Virus record (IMG/VR): IMGVR_UViG_3300022700_000179
Span: 1-64,000 of that record
DNA from: a virus
Direction: 5' to 3' (one strand)
DNA: 64,000 bases
Shown here: one piece after another, positions 1-64,000 of the stretch
How the letters are laid out: the number at the start of each line of letters is the position of its first letter
Position numbering within the stretch: the stretch's first letter is position 1
Made by a program: the position numbers and the translations under genes
The notes under the pieces: model-generated
Told to the model about the DNA's origin: nothing
Seen by the model: the letters and a program-made list of their open reading frames with translations, nothing else
Database searches by the model: none

Positions 1-147
1 AACAAGAAGAAGGCCACCAAGTCGAAGACGACGAAGAATCGCGGACCCGGACGGCCCAAGGGCAGCACCAAGAAGGCCAAGAAGACCTCGAAGAAAGACA
101 CTAGCCCGGCGAAGGGCCGAGGTTCCTCGTTGTTTGAGGACTTCTAG
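1..147 (+). CDS. C-terminal end of a basic protein with an AT-hook-like motif (partial)
   Basis: An open frame enters from the window edge and stops at TAG 145-147. The 48 visible residues are almost all Lys, Thr, Ser, Gly and Pro. GPGRPKGS (residues 15-22 of the visible part) matches the AT-hook core that binds the minor groove of AT-rich DNA. The tail ends SSLFEDF. Codons are markedly more GC-rich than in the following genes, as in the capsid genes at the far end of the window, which suggests high expression. A role in DNA binding is inferred; the main domain lies outside the window. Confidence 0.75.
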   Translation, partial: NKKKATKSKTTKNRGPGRPKGSTKKAKKTSKKDTSPAKGRGSSLFEDF

Positions 148-233
148 ATAAGAGCCGCCGTTCTTATCATTCCAGCCAATAATCCGCGACATTACCAAGC
201 CGATGTTGTTTAATCGCTACATGAGGTTGTGTA

Positions 234-1073
234 ATGTCCGATGCCTGCCAAGCTTACCCCATCTGCTCTGAGTTAGTGCAACTGCTCGAAAATCACGGTT
301 ACTCTGATCAGTTAACACCTTTATGTGACGGCGCTGGTTCGTCTAAAGCGTGGCCTTGTGACGGGATGGTATCGAATGCAAGGTTGTTGTACTCAGTTGT
401 TTCCCCAGAAAACTTTAAGGAAGTACTAAGGTTTGTTTCTAGGCTCTTTACTGACAAGAGTTCCTTGTATAATAAGGATATGCAGGAACTTACGAAAGAT
501 GCTGAGTTTTCGTGCCCAGAACTAGGAGTCGACATACACCAACCGTGTTCTGTAACTACCTGTGCGTTTTATACAGATAATTCTTGGACTAAGAACTGTA
601 TATTGTGCTACCGTTTACGTTATAGGCACGAAAATCTCAGCCTTAACGACTTGTCGGTTTTGTTAAAGCGCGATGCGGTTTCGTTGCGCACGCAAATAAA
701 TAAAACTATAAAGGGTTTAAGCCATGGCGCATTAAAAGAAACAATCATACAGGATGGTGCCGATCAGCTGATCACACATTTGGATGTAGACAGAGTGTGC
801 GGTGTGTGTGAAAAATCAATTCCAATTGACAAATATCCTTTGATTAAGGGGGGTTTTTGCTATTGTAGTGATTTATGCTATAAGTATAAACCACCAGTAG
901 TACTTAAAATAGAACGAGATTTTGGTTTACCAATTCCTAATGTGCTACAGCTATGCATCAAAAAATTTTCAAATCTTAAATCTATGGCGAATGCCATTGG
1001 TGTTGGTCAGCCTGTATTTACCAATTTGTGCCAAAAGTACAATATAGACATACCTTCCTGCATACTGGCGTAG
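234..1073 (+). CDS. Hypothetical cysteine-rich protein, putative zinc binding
   Basis: 279 aa, ATG start with GAGG about 10 nt upstream. Two Cys-rich patches are visible: a central one around residues 94-124 (motifs HQPCSVTTC and CILC) and a later pair CGVC (about 189-192) with further Cys near FCYC and LCYK, resembling treble-clef or zinc-ribbon knuckles. No family was recognised. It stands alone after an approximately 85-nt gap, with T- and A-rich codons unlike the GC-rich flanking genes, perhaps a later acquisition. A nucleic-acid-binding role is only inferred from the putative zinc sites. Confidence 0.7.
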   Translation: MSDACQAYPICSELVQLLENHGYSDQLTPLCDGAGSSKAWPCDGMVSNARLLYSVVSPENFKEVLRFVSRLFTDKSSLYNKDMQELTKDAEFSCPELGVDIHQPCSVTTCAFYTDNSWTKNCILCYRLRYRHENLSLNDLSVLLKRDAVSLRTQINKTIKGLSHGALKETIIQDGADQLITHLDVDRVCGVCEKSIPIDKYPLIKGGFCYCSDLCYKYKPPVVLKIERDFGLPIPNVLQLCIKKFSNLKSMANAIGVGQPVFTNLCQKYNIDIPSCILA

Positions 1074-1180
1074 CCCGTCCCAATTCCAGCTTTCTAAGTT
1101 ATATTCTATTTGTAAGTGGCATCCAGCCGGATAGGTTGGTGTGTTTTCTGATCCAAAATTCCTTTTGGGAGAGATTCACT

Positions 1181-1969
1181 ATGACAGACATCGGCAATAC
1201 GATTGAACAGCGGTTAGGCCAGAAGCTGCGTGAGCGCACTGCAAGCGTGCGTAGTGGGCGTTTCGACTTGCGACTATCTGACTTCAAGATCTTCAATAGC
1301 AATCGCGAGGCTCGGGTTTTGGTGACCTACGAAAAGAACCTGGGCATCCCTAGTCGTAAGCAGTTGGACGAGTGGGTAACTGCTTCGACGAACGGGCGTC
1401 TCGTGATGGAGCTTGAATCTCCGCGTCATTATGCAGACTACAATGCTATCGTGGCTATGGTCCGCATGAACGAGCTGAAGCGTCCTGTGCGTCACACTGC
1501 GAGCATGATGAAGGGTGCGGCAAACCAATACATGGACAAAGACCGTTCTATCTGGGAGGTCCAGCAAGACTCTTCAGGGGAGCGGTTCTTAGTGCGTGTA
1601 GCAGATGATGACATGGAGGAAATTCTCCGTGAGCGCCAGCGGTACGAGCGAACTGCTTCCGTGCATAAGCGTCTTCGCCTAGACGATCTTAGGGAAGCCG
1701 CAAGTGAGATGCCTTTGGACGTAGGGGATCGTATTTCCTACATGCACCGTGGTATTCTACAACGTGGTGAAGTTACCCATGTAGGTGACGACGGTTTGGT
1801 TCATGTTCGCAAGGCCGCCAAGGACGTTCTCAAGATTCCGCGAGAGAATGTGGTAGACATCTTTGAAAAATCGCCAAAGGCGCAAAAGGACCGCAAGCAG
1901 TTCTTGATCGATTTCTTTACCCAAGCCTACGGTGATGCCGACTTTGCCAAAGAGTTGGTAAAAGAGTAA
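1181..1969 (+). CDS. Hypothetical protein with three R/H-TAS motifs
   Basis: 262 aa from ATG 1181, preceded by GGGAGAG. The frame is open further upstream to 1028, but that part overlaps the previous gene and has no ribosome binding site. Three short repeats occur in the protein: ERTASVRS near the N terminus, RHTASMM in the middle and YERTASVHK later. The C-terminal half contains GDRISYMHRG…GEVTHVGDDGLVHVR, which looks like a small beta-barrel (SH3 or KOW-like). No catalytic motif was found. The function is unknown. Confidence 0.75.
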   Translation: MTDIGNTIEQRLGQKLRERTASVRSGRFDLRLSDFKIFNSNREARVLVTYEKNLGIPSRKQLDEWVTASTNGRLVMELESPRHYADYNAIVAMVRMNELKRPVRHTASMMKGAANQYMDKDRSIWEVQQDSSGERFLVRVADDDMEEILRERQRYERTASVHKRLRLDDLREAASEMPLDVGDRISYMHRGILQRGEVTHVGDDGLVHVRKAAKDVLKIPRENVVDIFEKSPKAQKDRKQFLIDFFTQAYGDADFAKELVKE

Positions 1970-1996
1970 GCTTCCCATTCACAGGTAGGTAGTGCC

Positions 1997-2848
1997 ATGG
2001 GGAGCTTACGTGCTCCATATTTAATCCGCTATGCGGACGCTTACTACCGTGTTGCTGGAGTTAGGGATCTAGCACAAATAGTAGCGTCTTTGCTCTTCCG
2101 TTGGATTTCCGACGCTGGTATATCTAAGCAGCGGATACTGACGTGGCTGGGCAATTTATTTCGTACTGAGAAGTTGCAAGAGTATCGAAAAAACCGGTAC
2201 CATGATTCCTCTTCTCTACTACCTAAGGATTTGGTGGATCAGATCGCACAAGTTTTCTCGGAGTTATCCTCTGAGGGGGTGCTTTGGGGCGACTTCGTGA
2301 TGGAGCTTACCCGGGCCCTGGATAACCCACCACAGGGCTATGAGTGGATCACTCAGAGTGGGCAAGAATACCTAGTCCGCAAGACAGCGCGATCACGTGA
2401 GGAATTTCCTGTACGTGGTAAGAGGTTCATTGGGCGTGTGTTGATCGGGGTTTGGTGGGCTACCCCAAACACACGTTCCAGTGCAAACCGACGTTTACGT
2501 GAATTTATTCAAAATAATGGTGCTATATTTTACAGCAAAACCAACCGCTCTACTGGAATTAGGGAGTACGGTGGGTTTATCGTAGTTCCACATGTGTCCG
2601 CAGAAGGTGTTGGGATCACTCTTAACTCTCTATGTAAGAAAATGGCTGGTGACACTGGTTATTTTCACCTGTCTGCTGTAAAGCTGGACGGGTTGGCTGA
2701 GCCACGCCCGCTCAAACCAAGTGATCAATATCATATGCGATCCATTCGTAGTATTAAGTTCAATGACGAGTATACGCTTCCGGAAATAGTGAATGGTCAA
2801 GTTCCGGAATATCGCTCGTTACTTCAACTTCTAAGAAAGGCTGTTTGA
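1997..2848 (+). CDS. Hypothetical protein with N-terminal YxGxxY-type module
   Basis: 283 aa. Residues 6-20 (APYLIRYADAYYRVA) are a diverged copy of the short module that recurs in many proteins of this window. The rest contains an aromatic and basic segment (about 110-160) and no recognised domain. The stop TGA overlaps the next start. It is the first of a run of co-directional genes (1997-6066) with tiny gaps or overlaps, probably one operon. Confidence 0.7.
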   Translation: MGSLRAPYLIRYADAYYRVAGVRDLAQIVASLLFRWISDAGISKQRILTWLGNLFRTEKLQEYRKNRYHDSSSLLPKDLVDQIAQVFSELSSEGVLWGDFVMELTRALDNPPQGYEWITQSGQEYLVRKTARSREEFPVRGKRFIGRVLIGVWWATPNTRSSANRRLREFIQNNGAIFYSKTNRSTGIREYGGFIVVPHVSAEGVGITLNSLCKKMAGDTGYFHLSAVKLDGLAEPRPLKPSDQYHMRSIRSIKFNDEYTLPEIVNGQVPEYRSLLQLLRKAV

Positions 2849-3309
2849 TGATGCCTAAAGCACCAGATCAGATAAAGTTTCATGGGGCTCACTATATCCG
2901 TGCTGATATTTATTCTCCTAGTAAAGGCGATACGGAGATAAGTACGGATGGCCTGCTGGAAATTGACATGAGTTTGGACCCTGCTGATGTCGCCGGTCTA
3001 GCGTCACAATTGAGTGATATTAATGCTGCTTCTAAAAATGGTAGCAACATACCAGAATCTGTTGCGTACAAGTTAGCAACTGAGGCTAATGATGTACTTC
3101 AAGGGTTTGGTGTTGAGTCTCTTCCATCTAATCCTGGAGATATGGACACCCCTGCAATTTATGTGAACAGAGGCGATATGTACAACGGCACAATCGTGTG
3201 GGATTTTAATGATCAACTATTTTATCTAACAACGCCCGGCGACTGGCTTGCGGTCTGGGAGCAAAAACAAACTGAGGGGGGACAGCAAAGCGGACACACG
3301 TCGTATTAG
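2848..3309 (+). CDS. Hypothetical protein with N-terminal module KFHGAHYIRA
   Basis: About 153 aa. The start is chosen at ATG 2848 overlapping the previous stop; ATG 2851 is equally possible, and AAGAAAGG lies just upstream. The N terminus reads P-x-x-I-K-F-H-G-x-x-Y-I-R-A, the module shared with many neighbours. The remainder is acidic, with a DMDTPAIYVNRGDMYNGT segment and no known fold. Translation is probably coupled to the upstream gene. The function is unknown. Confidence 0.72.
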   Translation: MMPKAPDQIKFHGAHYIRADIYSPSKGDTEISTDGLLEIDMSLDPADVAGLASQLSDINAASKNGSNIPESVAYKLATEANDVLQGFGVESLPSNPGDMDTPAIYVNRGDMYNGTIVWDFNDQLFYLTTPGDWLAVWEQKQTEGGQQSGHTSY

Positions 3310-3320
3310 GAGGGAGGGTA

Positions 3321-3920
3321 ATGGATGTTTCTAGGGATCAATTGATGATACCGGATGGCAAGCAGGTACGTTTGCCTACCCCGCAAGACGCGCATCAAGG
3401 GACGACATACACAGACGATCGTTGGTCATTTACTATTGATAAGGACCAGGTTGTAGAAGTCACTGATCGTATGCATCGCGGGGATAATGCTGAGCCGATC
3501 GTGGCAGATCAGACAGGTTTCCTGTCTTTTGTGGCCAGAATAATGACAGCTGTGTACCCTTCTGATGTGGAAAGTCAGAAGCATTTTACCGTCGTTATAC
3601 AAGACGACCGTAAAGTAAACCAGACCTTCACGCAGCTTTTACAGCTATTGCGTAGAGACCACGATTCTTTGTATCGCCTTTTTCACTGTCTACTTTTGGG
3701 TTATGCTGCTTCCGACGGAATATCCGCGTACATGTCAGAAGTGCCAACTCGGTCACATGAGCAAATAATATCCAAATTTATGGAACGGTCGAACGAGTTT
3801 TTTGATTTTAGCGATATACACACATTCCTTTCTAGTTTCGATCTGGCAATAGATAGAATCGAAAAAGAGATCCGCCGGATGAGCGGAGAGGGGACTTTAT
3901 ATGTCGAAGTCGAGCAGTAA
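3321..3920 (+). CDS. Hypothetical protein
   Basis: 199 aa with a very strong ribosome binding site (AGGAGGGAGGG) before ATG 3321. It is predicted largely alpha-helical after residue 60. No recognised motif is present and it lacks the shared module. Its end overlaps the next gene by 20 nt, consistent with translational coupling in the 1997-6066 operon. Confidence 0.7.
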   Translation: MDVSRDQLMIPDGKQVRLPTPQDAHQGTTYTDDRWSFTIDKDQVVEVTDRMHRGDNAEPIVADQTGFLSFVARIMTAVYPSDVESQKHFTVVIQDDRKVNQTFTQLLQLLRRDHDSLYRLFHCLLLGYAASDGISAYMSEVPTRSHEQIISKFMERSNEFFDFSDIHTFLSSFDLAIDRIEKEIRRMSGEGTLYVEVEQ

Positions 3921-4248
3921 TCCTCCAAAAGCAATCCGATTTAACGGTGCCGTTTACCACTTGGCAGCGTTAGAAGATTTTGAATACACGACCGTACGTG
4001 ATCACACTTTAGTTGGTGAAGGTAGCCTTCTGTCGAGTACAATACATACTTTGCTTGAGCTTACTCAGGCGGTGGAAAAAGCTGGGGATGCTATGGAGAG
4101 TGAGGATTACGATGCCGCCGCACTTCAACTTTCTAGCAAAGAAGGCAATCCAGGTCCTGTTTTTACTAAACTACGGGCTACTATAAAGCATTTAATGGCG
4201 TTGGAACGTGCATCTAACGCCTTGCGAAGTATGAGCCAAAGAAAGTAG
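3901..4248 (+). CDS. Small helical protein with N-terminal module RFNGAVYHLA
   Basis: 115 aa starting inside the previous gene. Residues 9-22 are P-x-x-I-R-F-N-G-A-V-Y-H-L-A, a good copy of the shared module. After it come about 90 residues rich in Glu, Ala, Leu and Ser, likely a helical bundle. No enzyme signature is present. The tag-plus-helices build matches the genes at 6601 and 7284. Confidence 0.72.
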   Translation: MSKSSSNPPKAIRFNGAVYHLAALEDFEYTTVRDHTLVGEGSLLSSTIHTLLELTQAVEKAGDAMESEDYDAAALQLSSKEGNPGPVFTKLRATIKHLMALERASNALRSMSQRK

Positions 4249-4264
4249 TTAGGCGAGACTGCAA

Positions 4265-5656
4265 ATGTCTGCTGCTTACCAAGTGACAGTTACAGGGATA
4301 CACGATTACAAAGGTCGTGGCGTTATTCGTAAATCTGATCTGTGGCATTTTTCTCAGCAAGTTTGGGGTTCAGCAGGTGACAGCGTGCCTGCCGCGCTTG
4401 ACGCTATGGGGGATGCTTTCTTTTCTTACTATCCTAAAGCGGCAATCGCCCTTCCACGTGGCAATAGCGGTATCGTGATTGTAACTCCCAGTGCAGCGGG
4501 TAGATTAAAAGACTACGTTCGTGATCCGCACGCTTTGGACAGTGGCAGGTATTTTGTACAGAATGACTACGCGGTGATCTACGTTAAGGAACTGCCAGCG
4601 TTGTCTGGTGATTACCCAGATGATCTTTACCCGTCGGATCCTAACGCGTATGTAGACGCCTTAGACCAGAATTTGAGGACAGGTCCGGATTTTGAATCCA
4701 GGGTGGATTTCCCTTGTACTCTACATAAGCACCCGGCCAACTATGTAGAGTACAACGGGGCAGTGTACAAATTAGCTCGTAAAACCGTGATGTATCATGG
4801 TACCTCTACTGGTGAAGACGGTGAGATCCTTCGAAGTATCCTAAAGAATGGCCTTATCCCAGAGCCGCCTAAGCGGGCGTACGATTCTCTTTATGGCGAT
4901 GATAGCGTTGATGTCTCCGCTATTGATCCACATACCCGTTACGTCATTATGCTAGATGAGTCTTTTGGTGGTGTATACACTACTGAAAAAGTAGGGATGG
5001 CAGAAAAGTATGCTAAGAACGCGGTTTTGGAATTCGGTGGTAATCCATTGTTGGTATCTTCGCAAGTTGAAACTAGATCTCCAGGAGTTACTTTAGACGA
5101 AGACACATTGTTTGGTGCACCCCTCATTAGGTTTTTAGATAGTAGTATACCTGGTGATGCAGCTGAGCAGTTCATCGCGATTGACGACGGGGAAATAGAT
5201 TTTATAGCACTAGGTCGTTCCTTTCTGGAATATTATTTTCCAAAGCACGATTTTTCGAAGCAAGAACTAATATATGCTTTACCTTCATTTGCCAAGGCTA
5301 TAGAATCCAGGTTTATGGCAGAGTTACTTGGCGACCATATTGATGATATAGAGAAAAAGCTACTTGAGATGGATGAAGCAGTACTTGGTGGTGACCTAGA
5401 TCCTTCTGAGTATATTGACGAGTATAGACACTATGGTGCGGAAGCTTTGAAGAAACTGAGGTTTTTAACTTATAGTGACAGGACCGTTAGGTCCACGTCA
5501 GCTCCTATCAGTTACCGTGGCGCAAATAGAATACTCGCGGTGGTTTCGGCGGATAGCACTTCAGTTACTATCCATTACGCGTACGACATGCGCGAAGCGA
5601 AAAAACTGGCCATGGCTTTAGGGGCAAATTCAAAAGAAGCCAAGAAAGGCATATGA
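4265..5656 (+). CDS. ADP-ribosyltransferase-like protein with internal tag module
   Basis: 463 aa. The module YVEYNGAVYKLARK lies at about residues 158-171 and separates two parts. The N-terminal part (1-155) is of unknown fold. The C-terminal part starts VMYHGTST and continues ILKNGLIPEP, then GGVYTTEKVGMAEKYA; this His-Gly-Thr / Asn-Gly-Leu / Tyr-Thr pattern is typical of the NAD-binding core of ADP-ribosyltransferase folds. The catalytic Glu could not be assigned with certainty. ART enzymes of phages modify host proteins or nucleic acids; the target here is unknown. Confidence 0.6.
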   Translation: MSAAYQVTVTGIHDYKGRGVIRKSDLWHFSQQVWGSAGDSVPAALDAMGDAFFSYYPKAAIALPRGNSGIVIVTPSAAGRLKDYVRDPHALDSGRYFVQNDYAVIYVKELPALSGDYPDDLYPSDPNAYVDALDQNLRTGPDFESRVDFPCTLHKHPANYVEYNGAVYKLARKTVMYHGTSTGEDGEILRSILKNGLIPEPPKRAYDSLYGDDSVDVSAIDPHTRYVIMLDESFGGVYTTEKVGMAEKYAKNAVLEFGGNPLLVSSQVETRSPGVTLDEDTLFGAPLIRFLDSSIPGDAAEQFIAIDDGEIDFIALGRSFLEYYFPKHDFSKQELIYALPSFAKAIESRFMAELLGDHIDDIEKKLLEMDEAVLGGDLDPSEYIDEYRHYGAEALKKLRFLTYSDRTVRSTSAPISYRGANRILAVVSADSTSVTIHYAYDMREAKKLAMALGANSKEAKKGI

Positions 5657-6066
5657 AAATGCGGCACACCAACCCTTTGAACGCCGAACTAGAACAACGA
5701 TTGCAGCAGAAATACGCAGCTGCAGCGCGCACCGCAGCTCAGCCACAAGTAGATGAACACCTAATCGACGACTTTATGATGTACATCGACAACGATTCCG
5801 AGTTGCATGAGATTCTTTGGGAGACGTACTACAAGAACCTACTGCAGAAAATTAGTCGGGGAGTATACGACAGCGAGCAAGCCCCTAAGCTGTTCAAATA
5901 TTTCATTAAGATGTACGCGGCTCCTAAGTATGTGCAGGAATTTTTCCCAGGTAACGAGTGGTTCGAAGCATTTCCTCCTAGACTAAGAGAGGAAATTGCT
6001 CGTCGTATGCGGGATCATTTCGAGGCGGCGTATGAAGCTGGTGACCTTCGCCATCTTGTAGGGTAG
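5653..6066 (+). CDS. Hypothetical helical protein, last gene of the operon
   Basis: 137 aa. ATG 5653 overlaps the preceding stop by 4 nt (ATGA); ATG 5659 is an alternative. An Ala- and Gln-rich N terminus (AAAARTAAQPQ) is followed by helical acidic segments. No known domain was recognised. A strong promoter and a new transcription unit follow, so this probably closes the operon that starts near 1997. Confidence 0.7.
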   Translation: MKMRHTNPLNAELEQRLQQKYAAAARTAAQPQVDEHLIDDFMMYIDNDSELHEILWETYYKNLLQKISRGVYDSEQAPKLFKYFIKMYAAPKYVQEFFPGNEWFEAFPPRLREEIARRMRDHFEAAYEAGDLRHLVG

Positions 6067-6106
6067 GTTTAATTTCATTGTATAATCAGTCAGATACAGT
6101 TTTCTC

Positions 6107-6137
6107 TTGACTTCCCCGTGTTTTTGTGTGATATGGT
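6107..6137 (+). promoter_or_regulatory. Sigma70-like promoter upstream of the 46-aa gene
   Basis: TTGACT (6107-6112) and TATGGT (6132-6137) are separated by 19 nt, longer than ideal. The predicted start is about 15 nt before the ribosome binding region of the small gene at 6161. The same TATGGT box occurs in the promoter at 13174. Confidence 0.5.
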
Positions 6138-6160
6138 AATGTGTGGTAGGTGAGCCAGGT

Positions 6161-6301
6161 ATGCAATCAGACTGTAAACATACAGCAATTTTTCGGTGCG
6201 GACAGCTACCTGGTGGTATGTTGATGCCACCCGTTTATTCGTGTACCTTTGAGTTCAGTGCTTCTTGGTACTCTATCGATCTCGGAGACCCTGGCGGCTA
6301 G
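6161..6301 (+). CDS. Small cysteine-containing protein (46 aa)
   Basis: ATG 6161 to TAG 6299-6301, preceded by GGTAGGTGAGCCAGG, which offers weak pairing for ribosome binding. The product has three Cys and an aromatic C-terminal half (FEFSASWYSIDLG). It lies between a promoter (6107-6137) and a rho-independent terminator (6327-6358), so it looks like a monocistronic unit. No family was recognised. It is below the size most gene callers accept. Confidence 0.6.
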   Translation: MQSDCKHTAIFRCGQLPGGMLMPPVYSCTFEFSASWYSIDLGDPGG

Positions 6302-6326
6302 TGTATTATCCATATCATGGACCACA

Positions 6327-6358
6327 AAGCCGCTAGGGAGACCTAAGCGGCTTTTTTA
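6327..6358 (+). terminator. Rho-independent terminator
   Basis: AAGCCGCT (6327-6334) pairs with AGCGGCTT (6346-6353) around an 11-nt loop and is followed by a run of T (CTTTTTTATT). It ends the 46-aa gene transcript. Confidence 0.85.
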
Positions 6359-6360
6359 TT

Positions 6361-6508
6361 GAGCTGACTGTGCAGCATTAAGCAACGGTGATTGTGAGGC
6401 GTTGAGCAGAGGGCTTAAGGCTGGACTGAGCCTTGTATCCTAAAGGGGCACTTCGGTGCATACGGGACCTATTCCTGACCTTTTGGCCTGGCAATATAAA
6501 GTCAGCTC
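6361..6508 (+). ncRNA. Candidate structured RNA closed by a 9-bp helix
   Basis: No convincing ORF lies here. GAGCTGACT (6361-6369) is perfectly complementary to AGTCAGCTC (6500-6508), which would close a 148-nt domain. Inside are a perfect 6-bp hairpin AAGGCT…AGCCTT and a GCAC-TTCG-GTGC UUCG-tetraloop stem. It does not match tRNA, tmRNA, RNase P or the Y-RNA-like consensus seen at 39.8 kb. The strand is assumed; a promoter was not identified. From 6509 to 6560 nothing else is seen. Confidence 0.4.
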
Positions 6509-6560
6509 GGTAATTGTTTGGGCACTTTGATAACAGAATAGTTATCGATGGTAGGTTTTT

Positions 6561-6593
6561 GGAGGAGGGCGCAATAGTTACACGCCCTCCTCC
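6561..6593. terminator. Perfect 11-bp hairpin between converging units
   Basis: GGAGGAGGGCG (6561-6571) pairs perfectly with CGCCCTCCTCC (6583-6593). It lies between the rightward unit and the leftward genes 6601 and 7284. The plus side is followed by ATTGTTGTTATTT, only weakly T-rich, and the minus side has no T run. It is probably a terminator or transcript stabiliser. Confidence 0.5.
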
Positions 6594-6600
6594 ATTGTTG

Positions 6601-7251
6601 TTATTTGTGCCAGTATTCTTTGACCAAAGTACTAAGGTTTTCTGCAGTTTGTGGAACTCCTGAATATCTGAAATTGGCTATCCCATCCGCAACGGCCAAG
6701 GCTAACCGTAATATCTCCGCTTTTTTAGCAAGACGTTCATCGCCTTCGGCCTTCGCGGCTTCTACAGCATCATAGGCGAGCTGCTCCAGGTTTTCAGACT
6801 GAATTTTCTGGCCTATCGACTCGATCATGTAGTCGACTTTTGTGGCCCCTTCAGCCCTGATGTACGTGGTACCTTTGTATTTTACTTTTGTTGGGGTAGC
6901 ACTAGCCTCGGCGGGTTTTTCCTGGACCGCTCTTTTCAAATACTCCTCTACCCTCCGAAAAATCTGGGCCTGTACTTTCTGAGTACTATTGATAACTTCT
7001 TTCAGCTCTTCTACGGCGTCTTTATACTCTTTGGGTCCTGCAGCAGCGCTCTTTGCTAATTCGTCGGTTTTAGACTCTAGTTCTTTTCTGTCTTGAATCC
7101 ATTCTTTCAGTTCGTTGTCTTTAGCAGTTAGTTCGTTAACAATTTGCTGGCCGGACTTACCGAGTTTTTTGTACGCTGTTGCAATATTGGATTTGGCCTC
7201 CTGCAATATTTGAGCATTTTCTTCTAGCCCAGATGTTATACGTATTGGCAT
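6601..7251 (-). CDS. Coiled-coil protein with internal module KYKGTTYIRA
   Basis: 216 aa. Residues 1-110 are long Lys/Glu/Gln-rich helices, likely a coiled coil. The module PTKVKYKGTTYIRAEG lies at about 121-136, followed by another helical, Ala/Glu-rich segment. This is one of the clearest cases where the tag module sits between two helical domains rather than at the N terminus. It forms a leftward pair with 7284-7559. The function is unknown. Confidence 0.7.
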   Translation of the reverse strand: MPIRITSGLEENAQILQEAKSNIATAYKKLGKSGQQIVNELTAKDNELKEWIQDRKELESKTDELAKSAAAGPKEYKDAVEELKEVINSTQKVQAQIFRRVEEYLKRAVQEKPAEASATPTKVKYKGTTYIRAEGATKVDYMIESIGQKIQSENLEQLAYDAVEAAKAEGDERLAKKAEILRLALAVADGIANFRYSGVPQTAENLSTLVKEYWHK

Positions 7252-7283
7252 CTCTACCCCCAGATTTTGAGGTCAATCTCAGA

Positions 7284-7559
7284 TTACTTTGCTTTGTAAT
7301 CTAACAGATCGTCGGAAGTTTTGCTGAACAGTTGAGAGATTTTTCGCAAGTTTTCGTAGTCTTTGCCTAATCCTTGATTTTTTAAAAACAGCGCAAGACT
7401 ATCAATATCCCTGGAGATGTCGAGTGCGGCCTTGGCGGCGTCTTCTGAGGTCATCTGAGCGAGCACATACTCTTTGCCTGCAATTTTGATAACTGCTGGC
7501 TGTGCATCTGCCCGAACGTACACGTGACCTTTGAATTTGATCTTTTCTGGTTGTGACAT
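7284..7559 (-). CDS. Small protein with duplicated tag module
   Basis: 91 aa; GGAGAG lies upstream on the minus strand. Residues 4-18 (EKIKFKGHVYVRADA) and 22-36 (AVIKIAGKEYVLAQM) are two tandem copies of the shared module, followed by about 55 residues of predicted helix. It is upstream of and co-directional with 6601-7251. The tandem duplication supports the module being a real folding or recognition unit. Confidence 0.72.
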   Translation of the reverse strand: MSQPEKIKFKGHVYVRADAQPAVIKIAGKEYVLAQMTSEDAAKAALDISRDIDSLALFLKNQGLGKDYENLRKISQLFSKTSDDLLDYKAK

Positions 7560-7651
7560 TGTTTACTCTCCGTGGGCGCTTGTTGTGATTGTCCAGTAAA
7601 TTCAAGACACTATATAGTAACTACCAAATCACCAACGAGCGTGGTATAGTT

Positions 7652-7736
7652 GGAAGCATGGCTGAGCGGGTTAAGGCGCCGGTCTCGAACACCGGTGGTC
7701 CGAAAGGACCCGTGGGTTCGAATCCCACTGCTTCCG
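7652..7736 (+). tRNA. tRNA-Ser(CGA)
   Basis: The acceptor strands GGAAGCA and TGCTTCC pair fully. The D-arm, the anticodon loop with CGA, a long variable arm of serine type and a TTCGAAT T-loop are all present. The discriminator is G, and CCA is not encoded. Confidence 0.95.
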
Positions 7737-7756
7737 TAGTACTGTAAAAGGTATAT

Positions 7757-8806
7757 ATGGCACAAAACCACTACGCCGGAATTGGCACCCGTAGACTGGC
7801 TCCTGCTCAGCAAAAGCTGTGTGGTACAATAGGGTCTTACCTTGCCAAAAAGGGTTGGATTTTGCATACCGGTGCGGCAGAGGGTGCGGATCAGTCTTTT
7901 GCTAAAGGGGCTCTAATAGGTGGCGGCGAACTTGTTTTGCATCTTCCGTGGCCGTCCTATGAGGAGAACTGGTTTAGTAAAATACCATCTCAGTATTCTA
8001 GGAGCATCTCGGTCGACATTTTAGAGATTGATCGGCGGGGTGGTGTATTTGATAAAGAGGCGTACGATTCGGTGTTTGATCTGCATCCAGCTCCCGAGAG
8101 ATTAAAACGTGGTGCAATAAGTTTACACGCCCGGAACTATAGAATTCTTTTTCCTAAAGGGTCGCCAGAGCCGGTACAGTTTGTAGTTGCTATTCCTTCT
8201 CCTCGCGGTGGGGGTACCGCACAAGGACTGCGTATTGCAGAGTCTCTTAAAATACCGACGGTGCGTTTAGATCAACTCTCGGCTAGAGAGGCCCGGCGTA
8301 CAATCGATAGTCTGCTGAGCGGTTCTTATGGTCAGCGACCTGACGAGCGTGGACAGAACCTATTTTATGCGGCATTACCTGATGTACTGCCTCCAGATAC
8401 TAGTATAGCGCAAGCTCAAGCATACTTGAAGCAAGGAGCTATAGGTGGCACGAGATGCCCTTGTTGCGGCACGCCGGCTAAGGTCAAAGATGTACGTTTT
8501 ACCTTGGAGATGGCGGCTTTTCTAACGTACCTGGTCCGTAGGTATGAGGCAGACGAATTCAACTCGGAATTGGTCTCTGCCAAGCCCGCTGATGCTTCGT
8601 TGGGGAAAGATCTTCAGTTATGGAAACTTATCGAAATGACCCAAAAATACAAAGCGTACTTGTTTCGGCCGACTGAACGTGGTATACAGTTCGTGCGAAA
8701 CGAGATTCGTGTGCCTGATCGCGTAGCCGTATTCAATGGTAGGGTGGTTGGGTGGGGTGAAAAGTTGGGATATATAAAAGATATAGCTGGTTCTGATGGG
8801 TTATAG
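7757..8806 (+). CDS. SLOG-superfamily protein fused to a zinc-ribbon/C-terminal domain
   Basis: 349 aa. The N terminus YAGIGTRRLAP…LHTGAAEGADQSFAKGA follows the GxGSR-x-P and SGGAxGAD pattern of DprA/LOG-like (SLOG) Rossmann proteins, and SPRGGGTAQGL later fits the same family. SLOG proteins bind nucleotides or nucleotide-derived signals. From about residue 230 a CPCC motif starts a second region of about 115 residues that could be a winged-helix domain. It lies directly after tRNA-Ser. A nucleotide-sensing or DNA-binding role is inferred; the ligand is unknown. Confidence 0.6.
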   Translation: MAQNHYAGIGTRRLAPAQQKLCGTIGSYLAKKGWILHTGAAEGADQSFAKGALIGGGELVLHLPWPSYEENWFSKIPSQYSRSISVDILEIDRRGGVFDKEAYDSVFDLHPAPERLKRGAISLHARNYRILFPKGSPEPVQFVVAIPSPRGGGTAQGLRIAESLKIPTVRLDQLSAREARRTIDSLLSGSYGQRPDERGQNLFYAALPDVLPPDTSIAQAQAYLKQGAIGGTRCPCCGTPAKVKDVRFTLEMAAFLTYLVRRYEADEFNSELVSAKPADASLGKDLQLWKLIEMTQKYKAYLFRPTERGIQFVRNEIRVPDRVAVFNGRVVGWGEKLGYIKDIAGSDGL

Positions 8807-8871
8807 GCCTAAAAACTGTCGGGAGAACAATTTGCTTTGTTATGCAATCCATTTTATGGAGGTAGATGCCG

Positions 8872-9024
8872 ATGGGAATGAGGCACCATATTGCACAGTT
8901 GCGCAGCAGGTTAGATCAGGAGTGGAGCAAGCCCCGACCTGTTTGCTCATGTCCAGATTTTACCTTTGGGGAGCTCCACCCATATTTATTCTGCATCAGT
9001 GCCCAGTTTGCAAAGGATGGCTGA
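8872..9024 (+). CDS. Small cysteine-containing protein (50 aa)
   Basis: ATG 8872 has GGAGG at 8858-8862 with ideal spacing. The product includes KPRPVCSCPDFTFGE and has codon choice like its neighbours. An overlapping ORF in another frame (8796-9035, ending HQCPVCKGWLTFD) has a tempting CxxC but no ribosome binding site at its first ATG; which frame is used cannot be settled from sequence alone. Confidence 0.45.
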   Translation: MGMRHHIAQLRSRLDQEWSKPRPVCSCPDFTFGELHPYLFCISAQFAKDG

Positions 9025-9078
9025 CCTTTGATTAGTTGATTCGCTTAGGGTACCTCAAAGGTAAATGAATTACGTAGT

Positions 9079-9162
9079 GCCGGTTTGGTGGAATTGGTAG
9101 ACACGCTGGTTTTAGGTACCAGTGGCCGAAAGGCCGTAGGAGTTCGAGTCTCCTAGCCGGCA
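9079..9162 (+). tRNA. tRNA-Leu(TAG)
   Basis: A GCCGGTT/AGCCGGC acceptor with one G-U pair, anticodon loop TTTAGGT (TAG), a leucine-type long variable arm and TTCGAGT T-loop are present. The discriminator is A and CCA is not encoded. Confidence 0.95.
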
Positions 9163-9165
9163 ACT

Positions 9166-9672
9166 GTGAACGGAATCGTATCGTATCTATTGGAAACCGC
9201 TGTCCAGCAGACTGGAAACTTTGGTTTGGTGCCCAAACTAACTCACACTGAACTGAATAGGGTGTGTAGTTCGTTGGAGGTAGAGCGCCACAAACCAAGG
9301 GTTTTAGTGGGTAACGTGGACACCTTTATACGGTTTTTTGATCCAGAGCTTTTTGGTAGCGAGTGTTACGATCCAGCTGGGCGGAAGAATCTACTAGTGT
9401 ACGGAGACTTAGGCTTTATGAACGGGCTTCGGGTCTTATGTTTGGGATCTATTGTGGATCCACTGTTTGCCGGACTTGCAGCACCCAGAGTCTTTCTTTG
9501 TGGTGGCTCTGAGCATCTTGGTTTACGAGCTACTTACTCGCCACTTACATCTCATTCTGTAAATAAGACCATCTTTAATCAGGATGAGATTGGCTACTAC
9601 TTTTGGGAGACGATATCGACTACACTCGTTGACAGCAACCGAGTTCAAGGATTGGAGTTTTCAACTAACTAA
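9166..9672 (+). CDS. Hypothetical protein, start uncertain
   Basis: 168 aa from GTG 9166, only 4 nt after the tRNA-Leu, so the transcript would need processing or an internal start further in. The sequence is well balanced, with hydrophobic segments such as NLLVYGDLGFMNGLRVLCLGSI. No motif was recognised and it is not clearly a membrane protein. Confidence 0.55.
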   Translation: MNGIVSYLLETAVQQTGNFGLVPKLTHTELNRVCSSLEVERHKPRVLVGNVDTFIRFFDPELFGSECYDPAGRKNLLVYGDLGFMNGLRVLCLGSIVDPLFAGLAAPRVFLCGGSEHLGLRATYSPLTSHSVNKTIFNQDEIGYYFWETISTTLVDSNRVQGLEFSTN

Positions 9673-9696
9673 TTCGGTTCTGAAATTGGATATTCC

Positions 9697-9852
9697 ATGT
9701 TTCTGAAAGCTCTTCGAGAATCCCTCCCTGGCATTTTTCTGGTTGTCTCTGCTTCAGCTTTAGGTTACATAACTCCAGATTTTCATGTGGTCTACGCTTG
9801 GATTGTAGTGTTCGGGATCTACGCTGCCGTAGTTTTGTCACCATTGCAGTAA
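9697..9852 (+). CDS. Small two-helix membrane protein (51 aa)
   Basis: ATG 9697 to TAA 9852. Two hydrophobic segments are visible (about residues 11-25 and 29-48, rich in Val, Ile, Ala and Gly), separated by TPDFHVV. No family was recognised. It sits 15 nt before the next gene. A small inner-membrane protein such as a holin-like or superinfection-exclusion protein is possible but unproven. Confidence 0.55.
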   Translation: MFLKALRESLPGIFLVVSASALGYITPDFHVVYAWIVVFGIYAAVVLSPLQ

Positions 9853-9867
9853 CCAAGGAGCGCGTCT

Positions 9868-10071
9868 ATGGATATATTAACAGAGAGTGAGAAACCGGAG
9901 ATTAGACAGGTAATCAGACAGATTAACGAGATATTTGAGTCGGGTCTTCAGAACACCAAGAATATACGATGTCCACGTTGTGGTACTGTTATTAGTTATT
10001 GGAAAGACATTGATGGTGACGAGCAGTGTTACGCTGACTGCCCAGCGGACTCTTGCAGTTTTAGCTTCTAA
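9868..10071 (+). CDS. Zinc-ribbon miniprotein
   Basis: 67 aa; CCAAGGAGCG precedes the ATG. Residues 34-64 contain CPRC…CYADC…C, a four-plus cysteine zinc-ribbon pattern. The N-terminal helix (SEKPEIRQVIRQINEIF) may mediate dimerisation. It is one of at least six tiny zinc-ribbon proteins between 9.8 and 21.5 kb, possible binders of nucleic acid or host transcription factors. Confidence 0.7.
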   Translation: MDILTESEKPEIRQVIRQINEIFESGLQNTKNIRCPRCGTVISYWKDIDGDEQCYADCPADSCSFSF

Positions 10072-10086
10072 TCATTGTTATCTTAT

Positions 10087-10173
10087 GGTAGGTTGGCCGA
10101 ACTGGTGAAGGCGCGGCACTGGAAATGCCGTGTACGGTGTAACGTACTGGGGGTTCGAGTCCCCCACCTACCG
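10087..10173 (+). tRNA. tRNA-Ser(GGA)
   Basis: GGTAGGT/ACCTACC acceptor, anticodon GGA in an ACTGGAAAT context, a long variable arm and TTCGAGT T-loop are present. The discriminator is G and CCA is not encoded. This is the second serine isoacceptor in the window. Confidence 0.95.
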
Positions 10174-10176
10174 TGA

Positions 10177-10249
10177 GCGGGAGTAACTCAATTGGTAGAG
10201 TGTCAGCCTTCCAAGCTGAACGTTGCGGGTTCGAGTCCCGTTTCCCGCT
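10177..10249 (+). tRNA. tRNA-Gly(TCC)
   Basis: GCGGGAG/TTCCCGC acceptor, anticodon loop CTTCCAA (TCC) and TTCGAGT T-loop are present. The discriminator is T and CCA is not encoded. It lies 3 nt after tRNA-Ser, so the two are processed from one transcript. Confidence 0.95.
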
Positions 10250-10265
10250 TTCAGGAGCTAGCAGT

Positions 10266-11628
10266 ATGTATAAACCTTCAGAAATAATAAAGTATGCTGG
10301 CGGTTACTATCGTCTGGTGGAGGAGTACATTTCGTACCATAACGCGATCTACAAGCTTGCCAGCCTCGCGGAGAAAGAGGTGGAGAAGCTTTTCAAGGAG
10401 ATCTTGCCTGAAACTGGTTTTGCCGGTCATGTGTTTATGGTTTATTGCATTCAAGGATGACGTGAACTACGGTGGGAAAACATTCAAAACTAGTGGTGCC
10501 GGGATTGACGTAGCTGAGTCTCAGAAAGAGGGATTTCCGGACCCAAACTCCAGGCAGCGCGAGGTTGAGTTTGGGACAATTTTTGAAGATATGGAACGGA
10601 GGGACTTTACCGTAAACCAGTTGATGAAGGATATGGCGACGGGAAAGATAATAGATTTATCTGGGCAGGGGGTTAGTGATATTAAGAAAGGTGTTTTGCG
10701 TACGCACCCCAAAGTGAAACCTGACAAGGTTTTTCAGGATGATCCCTTGCGGATGATGCGTTTAGTCCGTTTCATTGCCAAATATGGATGGAAGGCAGCG
10801 CCTGAAGTCACTGAAGCTGTAAAGAGAAATGCGGACCGTATTGAGATAATTTCTGGTGAGCGCATTCAGGGTGAGCTAGTCAAGATTATGAACTTAGGCA
10901 AGACGGCTCAAGCTGTTCGTTTTATGCGCGACACGGGACTTTTGAAGTATGTGTTGCCTGAGATTGACGCTCTTAGAGGTATAGAGCAGGCAAAGGAGCA
11001 TCATTCTGAGGGTGATGTATTTGAGCATACCATGCTTGTTTTGGAGAATGCTAAACCTACATTAACTGCGCAGTTGGCTGCACTGCTGCACGATGCGGGC
11101 AAGCCTACTACACAAGAGTTTATTGGGGATAAGATACAATTTTTAGGACACGATGCAGTTTCCGGTGAGATCGCCGAAGCTATGCTGCGCCGACTTAAGT
11201 TTGATAACAAGACTATCAAGAAAATACGTTTTCTGGTTGAGAATCATATGCGTATGATCGACGCGGATCGATGGGGCCCTAAGGCGGCGCGCAAATTCAT
11301 TCGCGAAATTGGTGAAGAGCTTGAAGACTTGTTAGATTTGCATGATGCTGATTCCGCTGGGTCTATTACCCCAGAGGGTACACCAGCCAAGTCAAGCGGT
11401 CCGATTGTACGAGAGAAGCTCAAGCAAGTACAGGAGATACCAGTACGCACGCAGCCTATACTTGATGGTAATACTGTAATGGACATCCTCGGCATTACTC
11501 CTGGACCAGAGGTAGGGAGGGCTATGAACTGGCTACAGGAAAAAGTGGACGGCTACGCCGATGAGGGAAAAGAGATGTCCCCTGAAGAGGCCGCTAGACT
11601 TCTACGGACTGAATATACGATAGGGTAG
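10266..11628 (+). pseudogene. cca: CCA-adding tRNA nucleotidyltransferase lacking its catalytic motif, frameshifted
   Basis: Frame 1 from ATG 10266 gives two tag modules (IIKYAGGYYRLV and ISYHNAIYKLA), then KLFKEILPETGFAGHVFMV and a stop at 10460. The family body continues in another frame: FGTIFEDMERRDFTVNQL, a DPLRMMRLVRF signature, then an intact HD domain (HSEGDVFEHT, LLHDAGK) to 11628. The segment that should hold GGxVRD and the DxD metal ligands is absent, exactly where the frame breaks. The protein cannot add CCA as read here; the HD part could still be translated alone. All tRNAs in the window lack encoded CCA. Confidence 0.7.
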
Positions 11629-11638
11629 CCCCAGTAGT

Positions 11639-12223
11639 ATGGTTGACCAGTGGCTAAATAGGATTTTGCAGGTTACTGAGGCTAGCCTATCAGCCTCAAT
11701 TGCAGAGGTAGAGGCTCCGGAAAGTATCCGGTATAAAGGACGTATATATCGTAAGCAATCTGATATTCTAAAGGGCACCGCGGACTACACCGTACGCACG
11801 GTTACTCCTAGCAGTTATGAATATGTACTAGTTCCTTATGTGCAATATATACAAGAAGTTCCTTCTCTTTCGTACGATGCGCCTTTTACCCTCAGATTGG
11901 AGGTTAACCCAGTTGCACCTAGCTCTATTAAGCTCTATGCAAAGCAGCCCTTTTCTACTGAACCTCTTTTAATCGGTGAGGACGATGGTCAGGGTAGTAT
12001 TTTGCCTCGTAGGTGGGGTTATATATCTAATGGGAATATTTACTACAATGACGGGGAGCTGACACTGCAGTTAACTGGGCAGTTTTATACTACGTCAGGT
12101 GATGGCAGCGCAGTGTTAGCTGTGTATTATAATCGATTGGAAGTTAAGCAGGCTTACCACAAGTCGGCTAGAGGAGGTTCAATCAAGTCTATACAGGCCG
12201 ATGAACTTGACATAGATGAATAA
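11639..12223 (+). CDS. Hypothetical protein with module RYKGRIYRK
   Basis: 194 aa. The module PESIRYKGRIYRKQS lies at about residues 28-42, after a short amphipathic N-terminal helix. The rest is beta-rich (repeated Tyr, Thr, Pro and Val; segments such as YDAPFTLRLEVNP and GELTLQLTGQFYT), suggesting a jelly-roll or Ig-like fold of a virion or adhesion type. No family was recognised. Confidence 0.65.
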   Translation: MVDQWLNRILQVTEASLSASIAEVEAPESIRYKGRIYRKQSDILKGTADYTVRTVTPSSYEYVLVPYVQYIQEVPSLSYDAPFTLRLEVNPVAPSSIKLYAKQPFSTEPLLIGEDDGQGSILPRRWGYISNGNIYYNDGELTLQLTGQFYTTSGDGSAVLAVYYNRLEVKQAYHKSARGGSIKSIQADELDIDE

Positions 12224-12263
12224 CAACCGCTGTTGCTACTGCTGATACTACTGAGGTGAGATA

Positions 12264-12440
12264 ATGCGGTGGATCCATGAGAATTGGTTACGTATCGTTG
12301 GGTTACTTGTTCCATTTGAGCTAATTGACCGTTGTACGGTACAATCGAACATTCCGTTGTCTGTTCTACTGATTGTAGGGGTTTTTGGGATCGTACTTTC
12401 GGTTTTTAAGGAGCCAGAAGATGATTGCCATTCTACGTAA
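12264..12440 (+). CDS. Small membrane protein (58 aa)
   Basis: ATG 12264 after GAGGTGAGATA. It has an N-terminal amphipathic start, hydrophobic segments RIVGLLVPFEL and about 20 residues of LSVLLIVGVFGIVLSVF, then a charged tail KEPEDD. Its end overlaps the next small membrane gene by 20 nt, giving a coupled pair. A role in lysis timing or membrane remodelling is possible but not shown. Confidence 0.6.
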   Translation: MRWIHENWLRIVGLLVPFELIDRCTVQSNIPLSVLLIVGVFGIVLSVFKEPEDDCHST

Positions 12441-12555
12441 AATTGCTGAATGGGTGGTTGAGAACATCACTTTTCTGTGTAGCTCTTGCGTCTCTCTTGT
12501 GTTTTTGTTTCTGGTGATGTTAAGTTATTCATTTGTATGCCTTAGACCGGGATAG
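12421..12555 (+). CDS. Small membrane protein (44 aa)
   Basis: ATG 12421 with AAGGAG 9 nt upstream, inside the previous gene. The N-terminal amphipathic helix (MIAILRKIAEWVVEN) is followed by a single transmembrane segment with two Cys and a Val/Leu/Phe-rich core. Its stop lies within a degenerate tRNA-like sequence, so the 3' end may have been modified by tRNA gene movement. Confidence 0.55.
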   Translation: MIAILRKIAEWVVENITFLCSSCVSLVFLFLVMLSYSFVCLRPG

Positions 12556-12616
12556 CTCAGTGGTTGAGCAGAGAAGGTTCATATCATTCGTACGTGGGCT
12601 TGATTCTTGCTCTTGG
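12547..12616 (+). tRNA. Degenerate tRNA-like sequence, anticodon loop with CAT
   Basis: A typical 5' half (D-arm GCTC…GAGC with GGTT) is followed by a 5-bp anticodon stem with one mismatch around TTCATAT. The acceptor pairs at 6 of 7 positions using G-U pairs, and the T-arm is poor (GGGCTTGATTC). It is probably a decayed tRNA-Met/Ile2-like gene or a tRNA-like RNA, not a standard tRNA. Confidence 0.35.
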
Positions 12617-12622
12617 TAGTGT

Positions 12623-12690
12623 AGGTCGCGTGCTGGGCACAGGAAAGACTCCAAATCTTTCCTTGCGGGGTTCGATTCCCTGGCGGCCTG
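12623..12690 (+). tRNA. tRNA-Trp(CCA) with a minimal D-arm
   Basis: AGGTCGC/GCGGCCT acceptor, anticodon stem AAAGA/TCTTT with loop CTCCAAA (CCA) and a TTCGATT T-loop are present. The D-region is only GTGC-TGG-GCAC, a 4-bp stem with a 3-nt loop lacking the usual GG, so the tRNA is about 68 nt. The discriminator is G and CCA is not encoded. Confidence 0.75.
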
Positions 12691-12709
12691 TTTTCCTTTA
12701 GGAGCTGTG

Positions 12710-13117
12710 ATGTCACATATGTTATCTATGGTAATCAGGTACTTTTCAAAAATACCGATACCGAAGGAAGATGAGAGTCTGTACCAAGCTCTCGACGAGC
12801 TAGTAGAGCTGTTTCCTGAGGGTCAGCGGGCACTGGTAAAGATACAATATAGCGAGCAACTCTTATGCATATTGTCGCGTTATGCTGTCAGTTACGGCCT
12901 GGGAACGGTGACCCCACATATACTCCGTAAGCTAGTTGGTGTAATGGATGAGGGCAATCTGTCCACAGCAGACCTGCTGGAGCTTGCAGATGTTCTTGGC
13001 AAGCAGCAAGTGATACCTGGGCAGCTAGATGCAACGGACTTTGATGACGAAGATCTGCAAGAAACAGACCCACAGGTACCCCATCTGATGTCCGGGAACG
13101 AAAAACCTACGGTATAA
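12710..13117 (+). CDS. Hypothetical helical protein
   Basis: 135 aa from ATG 12710 with TAGGAG upstream; the preceding GTG 12707 is a less likely start. It is mostly alpha-helical (for example SLYQALDELVELF and TADLLELADVLGKQ) with an acidic C terminus containing DFDDEDLQETD. No known domain was recognised. It follows directly after tRNA-Trp. Confidence 0.65.
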   Translation: MSHMLSMVIRYFSKIPIPKEDESLYQALDELVELFPEGQRALVKIQYSEQLLCILSRYAVSYGLGTVTPHILRKLVGVMDEGNLSTADLLELADVLGKQQVIPGQLDATDFDDEDLQETDPQVPHLMSGNEKPTV

Positions 13118-13150
13118 GACTTTGATTTGTTTGTGTCCGCGCTTTTACTG

Positions 13151-13179
13151 TTGACACATACCTCTGGGTGCATTATGGT
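13151..13179 (+). promoter_or_regulatory. Strong sigma70-like promoter
   Basis: TTGACA (13151-13156), 17-nt spacer, TATGGT (13174-13179). It should drive the gene at 13214, tRNA-Pro and possibly the tmRNA just downstream. Confidence 0.8.
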
Positions 13180-13213
13180 TTGAGGCAGTTAACTGCACAG
13201 GAGTACTGCGGTG

Positions 13214-13627
13214 ATGTTTTATGTTTTAGACCAAAATAAAAACGCTGTCAAGGTGTCAGATTTGCCTTCTGATTTCTTCGTCAACATAGAGGATCGCAGG
13301 GTCGCCTTAGACAAAGGTGTGGGTGACTACGATGTCTCTACAGTATTTTTGGGTATAGATCATGACTATTTTAGTTCTGGTCCTCCTATGCTGTTTGAGA
13401 CAATGGTTTTCTTTAAAGGTACGTACAACGAGTGCAATTGCTATCGCTACTCAACCTGGGAAGAAGCGGAGGAATGTCATAAGCAGATTGTAGGATTTCT
13501 AGAGTCTGGCGGTTCATTGTCAAATCTGCACCTTTCGTTTACTGGGGGTGCAGATACTTGTGATGTGGTAAACCTCAAACCTTATGCAGAGCGTGCCAGG
13601 CTGATTCTTGACGATGCCGGGAAGTAG
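13214..13627 (+). CDS. Conserved phage protein of unknown function
   Basis: 137 aa from ATG 13214 with AGGAG at 13200. It contains STVFLGIDHDYFSSGPPMLFETMVFF and YRYSTWEEAEECHKQIV, a pattern I recognise from many unrelated phage genomes as a small conserved hypothetical family. Its stop TAG (13625-13627) lies inside the acceptor stem of tRNA-Pro, a 10-nt overlap, so the mRNA is cut when the tRNA is matured. Confidence 0.75.
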   Translation: MFYVLDQNKNAVKVSDLPSDFFVNIEDRRVALDKGVGDYDVSTVFLGIDHDYFSSGPPMLFETMVFFKGTYNECNCYRYSTWEEAEECHKQIVGFLESGGSLSNLHLSFTGGADTCDVVNLKPYAERARLILDDAGK

Positions 13628-13691
13628 TCCAATCTGGTAGGACGCGGCGTTTGGGTCGCCGAAGTTGCAGGTTCAAATCCTGTCTTCCCGA
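13618..13691 (+). tRNA. tRNA-Pro(TGG)
   Basis: CGGGAAG/CTTCCCG acceptor, anticodon stem CGGCG/CGCCG with loop TTTGGGT (TGG) and TTCAAAT T-loop are present. The discriminator is A and CCA is not encoded. It overlaps the end of the upstream CDS. Confidence 0.95.
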
Positions 13692-13755
13692 TAGTAAGCA
13701 GGGATAGCTAAGACCAACACTAAATGGGCCCTGCCCATCCATTTAGTGTCTTCAC

Positions 13756-14126
13756 GGGCCCGAAATGGTTTCGACAGGGATGAATGAAGCTCTAGCTGCA
13801 ACCGGAGGATTCTAGGAACCTCCTCAAACTCCTAGAAAACAGAAACGCGAACGACAACAACGTTCCCATGGAGGTCGCTGAGGCGGCATAACTCCATCGT
13901 CCTGCTGGGAGCCCTGCCTATGGCATTCAGCGAGGGCGTCGTTAAAGTAGGCTAGCTTTCTGGGAATCTTGTAGCGGACGAAGAGAGCGAACACCTTTAG
14001 CTACTACGCCGATGCTAGGTCGTTACCCTACCTCGTGCAAAGGCGAAATGTCAGAAAGTGGTAACTATGGTTGTAGACGCTACAGTGGATCATTTCTGGA
14101 CCCCGGTTCGATTCCGGGCGGGTCCA
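13756..14126 (+). ncRNA. ssrA: tmRNA (transfer-messenger RNA)
   Basis: The 5' end GGGCCCGAAATGGTTTCGACAGGG is the canonical tmRNA start, given here as positions 13756-13779. The 3' tRNA-like end has CCGGTTCGATTCCGG as T-arm and CGGGTCC pairing with the 5' acceptor; discriminator A, CCA not encoded. The tag reading frame 13847-13891 encodes ANDNNVPMEVAEAA and stop. Phage tmRNA rescues stalled ribosomes and tags nascent peptides; the GGQ factor at 18757 and RtcB at 29776 fit the same theme. The tag lacks the usual LAA or VAA end. Confidence 0.95.
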
Positions 14127-14128
14127 AC

Positions 14129-14156
14129 TTCTTATAACGTTACACTTCCCTATACT
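14129..14156 (+). promoter_or_regulatory. Possible promoter after the tmRNA
   Basis: TATACT (14151-14156) with a weak TTCTTA 16 nt upstream, followed by CTGTAAACT. The octamer CTGTAAAC recurs upstream of genes at 17.37, 29.04, 35.45 (reverse) and 46.69 kb and may be a phage promoter element. Confidence 0.4.
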
Positions 14157-14191
14157 GTAAACTACACGAGTACAACGACAAGAGGGTACTG

Positions 14192-14656
14192 ATGCCACCT
14201 TCCGATGACACCAGCAATTTTCCAAAAAGGACCCCATTCAAGCGCAAGCCATACAAGCGTACTGTAAAACTGAACGGTCGTAGAGGCCGCTTGATAAAGC
14301 TTGGCGCTTTTTGGGGTAACAACGATAAGAACGGGCAAGTATATCTGTCTGGGCGTCTTGGTCAGAGTCCTGTTATGCTGTTTCAGAACGCGTACAAGGA
14401 GAAGGACAAGCAGCCAGACTATTTTCTTTACCTGATTACTGATCCTTTAGAGGAGGATCTTCAAGACGTCCTTGGTGTTGAGAGGAGCCCCAAGGAAATT
14501 AAAAACCCACTACCCGCAGATAAAACAACCAAAAATCCATACTCGGCTCCACGTTACCTTGTTCTTGAAGATATTCCTGTGGAGGAAACGAGCCCGTATG
14601 ATCCATTTGGAGAGGTAAACCCACTTGAGGATGACGACGATGTCTGGGAATCCTGA
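14192..14656 (+). CDS. Hypothetical protein, possibly ssDNA/nucleic-acid-associated
   Basis: 154 aa from ATG 14192. The basic N terminus (about residues 8-35, many Lys and Arg) is followed by GAFWGNNDKNGQVYLSGRLGQSPVMLF, a beta-strand pattern seen in small phage proteins of unknown function. The C terminus is very acidic (DDDDVWES), as in phage single-stranded-DNA-binding proteins. The assignment is tentative. Confidence 0.6.
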   Translation: MPPSDDTSNFPKRTPFKRKPYKRTVKLNGRRGRLIKLGAFWGNNDKNGQVYLSGRLGQSPVMLFQNAYKEKDKQPDYFLYLITDPLEEDLQDVLGVERSPKEIKNPLPADKTTKNPYSAPRYLVLEDIPVEETSPYDPFGEVNPLEDDDDVWES

Positions 14657-14876
14657 TTACCAAGAGTTTCTAACTCTTTTGCATCTGTACGACCAATTCT
14701 CCAAATTCAACTCGGTTTCTTGCGGCAGTATTCATTATGCTGATCAGGCAGGCGTTCCATTGGCGGAGTGGGATAGACTACTTTCACGGACCAAGACTCA
14801 GATTATAAAGGACATCGGTAGTTACATGTCGCGTGTTGCCGGATATTCTGCTGTAAGGGATCAACAAATTGAGTGA
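14640..14876 (+). CDS. Hypothetical small protein
   Basis: 78 aa from ATG 14640, inside the end of the previous gene; the ATG at 14625 in the same frame is less likely. It is helical and has no motif. Its TGA overlaps the TTG start of the following zinc-ribbon gene. Confidence 0.55.
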   Translation: MSGNPDYQEFLTLLHLYDQFSKFNSVSCGSIHYADQAGVPLAEWDRLLSRTKTQIIKDIGSYMSRVAGYSAVRDQQIE

Positions 14877-15177
14877 TGACAAACAATTATCCGTTTGTCC
14901 TTCTTGTAAGAAAAAAGGAGGACGTTTTAGCTTTCATGGCAGTTTAGTCAACCGGGAGATACTTTGCCCGGTTTGCGGTTGGGTTACTAAACTGGAGGAT
15001 GAGACAGGTAACGAGTCTATACCAAAAATGTGTGGGCGGTGCTGGAACAGGGATGTGATGTTGCATGCCTACATACGTAATGCCAAAACCACGTGCGAAA
15101 GCTGTGGTGAAGTTGTGAGGTTTGATAGTGCTGTCCCAGTTAGGTGGCCGGTTAAGCGGATTAACTTTAAAGGGTAG
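14869..15177 (+). CDS. Double zinc-ribbon protein
   Basis: 102 aa, TTG start overlapping the previous stop. CPSC and CPVC form a first four-cysteine ribbon (about residues 10-36), CGRC and CESC a second (about 55-80). It is probably a nucleic-acid- or protein-binding adaptor. It is coupled to neighbours on both sides by overlaps. Confidence 0.7.
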   Translation: MSDDKQLSVCPSCKKKGGRFSFHGSLVNREILCPVCGWVTKLEDETGNESIPKMCGRCWNRDVMLHAYIRNAKTTCESCGEVVRFDSAVPVRWPVKRINFKG

Positions 15178-15589
15178 TACAATACAACAGGTACGCTTCT
15201 TTTCTCAAGAGGAAGCATGTGAACTAGTAGGCAGTGTATTCACAGGCATGATATCTATTACAGGGCTAGACAGTGCACCAGCTCCGTTGGATGATGGATG
15301 GGCTTCTGTACTGCGTTTGCAGTTTGACGATATAGATCGTCATTGGCAGAACTACCATCCTATAACTGATGAACAATCTGGTGAAATTTTATCCTGGTTA
15401 GCCCGTTATGAGGATATACTGCGTGCTGTTTACGTGCATTGTGCGCAGGGGCAGTCTAGGTCAGCGGCTGTAGCATTGTTCATTGCAAATTTGTATGATC
15501 TGAAGATGGACGAGCGCCACGCAAGATTTTATAATCAATACGTGTATGACTGTCTGTGTCGTAAATACGAGGAGTACTTTCTTGGCTGA
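15122..15589 (+). CDS. Dual-specificity phosphatase-like protein, start uncertain
   Basis: 155 aa if TTG 15122 is used. The signature VHCAQGQSRSAA (His about 106) is the HCx5R catalytic loop of cysteine phosphatases; upstream DDIDRHW could supply the general-acid Asp. No AUG, GUG or UUG with a ribosome binding site exists near the conserved beginning. ATA 15182 has AAAGGG 8 nt upstream and would give a natural-looking RFFSQEEA N terminus. The substrate (protein or RNA 5' end) is unknown. Confidence 0.7.
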   Translation: MIVLSQLGGRLSGLTLKGSTIQQVRFFSQEEACELVGSVFTGMISITGLDSAPAPLDDGWASVLRLQFDDIDRHWQNYHPITDEQSGEILSWLARYEDILRAVYVHCAQGQSRSAAVALFIANLYDLKMDERHARFYNQYVYDCLCRKYEEYFLG

Positions 15590-15926
15590 CTCTTGAACTG
15601 CTAGACTCCGTGCGTTGCGGCGTATCTTTGGTGGGGTGGGGTGTGAATATACCGTAGCTATTCGTAGGTACTGATTAGGTATCAAAAGAATGCGGTCTGG
15701 TGAAGATAGGGTCTGACGGTACTATTATAAAATCGGGTCTTGAACACAAAGACCGTACTTTATGCACGGTAGTAAAGTCTGTGTATCCGGAGGCTGCACA
15801 TATCACTACCTGTTTTCCTGCCTATTCTGTAATAGTAAAATACTATTGTTATTATGTACCCTTCCAGTGCAGCTTCCATTTGCTAGTTACATATGGCGAA
15901 ATTATGGAAACAAGGAGGTTGATTTT
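15590..15926 (+). other. Intergenic stretch without a confident gene
   Basis: About 340 nt. An ORF with GTG 15700 runs to 15993 across the start of the next gene but has no ribosome binding site and its second half is a frame shadow. No promoter of good quality or terminator hairpin was found. It may be a long leader of the next gene. Confidence 0.4.
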
Positions 15927-16181
15927 ATGTCCAAATCAACGCAGGATGGTTACCACCGTCTTTCCACTTTTGAAGATTTTGTGGAGACCATAAATTGTAT
16001 AGAACAGATAGATACCGTAAAATATTCGTGTAAAAACCCAGTCGAGAGCAAGCCCGTATATGTAGCTCTATGGTCGACCAAGCTTAACAAAGGTTTCGGC
16101 GGTTCCTACGTATCCAAAAATACATTTGATAAACTAAAGGCAAAATATGACGCGGATCTCGTTTTTGTGCGAACGTTGTAG
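15927..16181 (+). CDS. Hypothetical protein (84 aa)
   Basis: ATG 15927 has an excellent AAGGAGG 7 nt upstream; the longer ORF from 15762 is rejected for that reason. The product contains SKPVYVALWSTKLNKGFGGSYVSKNTFDKL. No known family was recognised. It is followed 8 nt later by a promoter. Confidence 0.65.
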   Translation: MSKSTQDGYHRLSTFEDFVETINCIEQIDTVKYSCKNPVESKPVYVALWSTKLNKGFGGSYVSKNTFDKLKAKYDADLVFVRTL

Positions 16182-16189
16182 AAAAGTGC

Positions 16190-16217
16190 TTGACTTTTAT
16201 GTGGTGTTGGTTGTACT
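16190..16217 (+). promoter_or_regulatory. Sigma70-like promoter
   Basis: TTGACT (16190-16195), 16-nt spacer, TGTACT (16212-16217). It lies just before the genes 16269 and 16543 (PARP-like). Confidence 0.6.
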
Positions 16218-16268
16218 GTGCCTATCGATGTATTTTCACTTAATACAATTGCAAAAGGACAGCGCGCC

Positions 16269-16589
16269 ATGTGTCTGCTGATACAAGATCAACAATTACG
16301 GTCTGATGTTAAGGTTGTAGTTTCCGCATTTACCGGGGAGAGGCGGACGTTTACTGGCTACGAGATTTACAAGGAGTTACGGGCTTCCGGGAACGTGCCG
16401 GCGAACAGAACTAGGTTACATGTCAGTTTTCACGTCCGTGAGCTGTTTAATGCCCGAGACCCTGCCTTTCGTGCGTATGGGTCCTATCCGGTACCGGAAG
16501 GGCCGTTGCTGTTCTTTCCCGTGCCGGAAGAGGTCTTGAACCATGGGGACGAAATCATTCAAGAAATCAAAGAGAAGACATCAACCTAA
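16269..16589 (+). CDS. Hypothetical protein (106 aa)
   Basis: ATG 16269 follows AAAGGACAGCG; the in-frame GTG 16218 coincides with the promoter and is rejected. Residues 20-65 (FTGYEIYKELRASG…HVSFHVRELF) resemble a small winged-helix layout. The C-terminal 47 nt overlap the PARP-like gene, indicating coupling. The function is unknown; an immunity or regulatory partner of the ADP-ribosyltransferase is conceivable. Confidence 0.6.
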   Translation: MCLLIQDQQLRSDVKVVVSAFTGERRTFTGYEIYKELRASGNVPANRTRLHVSFHVRELFNARDPAFRAYGSYPVPEGPLLFFPVPEEVLNHGDEIIQEIKEKTST

Positions 16590-17364
16590 CAGAACCCCAA
16601 CCGAACAAGAGTTGTTCGGTAAATCCAGGCGTTATCGGTACATAGGCGACTCTGGCCCCTCGATATCTGGGTGTACACTGGTTGGCATTTATCGTAATAG
16701 AGTACCCGGTTATATCACTCCTCTGATGGAGAGAATCGGAAATATAGAATATGGTTGGCATGGTACTAGCGCAGACGACCTTAAAAGTATAGCCAGGGAC
16801 GGATTGCTGCGTCCCGTATCTATACGCAGGCGAGGGTTAAAGGCCAAGCGGGTGTTGGGCAGCATGTTCGGACCCGGGATCTACGTGTCACCTTCAATTG
16901 CAAAAGCTTCCACGCACGCAGTTTCTTCCGGCTTCAAATTCTTACTACGTTGTTTGGTATCTTTAGGCACTCCATTGTATCCAACTTCAACGGGTAATAA
17001 GCGGCAGTTTTGTGGTGAAGGACTACCATACGACTCTGTCGTGGCCAACGCCGGTGCGCAATTGGTCGGTTCGTGGGTTTCCAACTTGCGACACGCTGAG
17101 TGGGTTGTATACGATAACCAGCAACTGACAGTTGACGAGATTTACGTATACACAAGAGTACCGCAGTCTGCGGCGCGAAGACCGATTTACTGGGGTCGGT
17201 CGGGTAAAAGGGCAGTTTATGTTCTACATCATCCTTGTAAAAGAGAAGGTAAAACATGTGTTTACGCCTACCATTACTCTGGTTGCATTAAGCATAACAA
17301 AAAAGCTGGATGTAGTGTGAATGGCATGCAATTTTGCCGAGATTTCCGTTTGTCCAGAACGTGA
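16543..17364 (+). CDS. PARP-like ADP-ribosyltransferase
   Basis: 273 aa. The H-Y-E triad of PARP-type enzymes is visible: GWHGTS (His73) in the NAD-binding site, FGPGIYVS (Tyr114) and HAEWVVYDNQQ (Glu186), the last matching the NEYIVYxxxQ signature of PARP catalytic domains. A basic N-terminal extension of about 30 residues and a Cys-rich C-terminal tail (CKREGKTC…CIKHNKKAGC) flank the domain. It would transfer ADP-ribose from NAD to a protein or nucleic acid. The upstream overlapping gene may be a partner. It is the best supported of three ART-like proteins here. Confidence 0.75.
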   Translation: MGTKSFKKSKRRHQPNRTPTEQELFGKSRRYRYIGDSGPSISGCTLVGIYRNRVPGYITPLMERIGNIEYGWHGTSADDLKSIARDGLLRPVSIRRRGLKAKRVLGSMFGPGIYVSPSIAKASTHAVSSGFKFLLRCLVSLGTPLYPTSTGNKRQFCGEGLPYDSVVANAGAQLVGSWVSNLRHAEWVVYDNQQLTVDEIYVYTRVPQSAARRPIYWGRSGKRAVYVLHHPCKREGKTCVYAYHYSGCIKHNKKAGCSVNGMQFCRDFRLSRT

Positions 17365-17416
17365 AGAAGTACTGTAAACTATAGTGTACACATACCTTCA
17401 TGGAAAGGAGTTCGAG

Positions 17417-18070
17417 ATGCGGAAGTTGACTTTTCTTTCTGCTGTTCTGTCTTTGTTTTTGTTGGGGTGTCCACCGCCCAATCCGGATAACCCTAAAGAC
17501 AAGTATGCTCCCGGTTTTACCACAGTAACGATGGGTAAGCTTGTTGTACAGACAGCTTATACTGGGTTCAAGAGCTACGTTTCTGTAAAGCAGAACGAGT
17601 GCAATGATGTTGTCTGCGCGAAGCTGCACCCAAATAAAGAGTCCGAAGCATATAAGTCGTGTATGGCTGAGGATCACTCGGGGGTGTCTGAATTCAAAGT
17701 ATGCTACGGAAAATTGGGGGATGTAGAGAAGATTATTGACAAGTCTGTCCCTTTGGCGCTATCACTTCTTAATGATGTGAAGGAGGTGCTGGAGTTGGCG
17801 GTAGACTACGAAGTCGCCAAAGAGGCAGCAAAGAAAGCCGAGGATCCAGAGAAGCTAAAGAGCTTTTGTGGTACTGTTTATCCAGCTAAAGCTGGGGATG
17901 AGTATGAGAAGTGCCTACAAGGTAAACCTCTTAAGCGTCTTGACTGGGTTGCTTTGCTTAGTGGCCGTGCGTGTACGGTTTACTACGCGCTAGCTTTCGT
18001 ACCGAAGCCCTACAACAAATATACAGACCCTGTACGTATGTGGTTTAAGGGTTACGGTAACTGTAAGTAA
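17417..18070 (+). CDS. Lipoprotein of unknown function
   Basis: 217 aa from ATG 17417 with AAAGGAG. The N terminus MRKLTFLSAVLSLFLLGC is a type II signal peptide with lipobox LLGC; the mature part starts CPPPNPDNP. Six further Cys in the mature chain suggest disulfides in the periplasm. CTGTAAACTATAGTG lies 45 nt upstream. A phage lipoprotein could block superinfection or alter the envelope. No family was recognised. Confidence 0.75.
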   Translation: MRKLTFLSAVLSLFLLGCPPPNPDNPKDKYAPGFTTVTMGKLVVQTAYTGFKSYVSVKQNECNDVVCAKLHPNKESEAYKSCMAEDHSGVSEFKVCYGKLGDVEKIIDKSVPLALSLLNDVKEVLELAVDYEVAKEAAKKAEDPEKLKSFCGTVYPAKAGDEYEKCLQGKPLKRLDWVALLSGRACTVYYALAFVPKPYNKYTDPVRMWFKGYGNCK

Positions 18071-18102
18071 TTAGTAAAAGCGGGCATATTACTGCCCGTG
18101 TT

Positions 18103-18172
18103 GCGGGATGGTGAAGTGGCATCACGCCTGGTTCATGCCCAGGAGATCGCAGGTTCAATCCCTGCTCCCGCT
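18103..18172 (+). tRNA. tRNA with anticodon CAT (elongator Met or Ile2)
   Basis: Anticodon stem CCTGG/CCAGG around TTCATGC, D-arm GTGA/TCAC and TTCAATC T-loop are present. The acceptor GCGGGAT/CTCCCGC has one mismatch. The stem lacks the three G-C pairs of initiators, and the GCGGGA body with discriminator T resembles tRNA-Gly. CCA is not encoded. Confidence 0.85.
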
Positions 18173-18187
18173 ATCAAGGGTATTGAA

Positions 18188-18430
18188 ATGCAAGTTTACA
18201 TTGTTGGGTACTCATTTCCACGTAGTATGCTCTCCGGTGGTTTTGGTTGGGGGCAGTTAGGAATAGTAGGCACCAAAGAAGAAGCGCTAAAGTATTGTAC
18301 TGAACGGGATCATTTTTACATTGAGTGCGAGCTTGGTGCAGTTCTTACGAGTGGTGATATGCTAGATAAGGCCCACTTGGAAGGTAGAATGGTCTTCCCG
18401 AACCGTAGAGCTGTGTCTCAAGATAACTAG
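18188..18430 (+). CDS. Hypothetical protein (80 aa)
   Basis: ATG 18188 lies just after the tRNA; the stop overlaps the first base of tRNA-Asp. It contains GWGQLGIVGTKEEALKYC, a short alpha/beta pattern. No motif was recognised. It is sandwiched between two tRNAs. Confidence 0.6.
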   Translation: MQVYIVGYSFPRSMLSGGFGWGQLGIVGTKEEALKYCTERDHFYIECELGAVLTSGDMLDKAHLEGRMVFPNRRAVSQDN

Positions 18431-18504
18431 GGGATGTGGTCCAGTTGGCTAAAGACGCTGCCCTGTCACGGCAGAGAACGCGGGTTCAAGTCCCGTCATC
18501 CCCG
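18430..18504 (+). tRNA. tRNA-Asp(GTC)
   Basis: GGGGATG/CATCCCC acceptor, anticodon stem CTGCC/GGCAG with GTC and TTCAAGT T-loop are present. The discriminator is G and CCA is not encoded. Confidence 0.95.
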
Positions 18505-18557
18505 TTACATACCAACAGCTGCTTGTGTTTTCGTCTGGAAGCGGGTTCGTGAGCAGT

Positions 18558-18629
18558 TGTTGGTTTTATGTCTCTCGTTTAGAGAATCGTTTCTGTTGGT
18601 TTTATGTCTCTCGTTTAGAGAATCGTTTC
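18558..18629 (+). repeat. Perfect tandem repeat, 2 x 36 nt, directly before tRNA-Glu
   Basis: 18558-18593 and 18594-18629 are identical. Each unit contains TCTCT-CGTTT-AGAGA, a 5-bp hairpin. The array ends 1 nt before tRNA-Glu. It may be a tRNA-processing signal, a regulatory hairpin pair or the scar of a duplication. Confidence 0.9.
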
Positions 18630-18630
18630 C

Positions 18631-18702
18631 GGCCCGGTAGGCAAGCGGTTAAGCCATCGGCCTTTCAAGCCGACATCGCGGGTTCAACTCCCGTCCGGGT
18701 CA
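18631..18702 (+). tRNA. tRNA-Glu(TTC)
   Basis: GGCCCGG/CCGGGTC acceptor, anticodon loop CTTTCAA (TTC) and TTCAACT T-loop are present. The discriminator is A and CCA is not encoded. Confidence 0.95.
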
Positions 18703-18756
18703 TCTTCCTCAGACAAATCCTGTTGGCGTCATTATTTTCTTCCTTGAGGTTGACTG

Positions 18757-19242
18757 ATGGGTAAAAAAGACATAGTATTCAGTGTTACTAAGAAGGATCT
18801 GCAAATAGACTACTTTAGATGTGGTGGTAAGGGAGGTCAGAAAGTTAACAAGACCTCTTCTGGATGTCGCATTCGCCACGTTGCTTCTGGTGCGGTTGCC
18901 GAATCTAGAGAGGAGCGGTATCAGCATGCAAACAAAAAGATTGCGTTTAGGCGCCTGGTTGCATCCAAGGAATTTCAAAGTTGGGCGCGTATCCAGGCAG
19001 CGGCGATAGAACAGGGTTATCGAGATGTGGAGGAGAAGGTAGAGAAGTCGATGGCGCCTAATAATCTAAAAGTTGAGCATATAACCACTTATACTTGCGA
19101 CACTTGTGGGAGATCTGAAACTATCACGTCAGTAGATCCTTCTATTGCACCGGAATGGCTTGTGTATGATGGGGACGATCTGTTAAATGCCAATCGGTAT
19201 AGCTGTACTTCGTGTCTAGGTAGGGAGAAGGGGAATGAGTAA
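18757..19242 (+). CDS. GGQ-domain peptide chain release/rescue factor (PrfH- or ArfB-like)
   Basis: 161 aa. CGGKGGQKVNKTSSGCRIRH contains the GGQ motif (residues 26-28) that triggers peptidyl-tRNA hydrolysis on the ribosome; only the catalytic domain-3 type fold is present, as in ArfB and PrfH. The C-terminal third has CDTCGRSE…CTSCLG, a zinc ribbon replacing the usual basic tail. In bacteria PrfH pairs with RtcB2 to free and repair ribosomes with cleaved 16S rRNA (known for that family); here an RtcB gene lies at 29776 and a tmRNA at 13756. A role in rescue of damaged ribosomes is inferred. Confidence 0.8.
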   Translation: MGKKDIVFSVTKKDLQIDYFRCGGKGGQKVNKTSSGCRIRHVASGAVAESREERYQHANKKIAFRRLVASKEFQSWARIQAAAIEQGYRDVEEKVEKSMAPNNLKVEHITTYTCDTCGRSETITSVDPSIAPEWLVYDGDDLLNANRYSCTSCLGREKGNE

Positions 19243-19489
19243 GCGTGCGTTAAGACGGCACCACCGGCGCCGACTTATGCAAAAACGTAAGAACTACTGG
19301 TCCGGTGTTGCAAAGCACCAGCCAAAAATGCTCCGCAGAATTGTTGACACTCCAACGCCATGTTCTTGCTGTATGTGCAGTGGTAATTTCGAGCGTAGGG
19401 AGTTCAATAAAACTACCCGGCAAGAATGTGCTGCAGATATAGCAGAAAAGGAGCAGATTGATGCCCAGCGCAAAATTGGCGAGCGTTGA
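19235..19489 (+). CDS. Small basic zinc-finger phage protein
   Basis: 84 aa, overlapping the GGQ gene by 8 nt. An Arg- and Lys-rich N terminus (RRHHRRRLMQKRKNYW) is followed by VDTPTPCSCCMCSGN and a C-terminal helix with TTRQE. This CSCxMC layout is common in small phage proteins of unknown function; the basic region suggests binding to RNA or the ribosome. Confidence 0.75.
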   Translation: MSKRALRRHHRRRLMQKRKNYWSGVAKHQPKMLRRIVDTPTPCSCCMCSGNFERREFNKTTRQECAADIAEKEQIDAQRKIGER

Positions 19490-19838
19490 CGATCTGTACA
19501 AGTACCTTTCGCTTGGTTTTTTGGTCCGTGTTTATTCTGACGAGGTAACAGAAGTTTCCGACCTTATTTGTACAACCTTGGAAATTTATAATGCTGGCGG
19601 ATTTGGCTACGGTTTCATGTTTGAGGGATTTTGTCAATACTTTATCTATAATGGCAAGAATGAGTTTAATCCAACAAATCCAAGAATGTCATCTGCCTCT
19701 TTTTCTGAGGAAGAAAAGGCATCTTTTTGTGAGGCTCTAGCTGATCACCCCAAGGTTACTAAGGTCGAACTCGGGGATGAAGTAGACCTGCGTTTTATGT
19801 TCAACTCTTTCTTTAATCGCGAAAAGGTTTTTAAATGA
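19461..19838 (+). CDS. Hypothetical protein (125 aa)
   Basis: ATG 19461 has AAAAGGAG upstream and starts inside the previous gene. The sequence is mixed alpha/beta with FEGFCQYFIYNG and acidic segments. No motif was recognised. It overlaps the next gene by ATGA. Confidence 0.6.
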   Translation: MPSAKLASVDDLYKYLSLGFLVRVYSDEVTEVSDLICTTLEIYNAGGFGYGFMFEGFCQYFIYNGKNEFNPTNPRMSSASFSEEEKASFCEALADHPKVTKVELGDEVDLRFMFNSFFNREKVFK

Positions 19839-20062
19839 ATAAACGTCAGATGTATCTCATGTCAATACCGATGGGTACAGTGCTGCCTAAGAAGATGTTT
19901 GATGAAGTTCTTACGGTGCTGTTGTCCGAAGAGGAAAATGAAAAGAAACCTTCGGCAATCTTATCATCTGAACATGATGATGATGTAGTCGGCCTGAACG
20001 ATGAAAGTCATCCATTAGCAGCTTTTGTTCGTGCGGTCATAAACAAATTGAACGATAGTTAG
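19835..20062 (+). CDS. Hypothetical protein (75 aa)
   Basis: It starts in an ATGA overlap with the previous stop. It has a charged middle (EEENEKKPSA, EHDDDVVG) and a helical C terminus. No recognised family. Confidence 0.55.
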   Translation: MNKRQMYLMSIPMGTVLPKKMFDEVLTVLLSEEENEKKPSAILSSEHDDDVVGLNDESHPLAAFVRAVINKLNDS

Positions 20063-20130
20063 TGTGCTAGTTGGTATGAGCGTTTTGGTGATAGTGGGAT
20101 AACTGTACAAATTATTGGGGAGTATTAGTG

Positions 20131-20334
20131 ATGCCTATTTACGAGTTCAAATGTAATGAATGCGGATCCGTTACCGAGATTGAACGTGCGATTACAAAAC
20201 GTACGGATCCATACACTTGTCCTGACTGCGGTTCCCTAAAAACTGAACAGCAGATTTCAAAGTGCACCTTTACGCTGGTCGGGGGAGGTTGGGCTCTTAG
20301 CGGCTATTCCAGTAGTGAAATAAAGTCAGGGTAG
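20131..20334 (+). CDS. FmdB-type zinc-ribbon protein
   Basis: 67 aa from ATG 20131. The sequence MPIYEFKCNECG…TCPDCGS is the FmdB family pattern of two CxxC knuckles in the first 40 residues, followed by a Gly/Ser-rich tail (GGGWALSGYSS). Family members are small putative regulators found in bacteria and phages. The function in the phage is unknown. Confidence 0.8.
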   Translation: MPIYEFKCNECGSVTEIERAITKRTDPYTCPDCGSLKTEQQISKCTFTLVGGGWALSGYSSSEIKSG

Positions 20335-20414
20335 TAATGGTATGCCCATGGAATGGACCTTGGTAGCCGTGTTTCTTATATCAAAGTTGCTGTCTGACTT
20401 GTAAGGAGGTTCCA

Positions 20415-21233
20415 ATGCGTCTAAAGTTATGTTTGCTGGTGTTTATATACTGTCTATTCTTTTCTTGTACCACCCCGACTTTTAATACGTGTCCAAAGGT
20501 TACTGTACGGAGTCCGCAGTGCCCATTTGGTAGGCCGGTCACAATTTATAAAAATGCCGAGCGTAAGATAGCTCCAATTTTAGTTACTCGTGAGCAGTAT
20601 ACGCTAGCCTATGATCCCGACAGCCGTGTACCTATTTGGGCTTGTGAAACAGTATCGTCCAACGAATTAGGTGGGTCTGCAGAACGTAAGAACAGTATTT
20701 CCTTAGATCCTTTAATTCCACGGAAATATCAGTCTGCGTCATCTGTATACACGAATTCTGGCTATGACCGGGGACATATGATTCCAGCAGCCAACCAGCG
20801 GTGGGATCAGGAATTATCGGACAAATTATTTTATGTAAGTAATATAGCCCCTATGCCAAGGAGCTTTAACCGAGGTGTCTGGCGCGTATTTGAGGGCTGG
20901 ATTAGGGGGTGGGCAAAAACCCACGAAGACGCATATGTAATTACAGGATCTTTCAACGTGGACGCTGATCCAGTGGTTATCAAGAAAGAGTTGGTTGTGC
21001 CGTCGCATTTCTACAAGATTCTGGTCTCTAAACGCGGGACCAAAGAGTATCATGCTATCGGGTTTTTATTTGATATTAAGTCGGAGTATAAGAGTCCATA
21101 TGATTGGGAAAATCAGGTTGTAGCAATTGATTTGATTGAAGTGATGGCGGGAATAGATTTAATGCCGAGTCTCTCTCCGTATAAGGAAACGGAACTTGAA
21201 CTCAAAGCAGCAAGGTTCGAGCTATGGCAATGA
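20415..21233 (+). CDS. DNA/RNA non-specific endonuclease (NUC1 family), exported lipoprotein
   Basis: 272 aa with AAGGAGG upstream. The signal peptide ends in a lipobox (LFFSC, Cys18). YDRGHMIPAANQ contains the DRGH catalytic motif (His121), and FNRG supplies the metal-binding Asn (about 152). NUC1 enzymes cut DNA and RNA without sequence preference using one metal ion. Lipid anchoring in the envelope would place the enzyme in the periplasm, where it could destroy DNA of superinfecting phages or free DNA after lysis. The location is inferred from the lipobox. Confidence 0.85.
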   Translation: MRLKLCLLVFIYCLFFSCTTPTFNTCPKVTVRSPQCPFGRPVTIYKNAERKIAPILVTREQYTLAYDPDSRVPIWACETVSSNELGGSAERKNSISLDPLIPRKYQSASSVYTNSGYDRGHMIPAANQRWDQELSDKLFYVSNIAPMPRSFNRGVWRVFEGWIRGWAKTHEDAYVITGSFNVDADPVVIKKELVVPSHFYKILVSKRGTKEYHAIGFLFDIKSEYKSPYDWENQVVAIDLIEVMAGIDLMPSLSPYKETELELKAARFELWQ

Positions 21234-21478
21234 TATCTCTGCACCAAACAGTAACAACGCGAACTGTTTACCGGATCTTTCCACTGTTTTTCTGGCATAC
21301 ATGTGAAAAATGTGGGGATGATTTTCGTAGAGAGTGGGGATGGAAATTTAAGGTATTGTTCGTACACCGGGGAATTACAATAGTGCACGAAGGTGGTACC
21401 GATCTCTATCTTTGTTGCACCTGTGCGCCAGACCTTGCGGCGGCATCTCTACTGGCAGAGACATACCCACGGTGGTAA
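21224..21478 (+). CDS. Zinc-binding miniprotein (84 aa)
   Basis: It starts 10 nt inside the end of the nuclease gene. CEKCGDDF and CCTCAPD form two cysteine pairs about 40 residues apart, a split zinc ribbon. It stops 2 nt before the next gene. Tight coupling to the nuclease suggests co-expression, though no immunity function is visible. Confidence 0.65.
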   Translation: MAMISLHQTVTTRTVYRIFPLFFWHTCEKCGDDFRREWGWKFKVLFVHRGITIVHEGGTDLYLCCTCAPDLAAASLLAETYPRW

Positions 21479-21480
21479 GA

Positions 21481-21971
21481 TGCCGGCTTATCTGATAAAA
21501 TATAAAGGTAGTCATTACAAGTTGGCAGGTATTCCTAATTTGGAATGGACTGGTGAAACTACGTTTATGGGCGGCAAGGTATATAAACTGTCAGTTGCGC
21601 TCGATCTGTTTGTCCATTTTACCACCCCGAGTAGGGCACAGGAGATTCTTAAAAGGGGGTTGTTGTTAATGCGCCCTCCATACAAGAAGTTTGGGACGGA
21701 CACAGTGAACGCTGTTTCTGCTTTGTATGGGTCTTACACACCGGGCGTACAGACCTCGCATTTAGGTGAAGAGGCAGCGCAGGTTGCAGTTGTATTCCGT
21801 ACAACGTTACCCCCTAATTATGGCTATGTAGAGGAGGTCGTCTGGGACAGTGACGTACCTCTTAAGTATCCCGAAGTTGTTGACGTGCCAACTGCAATCG
21901 CCCTGTTGAATTCATCTCCTGTAGTCATAGGAGATCAGGATATGGTTGTGTATTCTGAAGATACAGCTTGA
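21481..21971 (+). CDS. Tag-module protein with ADP-ribosyltransferase-like core
   Basis: 163 aa. ATG 21481 is preferred over the long upstream frame because the tag module then starts the protein: MPAYLIKYKGSHYKLAG. A second weaker copy (GGKVYKLSV) follows. FVHFTTPSRAQEILKRGLLL then resembles the H-x-T…I-x-x-x-G-L start of ART folds, but no clear Tyr and Glu of the triad were found. It may be a degenerate or divergent ART. The gene lies before tRNA-Ile. Confidence 0.5.
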
Positions 21972-22002
21972 CAGATCGACTCTTTTTGTTACGTCTTATT
22001 TT

Positions 22003-22077
<75 letters not shown>

Positions 22078-22082
22078 AGTTC

Positions 22083-22167
22083 GGTGCGGTAGTCCTAATT
22101 GGAAAGGCGGCGGGCTGTAACCCCGCTGGGATGATTCCCGTTCCAGGTTCGAGTCCTGGCCGCACCA
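22083..22167 (+). tRNA. tRNA-Tyr(GTA)
   Basis: GGTGCGG/CCGCACC acceptor, anticodon stem GCGGG/CCCGC with GTA, a tyrosine-type long variable arm and TTCGAGT T-loop are present. The discriminator is A and CCA is not encoded. Confidence 0.95.
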
Positions 22168-22280
22168 TCTGGGTTCCTTTATCTGTAAACTGCCATTTGT
22201 GGATAAGGGCCAGTGTACTGTGGCAGCAGGCACGAAGTCGCATAGCCGGACTCCGAAACCGGTATGGTGCGAGCCCAGAT
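22167..22280 (+). ncRNA. tRNA-like structured RNA without a T-arm
   Basis: It sits between tRNA-Tyr and tRNA-Phe. ATCTGGG (22167-22173) pairs perfectly with CCCAGAT (22274-22280) as a 7-bp acceptor-like helix. Inside are CTGCCA/TGGCAG (22190-22195 with 22221-22226) and an extended hairpin 22238-22272 (CATA/TATG and CCGG/CCGG) ending in ACTCCGAAA, which presents CTCCGAA like an anticodon loop with U33 and anticodon CCG (Arg). No TTCRA T-loop exists. The Tyr discriminator A would be shared. It could be a decoy or an aberrant tRNA-Arg. Confidence 0.45.
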
Positions 22281-22309
22281 TTACTTTCTGTTTCGTGTTT
22301 TTGTTATAC

Positions 22310-22382
22310 GGCACCTTAGCTCAACTGGTAGAGCGCGCGATTGAAAATTGCGTTGTTCTCGGTTCAATTCCGAGGGGTGCCA
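22310..22382 (+). tRNA. tRNA-Phe(GAA)
   Basis: GGCACCT/GGGTGCC acceptor, anticodon loop TTGAAAA (GAA) and TTCAATT T-loop are present. The discriminator is A and CCA is not encoded. Confidence 0.93.
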
Positions 22383-22444
22383 ATGTGTTGACATATTTGG
22401 TAGCATCTGGCAGGCGGACAACCAATGGCAAGGAGAAGCTGAAT

Positions 22445-22540
22445 ATGTCTGATGACATGCTTGCTTTAATAGCAATCGGTTTGAGTTTGCTAGCTATCTG
22501 CATGAATTTAACCCATCTACTGCGCAACCGTCGCAAGTAG
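22445..22540 (+). CDS. Tiny single-pass membrane protein (31 aa)
   Basis: ATG 22445 has AAGGAG 10 nt upstream. One hydrophobic segment (residues 5-21) is followed by a basic end (LLRNRRK), so the C terminus is likely cytoplasmic. No family was recognised. It is too short for normal gene callers. Confidence 0.5.
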   Translation: MSDDMLALIAIGLSLLAICMNLTHLLRNRRK

Positions 22541-22567
22541 CTCCTTTCTGCCTCCCCTCTTTTTCTC

Positions 22568-22607
22568 TTGACCTTACACAGTTGTGTGCTTAGACTCTGT
22601 TGAGTCT
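22568..22607 (+). promoter_or_regulatory. Sigma70-like promoter with a hairpin at the transcription start
   Basis: TTGACC (22568-22573), 17-nt spacer, TAGACT (22591-22596). AGACTC (22592-22597) and GAGTCT (22602-22607) form a perfect 6-bp inverted repeat with a 4-nt loop across the -10 and start, a plausible operator or 5' stabilising hairpin. It drives 22675 and 22944. Confidence 0.7.
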
Positions 22608-22674
22608 GAGCTATTTACTGTACTGTTCTGTAGCGTGTACAGCAGTCCGACTTTACGGATCTGGAGGGTTTTAC

Positions 22675-22929
22675 ATGACAGTCACCGGTACTTTTGATAA
22701 AAACGGAGAGTTTCTTCCGTACGAGGACGGTATTATTTTCCACGATGACCGTTGGTCAGTCGAGTTGCTTGGCGGAGAGCAGTGTTGGTTGGTTAATGAA
22801 ATGGGACAGCCAGTGAGTGGTGCCGATGGAGTTGAGGTTTCTCGAGATGAGAATCGAAAGGCTATGGTCTTAGTTTTGCCCCGAATTCCTGGTAGTGCCG
22901 GAAAAGCGCGGTTTGTCAAGTTCTTGTAA
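22675..22929 (+). CDS. Hypothetical protein (84 aa)
   Basis: ATG 22675 with GGAGG upstream; the longer frame from 22600 overlaps the promoter. It is beta-rich with FHDDRWSVELLGGEQCWLV. No recognised domain. It is transcribed from the promoter at 22568. Confidence 0.65.
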   Translation: MTVTGTFDKNGEFLPYEDGIIFHDDRWSVELLGGEQCWLVNEMGQPVSGADGVEVSRDENRKAMVLVLPRIPGSAGKARFVKFL

Positions 22930-22943
22930 CGAGGAGGGACATC

Positions 22944-23234
22944 ATGGATATCGACATCCGAGGTATCGACAAGGTGCAGTTGGTGAAGAAGTTGTATGAG
23001 AATTCATCCCCGCGTGGAATGGGATTCCTTCAGTATCGGGATGGCGGGCTGAGTGACGAGGAGGCGCTGGAGCTGTCCAAGGCATCTCACTTGGACTATG
23101 TACGGGGCAGGGTGATGAAGCTCTCGGTCGCCGGCGATTACATGAGGGCAGATTTGTACGACAGGGACAATGGTCCCGGCGCCGCGCAGAGATGCGTGGA
23201 TGCGGTTCTCGATGAGATGACTGCGCCGGGTTAG
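22944..23234 (+). CDS. Conserved small phage protein
   Basis: 96 aa with GAGGAGGGAC upstream. It contains RGMGFLQYRDGGLSDEEA and YVRGRVMKLSVAGDYMRADLYDRDNGPGAAQRCVD, a pattern I associate with small conserved phage proteins of unknown function. It is more GC-rich than its neighbours, suggesting good expression or a different origin. Confidence 0.7.
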   Translation: MDIDIRGIDKVQLVKKLYENSSPRGMGFLQYRDGGLSDEEALELSKASHLDYVRGRVMKLSVAGDYMRADLYDRDNGPGAAQRCVDAVLDEMTAPG

Positions 23235-23239
23235 ATTGG

Positions 23240-23362
23240 ATATGCAGCAAACAGTATAGTTGCTTTGATTGTGGTTCTGTACACTATGAGGACCGAGACG
23301 CCCTACGGTCCCGTTGCGAAGCAATACTTAGATGGTCCCGATACTTGGTAGATTTAGTATGA
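23240..23362 (+). CDS. Small zinc-binding protein without canonical start codon
   Basis: The frame is open between stops and codes for CSKQYSCFDCGS followed by an Arg-rich helix (YEDRDALRSRCEAILRW). It looks like real coding sequence but has no ATG, GTG or TTG; ATA 23240 is the first plausible codon. It may start non-canonically or by reinitiation from the previous gene, which stops 6 nt upstream. Confidence 0.4.
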   Translation: MCSKQYSCFDCGSVHYEDRDALRSRCEAILRWSRYLVDLV

Positions 23363-23380
23363 AAGAGGAGCTAAAAGAGT

Positions 23381-24237
23381 ATGACTGTCTATAATACTGA
23401 AACTGTGAGTGCCGCGAAAAACCGTCAACGGGAAGCGCCTATTTTTGCCAATATCAATCTACTAGGCAAGTGTAACGTCGACTGCTTTTTCTGTCTTGGA
23501 AAGGACATCGAAGAAGAGTTAGCGCCGCACAATCAGCTTAACGAGCATTTCACGAAATGGAAGAATTTTTCGTCCTTCCTCAATCGATGTGATACTGCCG
23601 GGATCAAAAAACTGTACGTAACTGGCCAAAACACTGACAGTTTGTTATACAAGTATCTTAGTAACCTGATTTCGTTTCTACAAAAATCGGGTTTCCAAGT
23701 CGGGTTGCGCACTAACGGTTATCGTGCCGCGGACAAGCTGAACGAGATTAATCAATGTGACCTCAGCGTTGGTTACTCCATCCATTCTCTGAACTGGCGT
23801 ACCAACGTCGCCATTCTTGGCAGGAAGCACGTTCCGGATTGGGTAGAGATCATCGGAAAGACTGCCAACCCACGAGTGCAGATCGTAGTCAACCGCTACA
23901 ACGAATTCGAGGTGATGGGTATTCTGCGTTACCTCGAGCAATTCGACCACCTGCGTTATGTGCAAGTGCGCCGGGTTTCGACGGACACCAGATTTTTCGA
24001 ACTGCGTCCAGATATCGAAGCCTACGAGCGTGTGTGGAAGCATGTGGACTACTGTTTCGGTCCACCCGTAGAGACTCTCTGGGGCGATGCAGACGTCTAC
24101 AGATTCACGGAAACGATACTGTTTTCTGGCGTACTGTAAAAACGAGTGTGAACAGCTTCAATTACTTTACAGACGGTACTATTTCAGACGAGTACTTTGT
24201 TGTTGAAGGCTACCTCAAAAACAGCGACCAAGAGTAG
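23381..24237 (+). CDS. Radical SAM protein, interrupted by a frameshift
   Basis: GGAGCTAAAAGAGT precedes the ATG. LLGKCNVDCFFC holds the CxxxCxxC cluster motif (Cys31, 35, 38) that binds the 4Fe-4S cluster of radical SAM enzymes. The first frame ends at 24139 with FTETILFSGVL, while the expected C-terminal sequence (TVFWRTVKTSVNSFNYFTDG and EYFVVEGYL) is in another frame to 24237. The switch falls near CACGGAAACG at 24105-24114. It may be a programmed -1 frameshift, a mutation or a sequence error. The substrate is unknown. Confidence 0.7.
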
Positions 24238-24248
24238 CTGGAGGAAAA

Positions 24249-25616
24249 ATGTACAAATTGACAGAGCTGTCGGATGAAATTAAGCAGGAACTCTCAAACT
24301 TGACTTCACGTCAGCGCCGTATCGTGCTAAACGGACTGGTCGCCAAATTGGCCGCAGCCCAAAAAACAGGAAAGGTGTCATACAGGTACGATATCTGCCC
24401 TATTTGTGGGGATGTGGGTTCTACTAAGGAACTTAATAAATGCGGTGAGTGTTACATCTTCCGATCATGTAGTAAACCATTTGACTCTGGATTCAAAAAC
24501 GACCACGAAATTTCGTACAAGTACTTTTCTAAAATGTTAGTATTCATGCTGCACCACGAGTGTGAGAGTATTCCGGAGTGTGTTGTAGTGGGTGGTAACT
24601 GGGATCCGCGTTATGGGCGTCCATCTAAATTGGCCAAGAGCTTGGCAGATAATATGAGCGCGGATTTGTTCAACGGCGGGCTAATTCACGGCGGAGTTGG
24701 GGTGCCCGACCTCGTTTCTATTAGTCGTATATTGGGGCACAAACTCATTGTGTGGATGCCTAACGTACCTAATGCGGTAGCCAAAGTGTACCCCGAAAAA
24801 CGCAGAGGTGCTACCTTGGTCGTCTCCAAGGTAATGCGTGAAGGGTACACCTCAGCTGACGCTGCCAAACGTATCTTTGCTATGCACGGCAACGCCGTTA
24901 TCGAAATCTATACTAGCGAAGATGGGCAGTACAAATTTCGACTGGCAGATGCGTTGAATAACACCTGGACGGAATCGTCTAGTATTAAAGACGTTGCCAG
25001 CGGCATTAAAGATCTTCATGTGTGGTCACGAAAACAGAAGAGAATTGGGTCTGTTCGGTCAATCAACTGGCCAGAGGACAAGGCGACAGTAAAGTACTTA
25101 CATCGATTTTTGACTATTAACCGGAAAGTCCAGAGTCAGGTAACAAAGAGGGTTGGAGAGCGATACTTTGGAAATCTGTCTACGCGCTGCATGAAGTTGT
25201 TTCCATCAATGAGCGACGTTGCGGGTGTGTATGTGTCACCCCGGAATTCGGACAAGCGCAGCTTAGAACCCGCGGATATGGTAAGGGCATGGCTTGAAGA
25301 TGGGAAGGTTGTGTACTTTCATCCCGATTATCGAGTTAAGCCTAGTGTAGACACTGCGGTGCAGTTAGAGCTGTACTCCAGGTCCGATATCTGTTTTATG
25401 ATTCATGGGCACGCGTTCGTTAAAGGGGCGCCTACTACGTGGGAGTACTTTCCCTGTGGCGACCTGCGGGAGGTACTCCCCCTTTGGGATCTAATTAACG
25501 ATGGGCCCTCCTCCGGAGCGATCAACCTCAAGAATCATGGGTTTTTGCTGTATTCTCAGCATTTACGCGACCTAGATCGTCTGGTTAGCCGGTTGCAGTT
25601 TGAAAATCGACTGTAA
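24249..25616 (+). CDS. Two-domain protein: CoaB/flavoprotein-like and class II aldolase-like
   Basis: 455 aa with GGAGG upstream. Residues 45-75 have a zinc knuckle (CPIC…CGEC). Residues about 110-240 (VVVGGNWDPRYGRPSKLAKSL…NGGLIHGGVGVPDL) look like the Rossmann region of a CoaB/DFP-type protein. The C-terminal part (MIHGHAFV…YFPCGDLREVLPL…INLKNHGFLLYS) matches the conserved end of class II aldolase/adducin proteins, including the metal-ligand HGH and KNHG. It is adjacent to the radical SAM gene and may act in the same base- or cofactor-modifying pathway. Confidence 0.5.
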   Translation: MYKLTELSDEIKQELSNLTSRQRRIVLNGLVAKLAAAQKTGKVSYRYDICPICGDVGSTKELNKCGECYIFRSCSKPFDSGFKNDHEISYKYFSKMLVFMLHHECESIPECVVVGGNWDPRYGRPSKLAKSLADNMSADLFNGGLIHGGVGVPDLVSISRILGHKLIVWMPNVPNAVAKVYPEKRRGATLVVSKVMREGYTSADAAKRIFAMHGNAVIEIYTSEDGQYKFRLADALNNTWTESSSIKDVASGIKDLHVWSRKQKRIGSVRSINWPEDKATVKYLHRFLTINRKVQSQVTKRVGERYFGNLSTRCMKLFPSMSDVAGVYVSPRNSDKRSLEPADMVRAWLEDGKVVYFHPDYRVKPSVDTAVQLELYSRSDICFMIHGHAFVKGAPTTWEYFPCGDLREVLPLWDLINDGPSSGAINLKNHGFLLYSQHLRDLDRLVSRLQFENRL

Positions 25617-25802
25617 CTCGAGCCTCCACTTGGCTTCGTAGGTGATATGGTGGGTTGGGCAGCAACCAATAACGCCCCTAACTTACTGTTGAGGGGACTG
25701 TGTCCGTAGAGTGGGTACGTCACTCCCTGCTCTTGACTTTGGCACCAAAGGCAGCACCTTGTAGTGGTGTACGGCAGAACTTAAAATAGGAGCAGCAACA
25801 GG
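25617..25802 (+). promoter_or_regulatory. Leader of the cas gene with a CRISPR-repeat-like hairpin
   Basis: There is no ORF. 25667-25698 (AATAACGCCCCTAAC, loop TTACT, GTTGAGGGGAC) folds into CCCCT-AAC/GTT-g-AGGGG and shares CAATAACGCC with array repeat 8 and the GTTGAG end with all array repeats. A TTGACT at 25733 has only poor -10 partners. AATAGGAGCAGC supplies the ribosome binding site. A repeat-like hairpin in the effector's own leader may mediate feedback. Confidence 0.5.
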
Positions 25803-27692
25803 ATGTCTACAAAGGTATATCGTTACGGACTGCTTGCACCTACCGAAAACGCTGATGTAGTTGCAGACCAGATACGGCACGCCCATAGCTACTATAACAA
25901 GCTGGTAGAGTTAGAGCGTAGGCGCCGGGATCAGATCCGTGGTATTATTGATACTGAAACCGGTGATGTCTTGGGGGCAGCTAAGCAGGCCGACGCGGAA
26001 CGTCAGTCTGCACGTAAAGCCTTAGCGCGCGAAAATGCAGAAAAGCGAAGTCGCAAAAAAGCTGACCCGAAGCTGCAGAAAGCTCTTAAGGATGCTAGTA
26101 AAAAGAGGAAGAAGGCGCTAGCAACTCTCAAGAAAGCCCGAAGCAAAGCTTTCAAGGAACACAAGGAAACAATCCGGTCCATCAATCAACGGCACGGCAA
26201 TCGTTTGCGTGAAGCGCGCAAAAATACTCCTACTTACTGGGGTACCTATACGATTGTGGAGGATGCTCTCAAAGCTTCTGCTAACGACAAGATGCTGTGG
26301 GATCGACGAGATTGGTTTTCACCTTCAGACCCTGAGTTCAAGCGGTGGAGGGGCGAAGGCCGTCTTTCTGTACAGGTCCAAAAAAGTCCACAGGATAAAA
26401 AGCCTGGGTTGGCGTCGGAGGCAGTCTTCCAAGAAAATAACCTTGTGTGGGTTGATCCAGTTGACGAGCGGGCGTGGTGTGATCCGGTACGTGGAGTACG
26501 TCGTCGGTTCAGTCGAACCAAGTTGCACTTTCGAATTGACTCTGACGAAAATAGGAAACCTGTTTGGACGGAGTTCCCGATGATTATGCACCGGCCTCTG
26601 CCTGAGGGTGGGCGGGTAAAGAGGGTAACGATCCATAAAAAACGTATCGGGACGCGGGTAGAGTGGTCCGCGCACTTCACGGTGAATACAGACGCCGTAA
26701 TTCCAGAGAGTCGTCCTGTCAGTGGCATGGTGGCTATTGATGTAGGATGGCGCAAGCTGGATAGCGGGGCCATTCGGGTAGCTGCTTGGGACGCTTCTGA
26801 TGGTAAGTCTGGTTACCTGGAAGTTTCGCCAGAGCTAATCAGTGCTCTGCAGTACAACAGGCAGTTACGTTCTATTCGGAACAATAATTTCAACGAGATC
26901 ATTTCTCAGTTGGTAGAGCACTTCAAGCATGCGCACGTGCCCAGCTGGCTATGCGAGGAGCTGGGTAGGAAAGAGAAACTAACGCCTGAGAAAGCCCGGG
27001 CGGTTCTAGCGCAGCTTCGATCTATGGATCGACTTGCATACCTGACTAGACGTTGGGCCGAGGAGGGAGTCACCGAAAAGCACGCTTATATGTACCAGCG
27101 GTTGGAGGAGTGGCGGTACCACGATTTTCATTTGTATAGTTGGGAATCAGACCAAGCAAAGAAATCTCAGCGGCGCCGTAAAGATCTGTACCGTAATTTT
27201 GCTGCGGAGTTGTCCCGCACATACGAAACATTGGTTCTAGAGGACTTTAAATTAGACCGGTTGGTACGGCGCAACGATGTCGGTGCTGAATCTGAAAACG
27301 AGACAGCTCGCGCAAACCGACATATGGTGGCGTTGTACGAACTGCGGGATAGTTTAATCAACGCTTTCAACCGTTGCGGTGCAGTAGTTATAGTTGACCC
27401 GAGGGATAGTACTCGTACATGCCATGTTTGTGGGGTGGTTAACGATTGGGACCAGGCTGCCGAGCTTGAACACAGGTGCGTAGCATGTGGTACTATTTGG
27501 GACCAAGACGACAACGCGGCTCTAATTTTGCGGCGTCGTGGTGCGGGGTTTGGGGGTGGCGACGGGGCCGGAACCGCTCGCGGGAGTAAAAGTGGTAACG
27601 ATTATACCAGGAAGGCGCCGAGAAAGCGGCCCTCCCGGAGCTACCAGGAGCTGCACCGCCGGCGCCGAGAGTCGGCCGCTCGCAGTTGGTAG
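25803..27692 (+). CDS. cas12m-like: Cas12m-like type V CRISPR effector with intact RuvC triad
   Basis: 629 aa. N-terminal VADQIRHAHSYYNKLVELE, then a highly charged coiled coil (about 55-140), YWGTYTIVEDALKAS, GEGRLSVQVQ and a PMIMHRPLP strand region follow the layout I recall for Cas12m (former V-U1/c2c4). RuvC-I is AIDVGWRK (Asp313), RuvC-II LVLEDF (Glu480), RuvC-III DQDDNAA (Asp569), with zinc Cys 540/543 and 559/562. In the Mycolicibacterium enzyme, as I recall it, the first Asp is His, and Cas12m binds DNA without cutting; here the triad is complete, so cleavage is possible. The C terminus is an Arg/Gly-rich tail. No Cas1, Cas2 or Cas4 is nearby. Confidence 0.85.
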   Translation: MSTKVYRYGLLAPTENADVVADQIRHAHSYYNKLVELERRRRDQIRGIIDTETGDVLGAAKQADAERQSARKALARENAEKRSRKKADPKLQKALKDASKKRKKALATLKKARSKAFKEHKETIRSINQRHGNRLREARKNTPTYWGTYTIVEDALKASANDKMLWDRRDWFSPSDPEFKRWRGEGRLSVQVQKSPQDKKPGLASEAVFQENNLVWVDPVDERAWCDPVRGVRRRFSRTKLHFRIDSDENRKPVWTEFPMIMHRPLPEGGRVKRVTIHKKRIGTRVEWSAHFTVNTDAVIPESRPVSGMVAIDVGWRKLDSGAIRVAAWDASDGKSGYLEVSPELISALQYNRQLRSIRNNNFNEIISQLVEHFKHAHVPSWLCEELGRKEKLTPEKARAVLAQLRSMDRLAYLTRRWAEEGVTEKHAYMYQRLEEWRYHDFHLYSWESDQAKKSQRRRKDLYRNFAAELSRTYETLVLEDFKLDRLVRRNDVGAESENETARANRHMVALYELRDSLINAFNRCGAVVIVDPRDSTRTCHVCGVVNDWDQAAELEHRCVACGTIWDQDDNAALILRRRGAGFGGGDGAGTARGSKSGNDYTRKAPRKRPSRSYQELHRRRRESAARSW

Positions 27693-27714
27693 CACAGTTA
27701 GTCGTACTTACACT
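27686..27714 (+). promoter_or_regulatory. Promoter of the CRISPR array
   Basis: TTGGTA (27686-27691), 17-nt spacer, TACACT (27709-27714). Transcription would start near 27721, 10 nt before the first repeat. The spacer carries GTCGTACT (27701-27708), which is also found after degenerate repeat 11 downstream. Confidence 0.65.
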
Positions 27715-27730
27715 GTTTTTTGTGCCCGCT

Positions 27731-28397
27731 GTAACAACGCCTGCTCAACGGCGTAGAAGTTGAGACACGATAGCAAAACTATTTGAGCTTGTAATGGCTG
27801 GTAACAACGCCTGCTCAACGGCGTAGAAGTTGAGACACCTCTCGTCTGTTTGGGGTTTTTATCCCATACTATGTAACAACGCCTGCTCAACGGCGTATAA
27901 GTTGAGACTCTGTTCGGTCGTCGAGAGACAGGATGAAAGCGCGGTAACAATGCCTGCTCACCGGCGTAGAAGATGAGACCAGTCCATAAGCGGTTCGTCC
28001 CCCGTGTAGCGGCCGTAACAACGCCCGCTCAACGGCGTAGAAGTTGAGACCAGGTCAGCGAGCCGCTCATGCAATCCCACTGCAAGTAACAACGCCCGCT
28101 CAACGGCGTAGAAGTTGAGACTCTGTGCGTCCGATTCCGACCTGGTCGTGCTCTACACAACAACGCCCGCTCAACGGCGTATAAGTTGAGACGTATCGGA
28201 TCTGCGTGGCATAATCGATCAATAACGCCTGCTCAACGGCGTAGAAGTTGAGACTTTGTAGGTACCGATCCCCCAGATCCAAACCACATACAACAACGCC
28301 TGCTCAACGGCGTAGAAGTTGAGACTTTGCAGAGGGTCGTCGCCAAAGTGTACGCGGCCCTGCAACAACGCCTGCTCAATGGTGTATAAATTGAGAC
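27731..28397 (+). CRISPR. CRISPR array, 10 repeats of 36 nt and 9 spacers
   Basis: Repeats start at 27731, 27801, 27873, 27944, 28015, 28086, 28157, 28219, 28290 and 28362. The 3' part contains the hairpin CTCAAC-GGCGTAGAA-GTTGAG and ends GAC. Spacers are 34, 36, 35, 35, 35, 35, 26, 35 and 36 nt. Repeat 4 is degenerate (a C-A mismatch in the stem); repeat 10 has CTCAAT/ATTGAG and is the terminal type, so the array reads in the plus direction from the cas gene. The first two bases of the repeat vary (GT, AC, TC, GC). Spacer targets cannot be determined here. Confidence 0.97.
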
Positions 28398-28476
28398 GGA
28401 TCTGGTTTTGTATGTTTTTTGCGAAGTCGTACCAGTACAACGGTTTTTCAAGTTGTAACGCGAGTACGGACGGTGT

Positions 28477-28505
28477 TTGCACGTAATCATATGCTATGCT
28501 ATACT
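28477..28505 (+). promoter_or_regulatory. Promoter of the degenerate mini-array
   Basis: TTGCAC (28477-28482), exactly 17 nt, TATACT (28500-28505). The start is near 28512, inside degenerate repeat 11. It lies in a 108-nt spacer-like interval after the last array repeat. Confidence 0.75.
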
Positions 28506-28614
28506 GGATTAGTACCTGCTCAATGGGGTATAAATTGAGACGCGTCGTACTGCACAGACTCAATCTTGCTCAGCAGTTTACAAGCTGAGATGCCTCTGTA
28601 GGAGACATCTTTTG
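28506..28614 (+). ncRNA. crRNA-like small RNA with two degenerate repeats
   Basis: Between the promoter and a terminator lie repeat 11 (28506-28541, stem CTCAAT-GGGGTATAA-ATTGAG), a 14-nt spacer (28542-28555) and repeat 12 (28556-28591, stem CTCAGC-AGTTTACAA-GCTGAG). The 6-bp stem and 9-nt loop of the array repeat are kept while both strands change together, evidence of selection for structure. The RNA would be about 100 nt. It resembles regulatory crRNA-like RNAs such as CreR (known from type I systems); it could also be a tracrRNA. The role is inferred. Confidence 0.65.
28588..28613 (+). terminator. Terminator of the crRNA-like RNA
   Basis: AGATGCCTC (28588-28596) pairs with GAGACATCT (28602-28610), one C-A mismatch, loop TGTAG, followed by TTTT. 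It reuses the 3' end of degenerate repeat 12. Confidence 0.6.
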
Positions 28615-28623
28615 TGCAGTTAT

Positions 28624-28659
28624 GTACCAATACCAGCTCAGCGGTATTAGAGCTGAGAT
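28624..28659 (+). repeat. Third degenerate CRISPR repeat, in the 5' leader of the next gene
   Basis: CTCAGC-GGTATTAGA-GCTGAG keeps the 6-bp stem and 9-nt loop of the array repeat and ends GAT. It lies 17 nt before ATG 28676, so it would be in the mRNA leader or, if ATG 28622 were used, in the coding region. It may allow binding by the Cas protein. Confidence 0.6.
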
Positions 28660-28675
28660 GCCGGGGTCATCAATT

Positions 28676-29029
28676 ATGCGGGTAAAGGATGCTTATGACG
28701 TATGGAATTCGATAATAGAACGAATTCGCTCTTTGGAGGACGATTTACGTGAAACAGAGCGTGAACTCTCGCGTGTGTTGGAAGAAGAAACTGACGCGCG
28801 TGTCTCTTTAATTTCAGCCGCCGTTCACAATACCTACTGGCCCGACAAGGCTTTTGCGGAAGAGGTGGTACAATTGTCAGAGGTGCATTGGCCCGACGAA
28901 CTTGCTTCTATACGTGAAAATAGCCACATCGATACGCATGAAGTGAAACCCGAAGTTGGTCGTACCAGACGGAGGTCGTTTGATGGGCGCATTCCAGTAC
29001 CTCCTAGTCGACCGAGGAAAAAGACCTAG
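28676..29029 (+). CDS. Coiled-coil protein downstream of the CRISPR array
   Basis: 117 aa from ATG 28676 with GGGG upstream; ATG 28622 would translate the repeat-like hairpin and has no ribosome binding site. Residues about 10-42 are a charged coiled coil (IIERIRSLEDDLRETERELSRVL), and the C terminus is Arg/Pro-rich. No cas or anti-CRISPR family was recognised. Its place and shared leader hairpin suggest an accessory or regulatory function of the CRISPR locus. Confidence 0.6.
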   Translation: MRVKDAYDVWNSIIERIRSLEDDLRETERELSRVLEEETDARVSLISAAVHNTYWPDKAFAEEVVQLSEVHWPDELASIRENSHIDTHEVKPEVGRTRRRSFDGRIPVPPSRPRKKT

Positions 29030-29030
29030 T

Positions 29031-29059
29031 TTTACATGTGAACTGTAAACTGGTATAGT
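29031..29059 (+). promoter_or_regulatory. Promoter TTTACA-N17-TATAGT
   Basis: TTTACA (29031-29036), 17 nt including CTGTAAAC, TATAGT (29054-29059). It drives the triple-HTH gene and probably RtcB. A leader of about 200 nt follows (29060-29263) containing the hairpin GCATG-TTTAAT-CATGC and an overlapping 40-aa ORF (29155-29277) of low confidence. Confidence 0.7.
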
Positions 29060-29263
29060 ATATACACATAAGCCAGTAGGGCATAAACTGAGGCCACCGT
29101 CCTATCTAGTTACAAACCCAGCGATTCACAAGTTGGGGTGATGAATTTGGCACGATGCTCTTACGCATGTTTAATCATGCAGGCTTTTGTGCAGCCGAGC
29201 CGAAGTCCAAGCTGTTGCTATACAAAGGACCGCTTTTAATTGGCCAAATCTACCAGATCAGAC

Positions 29264-29767
29264 ATGGGAGTTCCTAAAAAGAAAAAGGAGTATGCTGAAG
29301 CACTCCGTCTTATACGTGAGGGATGGCCCCCACACGATATTGCTACAATGGTGGGTGTAGCCTACCGTACTGTATTGAAGTGGAGTAAAGACGTACCTCC
29401 CGAAGAACGTAAATACGAACGGCGGTATTACAAAGCAAAAGAGCTGCGGGAACAAGGTTGGAACAGAGGGCAGCTGGCCAGGTACTTTGGGGTTAACGTT
29501 CGGACCATTTCCAAGTGGTTAGGCGTTAGCAAAGTAAAAGGGGTACATTATCCAAGAGAATACCGTGAGGCAATCCGACTGTACACGGAAGAGGGTTGGA
29601 AGGTGGCAGATATTGCTGATAGTCTTTCTGTTTCTATTCCTACTGTTTACCGTTGGGTGCGTGATGTAAAAAGGGGGCCCTTTCCTCCATACCCAAGGAA
29701 GTCCGCCGTTTGCCAAAAAGAGAAAGAGCGGGAAAGTAAAAAATGGGAAGGATGGGATGATGTTTAG
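29264..29767 (+). CDS. DNA-binding protein with three tandem helix-turn-helix units
   Basis: About 167 aa from ATG 29264; TTG 29240 is an alternative start. Three repeats of about 45 residues share the pattern A-x-x-L-x-x-x-G-W…I-A…V-x-x-x-T-V-x-x-W: GWPPHDIATMVGVAYRTVLKW, GWNRGQLARYFGVNVRTISKW and GWKVADIADSLSVSIPTVYRW, each a resolvase/transposase-type HTH. The C terminus is charged. It is likely a transcription regulator that reads a long or repeated operator. Its position between the CRISPR locus and RtcB makes both candidates for control. Confidence 0.75.
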   Translation: MGVPKKKKEYAEALRLIREGWPPHDIATMVGVAYRTVLKWSKDVPPEERKYERRYYKAKELREQGWNRGQLARYFGVNVRTISKWLGVSKVKGVHYPREYREAIRLYTEEGWKVADIADSLSVSIPTVYRWVRDVKRGPFPPYPRKSAVCQKEKERESKKWEGWDDV

Positions 29768-29775
29768 AGGTTGTT

Positions 29776-30948
29776 ATGAGACAAGTAATCACTACAGGTA
29801 AAGTACCAATCAAGGCTTGGTTGGATGATATCGAAAATGGCGCGATGCAGCAGGCGAGCAATGCAGCAGATCTGCCCTTTGCTTTTAAGCACGTAGCCCT
29901 CATGCCGGATTGCCACCAGGGCTATGGTGTGCCTATTGGTTGTGTTTTGGCCACGCGTGGGGCAGTAGTGCCAAATGCAGTTGGTGTGGATATTGGGTGC
30001 GGTGTCGTAGCTTGCGACACGGGTATAATTGATATCTCCCAAGCTAAGCTAGAAAAGATTGTAGCAGATATCCGAAAAGTGATTCCGGTGGGTTTTTCCC
30101 ACCAAAAGGAAATGCAGTCGGTAGATGACATGCCGAAAGCAGCTTGTGTATCTGGCGCAGAGGCAATGCCTGTGGTATCCCAAGAATACAGGAGTACACG
30201 GAAACAACTGGGTACACTTGGTGGCGGCAACCACTTTATCGAGATTCAACGGGGCAACGGCACTATCTGGGTAATGATCCACTCCGGTTCCAGGAACCTC
30301 GGCAAGAAGGTTGCAGATCACTATAACAAACTGGCTTCCGATCTGAATTCAAAGTGGTACTCTTCGGTGACAAAGGAAAAACAATTAGCCTTTTTGCCTG
30401 TAAACACTATAAAAGCGCAGCAGTACCTTGCAGAGATGGGATACTGTCTCGAGTTTGCCAAGTGCAGTCGAGATTTAATGCTACGTTGCGTGTTGGGATG
30501 TGTGGGGGACGCAGTTGGTGATTTTTCACCAGAGCCGTCGGTCGACGTTCATCATAACTACGCTGCTCTTGAAAACCATTTTGGCCAGAATGTGTGGGTT
30601 CACCGTAAAGGTGCAACTCGCGCACGTACCGACGAGTTAGGAATTGTTCCCGGCAGTCAGGGCACGAAGAGTTATATTGTACGTGGTCTTGGCTGTAAGG
30701 ACAGCTTTGAGTCATGTTCGCACGGTGCCGGGCGCAAAATGAGTAGGAAAGCTGCGCAGCGCGAGCTTAGTCTCAAGCAGCAGCTCCAACTTCTGAAAGA
30801 CAGAAATGTGCTGCATTCAATTCGTAGCAATAAAGATTTGGACGAGGCTCCTGGCGCCTACAAAAACATCAGGGACGTTATGCAAAATCAGCAGGATTTA
30901 GTTGATATGGAAGTTAAACTTCATCCTCTTGCTGTGGTAAAAGGATGA
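29776..30948 (+). CDS. rtcB: RtcB-type RNA ligase
   Basis: 390 aa, near family length. MPDCHQGYGVPIGCVLATRG, VGVDIGCGVVACDTG, GGGNHFIEI, MIHSGSRNLGKKVA and CSHGAGRKMSR carry the conserved Cys/His/Asp metal ligands and the catalytic His that is guanylylated. RtcB joins 2',3'-cyclic phosphate and 5'-OH RNA ends using GTP and Mn. In a phage it can repair tRNAs or rRNA cut by host nucleases. With the GGQ factor at 18757 it recalls the RtcB2-PrfH ribosome-repair pair, and with Ro60 and Y RNAs at 40 kb the bacterial rsr-yrl-rtcBA operon. No RtcA or archease was seen. Confidence 0.93.
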   Translation: MRQVITTGKVPIKAWLDDIENGAMQQASNAADLPFAFKHVALMPDCHQGYGVPIGCVLATRGAVVPNAVGVDIGCGVVACDTGIIDISQAKLEKIVADIRKVIPVGFSHQKEMQSVDDMPKAACVSGAEAMPVVSQEYRSTRKQLGTLGGGNHFIEIQRGNGTIWVMIHSGSRNLGKKVADHYNKLASDLNSKWYSSVTKEKQLAFLPVNTIKAQQYLAEMGYCLEFAKCSRDLMLRCVLGCVGDAVGDFSPEPSVDVHHNYAALENHFGQNVWVHRKGATRARTDELGIVPGSQGTKSYIVRGLGCKDSFESCSHGAGRKMSRKAAQRELSLKQQLQLLKDRNVLHSIRSNKDLDEAPGAYKNIRDVMQNQQDLVDMEVKLHPLAVVKG

Positions 30949-31149
30949 TCCAGAATTATTGGATCGATACAGGTGGGGCCTCTGTGGTGATACTACATCT
31001 AAGGATGGTTAGGTTGTAAGTGGGCTCCAATATTTAGGAAGCTTGTATGGCGAAGCGTATGTAGGTTATTACGTCGTTACGTTATATATGAAATTTTCCT
31101 GAGTACAATCATTACTATAACGACAGGTAATTAGTTACTTTTGTGTAGG

Positions 31150-31653
31150 ATGTCATCAGGGCAGCAATATATAAGATTGCGCATCCTGCACATTGAAGAC
31201 GACAAGAATATGGGTGTTTTGGTAGAGCGTATTCTTGCCCCTTCCCCCCTTGACGTGCAGCTTGAGCGCGTGCCTACCCTTGAAGATGGATTAGACCGTC
31301 TTAAATCGGACGTTTGGGACCTTGTTTTGCTGGATCTTACACTGCCGGATAGTAACCCCAATAATACATTTGCTGATCTTTACTCCCAGTATCCTTACAC
31401 CCCTGTCGTAGTACTGACTGGGGAGCCCAGTTTGGAGATCCGTGCCAAAGCAGTTGCGTGTGGGGCGCAGGATTGTCTGGACAAATTGGAGGTATCTTCT
31501 CCAGGGGTACTAGACCGATCTATCCGATTCGCAGTAGAACGACATAGAATTCTTTTGGAGCTACGTGAATTCGTCCGCGAACTCGAGGAGTTCAAGCGAC
31601 AAGTGTTGGAGATATTCCAGGAGGCTGATTTCACTTTGAGTCGCACACATTAG
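31150..31653 (+). CDS. Stand-alone response-regulator receiver-domain protein
   Basis: 167 aa from ATG 31150. LHIEDD supplies the acidic pair, DLVLLDLTLPDS the phospho-acceptor (Asp62), VVVLTG the Thr and DCLDKL the conserved Lys, so all receiver residues are present. After the domain come about 45 residues of coiled coil (LELREFVRELEEFKRQVLEIFQ) and no output domain. It may intercept host two-component signalling or scaffold other proteins. It stands alone between RtcB and a leftward gene; 30949-31140 holds no clear gene. Confidence 0.85.
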   Translation: MSSGQQYIRLRILHIEDDKNMGVLVERILAPSPLDVQLERVPTLEDGLDRLKSDVWDLVLLDLTLPDSNPNNTFADLYSQYPYTPVVVLTGEPSLEIRAKAVACGAQDCLDKLEVSSPGVLDRSIRFAVERHRILLELREFVRELEEFKRQVLEIFQEADFTLSRTH

Positions 31654-31680
31654 TACTTTATCGTCTAAATACTCTGTTAA

Positions 31681-31893
31681 TTATGCCCATCCTTGTTTTG
31701 CTGCTAACCAATACGGTATTACTAGTTCGTCTTCTTCATTAACTTGGCTATATTCATATAATGTTGAGTCGTCATGTACTTGTGAGTATGGGATCCATCC
31801 TTCCTCGTTTTCGTGTCTAATAAGCATTGCTTTTTTGCCGTGTTTAACTACCATACACTCGCCTTTCCACAAATCAGAATTATAGTTCGTCAT
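31681..31893 (-). CDS. Hypothetical protein (70 aa)
   Basis: Leftward gene with AAAAGGAG 7 nt before ATG. The beta-rich sequence GECMVVKHGKKAMLIRHENEEGWIP has an SH3-like look, and the C-terminal half is acidic. No family was recognised. Confidence 0.6.
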   Translation of the reverse strand: MTNYNSDLWKGECMVVKHGKKAMLIRHENEEGWIPYSQVHDDSTLYEYSQVNEEDELVIPYWLAAKQGWA

Positions 31894-31986
31894 GTTATTG
31901 CTCCTTTTCGGTTGAGGACATAGTTATTGTCTACTTACATGCTGTGGTAGTTATAGCATCAAGTGCTATGAGGGGATAAGTAGACC

Positions 31987-32349
31987 ATGCAGATGACAAG
32001 AAGGCCGCGTCGGCTCCTTTACAGGGGTGCTATTTACAAGAGAGCATATGAGAAAAGTCAGATGGGTGACTTTTCTATTGATGAAGTCGTATTGCACTCT
32101 AAACTTATGCCGTACGGAATAATGGAATCCGGCGATGCTTACTGCCCGCGCGGCGGTTGGCATCCAATGTGGGCTGACATACGGGGACGTAAGTGGGCTG
32201 AGGTAGATCCACCGGATGCCATGCGGCAACAGTTACCCGCAGGTGAACAGTATTTCCTACGTATTGATAATAAACCAGATTGGCGTTGGGAATGGGGAGA
32301 GGGGGTGGATGACCAATCAGTGCTCAACACTTACTTACGTCGGAAATAG
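31987..32349 (+). CDS. Hypothetical protein with N-terminal module LYRGAIYKRA
   Basis: 120 aa. RRPRRLLYRGAIYKRAYE at residues 5-22 is the shared module with an unusually basic approach. The rest is Trp-rich (GGWHPMWADIRGRKWAE, PDWRWEWGEG), suggesting a small beta domain with exposed aromatics. The function is unknown. It is followed by converging minus-strand RNA genes. Confidence 0.68.
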   Translation: MQMTRRPRRLLYRGAIYKRAYEKSQMGDFSIDEVVLHSKLMPYGIMESGDAYCPRGGWHPMWADIRGRKWAEVDPPDAMRQQLPAGEQYFLRIDNKPDWRWEWGEGVDDQSVLNTYLRRK

Positions 32350-32363
32350 GTAGTTCTTTTTGA

Positions 32364-32437
32364 TGGGAGCGACAGGAATCGAACCTGCTCTTCTGGGGAC
32401 CGTACTCCACAGTGTGCTGCCTTTACACCACGCTCCC
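32364..32437 (-). tRNA. tRNA on the minus strand, anticodon uncertain (possibly Arg-ACG)
   Basis: GGGAGCG/CGCTCCC acceptor with A discriminator, T-arm GCAGG-TTCGATT-CCTGT and a D-like arm are clear. The anticodon arm is irregular: CTGTGG/CCCCAG with one mismatch leaves an 8-nt loop AGTACGGT, which would present ACG. CCA is not encoded. Confidence 0.65.
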
Positions 32438-32441
32438 AGGT

Positions 32442-32474
32442 GGCCCGAAGGTGTATACCCAACAACTCCGGGCC
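32442..32474 (-). other. 9-bp hairpin between minus-strand RNA genes
   Basis: On the minus strand GGCCCGGAG pairs with CTTCGGGCC (one G-U pair), loop of 15 nt containing GTATAC. It separates the tRNA from the permuted tRNA-like RNAs and may be a processing or stabilising element. No T run follows. Confidence 0.45.
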
Positions 32475-32538
32475 TGCTTTGCCGGTACATAGTAACGGTT
32501 GCCCACAAAAAGGGCTTCCTATCGCCGACGACGTTTAA

Positions 32539-32644
32539 GTTGCCGCTTCAGTTCTAACCGCCCACGCTCTATCGCTGAGCTACAGGTCCATATAGAGGAC
32601 CTGATGGGATTCAAACCCACGCCTTGGGCTATATTGTCAGCAAC
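32539..32644 (-). ncRNA. Permuted tRNA-like RNA (Y-RNA-like module 2)
   Basis: Read on the minus strand the order is T-arm (GTGGG-TTTGAAT-CCCAT), acceptor hairpin CAGGTCC-TCTATAT-GGACCTG, then D-arm GCTC-AGCGATA-GAGC: a circularly permuted tRNA. GCCCA before the T-arm pairs with TGGGC after the D-arm as an anticodon-stem equivalent, and GTTGC pairs with GCAAC further out. The tRNA-mimicking module of bacterial YrlA RNA is built this way. The conserved Ro-stem sequence of the 39.8-kb units is not evident. Confidence 0.6.
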
Positions 32645-32742
32645 ATTCGATTCGACGAAACCGGCCAATGCTCAGCTTTGGAGAATAGCTTCAACTTTAG
32701 TGGCTCGTAAACTACCGACGGCCGTATTCCAGGCGGTGCTGT

Positions 32743-32824
32743 TGAGTACGGTTGCGTATGCCATTTCGCCATCCCTACGTAAAATGTAGGGAGCAGGATT
32801 CGAACCTGCATGTCGATATGCTCA
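32743..32824 (-). ncRNA. Permuted tRNA-like RNA (Y-RNA-like module 1)
   Basis: Minus strand: T-arm GCAGG-TTCGAAT-CCTGC, acceptor hairpin TCCCTAC-ATTTTAC-GTAGGGA (7 bp perfect), then D-arm GCG-AAATGGCATA-CGC. TGAGCAT and GTACTCA form the lower stem with one mismatch. Same architecture as the neighbouring module 2. The tRNA halves are in reverse order, so an ordinary tRNA cannot form without end joining. Confidence 0.6.
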
Positions 32825-32905
32825 CATCGCCCTGATTTTGAATTTGAGTTTCAGCTTGTCTCCACTGCTAAGCTGCTTTGTCTTCTGCTACTACTCCGTT
32901 TACAG

Positions 32906-33643
32906 TTACCCAAGCAAGAAGCTGAACAGTGCATCACCGACGGATTGTTTGTCGTCAACCTCCACAGAGTTGGCCTGTTCTCGGGCGAACTTCACCGCCT
33001 TGAGCATTTTCCGTGCTCGTTGCTGTAGCTCTTTCTTCCTATCCGCTGTCACAGCGCCAGACTGTTTGATGGTCGTCCAGGTTCCCACGATTTTGTCGAC
33101 CTGAACCAATTGTGTCTGTGCTGGATGTTCCGGCGTGGCCGGGAACAATACAATCGGTTCGTGTACCTTCGATTTTTTTGTGGTATCCACCGGGGCCGAC
33201 TTGAACAGTCCCGTAGCCGCATCCTTGCTCCAGGCAAAAGCTGGATCGAGTACTGGTAAGCTGTCAATAACCGTATTTAGGTCGGTTAGTTGCTTCTCCA
33301 AGAAGAGCAGGTGCGTGGCTGGTATGCGCGTTAGTAGCGTTTTACCATCCACCACTACATCTGCGTACGCATGACAGTTTGCAGCATCCTTCGCGTACAC
33401 CGTATCCATGTATTCGGTGAGCTGCTCTGCCACTTCCTGTAGCGTGTCTTCTACACGCATCTGAACGAGATGCCGTTCGGGTGGGAAGTCCTCCCCGTCC
33501 TCATCCTTTTTGGAGTAGGTTTTGGAGAAGCCTTCAAAAAGCGCCGATTTTTGCAGGGCCTTGTATTGGTCCGTGACAAAACGCATGACTCGAGTTTTGA
33601 CACCCTTTTCTACTGCGATGATCTGATGCAATTTGGTTGTCAT
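32906..33643 (-). CDS. Conserved protein of unknown function (DUF7873-like)
   Basis: 245 aa. LHQIIAVEKGVKTR at the N terminus, YADVVVDGKTLLTRIPATHLLFLEKQLTDL in the middle and AVKFAREQANSVEV near the end match a conserved family I know from phages and diverse bacteria. No catalytic residues are obvious. It has its own consensus promoter with an inverted repeat upstream, unlike most neighbours, so it is probably expressed independently and regulated. Confidence 0.75.
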   Translation of the reverse strand: MTTKLHQIIAVEKGVKTRVMRFVTDQYKALQKSALFEGFSKTYSKKDEDGEDFPPERHLVQMRVEDTLQEVAEQLTEYMDTVYAKDAANCHAYADVVVDGKTLLTRIPATHLLFLEKQLTDLNTVIDSLPVLDPAFAWSKDAATGLFKSAPVDTTKKSKVHEPIVLFPATPEHPAQTQLVQVDKIVGTWTTIKQSGAVTADRKKELQQRARKMLKAVKFAREQANSVEVDDKQSVGDALFSFLLG

Positions 33644-33680
33644 GGTTAATTCCTTTCAGGTTCAGTTTCGTTCTGTGTCC

Positions 33681-33712
33681 GCAACAATACGGTACCTCTT
33701 TGTTGCTGTCAA
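33681..33712 (-). promoter_or_regulatory. Consensus promoter with overlapping inverted repeat (minus strand)
   Basis: On the minus strand TTGACA (33707-33712), 17 nt, TATTGT (33684-33689). GCAACAA (33681-33687) and TTGTTGC (33700-33706) form a perfect 7-bp inverted repeat spanning the -10 to -35 region, a good operator candidate for the gene ending at 32906. Confidence 0.8.
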
Positions 33713-33759
33713 GCAAAATTTTTGTTGCGTGATCTTTTTGGGGCTACCGCGAGGTTTTG

Positions 33760-33868
33760 TGGGGCCAGGAGTCAAACTGCTCCCTAACACTACCCTTACC
33801 TATGGAAGTGGTCGGCGCGGAGTCGGACCGAGTACCTCGTAGTTGATCAACGTCAACAAGGTGCCCCC
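33760..33868 (-). ncRNA. Possible degenerate tRNA-like sequence (minus strand)
   Basis: Minus strand GGGGGCA near 33868 pairs with TGGCCCC near 33761 (6 of 7), with GTTG…CAAC as a D-like arm and CAGTTTGACTCCTG as a poor T-arm. The 109-nt length and unclear anticodon stem argue against a functional standard tRNA. Confidence 0.3.
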
Positions 33869-33886
33869 TCTATACAGCCGATCCGA

Positions 33887-34384
33887 TCATTGCTTTACAT
33901 TTCTTGCTGCGGTTCTGGCTACGCGTAGCCTTCGTCGTAGCTTGACCCACCAGCTGGACTCCGATTTATTTAACTCCAATTTATTTATTTGCTTTTGCAT
34001 GGTTTCAATTTGCGTGGTGTACTGTTTTCTTTTATTTAAATAACTATTTATATAATGTTTCATCATGTTCTGGGATTCCAAGAAGTGCATGAAGCGGATG
34101 AGTGGTAGTTCACTTAGGTATTGTCCCCGTATAGACTTATGGCCAGGGACAACGCCCAGGGCCATCAGTTGTCCCGCGAATCTACCGTGGGACGCCTCCA
34201 CTCTGTGAATGGGCACGCCTTTGGCTTCAAGCTTGTCTGCCAGCATACTAAGCTGACTCTCAGACTCTACGCCAAGCGCGACGGCATGTGTACCGGATTT
34301 AATGTTGCCATTTGATGATTCCCCAGCAGCGTGGATTAGTTGTGCTGAGGCTACACCAACCGTAGATCTGTACGGGTGATGCAA
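33887..34384 (-). CDS. Peptidyl-tRNA hydrolase 2-like protein
   Basis: 165 aa. ASAQLIHAAGES, THAVALGVESESQLSMLADKL and RFAGQLMALGVVPGHK follow the order of conserved segments in PTH2-like phage and bacterial proteins, whose family removes peptides from tRNA. The first beta-strand with the usual Lys is missing, so activity is uncertain. The C-terminal 60 residues are a basic coiled coil. It fits the translation-rescue set of this phage. Confidence 0.5.
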   Translation of the reverse strand: MHHPYRSTVGVASAQLIHAAGESSNGNIKSGTHAVALGVESESQLSMLADKLEAKGVPIHRVEASHGRFAGQLMALGVVPGHKSIRGQYLSELPLIRFMHFLESQNMMKHYINSYLNKRKQYTTQIETMQKQINKLELNKSESSWWVKLRRRLRVARTAARNVKQ

Positions 34385-34506
34385 TAATGGCAGATGGGAT
34401 CGGGAGGTGTGGACTGAGTCACGGTCGCATCGATTTTTCCTTTGGCCGATTTATATTTTTCGATAAAGTAAACGTAACCATTCGCTGTACAGAAGTCAAG
34501 AAGTAT
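34351..34506 (-). CDS. Small protein without canonical start, overlapping the PTH2-like gene
   Basis: The open frame encodes LLDFCTANGYVYFIEKYKSAKGKIDATV then a CHYC pair, convincing as protein, and overlaps the PTH2-like gene by 34 nt in another frame. No ATG, GTG or TTG is available; ATA at 34506 or a codon upstream would have to start it. AAGGGG lies about 17 nt before ATA. Confidence 0.4.
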   Translation of the reverse strand: MLLDFCTANGYVYFIEKYKSAKGKIDATVTQSTPPDPICHYCITRTDLRLV

Positions 34507-34576
34507 TTTTGTTTTTCTTGCAACCCCTTGTCTTAGTTGGCTTTTAGGTTACGCGCACATGTAGTACTATGTAGTA

Positions 34577-35425
34577 CTATTTCGCTTTATTATATACATG
34601 ACCTTTATACATTATCTTGTCAGGTAAAGTTTTACTACTGGCGGTTGTATCTTTGCTGTTTACACTGTTGGCGACTTCGTCGAACACTTTTTTTGCGTCT
34701 TCTAGTGAGAAGTCTTCTCCTCGTGGTGAGCCGCAAGCTTTGGGGTGGCCTGCAAAGTGGATGCCCGCGACATTATTATTACCAAATTGGTAGTCATTTG
34801 ATGGGGCACAATAAATGGAGATGCTCTTAAAATGTTTTCTGTATACGACTACACAAGCGTAGCCGTCGTCATACGGTCTGCTGGGGTCGAAGCTGTCCTC
34901 TTTCCCTACTGCCCAAAGTCCTACCTTACCTTCTTTACTTACCAAATTGTTCTTCAGTGTTTGCTCTGCTTGTCTAGTGGCCTCTTTTCCTACCTTTATG
35001 TAGTTGGCCACAGGAATGCGGAGCATCTTTTTGATTTTGTCGGTGACTTCCTGGGGCTCTTTTTCCGTTCTTGGGAACCCTATGTCTTTAGCTATACTGT
35101 TAACACCAACCATAAAGGAATATGAGTCGTTCATTCGGTTTTCTACTACGGAGCTACCATTGACGTCCACCTTCTCAATTAGGTCGTAGTCGAGTTCGGG
35201 CATGGGTAATCCGGACATTCTGAATAACCCTAATAGTGTGTCTGCGTCGACATGTGTGATCTCTACGATGTCATTTGGTCCCAGCCTGGGTATTTCTGTG
35301 TTGTTGGACGGTGCTGGGTAACTGGAGTATTCTCCATGATGGTCGAAGTGCTTTACATTATCCGCCAATCCCGCTTCGATGGAGTAGTTTTTACCTGTTG
35401 CCTTGGGGACTAAAAATACTCGCAT
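34577..35425 (-). CDS. DHH-family phosphoesterase-like protein with C-terminal tag module
   Basis: 282 aa with AAGGAGG upstream. HFDHH (26-30) and THVDADT (57-63) are the metal-binding motifs of DHH phosphoesterases, and GIHFAGHPKACG (about 222-233) matches the GGHxxAxG loop of the DHHA1 domain. Such enzymes cleave short oligonucleotides or cyclic dinucleotides. The last 15 residues (PDKIMYKGHVYNKAK) are a tag module at the very C terminus, the only such placement here. Degradation of a cyclic nucleotide defence signal is possible but unproven. Confidence 0.65.
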   Translation of the reverse strand: MRVFLVPKATGKNYSIEAGLADNVKHFDHHGEYSSYPAPSNNTEIPRLGPNDIVEITHVDADTLLGLFRMSGLPMPELDYDLIEKVDVNGSSVVENRMNDSYSFMVGVNSIAKDIGFPRTEKEPQEVTDKIKKMLRIPVANYIKVGKEATRQAEQTLKNNLVSKEGKVGLWAVGKEDSFDPSRPYDDGYACVVVYRKHFKSISIYCAPSNDYQFGNNNVAGIHFAGHPKACGSPRGEDFSLEDAKKVFDEVANSVNSKDTTASSKTLPDKIMYKGHVYNKAK

Positions 35426-35574
35426 TTGCGCCTCCTTGCTATGCTTTTACGTTTACAGTATTTGGATACGAGAACGTAACTACTTTGTGCTAGACATTTC
35501 GGGGCTATACAAGTTACTTTATTGTGTATTTTGAGCACCTTTTGGTGAACAACTGCTAAGGTGAGGCTAGCGCT

Positions 35575-36174
35575 ATGCGTCGTGTGCCCAGCTATGTCCT
35601 GTATGAAGGTTCGACTTACCAATTGGTTGTACCTAAACTTTTGCGATTTAAGGGTGCGGTATACCAGCTCGTTGAAGCTGTCATGCCAGCAAAGGCTGCC
35701 GAAGTCAAAGTAAGACAACTGCAGCGTGCGGTAGCGCGCCCGCCTACGGCAAAAATGGTGAACTCTTCTGACTGGGTTCCGGGTGAAGGTGGGATCTTGT
35801 CTTCTGTAAGCACTAAAGACGATGGACTGCCTATGTTAGTCATGTGGAATCCTATTACATCGGAAATGATGATGTCATCAGACAAAAACCTGTCTATTAT
35901 AACGCATAGTGATCTTTTTAAAAAAATGCGCCCGCAGCTCAAGGATTATCCCTTTTCACATATCCGAGATTGGGTGCGTGCTTCAGTAGATCAAAGTAAG
36001 AAGGAGGTAGCTCTCTGGCCTTGGCAGCCGCTTTTGGAGCACGTGATGTACCTGCAATCTCCAGAAGATCTTCGACAGATGGAGTCGATTCACGCACGTG
36101 GTAATCCCGTATTTGAGCAGTTGATACAGGAATTAGGTTCTGGGAACTATTCTTTCAGAACTTACAAAGTATAA
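35575..36174 (+). CDS. Hypothetical protein with two N-terminal tag modules
   Basis: 199 aa. PSYVLYEGSTYQLV (5-18) and PKLLRFKGAVYQLV (19-32) are tandem modules at the start. The remaining part is mixed, with VPGEGGILSSVSTKDDGLPMLV, and lacks known motifs. Together with 36191 it begins a rightward unit. Confidence 0.68.
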   Translation: MRRVPSYVLYEGSTYQLVVPKLLRFKGAVYQLVEAVMPAKAAEVKVRQLQRAVARPPTAKMVNSSDWVPGEGGILSSVSTKDDGLPMLVMWNPITSEMMMSSDKNLSIITHSDLFKKMRPQLKDYPFSHIRDWVRASVDQSKKEVALWPWQPLLEHVMYLQSPEDLRQMESIHARGNPVFEQLIQELGSGNYSFRTYKV

Positions 36175-36190
36175 AGCGAGGACATGTAGA

Positions 36191-37705
36191 ATGCGGTTAT
36201 CAAACTTCCCGTTGCTTATCTCTTTTCGTGGTGCTAGATATGTTCTAGCGGACGAACAGCAAAAACTGGAACGGTTTCTAGCAAGCGCACAAAAGGCGTT
36301 CATCAAACTGTTGGCTACTGATGGGGCTGCGGTTTCTCTAGCAAAAGCAGCGCTGGAGAAGTATCCAGGAAAGGAGAAGGCTGCCCGCGAATATTGGATT
36401 AAGCACGCTAGGGGTTTGGATTCTGTTAAAGGTTTTCTGGGGAAGTTTGACCCTACTGGGTCAAAGCAAACAGTAATATTGCAGCGAATTCGGGATGCTG
36501 TATTTGGTGGGAACCAGTCTAAGGTTTGGGAGAAACTACATAATACTATTTTTGAGAGCTACGTAGCGTGGAAGCAGGAGAAAGCCAAAGAGCCTTTATA
36601 TCAAACTGGTCTACCAGAAGATGTAGTCCGCAAACTTTTTCCGAAGTCTTTTGCTGTAGATGTAGATCCGGACAGGAATATAGTGCAAGAATTCGAGGTT
36701 TTTGGAAGCGAGAAGCGTAGCTTAGAGCGCAAACGTCGGTCGATGTTGAAAATTATAGAAAATTGGAATAGGTTGACCGAGCAGGTCAACAAGGATCTGC
36801 AGGCGGAAGACCCTCAGCGTAGGCTCACGGCTCTTGTTACCTCTTTGATAATGGCGACGGGTATTAGAGTGGGTGGCGGGCGGACACAACTAAAAGATGA
36901 GTCTGGTAAGGCGGTAAAAGACGAGGAAGGTAATCCTGTATACATGGATACTTTTGGGGCCACCACGCTAAAGCCGGAACATATTAAATTTATCCGTGAC
37001 GACTACATGCTGATCGAGTTTCCGGGAAAAGCAGGTACGGTCAATATCGCAGGATTGTCCGACCCACAGATAGTGGCTGCTATTAAAGAACAATTGTCTA
37101 ATGTTAAGGATACGCTGTCCGGGGAGGCAGACAAGTCGGAACTTCTTTTCCGTACCAAAGATGGTCGGAAGGTTTCGGGCGATCTTGTTAATGCTTACAT
37201 ACAGAGAATATTGGGCCCAGAAGTTAGTGCACACAGCTTCCGGCATTTAAAGGCTACCGAGACTTTTTTCAGCCGATTGAAAGCCAGGGAATCCCATCTT
37301 GCTAAGAAATTGCTGGAGATCAAAAAAGCAGCTATAGATGACCTTCGTGGTCACGTCGTCAGCGAAATTTACAACGCGCTGTGGTCAACTGCGGAAGAGA
37401 CGCGGGAGATGCTTTCGCATGAAGACGTAGGGACGACCCTGGAGTACTATATCCATCCAAGGGTAATACTAAACTTTTTAAGCGGTGCGGGGTTAGACAA
37501 GGCGTTGGATGTGGTGGTTGGTGAGGGTAGGGGATTGAAACTAAAGTTTGATCCTGTTGAGTTTGTTGTCAAAATGCAGGAAAAAGTACAGGAACGGCAT
37601 ACCGCAAAAGTTTTTACAGGAAACACTACGTTTTTCCTGGGCGATAAGTTTGTTGAATATGATGTGGATGACGCTATACTTGATTTGATTGTCGAAGAAG
37701 AGTAG
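36191..37705 (+). CDS. DNA topoisomerase IB with N-terminal tag module
   Basis: 504 aa. Residues 6-21 (FPLLISFRGARYVLAD) are the tag module. The catalytic part shows TGIRVGG (Arg226), FGATTLKPEHIKF, FPGKAGT (Lys280), SAHSFRHLKAT (His348, Arg351) and YYIHPRV (Tyr419 or 420 as nucleophile): the poxvirus-like type IB topoisomerase arrangement. It relaxes supercoils through a 3'-phosphotyrosine. The tag suggests that it could be packaged or localised with other tagged proteins. A tyrosine recombinase is less likely because of the KPEHIKF and IHP motifs. Confidence 0.82.
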   Translation: MRLSNFPLLISFRGARYVLADEQQKLERFLASAQKAFIKLLATDGAAVSLAKAALEKYPGKEKAAREYWIKHARGLDSVKGFLGKFDPTGSKQTVILQRIRDAVFGGNQSKVWEKLHNTIFESYVAWKQEKAKEPLYQTGLPEDVVRKLFPKSFAVDVDPDRNIVQEFEVFGSEKRSLERKRRSMLKIIENWNRLTEQVNKDLQAEDPQRRLTALVTSLIMATGIRVGGGRTQLKDESGKAVKDEEGNPVYMDTFGATTLKPEHIKFIRDDYMLIEFPGKAGTVNIAGLSDPQIVAAIKEQLSNVKDTLSGEADKSELLFRTKDGRKVSGDLVNAYIQRILGPEVSAHSFRHLKATETFFSRLKARESHLAKKLLEIKKAAIDDLRGHVVSEIYNALWSTAEETREMLSHEDVGTTLEYYIHPRVILNFLSGAGLDKALDVVVGEGRGLKLKFDPVEFVVKMQEKVQERHTAKVFTGNTTFFLGDKFVEYDVDDAILDLIVEEE

Positions 37706-37837
37706 GACCCACCAAAAAAATCCCAAGAAAAACAGATCAGGGGGTTGATTTTTACGAATGGGGGACTACAATCCCCGTATGACCGTACCGATCGGCTCAA
37801 TTGTGGGCCCACTAGCATCCAGAAAGCGAGATAATTC

Positions 37838-38422
37838 ATGATCAACGACAGAACCGCAATTTTCATCGATGGGGCATATTTCGACAAGTTGCTCGAACTT
37901 GAATTCGGGCGGCTCCGTGTAGACTTTAACGCCTTCGTAAATAAGGCGCTTAAAGAGGACAACGTTTTCAGAACATACTATTACCACTGTCGTCCATTTA
38001 TGAGTACAAACCCTACTCCAGAGGAACAAAAACGTTACGAAGCAAAAGAGCGGTTTTTCTCTGCTTTGTCTTCTCTGCCAAGATTCGAGGTCCGTTTGGG
38101 AAAGTTGGTGTATCGCGGTCAGGACGAAAATGATCGGCCGATTTTCATACAAAAGCTAGTAGATATTATGCTCGGGGTAGACCTAGTACGGCTGGCCGCA
38201 ACACGCCAGATTACTCGGGCACTTTTAGTGGCTGGGGACAGTGATTTCGTTCCAGCGGTTGAGGAAGCGAAGCGGCAAGGGGTGCTGTTATCTCTTTTTC
38301 ACGGCCCTTCGCGGAGTTTGAACGGTAATTCGGGAACAGTACATCGTGAACTCTGGGAAGCGTGTGACGAACGTTTTGAGATCACTCAGGAGTTTCTGAA
38401 TTCAATCCGCCGTAAGGCTTAA
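37838..38422 (+). CDS. NYN-domain (PIN-like) ribonuclease
   Basis: 194 aa. AIFIDGAYF (Asp11), YYYHC, KLVDIMLGVDLVRLA and LLVAGDSDFVPAVEEAKRQG, then VLLSLFHGP, is the LabA/NYN pattern with the acidic residues of the active site preserved. NYN proteins are metal-dependent RNases that act in RNA turnover. It is close to the Y-RNA/Ro60 genes and RtcB, consistent with an RNA metabolism island. It converges with the small gene at 38419. Confidence 0.85.
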   Translation: MINDRTAIFIDGAYFDKLLELEFGRLRVDFNAFVNKALKEDNVFRTYYYHCRPFMSTNPTPEEQKRYEAKERFFSALSSLPRFEVRLGKLVYRGQDENDRPIFIQKLVDIMLGVDLVRLAATRQITRALLVAGDSDFVPAVEEAKRQGVLLSLFHGPSRSLNGNSGTVHRELWEACDERFEITQEFLNSIRRKA

Positions 38423-38598
38423 ATGCATTCATGGTTAGTTGTTACCCAAGTTTTCGCTTCCTCATCCGTATCGAAGTAAGCATGTATATCTGGTTCATGC
38501 ATATTTAATGCAAGCCAGGTAGTATCTTCTTCCACTTCCATAACAAGATAGACCTTGCAGGGGCACACGTAAACTGCTTCTTCTGTCCAGTCTGTCAT
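38419..38598 (-). CDS. Small acidic protein (59 aa)
   Basis: Minus strand ATG 38598 with AAAGGAGAG directly upstream. The product (MTDWTEEAVYVCPCKVYLV…) has a CPC pair, Trp residues and a DTDEEAKTWV segment. Its stop overlaps the NYN gene stop by 4 nt, tail to tail. No family was recognised. Confidence 0.65.
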   Translation of the reverse strand: MTDWTEEAVYVCPCKVYLVMEVEEDTTWLALNMHEPDIHAYFDTDEEAKTWVTTNHECI

Positions 38599-38657
38599 TT
38601 TTCTCTCCTTTTTAAACTCGACAGTTCCATCTCTACCTGACCTATACCGCCCGGTAG

Positions 38658-38688
38658 TTTACATTTTGTACGCTGACCTTGGTATAGA
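38658..38688 (+). promoter_or_regulatory. Possible promoter before 38766
   Basis: TTTACA (38658-38663), 19-nt spacer, TATAGA (38683-38688), similar to the TTTACA…TATAGT promoter at 29031. A 17-codon ORF (ATG 38696) in the leader could act as a leader peptide, but no ribosome binding site supports it. Confidence 0.45.
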
Positions 38689-38765
38689 GTACCATGATAT
38701 GCGCACAGCAGATCAACGGGAGCCACAACTGTAAAGGACTTTGTTAGAAGAGGAGCAGTTCAATT

Positions 38766-39023
38766 ATGCCCAATCGATCCAGTGGTTCACGGTATCCTTA
38801 CATGCTCGCTGCAGATTTACTGCGCAGTGTTGGTCCTGTAAACTCAGGAGGGTTAGTTCTCACAAGAGTTGACGCCTCTGCAATTATACAGCTTGTCGCC
38901 AACGCACTATCCATTAGTAAGAAAGAACTGTCCGAGAAATTAGCTAATTACTATCTTGATAATGAGGATGCTCTAACCGAAGACTCCGCTTATACAATCC
39001 TTTCTCAATTGGCTATGCGCTAA
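38766..39023 (+). CDS. Hypothetical helical protein (85 aa)
   Basis: AGAGGAGC precedes the ATG. It is helical (SKKELSEKLANYYLDNEDAL). No motif was recognised. First gene of the unit that leads to the Y-RNA cluster and Ro60. Confidence 0.65.
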   Translation: MPNRSSGSRYPYMLAADLLRSVGPVNSGGLVLTRVDASAIIQLVANALSISKKELSEKLANYYLDNEDALTEDSAYTILSQLAMR

Positions 39024-39053
39024 TTTGTAAAATATACTTATATCTCGTATGAG

Positions 39054-39269
39054 ATGTCTCGATACTACATACAACGGGTATACTTTATCGCAGAGCCCGA
39101 TGAAGAGGGGCGTGTGCCCATGCTTGCAAGTGCGGTAGGTGATAGGATGTACACGGAACTCGACAAAGCGAAAGAGACCGCTTCTGCCTTAAACAGGTTG
39201 TTGGGAGTGCATGAGCGTTACAAAGTATTTTTGGCAACCATAGAGATCCCAAGAGATCAGTTAGCCTAG
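39054..39269 (+). CDS. Hypothetical protein (71 aa)
   Basis: ATG 39054 without a strong ribosome binding site. Mixed alpha/beta with VYFIAEPDEEGRVPMLA, then a helix with DKAKETASALNRLLG. No known family. Confidence 0.6.
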   Translation: MSRYYIQRVYFIAEPDEEGRVPMLASAVGDRMYTELDKAKETASALNRLLGVHERYKVFLATIEIPRDQLA

Positions 39270-39278
39270 GTGTGTATT

Positions 39279-39518
39279 ATGGCCAGGTCGATACTAAATC
39301 TGGGTCGGTTGCCTGATCTACGTGTGGGTATAACCCCACCGTTTTACATTGTTCCTCCGAAGGAGGAGGGTGGTACTGTAAAGGAGGGTCCGAGGATCCG
39401 TGTCCCCCTCCCAGAGCCGGAAGGCACTATCGACATTGAGGTGACTCGTTGCCAGTACTGCGGAGCCGCAATTTCTTCGGGGGATTCTATTTGCGGCAAT
39501 TGTAAAATGCCACAATAA
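39279..39518 (+). CDS. Small protein with C-terminal zinc ribbon
   Basis: 79 aa from ATG 39279 (GTG 39270 is an alternative). A Pro- and Glu-rich N-terminal part is followed by CQYCGAAISSGDSICGNC, a compact zinc-ribbon hairpin like those at the ends of small regulators. No specific function. Confidence 0.65.
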   Translation: MARSILNLGRLPDLRVGITPPFYIVPPKEEGGTVKEGPRIRVPLPEPEGTIDIEVTRCQYCGAAISSGDSICGNCKMPQ

Positions 39519-39541
39519 CTGCAAGAGACAGTTTACATGCC

Positions 39542-39829
39542 ATTGGAGGCGCCAATCGGCCATACTGTGTTCGTTGTGGTCGGTCCGTAGGGACTTGGCT
39601 GGATTCGGACGGTAGAGAGCACTGTAGAAAATTTCTATCGGCTGTTGCTTATGGCTACCCTAACGGTCAGCTTTTATGTGATGAGTGTATTTACAAGGAT
39701 TCTGTTCGTCAGACCCGAAAAAAGCTTGAAAAAGGGCTTGACGACCCAGATCCATCTGGTATGGTAACGAGCAGACTAGCTGAGTTGTATCGTAATGCAG
39801 ACTTAGCTGGGACCAAGAAGAAGAGTTGA
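39542..39829 (+). CDS. Zinc-binding protein without canonical start codon
   Basis: The frame is open from 39506 to TGA 39829 and codes for RPYCVRCGRSVGTWLDSDGREHC, then LLCDECIYKDSVRQTRKKLEKG, two cysteine pairs and a basic helix, clearly coding. No ATG, GTG or TTG is present in the right region; ATT 39542 or ATA 39515 would have to serve. The first Y-RNA-like gene starts within the last few bases. Confidence 0.5.
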   Translation: MGGANRPYCVRCGRSVGTWLDSDGREHCRKFLSAVAYGYPNGQLLCDECIYKDSVRQTRKKLEKGLDDPDPSGMVTSRLAELYRNADLAGTKKKS

Positions 39830-39830
39830 C

Positions 39831-39897
39831 AATCGGGTGATGCAGGCATCGGATACTTCGAATGGGTCAAGACTGATGTCGTCCATTTCCCCGAGGT
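39831..39897 (+). ncRNA. Y-RNA-like RNA A
   Basis: It carries all three conserved blocks, GGGTGATGC, TACTTCG and TTTCCCCGA. The helix GGCATC/GATGTC connects to the outer TCGGG/CCCGA stem. It is the shortest unit, with no tRNA-like insert. It lies upstream of Ro60 together with three similar units. Confidence 0.75.
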
Positions 39898-39940
39898 TAA
39901 AATCATGTCTACCGTCCTGGTCCAGCACTGGTAGACTTTA

Positions 39941-40081
39941 GGTCCGGGTGATGCAGAAACGGCCTACTTCGCAATTGGTCGGTTGTCGCGGGTTCGATCC
40001 CCGCCTCCTTGGGTTATCAATCCTAGGGAGTAGCTCAGAGGACAGAGCACCGGGTAGCTGTTTTGATTGTTTCCCCGAACC
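39941..40081 (+). ncRNA. Y-RNA-like RNA B with permuted tRNA-like module
   Basis: The outer stem GGTCCGGG/CCCCGAACC (one mismatch), GGGTGATGC, TACTTCG and TTTCCCCGA blocks are present. The apical part is T-arm GCGGG-TTCGATC-CCCGC, a 9-bp acceptor hairpin closed by TTATCAAT, then D-arm GCTC-AGAGGACA-GAGC. This T-acceptor-D order is the tRNA mimic known from bacterial YrlA RNAs. Helix AAACGGC/GCTGTTT joins both parts. Confidence 0.8.
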
Positions 40082-40084
40082 TTT

Positions 40085-40213
40085 CCGGGTGATGCAGAGA
40101 TAAGTTACTTCGATATTTGGCATATTGAGTTTAGGTTCGATTCCTAACCATTCTACGCAAAGTAGGTGGGCCCTGGGCGGGCGCTGTTGACTTATCTTGA
40201 CTATTTCCCCGAT
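40085..40213 (+). ncRNA. Y-RNA-like RNA C with permuted tRNA-like module
   Basis: CCGGG TGATGC, TACTTCG and TTTCCCCGA blocks; helix GATAAGT/ACTTATC (7 bp perfect). The module has T-arm TTAGG-TTCGATT-CCTAA, an acceptor hairpin around GCAAA and a D-like arm GCCC…GGGC. It starts 3 nt after unit B, so these are tandem genes or one processed transcript. Confidence 0.78.
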
Positions 40214-40223
40214 TTTTACTGGT

Positions 40224-40307
40224 ATCTGGGTGATGCTGCCAAAAGTTACTTCGCATCTGATTTGTATCAGCTCAGCTAAAAGACTTTTGGCGATTATTTC
40301 CCCGAGT
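40224..40307 (+). ncRNA. Y-RNA-like RNA D
   Basis: GGGTGATGC, TACTTCG and TTTCCCCGA blocks with a perfect 9-bp helix GCCAAAAGT/ACTTTTGGC. The apical part is short and contains CAGCTCAGC, a remnant of a D-arm-like sequence. It ends 65 nt before the Ro60 start. Confidence 0.75.
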
Positions 40308-40371
40308 TTATCGCGTCCTGCGAATCCGTGCTACGACTGTGTAGTACACAAACAACATTAGAGGTGACAAA

Positions 40372-42165
40372 ATGCGTGTAGGGACTGGAAAGAGGAGCGT
40401 GACTGACCGCGCCGTGCGCGAAGCCTTGTCTCGGGCTACTGAACAGCGGTATGTAGGTGGACCGGCGTTTGATCTAGCTGATCCGGTCCAGCGTCTTATA
40501 TTTACTATCGGGTCTGGATTTTTTGGTGAGGATAAGTTTTACGACAGTCTACAGCCAACGGACGTGCAGGGTCACCGAACCGCAAAGGCGAGTTTGTCTA
40601 CCTATAAAGGTGAAACCTTAGTTCACCCTGAGAATATAAAGGATCGGTTTGGGTTTAACGAGTCTGCGCGGGATCTAGTTCGGACTATGCGTGAGATTGC
40701 TGAAGAAAAGAACTTCGAGGATTTACTAATACTAGCCAGGTGGGCGCGTGAGGACTTGAATCTTAGGCAGACGCCTATCATGGCTCTGGTTATATCTGCA
40801 CGGGCAGAGTTTGAACTGGGTCGTGGTAGTGGGTTGATTCGTAAGTATACGCCGTTGATTCTTCGTCGGGCAGACGAACCGAAACGGGCTTTTGCGGCCT
40901 ACCGTCACCTTTTCATGGAGGGGGCAGACGGTCGACGTAAAGGATCATTCCCGAAGCAATTTGCGCGTGGTTTGATTGAGTCTCTACAGCAGTTTAACGA
41001 GTATCAGATCTTGAAATATGACTCATCACGTGAGGCGCCCACTTTCAAGGATTTGGCTATTTTTCTATCACGGTACGAAGGTCGTGGAAAAGGACGCCCT
41101 CGACGATCTAATATGCGTCCATTCTCGCACGCCATGGCAAAATATTTGATTGATGGTGAGATAAACGCGAAAGCACTTCCCAAAGTGGCTGCTAGGGCGA
41201 AGCTTTTCAAGTTGAAGACGTGGTGCCCTACTGCCAAAAAACTGGCATTAGAGGGTGATGTTACTTGGGAAAATTTGATAAGCCACTTTGGTTCTACAAA
41301 GGCAACATGGGGATGGTTGATTCAAAATAGAAAATTGCCTTACATGGCAATGTTACGTAACTTGCGGAACTTAGAAAAAGTGGGCCTGTCTGATAGTGAT
41401 TGGGAGCGTGTTTACTCTTACCTTACTTCTGATGTAAATCATAGGCAGATGCCATTTCGGTTTCTGTCTGCTCGGAAAGAGGTGAGCCACCAAACTGCAC
41501 GGTCAGCTATAGATATAGCTCTGGATAAGTCGGTTCAGAACATTCCGGATTTGGGCGGTAAGACTTTTATCATGGTGGATGCCTCAGGTTCGATGGACGC
41601 GCTTGTTTCAAAACGTTCCACCATAAGCTGCAAAGAAGTTGGTATGGCGATGGCGGCGGTCTTGGCTAAGCGTGTTGGTCGTAGGGCTCGGCTCGGTGTG
41701 TTTGGGACTCGTTTCCAGCTCGTCAGCTTTTCTGAAGCGAATTCTGTCATGGCAATCGTCAACCAGCTTAAGGATGCAGGAATCCAGGTCGGCCATGCTA
41801 CTCACGCACATTTAGGCCTTGTGTGGGCGTTGGGGAAGTATACCGGCTTCAACGCGGAGGAATTTGATCGAGTTATCATCGTAAGTGACATGAACTGCTA
41901 TTCAGAGAACTTTTTACGGAACGGTACTGATTTGGTAAGCCTTTTGGCAGAATATCGTCATACGGTCAATCCGGATGTGTTTTTCTACAGCTTGAACATT
42001 TCTGGAGGTAACCAATCCCAGATGGATCCAAAAAACGACAGAACACTTTTGATGAGCGGATGGTCCGAGAAGGTCTTCCATCTGATCGCACAGTTCGAGA
42101 ATCCGGGCACATTGCCCACAATCGACGCGTTACGTGATAGGTTTAGCTATTCTACAGCTAGCTAA
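40372..42165 (+). CDS. Ro60/Rsr homologue (TROVE plus vWA domains)
   Basis: 597 aa with GAGGTGAC upstream. Residues about 30-380 show TROVE-type HEAT repeats (DLVRTMREIAEEKNFEDLLILARWAREDLNLRQTPIMAL as positions 100-138, then YEGRGKGRP and WENLISHFGS). The vWA domain has MIDAS DASGS (Asp403, Ser405, Ser407) and VIIVSDMN. Ro60 forms a ring that holds misfolded RNA ends and binds Y RNA on its surface. Four Y-RNA-like genes lie directly upstream on the same strand, as in bacterial rsr loci. Confidence 0.9.
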   Translation: MRVGTGKRSVTDRAVREALSRATEQRYVGGPAFDLADPVQRLIFTIGSGFFGEDKFYDSLQPTDVQGHRTAKASLSTYKGETLVHPENIKDRFGFNESARDLVRTMREIAEEKNFEDLLILARWAREDLNLRQTPIMALVISARAEFELGRGSGLIRKYTPLILRRADEPKRAFAAYRHLFMEGADGRRKGSFPKQFARGLIESLQQFNEYQILKYDSSREAPTFKDLAIFLSRYEGRGKGRPRRSNMRPFSHAMAKYLIDGEINAKALPKVAARAKLFKLKTWCPTAKKLALEGDVTWENLISHFGSTKATWGWLIQNRKLPYMAMLRNLRNLEKVGLSDSDWERVYSYLTSDVNHRQMPFRFLSARKEVSHQTARSAIDIALDKSVQNIPDLGGKTFIMVDASGSMDALVSKRSTISCKEVGMAMAAVLAKRVGRRARLGVFGTRFQLVSFSEANSVMAIVNQLKDAGIQVGHATHAHLGLVWALGKYTGFNAEEFDRVIIVSDMNCYSENFLRNGTDLVSLLAEYRHTVNPDVFFYSLNISGGNQSQMDPKNDRTLLMSGWSEKVFHLIAQFENPGTLPTIDALRDRFSYSTAS

Positions 42166-42178
42166 CTTTGTTGATTTG

Positions 42179-42532
42179 CTACTTCTGTCTCTTCTTCGTA
42201 GTTATCTTGTGTTTTGTCTTCCAGAAGTTGTACAGTTCCTTAATCAGTTTATCCTCCGGGATTTCCTTCTTACGTACTCTCCGATAAAAAGCAACTACAA
42301 TTAAGGCCCGCATGTCTTCAACTGAACGGATGCCTTGTTGTTCCAGGTGCATACGGAGTGGGGCCCCTTCTTTGAGCCACACTTTTTCTACGAATGACCC
42401 TACAGTTCTATAGCATTTCCATAGTTCTGCGGGCTTGTAGTTGGCGACTATTTCCACATAAGCTTTAGGCGTTCTCCGATCCAGTTCCTTCAGCCCTTCC
42501 TGAATGTTTCTCGGTTGGCTTTCGTAATACAT
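42179..42532 (-). CDS. Hypothetical basic protein (117 aa)
   Basis: Leftward, converging on Ro60 with a 13-nt gap. Helical, with a very basic C terminus (KTKHKITTKKRQK). No family was recognised. It may bind RNA or DNA through the tail. Confidence 0.6.
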   Translation of the reverse strand: MYYESQPRNIQEGLKELDRRTPKAYVEIVANYKPAELWKCYRTVGSFVEKVWLKEGAPLRMHLEQQGIRSVEDMRALIVVAFYRRVRKKEIPEDKLIKELYNFWKTKHKITTKKRQK

Positions 42533-42704
42533 GCGGCTCCTTCTGTGTGTACTCTTCTAGTGTGATTCCAACTTGCTTCCTTGTCAAGCCGAGTATAGTT
42601 GGGTTGGTTGAACTACCGTGAACTTGGTTATTCTATAGTGTGGAGTACCCAGTCTCTTAACGGGTACAGTTCTGTCAACAAACTTGTTTAGAGGGAGTTC
42701 CGAA

Positions 42705-43136
42705 ATGGCAACCGTAACTGTAGAAACCAGTGCAGTTTATCTCACAGTACAGAATCTCAGCAGCTGGTCCATTGTAGCGATGAACCGCAAGCTTGGACCT
42801 GGAGCCTCTGCTGACGTTCCTCGTCGGTATATTAATTACTGGCGTGCCAAAGATCTAGCCGAGCTAGTTAACAAGGGGTATATCTCTATCACCATCGATA
42901 ACCAGGTCTACTCGCTGTCGGGTTACGGTCCGTTGAGCGTAGAGTTCATCCAGGGACTGGCAGAGCCTACGGCAGCACCTTTTTCTGGGCTGCTCACTTT
43001 TGCCAACGCTGACCGTCCTGGGGTTGGTGGGATGCCTGATGGGACGATGATCTGGAATACAGATACTCTGATTCCTAATTGGGCTGATGCAACCTCGGGT
43101 ACTGGGTGGGTCGACGCTACTGGTGCAGACGTCTAA
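42705..43136 (+). CDS. Putative virion protein (143 aa)
   Basis: ATG 42705 with GAGGGAG upstream. Beta-rich, Gly/Ala/Thr-rich, with LTFANADRPGVGGMPDGTMIWNTD, which looks like a tail-fibre or capsid-decoration hairpin. It is followed by a very strong terminator, so it is probably a highly expressed monocistronic virion gene. Confidence 0.6.
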   Translation: MATVTVETSAVYLTVQNLSSWSIVAMNRKLGPGASADVPRRYINYWRAKDLAELVNKGYISITIDNQVYSLSGYGPLSVEFIQGLAEPTAAPFSGLLTFANADRPGVGGMPDGTMIWNTDTLIPNWADATSGTGWVDATGADV

Positions 43137-43172
43137 TCCAGTTCTGCAGTTCGGCTGCCTTTTACTATATAT

Positions 43173-43217
43173 GCGCTGCTAGGCGGGGGGTCTAGTGTCT
43201 TCCCCGCCTAGCAGCGC
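43173..43217 (+). terminator. Perfect 16-bp terminator hairpin
   Basis: GCGCTGCTAGGCGGGG (43173-43188) pairs perfectly with CCCCGCCTAGCAGCGC (43202-43217), 13-nt loop, followed by ACTTTTGA. It separates the virion gene 42705 from the head operon. Confidence 0.85.
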
Positions 43218-43235
43218 ACTTTTGAGGTATAAAAC

Positions 43236-44243
43236 ATGAGGGTTTCTACACTTTATCCTGTACGTAAGGCACCTAGGTATGCGATGAGCATATCGACCAC
43301 TACTGCTGCGGAAGGCGAGCCGAAGATAAGTAAAGAATTGCATGAACTTATTGGTAAATTTCTACTTCGTATAGTTGAGTCTGTGGGTCCACAGAGTAGG
43401 AATCCAGTAGAAGAAATACAAGATGAACTTGCGCTTGCTCGAGTGAACTACTATTCAGATGTCGACTTCTTGCTAGATCTGTTTTCTCAAAATCCGATTA
43501 TAGGTCGGACACCGTTATCCAGCATCCTACCCGACCCAATGCCAGATGACATCTCTCTGCTAAAAGTGATCGGATCAGCCGTAGACCGTCTTTTGCTCCG
43601 GGTTGCATCCAGATGGTACAAGCATGAGTTTGGTGACGCAAAAGACAAAAAAGCGGCAGCGACCGATTTTTACGTTTATTACGACGACATACCTTATTAC
43701 GTTTTTGGTTTGGTGAAAGCTGAAGATGTGGCGCAGCTTCCTTACAGTTCGCAGGATGTACTGATACTAACGAGAAATTATTTGGACACCTTGTCCGAAC
43801 TAACGAAGGAGCATCCGGAAGCGGACGCCGCTGCTTTGCTTAAACAGTACCCACCGAGTAATAAAGATGTCAACCCAAAAGAATTGGCTGACGTAATTGG
43901 TAATGAGCCCTCTTTAGCTTTCGCAAATATCGGTCCGATTTTGAAGGAATACAAGCATGGGGATGTGTATGCAGCTGCCAGAGCTGCGTTGGACTCTGCT
44001 GTGTTTGTAAACGCTAAAGAGATAATAGAATCTGGTACTTGGAGACCCCAAGCTGTAGACCATGACACTGAGGTAGACATTCACCCCCCTGAGGGGATAG
44101 ATGACGTAACAGACGAGGAGGAAGGTGCGGAACGACCTAGTGCAGAAGAGGGTACAAAAGTAGAAAAACCCAAAAGTCCTAGTCAGAGTCCCTCTGGTCC
44201 CATGCCACCTCATAAGTTAGATCAGAGTTCAAGGCCAGTCTAG
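43236..44243 (+). CDS. Hypothetical protein at the start of the head/packaging operon
   Basis: 335 aa. N-terminal helical part and a disordered Pro/Ser/Glu-rich C-terminal tail (about residues 280-335). RKAPRYAMS near the N terminus is only weakly similar to the shared module. The next gene starts in its stop codon region. It could be a head or neck component; no motif supports a specific role. Confidence 0.6.
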   Translation: MRVSTLYPVRKAPRYAMSISTTTAAEGEPKISKELHELIGKFLLRIVESVGPQSRNPVEEIQDELALARVNYYSDVDFLLDLFSQNPIIGRTPLSSILPDPMPDDISLLKVIGSAVDRLLLRVASRWYKHEFGDAKDKKAAATDFYVYYDDIPYYVFGLVKAEDVAQLPYSSQDVLILTRNYLDTLSELTKEHPEADAAALLKQYPPSNKDVNPKELADVIGNEPSLAFANIGPILKEYKHGDVYAAARAALDSAVFVNAKEIIESGTWRPQAVDHDTEVDIHPPEGIDDVTDEEEGAERPSAEEGTKVEKPKSPSQSPSGPMPPHKLDQSSRPV

Positions 44244-45346
44244 TGCCTATTTACGATTATCATTATCGGACTTTGAGTCCAGACATTTGGAAGTCCGATG
44301 AGCTGACTTTGAACGCTAACACTCAGCGTTTTTTACAGGAACAGCTTTCTCGTAGGTTTAGTGAGAACAAAGGTATTTACTTGGTTGGAGATCTCACGGG
44401 CCATTATTACTCACCAACTTCCGATTTGGACTTACTAATTGTGGCACCTAGGAGTAAGGTAAAAGATTACTTACACGAAGCCGAGATGGTCAGTGGTTTT
44501 TACTTGGACAATACAGACCATCTGGTGAATTTTCATATTGTTGGGGAGGAAACCGTACCAGAAGCATTGGCGGAAAAGTTCGGACCTCTATTCAATGTAA
44601 CCGCGAATACTTGGGTCGGGCGCCGCGTGTTGGGTCTTACTGAGATGACTAATGTCGATTCACTAATGCGTACTGTAAACTGGAAATTGTATAAGAAACG
44701 TAACTCGCTCGAACTCTATCCGTATAAATGGAGAATTATATCTGAAGCTTTTTCTCAGTTAGCTAAAGACGACCGTGAGCAAGTACTTTCTACCATGAAG
44801 TATACTGCACGCAAGGTAGAAAAAAATATACGGAAAGTGCTAAAAGGCTTTAATGATGCTGCTGTTTGGAAAAATTCTTCAGTCTTTGCTTCTTCTTTAC
44901 GGGACGGCGGCCAAGACGTCGTAGACGACTTTGCTTTGTCCGGCGAACTCCCTGCCAAAGTTATGGCTGCTATTATACATCATTATAGGTATGAAGATGT
45001 GGTCGATAAGTTGGAAGATCTCCATAGTAAAATACAGAGAAGCGAAGAAGACTTTTTACGTACCACTGCACCCTCTTACAACCCTACCCCACATAATCCC
45101 GATCCTGTAGGTATCGACGCTAGTGTGCATACTGCGGATACCGCCACGCAAAAATATATGTGGCAGCGCCTTGATTTTGTTGCCGATATGATTATTAGGC
45201 ACTACGGGGGGTATGGGCAGGCGCTAGACACCGTTTTCAAAATATGTTCTTACATTTTAGAGAAGAGTCGTTACGTTGGTACTGATTCGCGGAGACGTAG
45301 GATAGTCTATCGTCTATATCGCAAGTATTACTTGCGTATTGACTAG
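44243..45346 (+). CDS. Nucleotidyltransferase-fold protein in the packaging operon
   Basis: 367 aa, GTG start overlapping the previous gene by 1 nt. GIYLVGDLTGHYYSPTSDLDLLIVA (about residues 43-67) is the hG…DhD motif of the polymerase-beta superfamily, with SDLDL providing both metal-binding Asp. A helical C-terminal part follows. It may add nucleotides to RNA, or transfer a nucleotide to a protein. It is unusual next to terminase genes. Confidence 0.6.
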   Translation: MPIYDYHYRTLSPDIWKSDELTLNANTQRFLQEQLSRRFSENKGIYLVGDLTGHYYSPTSDLDLLIVAPRSKVKDYLHEAEMVSGFYLDNTDHLVNFHIVGEETVPEALAEKFGPLFNVTANTWVGRRVLGLTEMTNVDSLMRTVNWKLYKKRNSLELYPYKWRIISEAFSQLAKDDREQVLSTMKYTARKVEKNIRKVLKGFNDAAVWKNSSVFASSLRDGGQDVVDDFALSGELPAKVMAAIIHHYRYEDVVDKLEDLHSKIQRSEEDFLRTTAPSYNPTPHNPDPVGIDASVHTADTATQKYMWQRLDFVADMIIRHYGGYGQALDTVFKICSYILEKSRYVGTDSRRRRIVYRLYRKYYLRID

Positions 45347-45359
45347 TTGGAGGTTCAGT

Positions 45360-45980
45360 ATGCCGTCAAGTGAGTGGAAGACGAGCCAAGTTAACGGTTA
45401 CGCAGCAGTAGTACTGAGTGGCGACACAAACGCTGTAAAGACAGCAAAGGCCGTTTACAAGGCTCTAGGTATGGCAATTCAAGATTCATCTCCAACTAGC
45501 CTTATTTTGCAGGATGTCAAAGAACCTGATATACAGGAAGTATCAGATATTGCTGAGAGCAACGGCTTGTATATAGCAAGCAAAAATGGTCCGAGGAAAT
45601 ATCTGGTACGATCAAGAAAACAAGTTCGTAAAGCTCTGCGGCTCAGTCTGCAAACAGGTAAATGGTATTTTGCGGAGTATGCTGAGGATTCTTATCCTTT
45701 GGTATACATACGCAATATGAGCATTGAAAACATCAGAAATGGTGATGCGGCGGAAGAAGCACAAATGTTCGAAGTAGAACTACTTGGGACAAATGATTCT
45801 ACACCTGTGTCTCTTACCTATAACGCACGAGATCTAGCACGTTTAGGGCTGCGTCCGGCTACCACCGAAGATTTCGCAGCGTACAGCATGATTTCACCCC
45901 CTTTAGAGCAATTAGTTCCGGCATTTGCTCGGCAGGCTCCAAACTTGGCTCACTTGGCCAATTTTAACAGAGAGTGCTAA
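45360..45980 (+). CDS. Hypothetical protein
   Basis: 206 aa from ATG 45360 with GGAGG upstream; ATG 45339 in the same frame lies in the previous gene. Alpha/beta with YLVRSRKQVRKALRLSLQTGKWYFAEY. No motif was recognised. Probably part of the head operon. Confidence 0.6.
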   Translation: MPSSEWKTSQVNGYAAVVLSGDTNAVKTAKAVYKALGMAIQDSSPTSLILQDVKEPDIQEVSDIAESNGLYIASKNGPRKYLVRSRKQVRKALRLSLQTGKWYFAEYAEDSYPLVYIRNMSIENIRNGDAAEEAQMFEVELLGTNDSTPVSLTYNARDLARLGLRPATTEDFAAYSMISPPLEQLVPAFARQAPNLAHLANFNREC

Positions 45981-45986
45981 AAACTC

Positions 45987-46631
45987 ATGGCTTGTGACTT
46001 CTGCGAGAGTATCCCCCGTAGCTTGGTTGCGGAGTTGAACGATGATCTACGCGAAGGGGATGATTCTGCTGCTGTTCTAGCAGAGAGATATGATACAACT
46101 GTTGAGGCTATCGAAGTTCACGAACGGAATTGCCTATACGCTGACAATGACGGGTACGACGAACTAGATCGTATGATAAAGCAGCTAGATATTGCAGCAT
46201 CTCGTAGCATGCGTACTTATAAGGAGAATAGTAAAAATTTCGAGGCTATGGACCATTTCATAGCTCTTACTAAAGAAAAACGTGCTGCTATTGTGGCCAA
46301 AGAGCGTTTACGGCCATCTGACGAGTTTGTCAAGGAGATAGCTACTAAGATTCTGTCACCTCTGATAAAGCGAATAATAATAGTCAACACGGAGGAGGTT
46401 GAACGTCTTAGAACCGCATTGTTCTCTATTACAGACGCTCGGATACACAAGAAGATCGATCGAGCACTGAAGGACTCATTGCGCAATTCAGGTAGGAGAT
46501 TAGCGTTGGAGTGTGACGCACTGCTTCCAACCCTCCAGAAGATATTCAATGCGCAAGAGTCTACTGTAAAGGATTTGGGGCTCGATGGTGAGGCAAGTCA
46601 AGAAGACACAGCGGATCCAAAACTAAACTAG
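45987..46631 (+). CDS. Putative terminase small subunit
   Basis: 214 aa. The N terminus FCESIPRSLVAELNDDL…AVLAERYDTTVEAIEVHERNC combines a C-x2-C…H…C zinc pattern with a short HTH-like segment (residues about 25-45), then long helices. A DNA-recognising small terminase upstream of TerL would fit the gene order. The identification rests on position and general layout only. Confidence 0.45.
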   Translation: MACDFCESIPRSLVAELNDDLREGDDSAAVLAERYDTTVEAIEVHERNCLYADNDGYDELDRMIKQLDIAASRSMRTYKENSKNFEAMDHFIALTKEKRAAIVAKERLRPSDEFVKEIATKILSPLIKRIIIVNTEEVERLRTALFSITDARIHKKIDRALKDSLRNSGRRLALECDALLPTLQKIFNAQESTVKDLGLDGEASQEDTADPKLN

Positions 46632-46745
46632 CAACAGTTCCCTCCATTTAACCGCGCCGACCCGAAACTCACAGGGAAAACATAGTTGTATATGCTGTAA
46701 ACTGGGTTGCAGACACCCTTTAGTTTGCAGGAAAGGAGCACACCT

Positions 46746-47723
46746 ATGAAAAAATCAGTGTTCAGCTTGTTGGCTTTTTACTTAATCTCTTTTTTAGGCC
46801 TGTCTGGTGTACTTGCGGATAGGGCTTCCCAGAAAAGTAGTAACTACAGTAAACTACATAAGTCGTTTTATGTAGAATCGGGTCGTACTTTGTCTTTACC
46901 CGATCCGTTGCTGAACCTGAAAAAGAAGATCCCGGAAGACGTAGTCTCTTCAGAAGAATACAAAGAGACTCGAAAAGCCCGAATTGCAGACCTAGTCGTT
47001 TCTCTTAAAGCAATCGAGGACCGTGGTGTACGGTTGCGCGATAAAGATCGTATTAAAATAGCGGACGCTGCTCTGCATGCTGAGGAGAGGACCGGGGTTG
47101 ACGCTGTGGTGATGCTGGCGGTTGGGCGTATGGAGTCTGACTTCCGGGGTCTGATGTTGCTAAATACCAGGTGTAAAGCAGGATTGCAGTTTAAGGGGTG
47201 CTTTGCTGATTGCGGTATGACGCAGCACCACGTACGCGGGGATAGGGGTAAGGTTATTCGTTATTGCAAAAAACTGAATCGTAATCCCAGACTCTCATTC
47301 TTGAAGAGCGCACAAGAAATAGCCCGGCATGTAAAGTGGTGTCTGGCCCGAAAACACCAAAAATGGCATCTGCCCCTGCGACGGTGTGTGCTAAATCGCT
47401 ACAACCAAGGGTATCGCTATAAGACTATTAGGCGTTGCCGTAAGCGGGTGTGGGATTACTACCATACCTCTAGAGCTTTAGGTGATTCTTGGAAAGAGCG
47501 TCGATTCCCATGCAAGTACTTACGCAGAGTACGCAACCAGAGCAAACCCGATTGGTACTCAGAGACTAAGAAATGCACTCGTACCCTTCGTAGATGTGTT
47601 TCTAGGGCCGCCTATTGGAAGAAGCTCACTTGTTTCGAGTATGGTGCACGTAATAAGGCACGGTTAAAAAAAAGCTGCCGTCGTTGCTATAGTATTCCCA
47701 AAATAAGTACGGATTACTACTAG
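46746..47723 (+). CDS. Exported lytic-transglycosylase-like protein
   Basis: 325 aa from ATG 46746 with GGAAAGGAG. Signal peptide MKKSVFSLLAFYLISFLGLSGVLA. TGVDAVVMLAVGRMESDF (catalytic Glu in MESDF), CGMTQ and NRYNQG correspond to the E, GLMQ-like and YNxG blocks of the SLT fold. An Arg- and Cys-rich C-terminal half (more than ten Cys) is unusual and suggests a disulfide-rich, wall-binding part. It may act in lysis or in cell-wall remodelling. CTGTAAAC lies about 45 nt upstream. Confidence 0.7.
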   Translation: MKKSVFSLLAFYLISFLGLSGVLADRASQKSSNYSKLHKSFYVESGRTLSLPDPLLNLKKKIPEDVVSSEEYKETRKARIADLVVSLKAIEDRGVRLRDKDRIKIADAALHAEERTGVDAVVMLAVGRMESDFRGLMLLNTRCKAGLQFKGCFADCGMTQHHVRGDRGKVIRYCKKLNRNPRLSFLKSAQEIARHVKWCLARKHQKWHLPLRRCVLNRYNQGYRYKTIRRCRKRVWDYYHTSRALGDSWKERRFPCKYLRRVRNQSKPDWYSETKKCTRTLRRCVSRAAYWKKLTCFEYGARNKARLKKSCRRCYSIPKISTDYY

Positions 47724-47901
47724 CTGTCGTAGACGGTCCTCTGTTAGGTACCCACCCACCTTTTCCTCTTTTTCTTTCTTCAAATCGGATAATTAAGGTT
47801 ACTTTATAGTGTGGTGCCATTCTCACCACCTGGTGTAGTAGTTTGTTGTATTAAACCGGGTATTCGTGGTCGTAGCCTTGTTGTACCACTTCTTCATAAC
47901 A

Positions 47902-48270
47902 ATGGCTAAGTCGATCCCTCAGCCAATAGACTGGGGAATTGGTCTAAGTCTGCTCAGTTTACTTGTTTCGGTAATTGTGACCTTTATAATACTGATCCTT
48001 AAGAAGAAAAGTAGAGTAGAAGAGGAGCTGAGAAAGGCACAATTTAGCGCGTTAGAGAAGGACATATCTAATGTACTCCATACCTGTGCACGGCTGGAGG
48101 ATCAACTGAAATCTGTCGAGAGCGAGTTTAAAAGTCATTATGGCGGCTGCTCGAAGAAATTCGTATTGAAGGACGTCTATTCTGAGGTTCTACGCGCACA
48201 ACGTGAAGAAGTGCAAGATATAAAGAAGATGTTGACCCAGCAATCGGATGTAATCGAAAAGTTAAGGTAA
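47902..48270 (+). CDS. Membrane-anchored coiled-coil protein
   Basis: 122 aa from ATG 47902; GTG 47866 is an alternative. One transmembrane helix (about 14-35) is followed by KKKSR and a long coiled coil (EEELRKAQFSALEKDI…LEDQLKSVESEF). The layout resembles i-spanins or holin accessory proteins, next to the exported transglycosylase. The 178 nt upstream (47724-47901) hold a TATAGT box at about 47797 and no other gene. Confidence 0.6.
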   Translation: MAKSIPQPIDWGIGLSLLSLLVSVIVTFIILILKKKSRVEEELRKAQFSALEKDISNVLHTCARLEDQLKSVESEFKSHYGGCSKKFVLKDVYSEVLRAQREEVQDIKKMLTQQSDVIEKLR

Positions 48271-48283
48271 GGAGAATGGTGCA

Positions 48284-48793
48284 ATGGATGAGGCTAGAAA
48301 CACTGGGAACTCTACATTTCCCGCGGCAGTTGACTTGTCTGAGCTAGATGAACTGGTAGATGATGAGTTGGGGCTGGAGCCATCATCCACAGCGGATATT
48401 TTAGAAGATTCTGCGGATAAACCATTACCGCGACCGCGTTCTTCCACGGAGTACAGTAAACATTTTGGTACGCAAACCTCTTTAGACCTATGTGAGCATT
48501 GCGATGACTTATGTGATGAGAGCTGTGCTGACGTTAGTAATATTGTCGAAGCAGAATTAGTACATCCATATGACAAAATAATAAAAGAAGAAAAACGCAA
48601 TCATACTACAACAGGCGTTATCCGTATTATGCGCGCAAACGGGGACGACGAAGCAGCAGATTTACTAGAGGAAATACGTGGTCTAACTAATGATGTATCA
48701 AACGTGCTGGATGGGCTCTCTGAATTGCACAAACGGCGTACTGGTAGCTACCCCCGTCTGAGCACTCAAACTAATGATAAAGAATCTAAGTAA
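48284..48793 (+). CDS. Hypothetical acidic protein before terminase
   Basis: 169 aa with AAGGAGAATGG. Very acidic N-terminal half (ELDELVDDELGLE), a Cys cluster CEHCDDLCDESC, and a helical C-terminal half. It ends 5 nt before TerL. It may be a packaging accessory protein. No family. Confidence 0.6.
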   Translation: MDEARNTGNSTFPAAVDLSELDELVDDELGLEPSSTADILEDSADKPLPRPRSSTEYSKHFGTQTSLDLCEHCDDLCDESCADVSNIVEAELVHPYDKIIKEEKRNHTTTGVIRIMRANGDDEAADLLEEIRGLTNDVSNVLDGLSELHKRRTGSYPRLSTQTNDKESK

Positions 48794-48798
48794 AAGTC

Positions 48799-51291
48799 AT
48801 GCCTAAGTCTGGCAAGAAAGGTAGACAGCCTAGCATCGCTTCGTCGAGTAAGCCTAAGGCTAAGAAGAGAAAGCTAACGGAGTTCGGCTTTTCTCTCGGT
48901 GATAACGATGATGTTAAAATTGCAAAATCTAACCGTACACGTAAAGAGAGCAGCGGTTCTAAACCGAGAAAAGCAGATCAGGAAGAATACCGTAAGCTTG
49001 GGTCTGAGCTAGACAACCTGCTAAATGGTTCGGAGGATAAAACAAGTATTGATACGGTAGAGTCTGGGGGGCTTTTACCTATTCCTGATAAGGAAAATGA
49101 GTCCCCTGATCAAGACAGCAGTAAAAATAGTAGCAATAACGCCGTGTCAACTAACTATTTCGAGTTACTTGGGGATGTCGCTGATGAAGATGACTCAGAC
49201 GAGCTTCTGCCAGATGTAAAGGGCTTAGTTGAGCGCGCTATTTCTGCCGACCTAGACCCCTCCGTATTCTCCGGTTCCAGTTTTCCCGTTGCTTCTAATG
49301 TCATAGAGTTTTGTAGGGATCCAGACTTTTTAGGCTTTTCCGGAGATTTGTACCCACGGCAGGTAGAGATACTAGCGCATTATTTTAAAGATGTTTGCTA
49401 TTTTTGCAGTGACCTTGATTATATCCATAAGGTTCCCGTAAACGACCCAGTTGGCGACGTTTTAGACCGATTTGCACTTCTGCGCTTTGGCGTTTGCCCC
49501 AAATGTAAACGTAATCGGACGGAAATACTTTCTGACTGGATAAATGACCCAAGATTCGGAGAATACAACGATCTTGATCCTAACGTTGCTGCTAGCTTGC
49601 GCCCAGTACCTCCGAATGAGTTTGTTGGGGTGTGGGGACAGCGATCTGGCAAGAGTTATACCGTTGGTACGTTCGCTTTTCCCTATATCTTACATAGGTA
49701 TTTGGCTCTTCCCAATCCTACCAAATATTTTATGGTTCCATCGAATCAAGTACTAGAGGCCACATTTGTAGCCCCTACCCTGCATCAGATTACAAAATAT
49801 GTGTGGACGCCGTTCAGAGAAGCTTTTGCTGCTTCTCCTTGGTTTAAGGAAGTAAGGGAATCACTCCTTTCTGAGGGTAAACGATTAGGTACTACGCTTT
49901 ACCGTGAGGGAGAGCGCTTCATTATATTTCCTGCTAAAAATTTGGCCATTCACATACTAGCTGCGTCCAGTACCGGTCTACGTGGGGCAACGCGGCTGTT
50001 CTGTTCACTAGATGAGCTTGGTTGGTTTAACAGCGACGAGGATGGTAAGAAGCGTGCTGGAATCAAAGATGGGAATGCGGTCTTTGACGCCCTGGACAAC
50101 AGCCTTAATACCGTGCGTTCTCATGCAGACATACGGCGTGAGGACTTGCGTGATTACGACGTACTAGATGGGCATATGTTTAATATATCCAGTCCGTGTA
50201 CAGTTGGCGATCCAATTATGACCAGAGCTGCGCTCGCCCCCAGAGCGCCGAGGATGTTCTATACGCATTATGCCACGTGGGAAGTGAATCCTAAAGAAAA
50301 GGAAGAACGTATCAAAGAACGTATGGCCGGTGACATGGATCGGTTCATGCGGAACTGGGCGGCCATACCTCCACGTGCATTAAGTCCGTTTTTCTCTGAT
50401 TCTAATTTAGTGGCGAGCCTGTCAAGACCATCAGATAAGGATGAAGCACTATTCAACTATTATGTGGAAAATTATGAAATGGAGGGGGAGTCTATTATAA
50501 GGTTACGTCCGCACCTGGCGAATGTGCGCGCTGACCCATACGGTGCCCGGATTTTAGCCGTAGATAATGGTGAAGTGCAGAACTCTTTTGCTTTGTGTGT
50601 CGCAAAATATGACGCGACATTGGACAATTACTATTTTGAAGAGTTTGTAGAAGTGGCTCCGTACCGGGGCCATGTAGTGGATCTTAATTGGTGTTATGAG
50701 AATTTCATTGTTCCATTGGTTAACACTTTCAATTTTCTGCATGTGGCTTTTGACCGGTGGAATTCTTCGCATGCCTACCATGATCTTAAGACGAACCAGG
50801 GTTTCAATGCCACTACTGGAAAAGACGCGGAAATATACACGTTAAAGTGGCCAGATTTTGATGCATTCCGTGAGGATTTGCGAGGAATGCGCTTGTCGTT
50901 CCCGTCTACGGAAACAGTGCCAGATGAGTTACTTTCCATTAAAGATCTGTCGCGTAGGGCTGCAACCCCACGCGCACATATGCTATTGCAACTCACAACT
51001 GTAGAGCAATTTGGTCGAAAAGTGCTGAAACCTAATCAAGGGCAGGATGACCTTTTCCGGGTAGCCGTTTTAGCGCATCGATTCATGCGGAAGTACAAGA
51101 AGCTTTATGCAGAACACAGTATTTCCGCGCGACGTAGAGGCGACTTCCGTTCGGTTGCTATCTTCAGAGGAGCCAGTCGGCCCAATAGTGGCGGCTATAC
51201 TAGCGGCGGTCCTAAATCGGGCAGGTCTGTCGGTGTTACACGACAGCGTAGTGCGGCAATGCCCAGGAGATCGTCTGGAGGAAAATTGTGA
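48799..51291 (+). CDS. terL: Terminase large subunit
   Basis: 830 aa, longer than usual because of an approximately 200-residue disordered basic and acidic N-terminal extension. Walker A WGQRSGKS (about 278-285), Walker B LFCSLDELGW (about 397-406). The RNase H-like nuclease domain has AVDNGE (about 587), AFDRW (about 650) and GQDDLF (about 748) as the acidic triad. It packages DNA into proheads using ATP and cuts concatemers. A zinc pair CYFC…CPKC lies between the N-terminal extension and the ATPase. The stop overlaps the next start by 1 nt. Confidence 0.93.
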   Translation: MPKSGKKGRQPSIASSSKPKAKKRKLTEFGFSLGDNDDVKIAKSNRTRKESSGSKPRKADQEEYRKLGSELDNLLNGSEDKTSIDTVESGGLLPIPDKENESPDQDSSKNSSNNAVSTNYFELLGDVADEDDSDELLPDVKGLVERAISADLDPSVFSGSSFPVASNVIEFCRDPDFLGFSGDLYPRQVEILAHYFKDVCYFCSDLDYIHKVPVNDPVGDVLDRFALLRFGVCPKCKRNRTEILSDWINDPRFGEYNDLDPNVAASLRPVPPNEFVGVWGQRSGKSYTVGTFAFPYILHRYLALPNPTKYFMVPSNQVLEATFVAPTLHQITKYVWTPFREAFAASPWFKEVRESLLSEGKRLGTTLYREGERFIIFPAKNLAIHILAASSTGLRGATRLFCSLDELGWFNSDEDGKKRAGIKDGNAVFDALDNSLNTVRSHADIRREDLRDYDVLDGHMFNISSPCTVGDPIMTRAALAPRAPRMFYTHYATWEVNPKEKEERIKERMAGDMDRFMRNWAAIPPRALSPFFSDSNLVASLSRPSDKDEALFNYYVENYEMEGESIIRLRPHLANVRADPYGARILAVDNGEVQNSFALCVAKYDATLDNYYFEEFVEVAPYRGHVVDLNWCYENFIVPLVNTFNFLHVAFDRWNSSHAYHDLKTNQGFNATTGKDAEIYTLKWPDFDAFREDLRGMRLSFPSTETVPDELLSIKDLSRRAATPRAHMLLQLTTVEQFGRKVLKPNQGQDDLFRVAVLAHRFMRKYKKLYAEHSISARRRGDFRSVAIFRGASRPNSGGYTSGGPKSGRSVGVTRQRSAAMPRRSSGGKL

Positions 51292-51707
51292 TGACTAGCT
51301 ATGATTTAGTGAGGGGATTGTTAAAGGAAGCCTCTCAACCATTTGGTATAAACAGCGTCAATCGGCTTGTGGGCAATCTCCGAGTGGCGGGTATACCTGA
51401 CACTTTGGATCCTAAAAGTGAGAGAGTAGCTCGGCGTATACTTTCAGAAGCTATTAGTAGACAACAAAAGAAGCTAAGGACTGCAGACGCTGGCAGCACA
51501 AACAGTGCCACAGTAGTCCAATCTTCCAATACTGACGACCATTTTATAGAGATAGACGCCCTTATATCAGAGGGTAAATGCCCACGCTGTAAAACGCATA
51601 TGGTAGATGTAAAATTGGGTGGTTACAACCCTGACACGCGAGCGTACGAGCGTGGTATGTATTGCAAAGCCTGCCGCACGACACTGCCGATGAATTGGGG
51701 TAAGTAG
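51291..51707 (+). CDS. Small protein with C-terminal zinc ribbon
   Basis: 138 aa, GGAGG upstream of ATG 51291, overlapping terL by 1 nt. CPRCKTHM and YCKACRT form a zinc ribbon in the last 40 residues, and the N-terminal part is helical. Located between terL and portal, it is likely a packaging or head accessory factor. Confidence 0.65.
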   Translation: MTSYDLVRGLLKEASQPFGINSVNRLVGNLRVAGIPDTLDPKSERVARRILSEAISRQQKKLRTADAGSTNSATVVQSSNTDDHFIEIDALISEGKCPRCKTHMVDVKLGGYNPDTRAYERGMYCKACRTTLPMNWGK

Positions 51708-51746
51708 CTCCTGCTCTCTACCTAACCAGTGCGCCGAGGTTGCTGA

Positions 51747-54086
51747 ATGTCTATGTTCCGAATTCGATATGATATGACCGAGGGTAGACGGCTGCGCCGA
51801 ATACAAAATCGACATGCCGGATTTATGCGATCACACAGTGGTTCGCCTAAATCGAAAATGCGTCATGGGGCGGCTATGACCAACCTGACAGCACCCATGC
51901 TGGCAGGAGGTGGATTACATCAGAGATACTCCCCAGTATGGGAACGTGCAGAGGATCCAACTCTAGCTGAAGATTTTCTGCCTGCCGATAGTCAAACTCA
52001 AAATAAAATATTTCGTAACTTAATAATGTTTGACGCCATTGCTGGACCAGCAACAGAGTATTGGAAAGATCTGGCGTTTTCACCGAATGTTATATTGAGC
52101 GGGCTGGATGATGATAAGGTACTGCAATTTTACCAAGATGCGTTAGCTGCTAGTGGCATCTTGCCTATGATGCCTTCTTTGCTTTCTGACTACCTTACGT
52201 TTGGTAAGTTTGTGTTTCACATGCTTATGGATGAGAGCAAAGGTTATTGGTATGAGACCATTCCACATGATCTAGATTATGTGAGTATCAAAGTATCCCC
52301 AATACCTAGTATGCCTCCATTAATTGATTACCAGCCTAGCGAGGACCAGCGTGAGTGGGCAACCAGTTCCGATAATCGAGTGGTGGAACAGCGGCGGGAT
52401 ATGGACCCGGTTTTGGTAAACCTTCTCGCGTCTGGGCAGCCGATTCCTTTGGCCCCTGAGAATACCATGTTCCTCCCTAGGATGGTATTTGCAAATGATT
52501 ACTACGGAACGTCTTATCTTACTCGTGTAATGCCTTTCAAGATATATGAGAAAGCTGTTTTAGACGCGTCCATTGCTGGAGCCCGTCGCCGGGCCGGGCC
52601 ACTTTGGCATATTACGGTATGGCCAGATGCATCAGACGATGAAATGTCTGAAATTTTAGATATGTTTTTTGCGGCGGAAGAAGACCCAATTGGGGGCAAG
52701 GTGGTGACCCGTGAAGGAGTTATAGTAAACTCATTAGGCGGAGGTTCTGGAGAATATTGGAAGCTTTCTGACGAGTGGTCTTTTTTATCAGAAGCAAAAA
52801 TGCGGGCGTTGGGAATTTCTGAAACGTTTCTTACAGGCGAAGCAAACTGGAACTCGATGGAGGTTATCCTATCGACGTTCCTCGAGAAGGTTCGTGCTGT
52901 ACGCAACTATTTCACTCAGAAAATTATTCTAGAGAAGATTATATACCAGTTAGCTCAGATGCATGATATCCGTCACCGTTCCGAGGCGGAGTTAGCCCAT
53001 CGTATCCGTACTGGTAAAAAGAGCCGGATTGATAGCCAGCCCGAGTTCAAGCTTCCATCCATTGAATGGGATAAGGCGCTTTCTCCAGTTGCAGATCAAG
53101 ATTATATGGCGATCCTGAACGAGTTGGAAGAGAAGGGATTACCAATTCCGATTCGGATGCGTGCTCAAGTGGCGGGGTTTGATATCGACAAAGCTATGAA
53201 TTCGTTTGAGTCCGATTTGGAGACGCACAAAGAAATATACGAGCATAAAGTTGCGCTTGCTGAACTCAAAAAGCAGTACGGCTTTGATGATTCAGGTCAG
53301 TACACTGGCGGAGGCGGGGAGCTAGGCGGTGGTTTAGGTGAGCTAGGAGGTGGGTTGGGTGAGGGACTTGGTGGACTTGGTGGGGGTGAACTGGGAGGTG
53401 GAGAACTTGGGGGTGGGGGCGAACTTGGTGGAGGTGAACTGGGAGGTGGGGGAGGAGTTGAAGAGGTACCCCCATCGGCACCAGAGGGTGGACTTGAAGG
53501 TTTTGGGGCAGGAACTGAGAAATCTAGATTCCCAGTTAAAAACCAGCACAAGAGGTTTGTTGGTAATACCAGACCACATGTGGTGAACAGCCTACTCGAT
53601 CGAATTGCTTCAGTTCCTATTTGGGACGATCGTAAAGAGCTTTTTGGATTGACGCAGCGTAAGATTGCTAAGATATTAGACCGAATTGATAAAAGTGCTC
53701 CAGATATAGACCACAGAAAACAGTTCGCCAGAAAAGTGTTTTCGAAGCTGAAGAGGAACGAGGGCTTAGATCGTAGGCAAGCACAGGTTGTGCAATATCT
53801 GGCATTTCGTTTGGGATTGGTACCCCCTGTCCCAATTCCAGAAGATGATTTTGAGCCTCTGAATAAGTACTTACTCGACAAGGTCCGTGAGGACGGATTG
53901 AGTAAAGAAATTACAAAAGAGCTGAACTACGTCTCCCGTATTTCAGAGGCATGTGGTAGGGAGCACCCGTATCAAATCAAACATTCGGATTTCAATCCTG
54001 TGCTCACTCGGTTTGACCGGGCCCTTTCCGATAAACAAATTCTCACGGGTCTTACAACCAGTGTTTCTCCTTTTATTAAAGGATAG
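51747..54086 (+). CDS. Portal protein with Gly-Glu-Leu repeat segment
   Basis: 779 aa. Typical portal order: helical wing start, FGKFVFHMLMDE, LPRMVFANDYYGTSYLTRVMPF, a central GGKVVTREGVIVNSLGGGSGEYWKL and the stem region ILSTFLEKVRAVRNYFTQKIILEKI. Residues about 515-570 are a low-complexity GGGELGG repeat that separates a C-terminal domain of about 200 aa. The portal forms the dodecameric DNA channel. It follows terL as in most tailed phages. ATG 51774 is an alternative start. Confidence 0.8.
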   Translation: MSMFRIRYDMTEGRRLRRIQNRHAGFMRSHSGSPKSKMRHGAAMTNLTAPMLAGGGLHQRYSPVWERAEDPTLAEDFLPADSQTQNKIFRNLIMFDAIAGPATEYWKDLAFSPNVILSGLDDDKVLQFYQDALAASGILPMMPSLLSDYLTFGKFVFHMLMDESKGYWYETIPHDLDYVSIKVSPIPSMPPLIDYQPSEDQREWATSSDNRVVEQRRDMDPVLVNLLASGQPIPLAPENTMFLPRMVFANDYYGTSYLTRVMPFKIYEKAVLDASIAGARRRAGPLWHITVWPDASDDEMSEILDMFFAAEEDPIGGKVVTREGVIVNSLGGGSGEYWKLSDEWSFLSEAKMRALGISETFLTGEANWNSMEVILSTFLEKVRAVRNYFTQKIILEKIIYQLAQMHDIRHRSEAELAHRIRTGKKSRIDSQPEFKLPSIEWDKALSPVADQDYMAILNELEEKGLPIPIRMRAQVAGFDIDKAMNSFESDLETHKEIYEHKVALAELKKQYGFDDSGQYTGGGGELGGGLGELGGGLGEGLGGLGGGELGGGELGGGGELGGGELGGGGGVEEVPPSAPEGGLEGFGAGTEKSRFPVKNQHKRFVGNTRPHVVNSLLDRIASVPIWDDRKELFGLTQRKIAKILDRIDKSAPDIDHRKQFARKVFSKLKRNEGLDRRQAQVVQYLAFRLGLVPPVPIPEDDFEPLNKYLLDKVREDGLSKEITKELNYVSRISEACGREHPYQIKHSDFNPVLTRFDRALSDKQILTGLTTSVSPFIKG

Positions 54087-54091
54087 CTAAG

Positions 54092-54535
54092 ATGCAGAAG
54101 AGAATAGCCCAAGATCCTTTGGAAGAATTAGGAGATGCAGGACTAGCAGAATTAGAAGACATCGCTAAGGAGCAAGAGGTACCAGGTGAGCCGGTGCCTG
54201 CTCCCGACGAATCAGAGATGGTCAAGGAAATCTCTGAGCATCCGAGTACAAAATGGCGGGAATATTTACAACCAATTATTCGTGCAATAAAGGCACAGTT
54301 AGGTGGTGTACCTGTATCTTTGGTGGACCCGGACATCTCTAACGACTACGTCTCCCCCCAGTTTGGTTTTAATATTACAGGGTATATCAATTTCCCTAAA
54401 GGTAGACCCGATGATGTAAGGTCGGAGTTTGGGGACTCCCCTATCCGGTTTGAGGTTTATATCGGGCCGCCAGATTACGACATCCATTATCCAGTAGAAC
54501 TCTATAGTGCAGAAGATGTAGTTAACTCTATATAA
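54092..54535 (+). CDS. Hypothetical protein (147 aa), head region
   Basis: It starts 5 nt after portal. Acidic helical N terminus followed by a beta-rich half (FGFNITGYINFPKGR…IRFEVYIGPPDYDIHYPVELYS). The end of the next protein has a similar YPVEVTYNYRD pattern, so the two may be related. Probable virion protein. Confidence 0.6.
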   Translation: MQKRIAQDPLEELGDAGLAELEDIAKEQEVPGEPVPAPDESEMVKEISEHPSTKWREYLQPIIRAIKAQLGGVPVSLVDPDISNDYVSPQFGFNITGYINFPKGRPDDVRSEFGDSPIRFEVYIGPPDYDIHYPVELYSAEDVVNSI

Positions 54536-54568
54536 GAGTCTTTTACAAGAGACGGGGATCAGGTTCAA

Positions 54569-54967
54569 ATGCCTAAATGGAATCGTGTATGGCGCAATGT
54601 CAATGATCAGTGTCCACAATCTTGTATAAATTTTACTAATCCGGCTTTACGGCAGCAGTCCGTAGTACTAGATCAGTTTCCGTCTACTGTAGACAATATG
54701 TCGCAAGCTATGCGGATTGTAGCTGAGGGGATTGCTGAACGTGTTGGTGGAAAATCTATTGTTGTTAAGTCCGAATCTGAGCGTATACATGACGTTAGCA
54801 TGCGTCTATCGAGGGATGTAGCTAGTTTGGTTTCTATAAATTTTAGTTTTGGTGCCCAAGCAAACTATCCAGTAGAGGTTACTTATAACTATAGGGATGA
54901 CTCTGGTACCGCTAAATTCGGTGATATAGCTGAGGTGGTAGAATGGCTGGCCGTCCGCTTAAGGTAA
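54569..54967 (+). CDS. Hypothetical protein (132 aa), head region
   Basis: ATG 54569; the conserved-looking part begins near residue 44 (MSQAMRIVAEGIAERVGG). The C-terminal beta part (INFSFGAQANYPVEVTYNYRDD) resembles the preceding protein. Overlaps the next start. Confidence 0.55.
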   Translation: MPKWNRVWRNVNDQCPQSCINFTNPALRQQSVVLDQFPSTVDNMSQAMRIVAEGIAERVGGKSIVVKSESERIHDVSMRLSRDVASLVSINFSFGAQANYPVEVTYNYRDDSGTAKFGDIAEVVEWLAVRLR

Positions 54968-55194
54968 TGGAAGTCTTGTCCAATTCACCACCAAAAAAGT
55001 TAGTATATAAAGGGCGTACTTACGTTCTTGCTAAGACACGAGAAGACTTAATGTGGGAACAGGTAGAGAGACTTTTGTCTCAAATGTTAAACACGGTCAA
55101 GTCGGATCGTCCTTCGATTAGCAAAAAGAGCGGAGTCGCCGGTACATATCAAGAGCTTAAGGTCTTCCTCAAAGATCTAGGCGTCACGCTCTAG
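54967..55194 (+). CDS. Small protein with N-terminal module VYKGRTYVLA
   Basis: 75 aa from ATG 54967 (overlap TAATG with the previous stop); ATG 54943 in frame is possible. PPKKLVYKGRTYVLAKT at residues 8-24 is a good tag module, followed by about 50 helical residues. One of the tagged small proteins within the structural cluster. Confidence 0.65.
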   Translation: MEVLSNSPPKKLVYKGRTYVLAKTREDLMWEQVERLLSQMLNTVKSDRPSISKKSGVAGTYQELKVFLKDLGVTL

Positions 55195-55277
55195 CTTCAA
55201 CTCACACACCTCTCTGCCGCGACATTATCTGAATTACCAGACTGGTGTGTTGTATACCTGCAACATCAGGAGGTCTC

Positions 55278-57587
55278 ATGGCAACAGAGGGTAAAACGAG
55301 AGATGGACCGTCAATGACTCCAGAGGAGAAATACGCCTCTGAGTTGCTTGATACGGCGGCAAAGAAAAAGAATAAAAAACCCAAAAAGAAAAAGAAGACT
55401 GACCACGAAACCAACGTCCAGAAGTTTTTGCGTGACTTCTTCGAATTAGGGAAACCTAAGAAGAAGACCAAGAAAACTAGTCCCGGACTACCTGGTTTGT
55501 ATTGGAGAGGGGTCGAAGATTCACCCTTCTCTTATCAACCCGGTGGTGATGGTGGAGGGGATGGTGGGGGCGGTGGAAATGGTGGGTCGGCTGCGAGTGT
55601 TGCCGAGACCGAGGAGGAATTGATGCGCCAGCTCCGAAAGAAGATGGATCTAAAGGGCAAAAAGGCGGGTGGAGAGAACCCCTATGTTGGTTGGGATAAT
55701 CTTCCTAAGGGATGGACCAAAGAGTCCGTAGAGAAGTTCTGGGGTTCCCTGACTGGTGATCATGAGCACAAGTTCACAGAGTGCAGGAAGAAAATGGAAG
55801 GGAACGTAGACGATCCCGATGCTTTCTGTGCGTCGTTAAAGGATATGATGAAGGGTACTGAAGAGTGGCGGGGTAAAGGCAAAGGCGCTGCTAGTACCTC
55901 TTCACGACCGTATAGTGCTGATTCACTCGATGAAATGGGCTTCGATCCTGGACGTGCTCAAAACGAGTTCCGCCAAGAAACTGGACCGGTAGAAGAAGCC
56001 ATCCAAATCGAAGAAACCCCACCTACTGAAGTCGATCCCGAAGAAGTTGAGCCCGTTGACATGGAGGACGTATCTGCGAATCCTCCCCAAAGGGCAGATA
56101 TGGCATCAGGAGAAGAGACACAGAACGTGCCCGACGGGCCAGAAGCAATGGAGGATCCGCAGATGCAAATCCACAAGGGAACCGAAGAAATTTTTGAAGT
56201 AGATCCAAGTATGGTTGAGGAGCTAAACGTAGCCGTTGACCTGGAAGTTGGCGAGGACGATGAGGATGATTACGCGTCGCCTGTCCCGAGTGAAGGGGAT
56301 GAGATGGAAGCCGTAGAGGACGAGGAGGATGACCTGCTCGGTGACGAAGAAATTCCAGAGGTAAGCGACGAGGAAGTCGAGTACGAGCTGGAGATGGAGG
56401 CTCCTGAGGAAGATTTGGGCGAGATGGAGGAGGAAGATGAGCTGGAGGAGGCGTGCGGATCGAGAGGGGATCGCGCGAAGCTGTATAATTCTGAGCAGCC
56501 TGTCCTTGTAAAGGAAGATGATGTTGAAGTTGTTGATGAGGGACGTGGACACGCCGGTGCAACCCCTGATTCCCCGCCGACTACCTTAGAGCCCGAAGAT
56601 GCGGAGGCTCCTACACTCCCACAAAGCGACATCAAGGTACCTGCGATCGATCCTGCGGAAAAAGAGAGCACTGACGTGGTGTATGAGGTCGTAGTGCCTG
56701 CGTCGTCTTTAACGGACGAGTCGATCGATCGTATCGAGTTGGCACGCTACGGCGAGAACTCAGACGATCCAATGTATATCGTCCTCTTGGACGGCGATCC
56801 CGTTGCTAAGATTGCACTTTCAGACCAAAACCTCCCCGATGAGCACCGAGAGACCTTCCTCGATGACAACTATCCCAACTTTGTCCTTGAGGGCATGGAG
56901 CAGTTTGGTGTCCAGGCGACTTTGAAGACGGTTAACGCCCGTTTCTACGCGGCCCGTGCAAATGAGGGTGAAGTAGCCGAGTCGGTTAAGGCCCGTGTCG
57001 CCTCTGAGATGCACGAGGCGCGGCAGGTAGAGATCGGTCGGTTGAAAGACGATCTGCTGAATGTGGCCTCGGTAGTTCTGCAGGGAACTATGAAAAATTA
57101 CCTGTTGGACAACCCCCTGCGTGATGCACTGATCTCACGGTTCCATCGTGCCGGTGTGGATCCCAGTGCTGCGGTTGACGAAATTGACGATGCCTTCCGT
57201 TCAGCTGGCCAGGATTTCTTCAACACAGTTCTTGAAACAGCTGACGAGTGGCTCGGCCTCCCCAAGGAAGCCCTTGAGCACCATGTCCAGAAAATTCAGG
57301 AAATGTCGCATAGACATCCTGGATACGACATGGTTCAGGGTTACAACGAGGACGACATCCCCGAAGCAGTCGAGCCCACCCCGGAACCTCGTCAGTATGC
57401 TGCACAGGCGGCTGCACCTGCCCCAAGTGTGCCCAAGAACGTTCCCTTGCGCAGCGCGGCCCCACGAGCACCCTCCGGTGGTGGATTCAAGCAGGATAAA
57501 GAGTATTGGAAGCGTCAGCTGAACCTCAGCGGTCGTGTAGCGAACGCTTCTTTGGCTCAGTATCAGCTCCGTAACCCCAAACAGTAG
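55278..57587 (+). CDS. Large acidic scaffold-like / prohead core protein
   Basis: 769 aa from ATG 55278 with CAGGAGG. Lys-rich start (KKKNKKPKKKKK), Gly-rich linker (55540-55600), a cassette GWTKESVEKFWGSLTGD…FTECRKKMEGNVDDPDAFCASL that I recognise from phage structural proteins, a very long Glu/Asp-rich central part, and a helical C-terminal domain. Length, acidity and position before the protease suggest a head scaffold or core protein that is cut on maturation. GC-rich codons indicate strong expression. Confidence 0.6.
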   Translation: MATEGKTRDGPSMTPEEKYASELLDTAAKKKNKKPKKKKKTDHETNVQKFLRDFFELGKPKKKTKKTSPGLPGLYWRGVEDSPFSYQPGGDGGGDGGGGGNGGSAASVAETEEELMRQLRKKMDLKGKKAGGENPYVGWDNLPKGWTKESVEKFWGSLTGDHEHKFTECRKKMEGNVDDPDAFCASLKDMMKGTEEWRGKGKGAASTSSRPYSADSLDEMGFDPGRAQNEFRQETGPVEEAIQIEETPPTEVDPEEVEPVDMEDVSANPPQRADMASGEETQNVPDGPEAMEDPQMQIHKGTEEIFEVDPSMVEELNVAVDLEVGEDDEDDYASPVPSEGDEMEAVEDEEDDLLGDEEIPEVSDEEVEYELEMEAPEEDLGEMEEEDELEEACGSRGDRAKLYNSEQPVLVKEDDVEVVDEGRGHAGATPDSPPTTLEPEDAEAPTLPQSDIKVPAIDPAEKESTDVVYEVVVPASSLTDESIDRIELARYGENSDDPMYIVLLDGDPVAKIALSDQNLPDEHRETFLDDNYPNFVLEGMEQFGVQATLKTVNARFYAARANEGEVAESVKARVASEMHEARQVEIGRLKDDLLNVASVVLQGTMKNYLLDNPLRDALISRFHRAGVDPSAAVDEIDDAFRSAGQDFFNTVLETADEWLGLPKEALEHHVQKIQEMSHRHPGYDMVQGYNEDDIPEAVEPTPEPRQYAAQAAAPAPSVPKNVPLRSAAPRAPSGGGFKQDKEYWKRQLNLSGRVANASLAQYQLRNPKQ

Positions 57588-57616
57588 TCTTTGATTTTTA
57601 GTCGTGCTCTGCACGC

Positions 57617-57649
57617 GGAGGCAGGGTTGAATCCAACCCTGCCTCCTTT
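57617..57649 (+). terminator. Perfect 13-bp terminator hairpin
   Basis: GGAGGCAGGGTTG (57617-57629) and CAACCCTGCCTCC (57634-57646) with AATC loop, followed by TTT. It closes the unit ending with the scaffold-like gene. Confidence 0.85.
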
Positions 57650-57679
57650 GGAGGGCGCGAGCCACAAGGAGCAGTTTGG

Positions 57680-58510
57680 ATGTTGACTCTTCCCAATATA
57701 TATACAAGCTCTCACAGAATAGTTTCTAGCGGTCGCGGGATACATGTTGGTGACACTTTCTTTTCCCAAACACAGAATGGGGACATATATTACGATGAGC
57801 CTAATTTTATAGAGGGCCATCGGCTAGAAACGCTTCGCGCAAACGGCGGTTCTAGCATACGTATAGCTGGAACAGAACTAGGCAAAGTATCACAAAACTG
57901 TGCTTGCGGTTTTTTGGACGTGTCATGGTTACCTTTGGCCGCGAAAGCGTACAAGATAAGTCCCGATATTAAAGATTATGTCTTGGTAGACATCCCAATT
58001 GTACTGGCGAACGTACCTAATAGAAACGGCGACTGCTTTACTTACAAAGAACTCACTACCTTCCGTCCAATTATTGGCATGCCGGCGTTCAAGACGTTCT
58101 ATGGCAAGCCCGCACACCAGGATCACGATAATATGGATCCGACGCGTGCAAAGGGGGTTATTTTCGATGCAACACTTACCCCCTTCCGCGGCGTTTGGCA
58201 TGTAAAAATACTAAAAGGCTTCGACCGTACCAAGGATCCGCGTCTTGCAAAACTGGTTCGCCAGAAATCACGCATTGGCCATTCAATGGGTGCGTTGGTT
58301 GAGCGGACTGAATGCGGGTTACCATGGTGTAACTTCCATTCAGATGGGCGTATAACTTGTGACCATATTAATGGAGGTCAGGGTAAGGGGGATATTATTA
58401 AGGGACATCTAGTCTATGAGAACATGATGGACTACTATTTTGTGGAATGTAGTTCAGTAGAAGATCCAGCATATCCGATCGCTCTTTCTCGAGAAATATG
58501 GGGAGTGTAA
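57680..58510 (+). CDS. Prohead maturation protease
   Basis: 276 aa with AAGGAGC upstream. VLANVPNRNGDCFTYKEL, AFKTFYGKPAHQDHDNMDP (His about 145), AKGVIFDATLTPF, KSRIGHSMGALVE (Ser about 202) and YFVECSSVEDPAYP follow the herpesvirus/T4 gp21-type serine protease layout of prohead proteases with His and Ser of the catalytic set. It would process scaffold and capsid proteins during head maturation and is a candidate to act on tagged internal proteins. Confidence 0.8.
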   Translation: MLTLPNIYTSSHRIVSSGRGIHVGDTFFSQTQNGDIYYDEPNFIEGHRLETLRANGGSSIRIAGTELGKVSQNCACGFLDVSWLPLAAKAYKISPDIKDYVLVDIPIVLANVPNRNGDCFTYKELTTFRPIIGMPAFKTFYGKPAHQDHDNMDPTRAKGVIFDATLTPFRGVWHVKILKGFDRTKDPRLAKLVRQKSRIGHSMGALVERTECGLPWCNFHSDGRITCDHINGGQGKGDIIKGHLVYENMMDYYFVECSSVEDPAYPIALSREIWGV

Positions 58511-58514
58511 CGAA

Positions 58515-59402
58515 ATGAATCCTCCGTCCCAGATAAAGTATAAGGGCACCATTTACAAGCTTAGATCTGCAGGGGATGTTCAGGTCTCTCCGGGCAGTCC
58601 AGTGGGACCGGAGGGGGTATTATTGATTGAACGTCAATACCCTACGGAATCTCGGGCATTGTATATCGACAACGATGGTGATTTCTTTGCCAAAATAAAG
58701 CTCAATTGGCACAAGAGTAATGTGTTTGACGAGTTAACATTTGATCTTTCTCCGGCAGGAGCGAAAGAGTTTTTTGATAGCCTCAAAACAGAAAGTGACG
58801 GTAAGCTGAGCGCTAAGATACCGGACGAGCAAGTTAGGCAATTGTGGGGGCCAGCTGTGCCAAAAACGCCGGAGGGTGTGGATCCCAAAAAAGTCATAGA
58901 TGTAAGTGGGCACTACATAAAGGTATCTGATCTTCCGGCTGACATAAAGCGGGAAGCTGCATACACATTTGAGGGTCTTCTTCGGGAAGAATTGGCAAGT
59001 ATAAGTAAAATAGAAGGTCGATTCTGCTCCGATCCTTTTAGCGTAATGGGCTTGCGCTACAATGTTCCAGAACATGTAGTTCAGCTGTTTGCAGAGACGC
59101 TTACAAACGCTATGAACGAGTATTTAAGAGAGCAATTCAACACACAGGCTACGGTAGACATAAATGTAGCGGACTCCTGTGGTCCTGTAGACGGGCATGG
59201 GGGTATATACGTATTCGGTAATGGTAGAGAGGAACTTAATAACTTACGTGTACATTTAGAGGGGAACGTTTTGTTACCTGTATGGCGGGAAGTGTGGAAT
59301 AGGTATCAGCAGGGAGAGATACCTGTTGGAGAAAAGCAAAGAGCGTTGGCTTCTTTCAAAGTCAAAGTACTAGCTGCAGTTCGTCCGGAGAACGGTCAGT
59401 AG
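58515..59402 (+). CDS. Hypothetical head-region protein with N-terminal module KYKGTIYKL
   Basis: 295 aa. PPSQIKYKGTIYKLRSAG at residues 3-20 is a near-consensus tag module. The rest is alpha/beta with DGDFFAKIKLNW and FAETLTNAMNEYLREQFN. The function is unknown. It sits between the protease and a scaffold-like gene, suggesting a virion or prohead-internal location. Confidence 0.65.
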   Translation: MNPPSQIKYKGTIYKLRSAGDVQVSPGSPVGPEGVLLIERQYPTESRALYIDNDGDFFAKIKLNWHKSNVFDELTFDLSPAGAKEFFDSLKTESDGKLSAKIPDEQVRQLWGPAVPKTPEGVDPKKVIDVSGHYIKVSDLPADIKREAAYTFEGLLREELASISKIEGRFCSDPFSVMGLRYNVPEHVVQLFAETLTNAMNEYLREQFNTQATVDINVADSCGPVDGHGGIYVFGNGREELNNLRVHLEGNVLLPVWREVWNRYQQGEIPVGEKQRALASFKVKVLAAVRPENGQ

Positions 59403-59415
59403 GAGATACAGAATC

Positions 59416-60159
59416 ATGACACAAAAGACAAAAAATAGTGATTTGTCATTTAGCGAGCTTCTAAACCTGACTTCCGTTTCTGCGGCTAAAGGTGACAAGA
59501 AAAATAAGGTTAAGGACGAGCGGCAACCTGGATCAATTCCGGACGACATACGCCGTAGAATGAGTGATCCACTAGCCGATATTTTTTCAGAAAAGGGAAT
59601 GGATCTCTACGGAAAAGCCGTTTCTGCTATACAGAAAGAGTTAAAACAAATATTCGACGAGGGTATTTCAGACCTCAGCTCTGTTATCCACAAAAAGCTT
59701 GGTGAGTTTGGGTACGAGGAGTCGGTAGATCATTTCCGTCCCTGGATGTCTTCGATAATCGATGATGTCAAGGAAAAGGGAATGGGAGAGGTAACTGGTG
59801 CCCTTGAGGATATGCTGAGTCAGATGTCAACGGATTACGCAGAGGGCGAAGAAGAAACCGAGGGTGATGCACTACTGAGTGTAGATACCCCTGAAGTTGG
59901 CGACGAAGAGGTAGAGGTCGTTGAAGAGGAGAAGGTGGAAGAACCGGAAGAACCGGAAGCAGCTCCAGAGGGTGGCGAGGAGTTGGACTTAGGTTCCCTT
60001 CTAGGTGGAGAGGAGACCCCTGCAGCTGAAGCGTCCAGCAGTGGTGAGCGTAGATATAAACCCACGCCAGTTGTCAAGGAAGTTTTTGCGTCTTCTCGTA
60101 GGCGCCATCGCCTTTTGGAAGCGGCTTCTAATTGCCTTGATGAGTTGGACCGCGACTAA
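59416..60159 (+). CDS. Acidic scaffold-like protein
   Basis: 247 aa. Helical N-terminal 130 residues, then an acidic and Pro/Glu-rich part (about 140-205), ending in a basic segment (SSRRRHRLLEAASN). Long acidic tail with basic capsid-binding end is the usual scaffold protein design. No tag module. Position within the head operon supports this. Confidence 0.55.
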   Translation: MTQKTKNSDLSFSELLNLTSVSAAKGDKKNKVKDERQPGSIPDDIRRRMSDPLADIFSEKGMDLYGKAVSAIQKELKQIFDEGISDLSSVIHKKLGEFGYEESVDHFRPWMSSIIDDVKEKGMGEVTGALEDMLSQMSTDYAEGEEETEGDALLSVDTPEVGDEEVEVVEEEKVEEPEEPEAAPEGGEELDLGSLLGGEETPAAEASSSGERRYKPTPVVKEVFASSRRRHRLLEAASNCLDELDRD

Positions 60160-60174
60160 TCCAGGAGGCAAGTG

Positions 60175-60648
60175 ATGCCCAAGATTCCAGAGGAGATACA
60201 GTATAAAGGGTGCCGCTACGTATTAGCTGGGCGTAAACGTGGGCGCAAATCTGCTACTATTAAGGACAGTGGCTACCGACACGATGGCATCTTGTTTTAC
60301 ATAAATGTTCTCTGCCGAAGTAAGACAGGGAACGACTTGCCGTCTAGATTTGCAACTAGAGTAAATACAATCCCGGAAGGTATCTCACTTAATGAGCAGG
60401 AAACCGTAGCTGCGAAAAAAGCCATTGGAGATAGTGGCAAAAAGAAAGACAGCAATCTGTGGCACATACTAGTACGAGATGAGGGTTGGTTTTGGGCGGA
60501 TGATCCTAAGAGTGTACAAAACGCTGTACCGATCCAGCAGACGTTGGATCTCGTTGAAAAGTATCGCGAGTGGGACCGCCCAGGAACCAATCCTTTAATC
60601 TATGCGGAGATCGTCACAAAAGTTGTTGGCGGCCGTAAAAGGGATTAG
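60175..60648 (+). CDS. Hypothetical protein with N-terminal module QYKGCRYVLA
   Basis: 157 aa from ATG 60175 with AGGAGG (GTG 60172 alternative). PEEIQYKGCRYVLAGRKRGRK at about 5-25 is the tag module followed by a strongly basic stretch. The rest is alpha/beta. No family. Located in the head operon. Confidence 0.68.
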   Translation: MPKIPEEIQYKGCRYVLAGRKRGRKSATIKDSGYRHDGILFYINVLCRSKTGNDLPSRFATRVNTIPEGISLNEQETVAAKKAIGDSGKKKDSNLWHILVRDEGWFWADDPKSVQNAVPIQQTLDLVEKYREWDRPGTNPLIYAEIVTKVVGGRKRD

Positions 60649-60651
60649 TAC

Positions 60652-61707
60652 GTGTTAGTAGTCTCCTCTGACAATTTCTCTGACTACGTCAAGGAATACG
60701 ATCGCCGTGTTCTTGAGGGAATCAGTAAGAAAAATGAGGGAGAATATGGTGGTATAGACTTGATTGTTGAGGATTGGGGTGGGTCTCCCACTTTCCCAGG
60801 TATCGCACTCCTCATTAAAAGATTCGACTTGAATCTGCCTAGTACGGTAGAGGAACTGCAAGAAGATTTTGATGATGTGGCCGATCTGATTAGCTCGTTA
60901 GAGTTTAAGGTAATGAATAAAGTAGTTCGGCCTATTAACAATCTCAGTGAGGTAACAAGGGTAGGGGGCGTTTACTCCGTTGGATGGGATGGAAGAAAAC
61001 TAGCTCTTATGTTCAATGCCGGCCCATCTGAGGTAGAAGATCTAATGTCGGTGAAGGATAGGATAAACGTTGCTACTACACAGCAAGAAAATGCTGAGCT
61101 GCTCCGATGTGTACGTTCAGCGGTAGACCACATTAAGTCCGCGGACCTCGGCAGAGCTTCAGAGGTAGATGCTCAGCACCTCAATGAGGCAATAGACATA
61201 CTCGAAATATGTGGACTTTCAGACAAAACTAAGGACGTACGGTTGGCGCTCAAGAGTTTTGACAGCAACATAGAATCCGCTAGAGAGTATATTTATGGCC
61301 CTACTGGCCATGGCACAAACCGTGGCGCCCTGTACGATTTAATCACTTTCGCTGAGTCCCTCGAGAAAAATGTTGAGTCCGGACCGTTAGAGCAAGGTAA
61401 TTCCAGGAGTCTTCTAATGCACCCGATTTCGCCTTACATCGTCTATCAAGGTTCGGTATACAAGAAGGTAGCTTACGACCTCCCTAAGGATATGAAAGGC
61501 GTAGAAAAATGTAAGCCCGAGGATTTTGATCCTAAGCGTGATCCTGCCGACCAAGAATGGTGTACGTACAGTTACGACGGTAAACTGCGCGGTCGTTTTA
61601 GAAAGAAGAAGGACGCGTTACAGCACAAAGTATTTTTGATTAACATGTATTGGCAGAAGGGAAAGGGCAAGAATAAACCTAAGGGTAAATATTGGCGTAA
61701 GAAGTAG
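60652..61707 (+). CDS. Hypothetical protein with internal module VYQGSVYKK
   Basis: 351 aa, GTG start 3 nt after the previous stop. Residues 1-250 are alpha/beta then helical. ISPYIVYQGSVYKKVAYD (about 261-278) is an internal tag module, followed by a basic C-terminal part with CKPEDFDPKRDPADQEWC and many Lys (KGKGKNKPKGKYWRKK), possibly DNA-binding. Module in the middle as in 4265 and 6601. Confidence 0.65.
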   Translation: MLVVSSDNFSDYVKEYDRRVLEGISKKNEGEYGGIDLIVEDWGGSPTFPGIALLIKRFDLNLPSTVEELQEDFDDVADLISSLEFKVMNKVVRPINNLSEVTRVGGVYSVGWDGRKLALMFNAGPSEVEDLMSVKDRINVATTQQENAELLRCVRSAVDHIKSADLGRASEVDAQHLNEAIDILEICGLSDKTKDVRLALKSFDSNIESAREYIYGPTGHGTNRGALYDLITFAESLEKNVESGPLEQGNSRSLLMHPISPYIVYQGSVYKKVAYDLPKDMKGVEKCKPEDFDPKRDPADQEWCTYSYDGKLRGRFRKKKDALQHKVFLINMYWQKGKGKNKPKGKYWRKK

Positions 61708-62024
61708 CTGGCTACTTCACTTCATCCATCCGACAAAGTATATACTTACATTATAGTAGTCACGTAGAAGCCAGCGACATTACCCTGCAACATCATCACG
61801 GCTTCACCTCGCAACATCAGACGGAAGCAACATTAATCGAGACGGACACTGTTGGTCTGTCCGGACTCTGCGGTCAGCAACATCATTTCAGAGCGCAGGT
61901 TTCGTCCAGGTCGACAGCTAACTGGGAGGCAAGATTAACATTGCTTAGTACCTCTCCACGTCCTGAAAGCAATTGACCTGGTTTCAGGTCGTATCTGTTT
62001 AACCTGTTTTTGGAGGAAAGCCAA
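61708..62024 (+). promoter_or_regulatory. Long leader of the capsid genes with promoter-like box and hairpins
   Basis: No ORF. A TATAGT box at about 61752 is a possible -10 with a GACAAA-like -35. Hairpins CGGACA/TGTCCG (61843-61863) and CCTGAAA/TTTCAGG (61962-61988) follow. The untranslated leader of about 260 nt before ATG 62025 is much longer than for other genes. TGGAGGAAAG is the ribosome binding site. Confidence 0.5.
61774..61885 (+). repeat. Five short repeats GCRACATYA in the capsid leader
   Basis: Copies at 61774, 61787, 61811, 61827 and 61877 (GCGACATTA, GCAACATCA, GCAACATCA, GCAACATTA, GCAACATCA). Spacing is irregular. They could be binding sites for an RNA- or DNA-binding protein that controls capsid expression. 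Confidence 0.7.
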
Positions 62025-62780
62025 ATGGCACTGCTTCCCAACGCGTCTGTGAAGACGAAGGTAGACTTCACTCGCAGCCGGTTTGAATGGAAGCGCCAGT
62101 TTGAGGTTGCCGCTACCGCGAATATCGTGGAAGAGGGGTCTCTGCTGCAGCGCATTCCTGACGCCGCCGGTCTGAAAGAGGTGGTCGATCTCAGCACGAA
62201 TGCAGGTTCCCTGCGTCCGGCTGGTATTTCCCTGCAATCTCGAATCTCTGCTACCACTTTCGCGTGGGTAGAGGAGGTCGTGGTTCCTAGTGGTGCGCCA
62301 TACACGGTGCAGCTCAGCAAGACCAACATCATCGATTCTGGTGGTGGCATCGCTGAGGCCGCTGCGTGGGACTACAACGCATCTGCGTACCTGAATGTAG
62401 TAGCGGGTGCTCCTCTTGGTACTCAGTTTGAGGTTGTCCCTCTAACTGGTCTTACCACATTCAACGTGGCCGAAGCGGGTCACAGCGTTCGTATGATCTA
62501 CCGCTACAACTTGACTGCTATTGAGCGGGATGAGTTGCTGCGGCAGTCGCACGTAAACCGCGGAGCCGAGGATCAGTTCGGTCTCATGACCGTCGCTCAG
62601 GGGCACTGCGTGGTTTACACGACCATGTATGATGCACAAGAGAAGTACCTAGTAGGGGACCAGCTGACTCTCGATAACAACGGTCTGTTCTCTAAGTCTG
62701 GGGCTACGAATTTTGGAGTGGTCATTTCGGTTCCGACCGCTTCCGATCCGTACCTGGGCGTTGAATACGACGCTGCTTAA
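62025..62780 (+). CDS. Capsid decoration-type structural protein
   Basis: 251 aa from ATG 62025 with GGAGG. Beta-rich, uncharged, with repeated Gly/Ala/Thr-rich strands (VVVPSGAPYTVQLSKTN, VGDQLTLDNNGLFSKSGATNFGVV). Located directly before the major capsid gene and GC-rich like it. Typical for a decoration or head-stabilising protein; no single motif proves it. Confidence 0.6.
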   Translation: MALLPNASVKTKVDFTRSRFEWKRQFEVAATANIVEEGSLLQRIPDAAGLKEVVDLSTNAGSLRPAGISLQSRISATTFAWVEEVVVPSGAPYTVQLSKTNIIDSGGGIAEAAAWDYNASAYLNVVAGAPLGTQFEVVPLTGLTTFNVAEAGHSVRMIYRYNLTAIERDELLRQSHVNRGAEDQFGLMTVAQGHCVVYTTMYDAQEKYLVGDQLTLDNNGLFSKSGATNFGVVISVPTASDPYLGVEYDAA

Positions 62781-62805
62781 TAGCTGATCCAAAGGAGACT
62801 TTCTA

Positions 62806-63951
62806 ATGAAGACTTTCTCACGGAAACCATCTCTTCGGGATCGGCAGGGAAACGATATCGCCCATGGTAAGGCCTTCAAGGCTAACCCCCGTACGGGTAG
62901 TATGTCGTTTTCTGACAGCACGCCGCTGGTCGGATCCAATGGAGAGTACAATGCAGGTAGTGACCGTCAGCTGGCCGAGGTTGTTGACGGTATCGTAAAA
63001 TTGGCTCGTCGTGGTGAGATTCACTACGAGGCGGGCACTGAAACCACTGCACAGGATGTGTCAGCCTGGAATCAGGAAGGCCATCTCGTGCAGGCAGCCC
63101 TGGCAGAGCGCGTGCCTTCGCAGGAAGGTCCGTTCCAGGTGCTTGGTGAAGTTTTCACCGACTCCGTTTCTGAAACCATGGGCCGCATGGGCTTCACCAA
63201 CAAGGTGGTAGCCCAGCAGGACGTGGCTGAGGGTGGAACGGCACGTGTGCGCATCCGCCAGAAGGATGTCACTTCCTGGCTGATGCTGACCGACGGTCAC
63301 ACCGTTGAGTCCCTCATCCGTCAGAAGTACATCTATCCACGTGGCTACAACATCGAAACCCTCGTTATGATGGGTGAGGATGAGATCCACGAGGCTGGTG
63401 CACAGATCATCGAGGAAAAGTACAACGATGCGTTGGAAGCCACGATGGTCCGTGACGACAACATTACTAAGTTCCTGCTGGACCAGGCGGCAGACACACA
63501 GAATGACGTGATTGCTTTTAACGCATTCACTCCGAATGTGTTTGTTACCCTGCGTAACCAGATCTGGCAGTGGAGCCTCCCCGTCCCGCATTGCCTTATG
63601 GCTATCGACTTGTGGGACGACTTGTTCGCTGACCAGGACTGGGCACGTTGGTATTCGCCAATCGAGAAGCACGAACTGGCAGTCGAGGGTAAACTCGGTC
63701 GGCTTGCTGACATCGAGATTATTACCGACGGCTTCCGTTATGACACCTTGCAGGTCCTCGACCCTGGCGAGGTTTACTTCTTGAGTTCTCCAGCAACTCT
63801 GGGTGTGAAGGCCAACATGATCGCGCTGAATAGCACGGTTGTTGACCAGCGCATGCTCGGACGCGCTGCTCGCGGGTGGTTCATCTTCCTGCGGCAGGCA
63901 ACCATCATCGGTAACGCTAATGGCGTTTCCAAGGGTATCCGTCTCTCCTAG
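62806..63951 (+). CDS. Major capsid protein
   Basis: 381 aa with AAGGAG. The layout fits an HK97-like fold: N-terminal arm, E-loop region, long spine helix (YNDALEATMVRDDNITKFLLDQA) and A-domain part with PVPHCLMAIDLWDDLFAD. SPIEKHELAVEGKLGRLADIEIITD matches the conserved late section of large-phage capsid proteins. It is the most GC-rich and optimally coded gene in the window, last in the head block and followed by a strong terminator. Confidence 0.78.
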   Translation: MKTFSRKPSLRDRQGNDIAHGKAFKANPRTGSMSFSDSTPLVGSNGEYNAGSDRQLAEVVDGIVKLARRGEIHYEAGTETTAQDVSAWNQEGHLVQAALAERVPSQEGPFQVLGEVFTDSVSETMGRMGFTNKVVAQQDVAEGGTARVRIRQKDVTSWLMLTDGHTVESLIRQKYIYPRGYNIETLVMMGEDEIHEAGAQIIEEKYNDALEATMVRDDNITKFLLDQAADTQNDVIAFNAFTPNVFVTLRNQIWQWSLPVPHCLMAIDLWDDLFADQDWARWYSPIEKHELAVEGKLGRLADIEIITDGFRYDTLQVLDPGEVYFLSSPATLGVKANMIALNSTVVDQRMLGRAARGWFIFLRQATIIGNANGVSKGIRLS

Positions 63952-63967
63952 TTCGGAAACCTGATTC

Positions 63968-63999
63968 GTTCCCGGGGGAGCCACAACTCCCCCGGGAAC
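63968..63999 (+). terminator. Perfect 13-bp terminator hairpin at the window edge
   Basis: GTTCCCGGGGGAG (63968-63980) and CTCCCCCGGGAAC (63987-63999), loop of 6 nt. It ends the capsid transcript; a following T run would be outside the window. Confidence 0.8.
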
Positions 64000-64000
64000 T

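What the first reader, a model, noticed from the sequence alone, without database searches (positions are those of the whole stretch)
28477..28614. A separately promoted mini-array of degenerate repeats whose stems covary with the CRISPR repeat
TTGCAC-N17-TATACT is followed by two repeat-like hairpins and a terminator. The array stem CTCAAC/GTTGAG becomes CTCAAT/ATTGAG in repeats 10 and 11 and CTCAGC/GCTGAG in repeats 12 and 13, always with a 9-nt loop. Compensatory change on both strands shows selection for structure, not simple decay. The spacer between repeats 11 and 12 is only 14 nt, as in crRNA-like regulatory RNAs that bind without cutting. A tracrRNA role is the alternative.
Basis: partly seen in the sequence, partly recalled or inferred. 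Interest (0 to 1): 0.87.

Follow-up and report, generated by a model that had tools for sequence, protein, structure and literature searches.

The report
Diverged crRNA units beside phage Cas12m
At the far end of a phage's own DNA-binding CRISPR (Cas12m) array sit four strongly mutated guide-RNA units whose folded shape has been kept by matching mutations on both sides of the stems, and related phages carry whole arrays of such units, or scatter them over the genome.

Summary
The repeats and the stem covariation are real. The stems belong to the pseudoknotted crRNA scaffold of Cas12m (type V-M). The ORF 25803-27692 just upstream is a Cas12m with a D-E-D RuvC site, like MsCas12m, which binds DNA without cutting it. 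Both scaffold helices are kept through double-sided changes in the diverged units: 97.5% of cells paired, against 90.5% shuffled and 25-41% slid. A further unit, '10b' (28424-28459), fills the gap between repeats 10 and 11, so the tail is continuous (10, 10b, 11, 12, 13), not clearly a separate mini-array. The promoter is weak (8/12) and no terminator was found. The 14-nt spacer is no regulatory mark: in phage V-M loci unit spacing is bimodal (about 48 and 72 nt), and the short class still leaves a guide of about 18 nt. Tail guides show no self-target or cas-promoter match above chance. Most likely they are old crRNAs still loaded by Cas12m. Comparison uncovered something larger: one phage has a 28-unit array of covarying diverged units with a 48-nt period, and another has about 33 scaffold units scattered over 178 kb, five behind one shared promoter-like sequence with five different guides.

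The parts
25803..27692 (+). cas12m effector gene, 629 aa, RuvC residues D313 / E480 / D569 (D-E-D)
   Evidence: PADLOC Cas12u1 1e-100; PDB Cas12m chain 23vw E 1e-76; D313 aligns with MsCas12m D274
27731..28397 (+). CRISPR array, units 1-10 (36-nt repeats, spacing 62-72 nt)
   Evidence: (families D1, D2)
   Evidence: descriptor scans; outside the array the own genome gives one hit, on the - strand at relaxed settings
28477..28505 (+). promoter-like TTGCAC-N17-TATACT; a start about 7 nt downstream would fall at the 5' end of stem 1 of unit 11
   Evidence: 8/12 matches; background-level motif
28506..28541 (+). unit 11, diverged scaffold (PK CTCAAT/ATTGAG 6/6; stem 1 4/5)
28542..28558 (+). inferred 17-nt guide of unit 11
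   Evidence: position directly 3' of the scaffold; 17-bp heteroduplex of Cas12m2 (PMC10442227); inference
28556..28591 (+). unit 12, diverged scaffold (PK CTCAGC/GCTGAG 6/6; stem 1 4/5; ends AT instead of AC)
28592..28608 (+). inferred 17-nt guide of unit 12
   Evidence: inference from scaffold position
28624..28659 (+). unit 13, diverged scaffold (PK 6/6; stem 1 5/5 plus one more pair; both helices compensated)
   Evidence: P 0.0009
28660..28676 (+). inferred 17-nt guide of unit 13; runs into a candidate start codon (28676) of the next ORF
   Evidence: inference; ORF 28622-29029

Best explanation
The finding is the leader-distal, diverged end of a phage-encoded type V-M CRISPR array. Its units 10, 10b, 11, 12 and 13 are separate crRNA units whose sequence has drifted while the pseudoknotted scaffold read by Cas12m was kept by selection. 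They are transcribed from the array or from a weak internal promoter, bound and trimmed by Cas12m, and used with guides of about 17-20 nt to hold Cas12m on target DNA and block transcription without cutting. Shown: the gene family, the scaffold geometry, compensatory change in both helices, and the same behaviour in other phage V-M loci. Inferred: transcription, loading, guide length and function. Not known: the targets.
For: Cas12m identity. Scaffold geometry matches the Cas12m2 cryo-EM crRNA: six-pair PK from -22..-17 to -8..-3, G(-23):A(-2), C(-1), 17-bp heteroduplex (PMC10442227). D-E-D Cas12m orthologues bind but do not cut dsDNA, and need no tracrRNA (PMC11013384). Covariation in the window. 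Independent replication in phage G002 (L013), whose 28 units were picked by sequence similarity alone: 46 cells with both-side changes vs 14 shuffled, 0/500; PK 95.8% paired. Unit spacing is bimodal, 45-51 and 70-78 nt, and short-spaced units are the more diverged ones (P 3e-8 over all loci; 0.018 without the two all-short loci; units of a locus are not independent). No Cas1 in the own record or 14 other V-M phage records, so no phage-borne adaptation genes are seen to renew the repeats.
Against: No transcript data. No credible target was found for any guide in phages or plasmids or in the own genome above chance. Units 12 and 13 end AT where Cas12m2 reads C(-1) base-specifically. Stem 1 of units 10b, 11 and 12 has one mismatch each. 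The compensated pairs in the window are few (5), and units 10/11 and 12/13 share theirs by descent. No close relative carrying the locus was found to test conservation of the tail.
Confidence: 0.62

Rival explanations
1. Plain decay: the tail units are dead, unexpressed repeats at the leader-distal end of the array, as in many CRISPR arrays.
For: Leader-distal position and rising divergence (18-26 of 30 core positions kept); no guide target found; one mid-array repeat carries an uncompensated double change.
Against: Random substitutions in equal number rarely keep both helices (P 0.0009-0.015 per unit); 0/500 shuffles reach the covariation; whole arrays of equally diverged, covarying units exist in other phages.
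Confidence: 0.17
2. Regulatory crRNA-like RNA: one or more tail units guide Cas12m to a phage or cas promoter (CreR-like), or the scaffold itself acts in cis in an mRNA leader (unit 13 sits at the start of the next ORF).
For: Cas12m blocks transcription by binding (PMC11013384, PMC10442227); in other V-M loci units sit in the 5' leader of cas12m itself: three in L038, five in L031/G020, one in L085.
Against: No tail guide has a PAM-side seed of 6 nt or more in the cas12m promoter or leader, and own-genome seed matches are close to chance: 4 vs 2.9 expected for the window phage, 15 vs 9.5 in G002, 5 vs 3.7 in G020. No self-target was found for the cas12m-leader units tested.
Confidence: 0.14
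3. RNA decoy (Racr-like): the tail units occupy a host or rival Cas12m without a useful guide.
For: Racrs are promoter-proximal viral repeat mimics, some active against type V-A (PMC10651486).
Against: Here the units lie beside the phage's own functional-looking cas12m and array, and sequestering the phage's own effector would be self-defeating; solitary repeat units of the Racr kind stand without cas genes.
Confidence: 0.05
4. tracrRNA.
For: Only the position next to the array.
Against: Units are in direct, not anti-repeat, orientation; no inverted copy of the repeat within 26500-29500; RNA sequencing of Cas12m RNPs excluded tracrRNA (PMC11013384).
Confidence: 0.02

Closest known systems
Type V-M CRISPR-Cas, MsCas12m of Allomeiothermus (Meiothermus) silvanus plasmid pMESIL02
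   Same: Effector 33% identical with the same D-E-D site; array just downstream; repeat with the same pseudoknot; repeats in that plasmid array also vary, including at its end
   Different: Here the carrier is a phage; the tail is far more diverged, with both helices compensated
MmCas12m2 crRNA scaffold (cryo-EM, PMC10442227)
   Same: Same pseudoknot topology: six-pair PK ending two nt before the guide, G before the PK arm, A(-2)
   Different: One extra loop nucleotide; -1 is U in units 12 and 13
Virus Rctr197k Cas12m locus (KX853510, annotated 'transposase' plus CRISPR)
   Same: Phage Cas12m (33-35% identical) followed by an array whose distal units are diverged and include a 49-nt spacing
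   Different: Distal units less diverged
CRISPR-derived regulatory RNAs (CreR type)
   Same: Diverged crRNA-like units near a cas gene
   Different: No promoter complementarity found here
Racr / viral solitary repeat units (PMC10651486)
   Same: Viral crRNA-like repeat units, some behind a promoter
   Different: Racrs stand without cas genes and mimic the host's repeats

Membership tests
Type V-M (Cas12m) crRNA units | Cas12m effector next to the array | tested here: met
Type V-M (Cas12m) crRNA units | Pseudoknotted scaffold (stem 1 plus six-pair PK, A at -2) in the tail units | tested here: met
   PK 6/6 in 10b, 11, 12, 13; stem 1 4/5, 4/5, 4/5, 5/5
Type V-M (Cas12m) crRNA units | C at position -1 | tested here: inconclusive
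   C in 10b and 11, T in 12 and 13; T also occurs in units of the MsCas12m array and of L013
Type V-M (Cas12m) crRNA units | Room for a 17-nt guide 3' of the scaffold | tested here: met
   From the end of unit 11 to the start of stem 1 of unit 12 is 20 nt
Type V-M (Cas12m) crRNA units | RNA is made, processed and bound by Cas12m | not testable with these tools
   needs RNA sequencing or a binding assay
CreR-type cas regulator | Guide partly complementary to the cas promoter beside a PAM | tested here: not met
   No seed of 6 nt or more from units 10b-13 in 25560-25830 or 27640-27735
Racr / solitary repeat unit | Repeat unit without cas genes, mimicking the host's repeat | tested here: not met
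   Own cas12m and array alongside
tracrRNA | Anti-repeat complementary to the CRISPR repeat | tested here: not met
   No inverted repeat of the array repeat near the locus
Separately promoted mini-array | Own promoter and terminator | tested here: inconclusive
   Promoter-like motif at background frequency; no terminator found

The most novel reading that the evidence does not exclude
In some phages the type V-M array has dissolved into hard-wired guide-RNA genes. Units lose the outer spacer sequence down to the 17-18 nt Cas12m uses, drift in sequence while keeping the pseudoknot, and are copied to new sites behind their own promoter, giving the phage a fixed, genome-dispersed set of guides for a DNA-binding repressor aimed at host or competitor genes. 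The window's tail would be an early stage, the 48-nt-period array of G002 a middle stage, and the roughly 33 scattered units of G020/G015 (five behind one shared promoter-like sequence) a late stage.
Probability: 0.35. Interest if true: 0.85.

Novelty: new variant of a known kind. Interest (0 to 1): 0.6.

Why it matters
CRISPR repeats are expected to be near identical and their distal ends to rot. Here, and more strongly in related phages, the repeats behave like a family of separate RNA genes held by structure. If the guides are used, these phages carry an RNA-guided transcription-repression programme built from an effector that does not cut, which would be a natural counterpart of CRISPR interference. 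It also means that array finders, which look for identical repeats at regular spacing, would miss such loci. The covariation gives a direct, testable map of which scaffold contacts matter for this group of Cas12m.

Tried and rejected
Self-targeting: guides of the window phage, of G002 (28 units) and of G020 (about 33 units) match their own genomes about as often as shuffled guides do. Spacer targets: no match in phages; only a 25-nt E = 2 match of spacer 5 in Azospirillum plasmids, treated as chance. Arrays of L009 and L023 against phages and of L013 against plasmids: only the L009 record itself. Close relatives of the window locus: single-protein searches with its Cas12m, the downstream ORF and the upstream ORF found none; the terminase finds one 5.5-kb fragment at 73% identity without the locus; the exact repeat is in no other viral contig and the locus has no match in plasmids. 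A hairpin upstream of cas12m (around 25665-25700) looked repeat-like by eye but has no stem 1 and did not score in the descriptor scans. TIGR-Tas arrays were considered because of short spacers and rejected because the effector is Cas12m. The paper on CRISPR-derived regulatory elements (Shmakov 2023) was not held, so comparison with it rests on general knowledge.

Full report
What is there. The window lies in a 105,713-bp virus record with a phage terminase and portal protein. The ORF at 25803-27692 (629 aa) is a Cas12m: PADLOC Cas12u1 E 1e-100, PDB Cas12m chain E 1e-76 over residues 7-576. Its RuvC residues are D313, E480 and D569; D313 aligns with D274 of MsCas12m. D-E-D Cas12m orthologues bind but do not cut double-stranded DNA (PMC11013384). 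An array of ten 36-nt repeats follows at 27731-28397.

The repeat and its shape. GTAACAACGCCTGCTCAACGGCGTAGAAGTTGAGAC forms stem 1 (ACGCC/GGCGT) and a pseudoknot helix (CTCAAC/GTTGAG) ending two nt before the guide. This is the arrangement in the Cas12m2 cryo-EM structure: PK from -22..-17 to -8..-3, A(-2), C(-1), 17-bp heteroduplex (PMC10442227), with one more loop nucleotide here.

The diverged units. A further unit, 10b, lies at 28424-28459 in the 108-nt gap between 10 and 11: PK TACAAC/GTTGTA, stem 1 4/5. In the rest of the own genome the descriptor gives one hit, at relaxed settings, so a chance hit in that gap is unlikely. The tail is therefore continuous: starts at 28362, 28424, 28506, 28556, 28624.

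Is the covariation real? On the 13 units found by sequence similarity (10b left out), 97.5% of cells pair against 90.5% in shuffles; sliding the partners gives 25-41%; 8 cells have changes on both sides against 1.8, 0/500. Keeping each unit's number of changes but placing them at random retains as many pairs with P = 0.015 (10), 0.012 (11), 0.004 (12), 0.0009 (13) and 0.002 (10b). Units 10/11 and 12/13 share changes by descent, so these are not independent. Repeat 4 carries an uncompensated double change.

Promoter and terminator. TTGCAC-N17-TATACT matches 8 of 12; 20 sites of that quality lie on the + strand of the window, and a standard scan finds 6 promoter-like sites in 7 kb against 6.8 in shuffles. 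In its favour, a start about 7 nt downstream would fall at the 5' end of stem 1 of unit 11. No terminator-like site was found there, and the 113-nt stretch folds no better than shuffles (z -0.55).

The short spacer. An alignment of four Cas12m proteins found 32 further viral loci. Spacing between neighbouring units over all loci is bimodal: 45-51 nt and 70-78 nt. Short spacings occur even between identical repeats (L015, L021). A 48-nt period leaves about 18 nt between scaffolds, enough for a 17-bp heteroduplex, so 14 nt between repeats 11 and 12 fits an ordinary V-M guide. Short-spaced units are on average more diverged (P 3e-8; 0.018 without the two loci in which nearly all are short; units within a locus are not independent).

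Related phages go further. L013 (record G002, 180 kb) has 28 units, almost all spaced 45-51 nt and nearly all different, with PK arms such as CACAGA/TCTGTG, CGTCGG/CCGACG, CGCCAG/CTGGCG and TACAGA/TCTGTA (chosen by sequence similarity, not pairing); 46 cells have both-side changes against 14, 0/500. L024 has a short regular array of 73-75-nt period and, on the other strand, five diverged units of 46-50-nt period. Records G015 and G020 (two assemblies of one phage; G020 has a terminase) have about 33 scaffold units scattered on both strands over 178 kb. Five of these share one promoter-like sequence TTGACA-N16-TAAGCT and the scaffold, after which the guides differ; the module occurs in no other viral contig. 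Cas1 is absent from all 15 records tested, though records may be fragments.

What the units do. Guides match their own genomes about as often as shuffled guides, and no tail guide has a seed of 6 nt or more in the cas12m promoter or array leader. Phage and plasmid collections give no credible target for the window's spacers. So CreR-like autoregulation and self-regulation are unsupported, and tracrRNA is contradicted (PMC11013384). The most economical reading is that tail units are old crRNAs still read by Cas12m, with unknown, probably host or competitor, targets. In L038, G020 and L085 units lie in the leader of cas12m itself, which leaves open regulation in cis.

Verdict. No paper found in the open-access library describes diverged or scattered V-M units, but that library is incomplete.

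Noticed in passing
L031/L026 and L063-L071 (records G020, G015): About 33 Cas12m scaffold units scattered over the whole phage genome on both strands; five share a promoter-like module TTGACA-N16-TAAGCT followed by different guides; several lie just upstream of a Shine-Dalgarno and start codon.
   Followed up: partly
L013:5764-7098 (record G002; also L012, L019): A 28-unit V-M array with about 48-nt period in which nearly every repeat differs but the pseudoknot covaries; array finders based on identical repeats would miss it.
   Followed up: partly
L038:3440-3587, L031:3160-3433, L085:3319-3354: crRNA scaffold units in the 5' leader of cas12m itself, down to about 25-30 nt before its start codon in the first two.
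   Followed up: partly
L024, opposite-strand units near locus positions 2422-2742: A separate cluster of five diverged units with 46-50-nt period on the strand opposite to cas12m and its regular array.
   Followed up: partly
record G016 (L027), 8793-10460 and 57322-59061: Two different Cas12m genes in one 153-kb virus record.
   Followed up: no
window 13756-14126 and 7651-22382: A phage-borne tmRNA (tag ANDNNVPMEVAEAA) and about a dozen tRNA genes, plus a tRNA nucleotidyltransferase (10294-11628) and an RtcB-like RNA ligase (29776-30948).
   Followed up: no
window 25665-25700: A strong hairpin about 105 nt upstream of cas12m (CCCCTAAC-TTACT-GTTGAGGGG) that begins with CAATAACGCC as in repeat 8 but has no stem 1.
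   Followed up: partly
window 27944-27979: Repeat 4 carries an uncompensated double change in one pseudoknot pair (C.A) in the middle of the array.
   Followed up: no
L009:637-891: Virus Rctr197k has a second CRISPR array with an unrelated repeat near the V-M locus.
   Followed up: no

What the first reader, a model, noticed from the sequence alone, without database searches (positions are those of the whole stretch)
32539..32824. Two more permuted tRNA-like RNAs on the opposite strand, far from Ro60
Both have T-arm, a 7-bp acceptor hairpin and D-arm in reverse order, and complementary sequences where the anticodon stem would close. They lack the GGGTGATGC and TTTCCCCGA blocks of the 39.8-kb units. 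They could be Y RNAs of another class, true permuted tRNA genes needing end joining (RtcB is encoded 2 kb away) or tRNA decoys.
Basis: partly seen in the sequence, partly recalled or inferred. Interest (0 to 1): 0.72.

Follow-up and report, generated by a model that had tools for sequence, protein, structure and literature searches.

The report
Twin-tRNA-mimic RNA with its own protein
The two odd 'inside-out tRNAs' are parts of one undescribed RNA that folds into two tRNA look-alikes and almost always sits directly behind the same uncharacterised protein gene, in many phages and in some bacterial chromosomes, which suggests an unrecognised RNA-protein machine.

Summary
The two permuted tRNA-like units are real, but they are domains of one RNA of about 430 nt on the minus strand, directly 3' of a DUF7873 gene (32906-33643). 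The same arrangement occurs in 77 of 80 DUF7873 loci, including Gordonia, Arthrobacter, Klebsiella, Rhizobium and Pseudanabaena phages, and in bacterial chromosomes (Lentzea, Planotetraspora, Acidobacteria, Planctomycetes). Conversely, an RNA-only pattern scan found DUF7873 upstream at 41 of 42 new loci. Covariation supports the permuted acceptor, T and D stems, an outer helix, and tertiary pairs 15-48 and 19-56, so at least the second unit folds as a tRNA 'L'. A 3' hairpin with a GGNTA loop is also conserved. NCCA is encoded at half of the acceptor ends and tracks the CCA status of tRNA genes on the same contig, suggesting tRNA-type end maturation. Ro60 occurs in 7 of 46 and RtcB in 4 of 46 of these viral contigs, so neither is required. 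No Rfam family matches (YrlA 34 bits, cut-off 69), and the papers searched hold no description. Best reading: an RNP of DUF7873 plus a twin tRNA-mimic RNA, analogous to Ro60-YrlA but not a member. Its biochemical role is unknown; no expression data were available.

The parts
32906..33643 (-). DUF7873 (PF25283) protein, 245 aa, constant partner gene
   Evidence: Pfam E 4e-94; next to the RNA in 77/80 DUF7873 loci and in 41/42 new loci found by an RNA-only pattern
32439..32880 (-). Whole noncoding RNA, approximate extent; the 5' end is not mapped
   Evidence: Conserved blocks A-TLS1-B-TLS2-C-3' hairpin across 44 non-redundant loci; ends are inferred
32833..32858 (-). Core segment A: four 6-nt repeats ARNYTN (AAGCTG AAACTC AAATTC AAAATC A)
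   Evidence: Column conservation in 44 loci
32754..32809 (-). TLS1: permuted, Leu-like tRNA domain (T-arm 32809-32793, acceptor 3' 32792-32786, loop 32785-32779, acceptor 5' 32778-32772, D-arm 32769-32754)
   Evidence: covarying stems; 36.8 bits with model R1
32722..32751 (-). Anticodon-arm-like hairpin CCGTA..TACGG of TLS1 with a 20-nt loop (7-8 nt in the nearest relatives)
   Evidence: fold; sequences
32671..32697 (-). Core segment B: ARNYTN repeats and the CTCC spacer before GAGCATTG
   Evidence: conservation
32638..32651 (-). Conserved ATCRA (32651-32647) and the 5' strand of outer helix H4 (GTTGCTG 32644-32638)
   Evidence: H4 paired 87% against 44% in shuffles, 0/2000
32566..32620 (-). 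TLS2: permuted tRNA domain (T-arm 32620-32604, acceptor 3' 32603-32597, loop 32596-32590, acceptor 5' 32589-32583, D-arm 32580-32566); A19-U56 replaces G19-C56
   Evidence: Covariation incl. tertiary pairs 15-48 and 19-56; 105 bits with R1 (the window is one of the 23 sequences the model was built from)
32532..32545 (-). 3' strand of H4 (CGGCAAC 32545-32539) and TTAAACG (32538-32532), invariant apart from C/T at the sixth base
   Evidence: TTAAA..G in 44/44 loci, though TTAAA(C/T)G was part of the selection of these loci
32442..32474 (-). 3' hairpin GGCCCGGAGTTGT[TGGGTAT]ACACCTTCGGGCC, followed by ACC
   Evidence: GGNTA-loop hairpin in 33/44 loci, modal 13 bp, NCCA next in 13/33

Best explanation
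One structured RNA carries two circularly permuted, L-shaped tRNA-like domains on a shared core, plus a tRNA-minihelix-like 3' hairpin. Together with the protein encoded just upstream (DUF7873) it most likely forms a ribonucleoprotein. Shown by comparative evidence: the fold, the tight two-way gene linkage, and independence from Ro60 and RtcB. Inferred: DUF7873 binds the conserved ARNYTN repeats and core; the acceptor loops are cut by the tRNA end-processing machinery (RNase P, 3' processing, CCA), as in two-piece permuted tmRNA, leaving a multi-piece RNA with tRNA-like CCA ends. The tRNA mimics would then dock or compete for a tRNA-handling partner (for example an RNase, aminoacyl-tRNA synthetase, EF-Tu or the ribosome), as YrlA's mimic docks PNPase. 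Which partner is unknown.
For: 130 permuted units in 1 kb behind DUF7873 in 80 loci against 0.1 in shuffles. An RNA-only pattern leads back to DUF7873 in 41/42 loci, in phages and bacteria. Structure: 91% of cells paired, covariation 0.758 against 0.243 in shuffles; helix H4. Tertiary pair 15-48 in TLS2 is G-C in 24 and A-T in 30 of 55 (one G-G), and U56 always occurs with A19. NCCA is encoded in 28/56 of each domain; CCA in the domains tracks CCA in the same contig's tRNA genes (19/22 against 15/34, p 0.002; the window has 0/13 tRNAs with CCA and none in either domain). A whole tRNA-like gene sits inside one acceptor loop (L009). In four bacterial loci whose flanking ORFs were searched against Pfam no common neighbour other than DUF7873 appeared.
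Against: No expression, processing or binding data. DUF7873 has no informative fold match, so RNA binding is inferred from linkage alone. TLS1 closure is weakly supported (16.3 against 15.2, sd 0.44), and TLS1's 15-48 pair does not vary. The ARNYTN repeats show no covariation. NCCA could be inherited from ancestral tRNAs; loops without CCA are common, and the CCA correlation is significant for TLS2 but not for TLS1 alone. The 3' hairpin could be a separate element.
Confidence: 0.7

Rival explanations
1. Ro60-bound Y RNAs (YrlA) of a divergent class.
For: Same T-arm, acceptor, D-arm order inside an outer stem; Rfam YrlA aligns end to end at 34.0 bits; the window encodes Ro60.
Against: Far under the gathering score of 69. 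Ro60 in only 7/46 contigs, none in the 122,563-bp record whose length equals that of isolate GodonK. Two tRNA domains instead of one. Ro60 in the window has its own adjacent units, which model R1 matches only partially.
Confidence: 0.05
2. True permuted tRNA genes whose halves are joined by RtcB to make decoding tRNAs.
For: Tertiary contacts and CCA ends are kept; RtcB lies 2 kb away in the window; the nearest relatives keep Leu-like anticodon loops in TLS1.
Against: RtcB in 4/46 contigs. Anticodon-like loops have 7-8 or 20 nt and no conserved triplet; TLS2 has no anticodon arm, and its stem continues into a covarying helix. Conserved core blocks are unexplained. Phages carrying it often have many ordinary tRNAs.
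Confidence: 0.04
3. A decoy or sponge for host tRNA-targeting toxins or tRNA enzymes, with DUF7873 as stabiliser.
For: Faithful elbow and acceptor mimicry, loss of the anticodon, present in tRNA-rich phages.
Against: Also a single-copy chromosomal locus in bacteria, e.g. 15/24 genomes of the genus of G052 (Lentzea); a dedicated protein and an elaborate conserved core exceed what a decoy needs. No defence-library match.
Confidence: 0.15
4. A cis-acting 3' UTR element of the DUF7873 mRNA (autoregulation or stability) rather than a separate RNA.
For: Same strand and short distance in the loci measured.
Against: Size, double tRNA mimicry and encoded CCA ends are excessive for a 3' UTR element; a 3' hairpin with CCA suggests its own 3' end.
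Confidence: 0.12

Closest known systems
YrlA / Ro60 (Rsr) bacterial Y RNP, RF02553 (PMC8394870)
   Same: Permuted tRNA-like module (T, acceptor, D) inside an outer stem; encoded beside one protein; patchy in bacteria and phages (the last from general knowledge).
   Different: Two tRNA domains per RNA, a different protein (DUF7873), different core motifs, about 430 nt against 90-150, encoded CCA ends, 3' GGNTA hairpin; scores at most half of Rfam's cut-off.
Two-piece (circularly permuted) tmRNA (Keiler 2000, cited in PMC10085705)
   Same: Gene order 3' acceptor strand, CCA, loop, 5' acceptor strand, with the loop expected to be removed by tRNA-type processing.
   Different: Two such junctions; the one 3-70 pair read off by eye (window TLS2, A3-U70) is not the G3-U70 of alanine; no tag ORF recognised; no SmpB-like partner identified.
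Circularly permuted tRNA genes of algae and archaea (Soma 2014, cited in PMC10085705)
   Same: 3' half precedes 5' half.
   Different: No joined anticodon arm, RtcB mostly absent from the contigs, conserved extra core RNA; no splice motif was recognised (not searched systematically).

Membership tests
YrlA (Ro60 Y RNA) | Score at or above the Rfam gathering threshold (69 bits) | tested here: not met
   34.0 bits in window, 27.8 in L005, 26.2 and 22.4 in Lentzea L145
YrlA (Ro60 Y RNA) | Ro60/TROVE protein encoded with it | tested here: not met
   7 of 46 contigs have PF05731; window Ro60 is 7.5 kb away with its own units. Contigs may be fragments.
YrlA (Ro60 Y RNA) | Permuted T-acceptor-D tRNA-like module | tested here: met
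YrlA (Ro60 Y RNA) | Basal stem binds Ro60 | not testable with these tools
   Needs binding data
Permuted tRNA gene | Joined halves give a 5-bp anticodon stem and 7-nt loop with a constant anticodon | tested here: not met
   No conserved triplet; TLS2 stem continues into helix H4; TLS1 loops of 7-8 or 20 nt in the window and its nearest relatives
Permuted tRNA gene | Joining enzyme (RtcB) encoded or splice motif present | tested here: inconclusive
   PF01139 in 4 of 46 viral contigs, so no phage RtcB in most; host RtcB and a splice motif were not examined
Two-piece tmRNA | Acceptor loop removed, CCA 3' end | tested here: inconclusive
   NCCA encoded in 28/56 of each domain and tracks tRNA CCA status; cleavage not measured
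Two-piece tmRNA | Alanine identity (G3-U70) and tag ORF | tested here: inconclusive
   Window TLS2 has A3-U70 by eye; G3-U70 was not tabulated across loci and a tag ORF was only looked for by eye; only the separate genuine tmRNA at 13756-14129 reaches the tmRNA threshold in the window
DUF7873-linked twin-TLS RNA (defined here) | DUF7873 upstream, two permuted TLS, TTAAACG after TLS2 | tested here: met
   Window; model R1 built from 23 loci finds 33 of 35 other loci obtained through DUF7873 at 40 bits or more

The most novel reading that the evidence does not exclude
An unrecognised ribonucleoprotein: tRNA-end enzymes cut the RNA into three pieces, each ending in a tRNA-like CCA acceptor (two full tRNA elbows and one minihelix), held together by DUF7873; the ends may be aminoacylated or engage the translation or RNA-decay machinery. 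It is shared by phages and by bacteria of at least three phyla.
Probability: 0.35. Interest if true: 0.95.

Novelty: categorically new. Interest (0 to 1): 0.86.

Why it matters
A large, structured RNA with two permuted tRNA mimics and a constant protein partner appears to be undescribed. It is unannotated in the isolate phage records inspected (in Klebsiella phage FBKp24 part of it is labelled 'tRNA-Sup-TTA') and is present in cultivated bacteria. It gives DUF7873 a testable role, offers a second case besides YrlA where a permuted tRNA fold is kept with its tertiary contacts, and asks what a cell or phage gains from a two-headed tRNA mimic.

Tried and rejected
Group I/II intron (permuted intron-exon) and other known ribozymes: no convincing Rfam match other than tRNA/tmRNA/YrlA-like ones near the units. 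Direct DNA similarity in phages: only short tRNA pieces. RtcB as partner: homologs are widespread in phages but rarely occur with this RNA. Watson-Crick helices between the ARNYTN repeats of A, B and C: not supported except one pair, A43:B97. Reading the repeats as Lys/Arg-Leu codons was considered; the restriction to ARN/YTN codons and the lack of starts seen by eye argued against it, but no formal coding test was run. Fold search of DUF7873: pLDDT 93.5, but no Foldseek match at E <= 0.001 in PDB or BFVD; best VIA hit 3kdq, Z 9.1, rmsd 7.8, 147 residues, function unknown. PHROGs, NCBIfam and PADLOC: nothing for DUF7873. A genome contigs protein scan could not use the diverged alignment, so a DNA pattern was used. 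Papers: none on DUF7873; open-access subset only, no bioRxiv collection held.

Full report
What was claimed.

Checking it. The window is part of a 105,713-bp IMG/VR virus record. Both units are exactly as described: T-arm, a 7-bp acceptor formed as a hairpin, then D-arm. ARAGORN and Rfam see neither as a tRNA. A scanner for T-arm, complementary acceptor strands and D-arm recovers both units; the only other well-formed high-scoring hit in the window is the Ro60-linked unit at 39988.

The first step away from the claim. The gene just upstream on the same strand (32906-33643) is DUF7873 (PF25283). Relatives found with it carry, right behind the gene, two permuted tRNA units with similar surrounding blocks: an A block, a B block between the units, and a C block (TTAAACG...) after the second. 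A pattern made from block C alone returned nine contigs, eight of which carry DUF7873. So the units belong to one RNA linked to DUF7873.

How general it is. DUF7873 homologs occur in isolate phages of Gordonia, Arthrobacter, Pseudanabaena, Rhizobium, Klebsiella, Vibrio and others, and those inspected mostly have an unannotated gap with the same RNA behind the gene. An alignment of 16 proteins found 165 viral relatives, of which 80 were kept. Over 80 distinct loci including the window and the isolates, 77 have at least one and 52 at least two permuted units within 1 kb of the DUF7873 stop on the sense strand; elsewhere in 495 kb there are 23 sense and 1 antisense. Recounted, 130 units are seen against 0.1 in dinucleotide shuffles, with 51 loci having two (the small difference comes from the region cut). 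A second, DUF7873-independent pattern (D-arm of unit 2 plus TTAAACGYCG) hit 16 viral and 29 bacterial-genome stretches; 41 of the 42 new loci have DUF7873 upstream on the same strand, its match ending 251-446 nt before the pattern, and the 42nd comes from the same contig as L029, which has the gene. Bacterial carriers include many Lentzea and Planotetraspora species, other actinomycetes, Acidobacteria and Planctomycetes. In sampled genomes, 15 of 24 of one genus (Lentzea, G052), 6 of 246 of that phylum and 2 of 119 of a second phylum have DUF7873; these samples include the centre genomes themselves. All 15 positive genus members have one copy. The flanking ORFs searched in four bacterial loci are ordinary and differ between loci. 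In a protein tree the bacterial copies group by taxon and lie among viral branches.

Structure. In 44 non-redundant loci the strongest covarying pairs are the T stems, the permuted acceptor stems, the D stems, and an outer helix H4 joining block B to block C around unit 2. H4 is 87% paired against 44% when partners are shuffled, 0 of 2000. On a separately made alignment of 23 of these loci, 91% of cells pair, with a covariation score of 0.758 against 0.243 (sd 0.019) in shuffles and 0.13-0.19 in slid controls. Tertiary contacts covary too: positions 15-48 of unit 2 are G-C in 24 and A-T in 30 of 55 (one G-G), and the three sequences with U56 (the window among them) all have A19 instead of G19. 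The scanner allowed GA at 18-19, so the last observation is a correlation within accepted hits. Unit 1 has A15-U48 in 54 of 55 and therefore no variation to test. Closure of unit 1 is weaker: best A:B helix score 16.3 against 15.2 (sd 0.44) when partners are swapped. In the window and its near relatives unit 1 keeps an anticodon-like hairpin, so its opening lies at the variable arm, whereas unit 2 opens at the anticodon stem (read from the sequences).

Other conserved parts. TTAAA(C/T)G follows unit 2 in all 44 loci; note that loci entered this set by having TTAAA(C/T)G there, so 46 of 56 is the unbiased figure. ATC(R)A precedes H4. Segments A, B and C carry six-base repeats A-R-N-Y-T-N: four in A, two plus one in B, one in C. 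They do not covary as helices except one position, A43:B97. A 3' hairpin with a GGNTA loop is found in 33 of 44 loci, modal 13 bp with a 7-nt loop, followed at once by NCCA in 13 of 33. In the window it is 32474-32442.

Ends. NCCA follows the acceptor strand in 28 of 56 for each unit; the base before it is A in 47/56 for unit 1 and T in 37/56 for unit 2. In contigs whose ordinary tRNA genes encode CCA, 19 of 22 unit ends have it, against 15 of 34 where tRNAs lack it (Fisher p = 0.002 combined, 0.002 for unit 2 alone, 0.25 for unit 1 alone; loci are not independent). None of the window's 13 tRNAs encode CCA, nor do its two units. Acceptor loops range from 5 to 106 nt and in L009 contain a tRNA-like gene. 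I infer that these ends are matured like tRNA ends and the loop removed, as in two-piece tmRNA. Cleavage itself was not shown.

The protein. AlphaFold2 gives a confident model (pLDDT 93.5, pTM 0.69) with no Foldseek match at E 0.001 or better; the best second-look match, 3kdq (Z 9.1), is of unknown function. RNA binding is inferred from linkage only.

Comparison with known systems. YrlA shares the permuted module and scores 34.0 bits on unit 2, but Rfam's cut-off is 69. Of 46 viral contigs with the system only 7 have Ro60 (6 over the cut-off) and 4 have RtcB; the 122,563-bp record whose length equals isolate GodonK's has neither. Contigs may be fragments, so absence in one contig is weak evidence, but absence in most is not. 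Model R1, built on the unit 2 domain, scores the window's unit 2 at 105 bits (a training sequence), unit 1 at 36.8 and a Ro60-linked unit at 31.8 over part of the model; it finds 62 of 64 loci not used in training at 40 bits or more, including 33 of the 35 that were obtained through DUF7873 rather than by RNA pattern.

Conclusion. The family and its linkage to DUF7873 are well supported; RNP formation, end processing and function are inferences that need experiments. The literature check covers the open-access papers that could be searched, without the bioRxiv collection.

Noticed in passing
39832-40312 and 40372-42165, + strand: Four repeated units with GGGTGATGC and TTTCCCCGA blocks beside a Ro60 gene; one matches YrlA at 35.7 bits. 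A likely divergent Ro60-Y RNA locus in the same phage.
   Followed up: partly
25803-28542: A 629-aa protein with a Cas12f1-like TNB domain followed by a CRISPR-like array of about 37-nt repeats.
   Followed up: no
32362-32438, - strand: A tRNA with an undetermined, odd anticodon loop directly after the 3' hairpin of the RNA.
   Followed up: no
L009 and L011, acceptor loop of unit 1: A complete tRNA-like gene sits inside the acceptor loop of the permuted unit.
   Followed up: partly
L019 5012-5091 (Klebsiella phage FBKp24): GenBank 'tRNA-Sup-TTA' is a misread piece of this RNA.
   Followed up: yes
33887-34384, - strand: PTH2-like (peptidyl-tRNA hydrolase) protein just upstream of DUF7873 in the window, slightly under Pfam's cut-off.
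   Followed up: no
32833-32858, 32671-32697, 32548-32555, - strand: ARNYTN six-base repeats in the RNA core without covariation; ligand unknown.
   Followed up: partly
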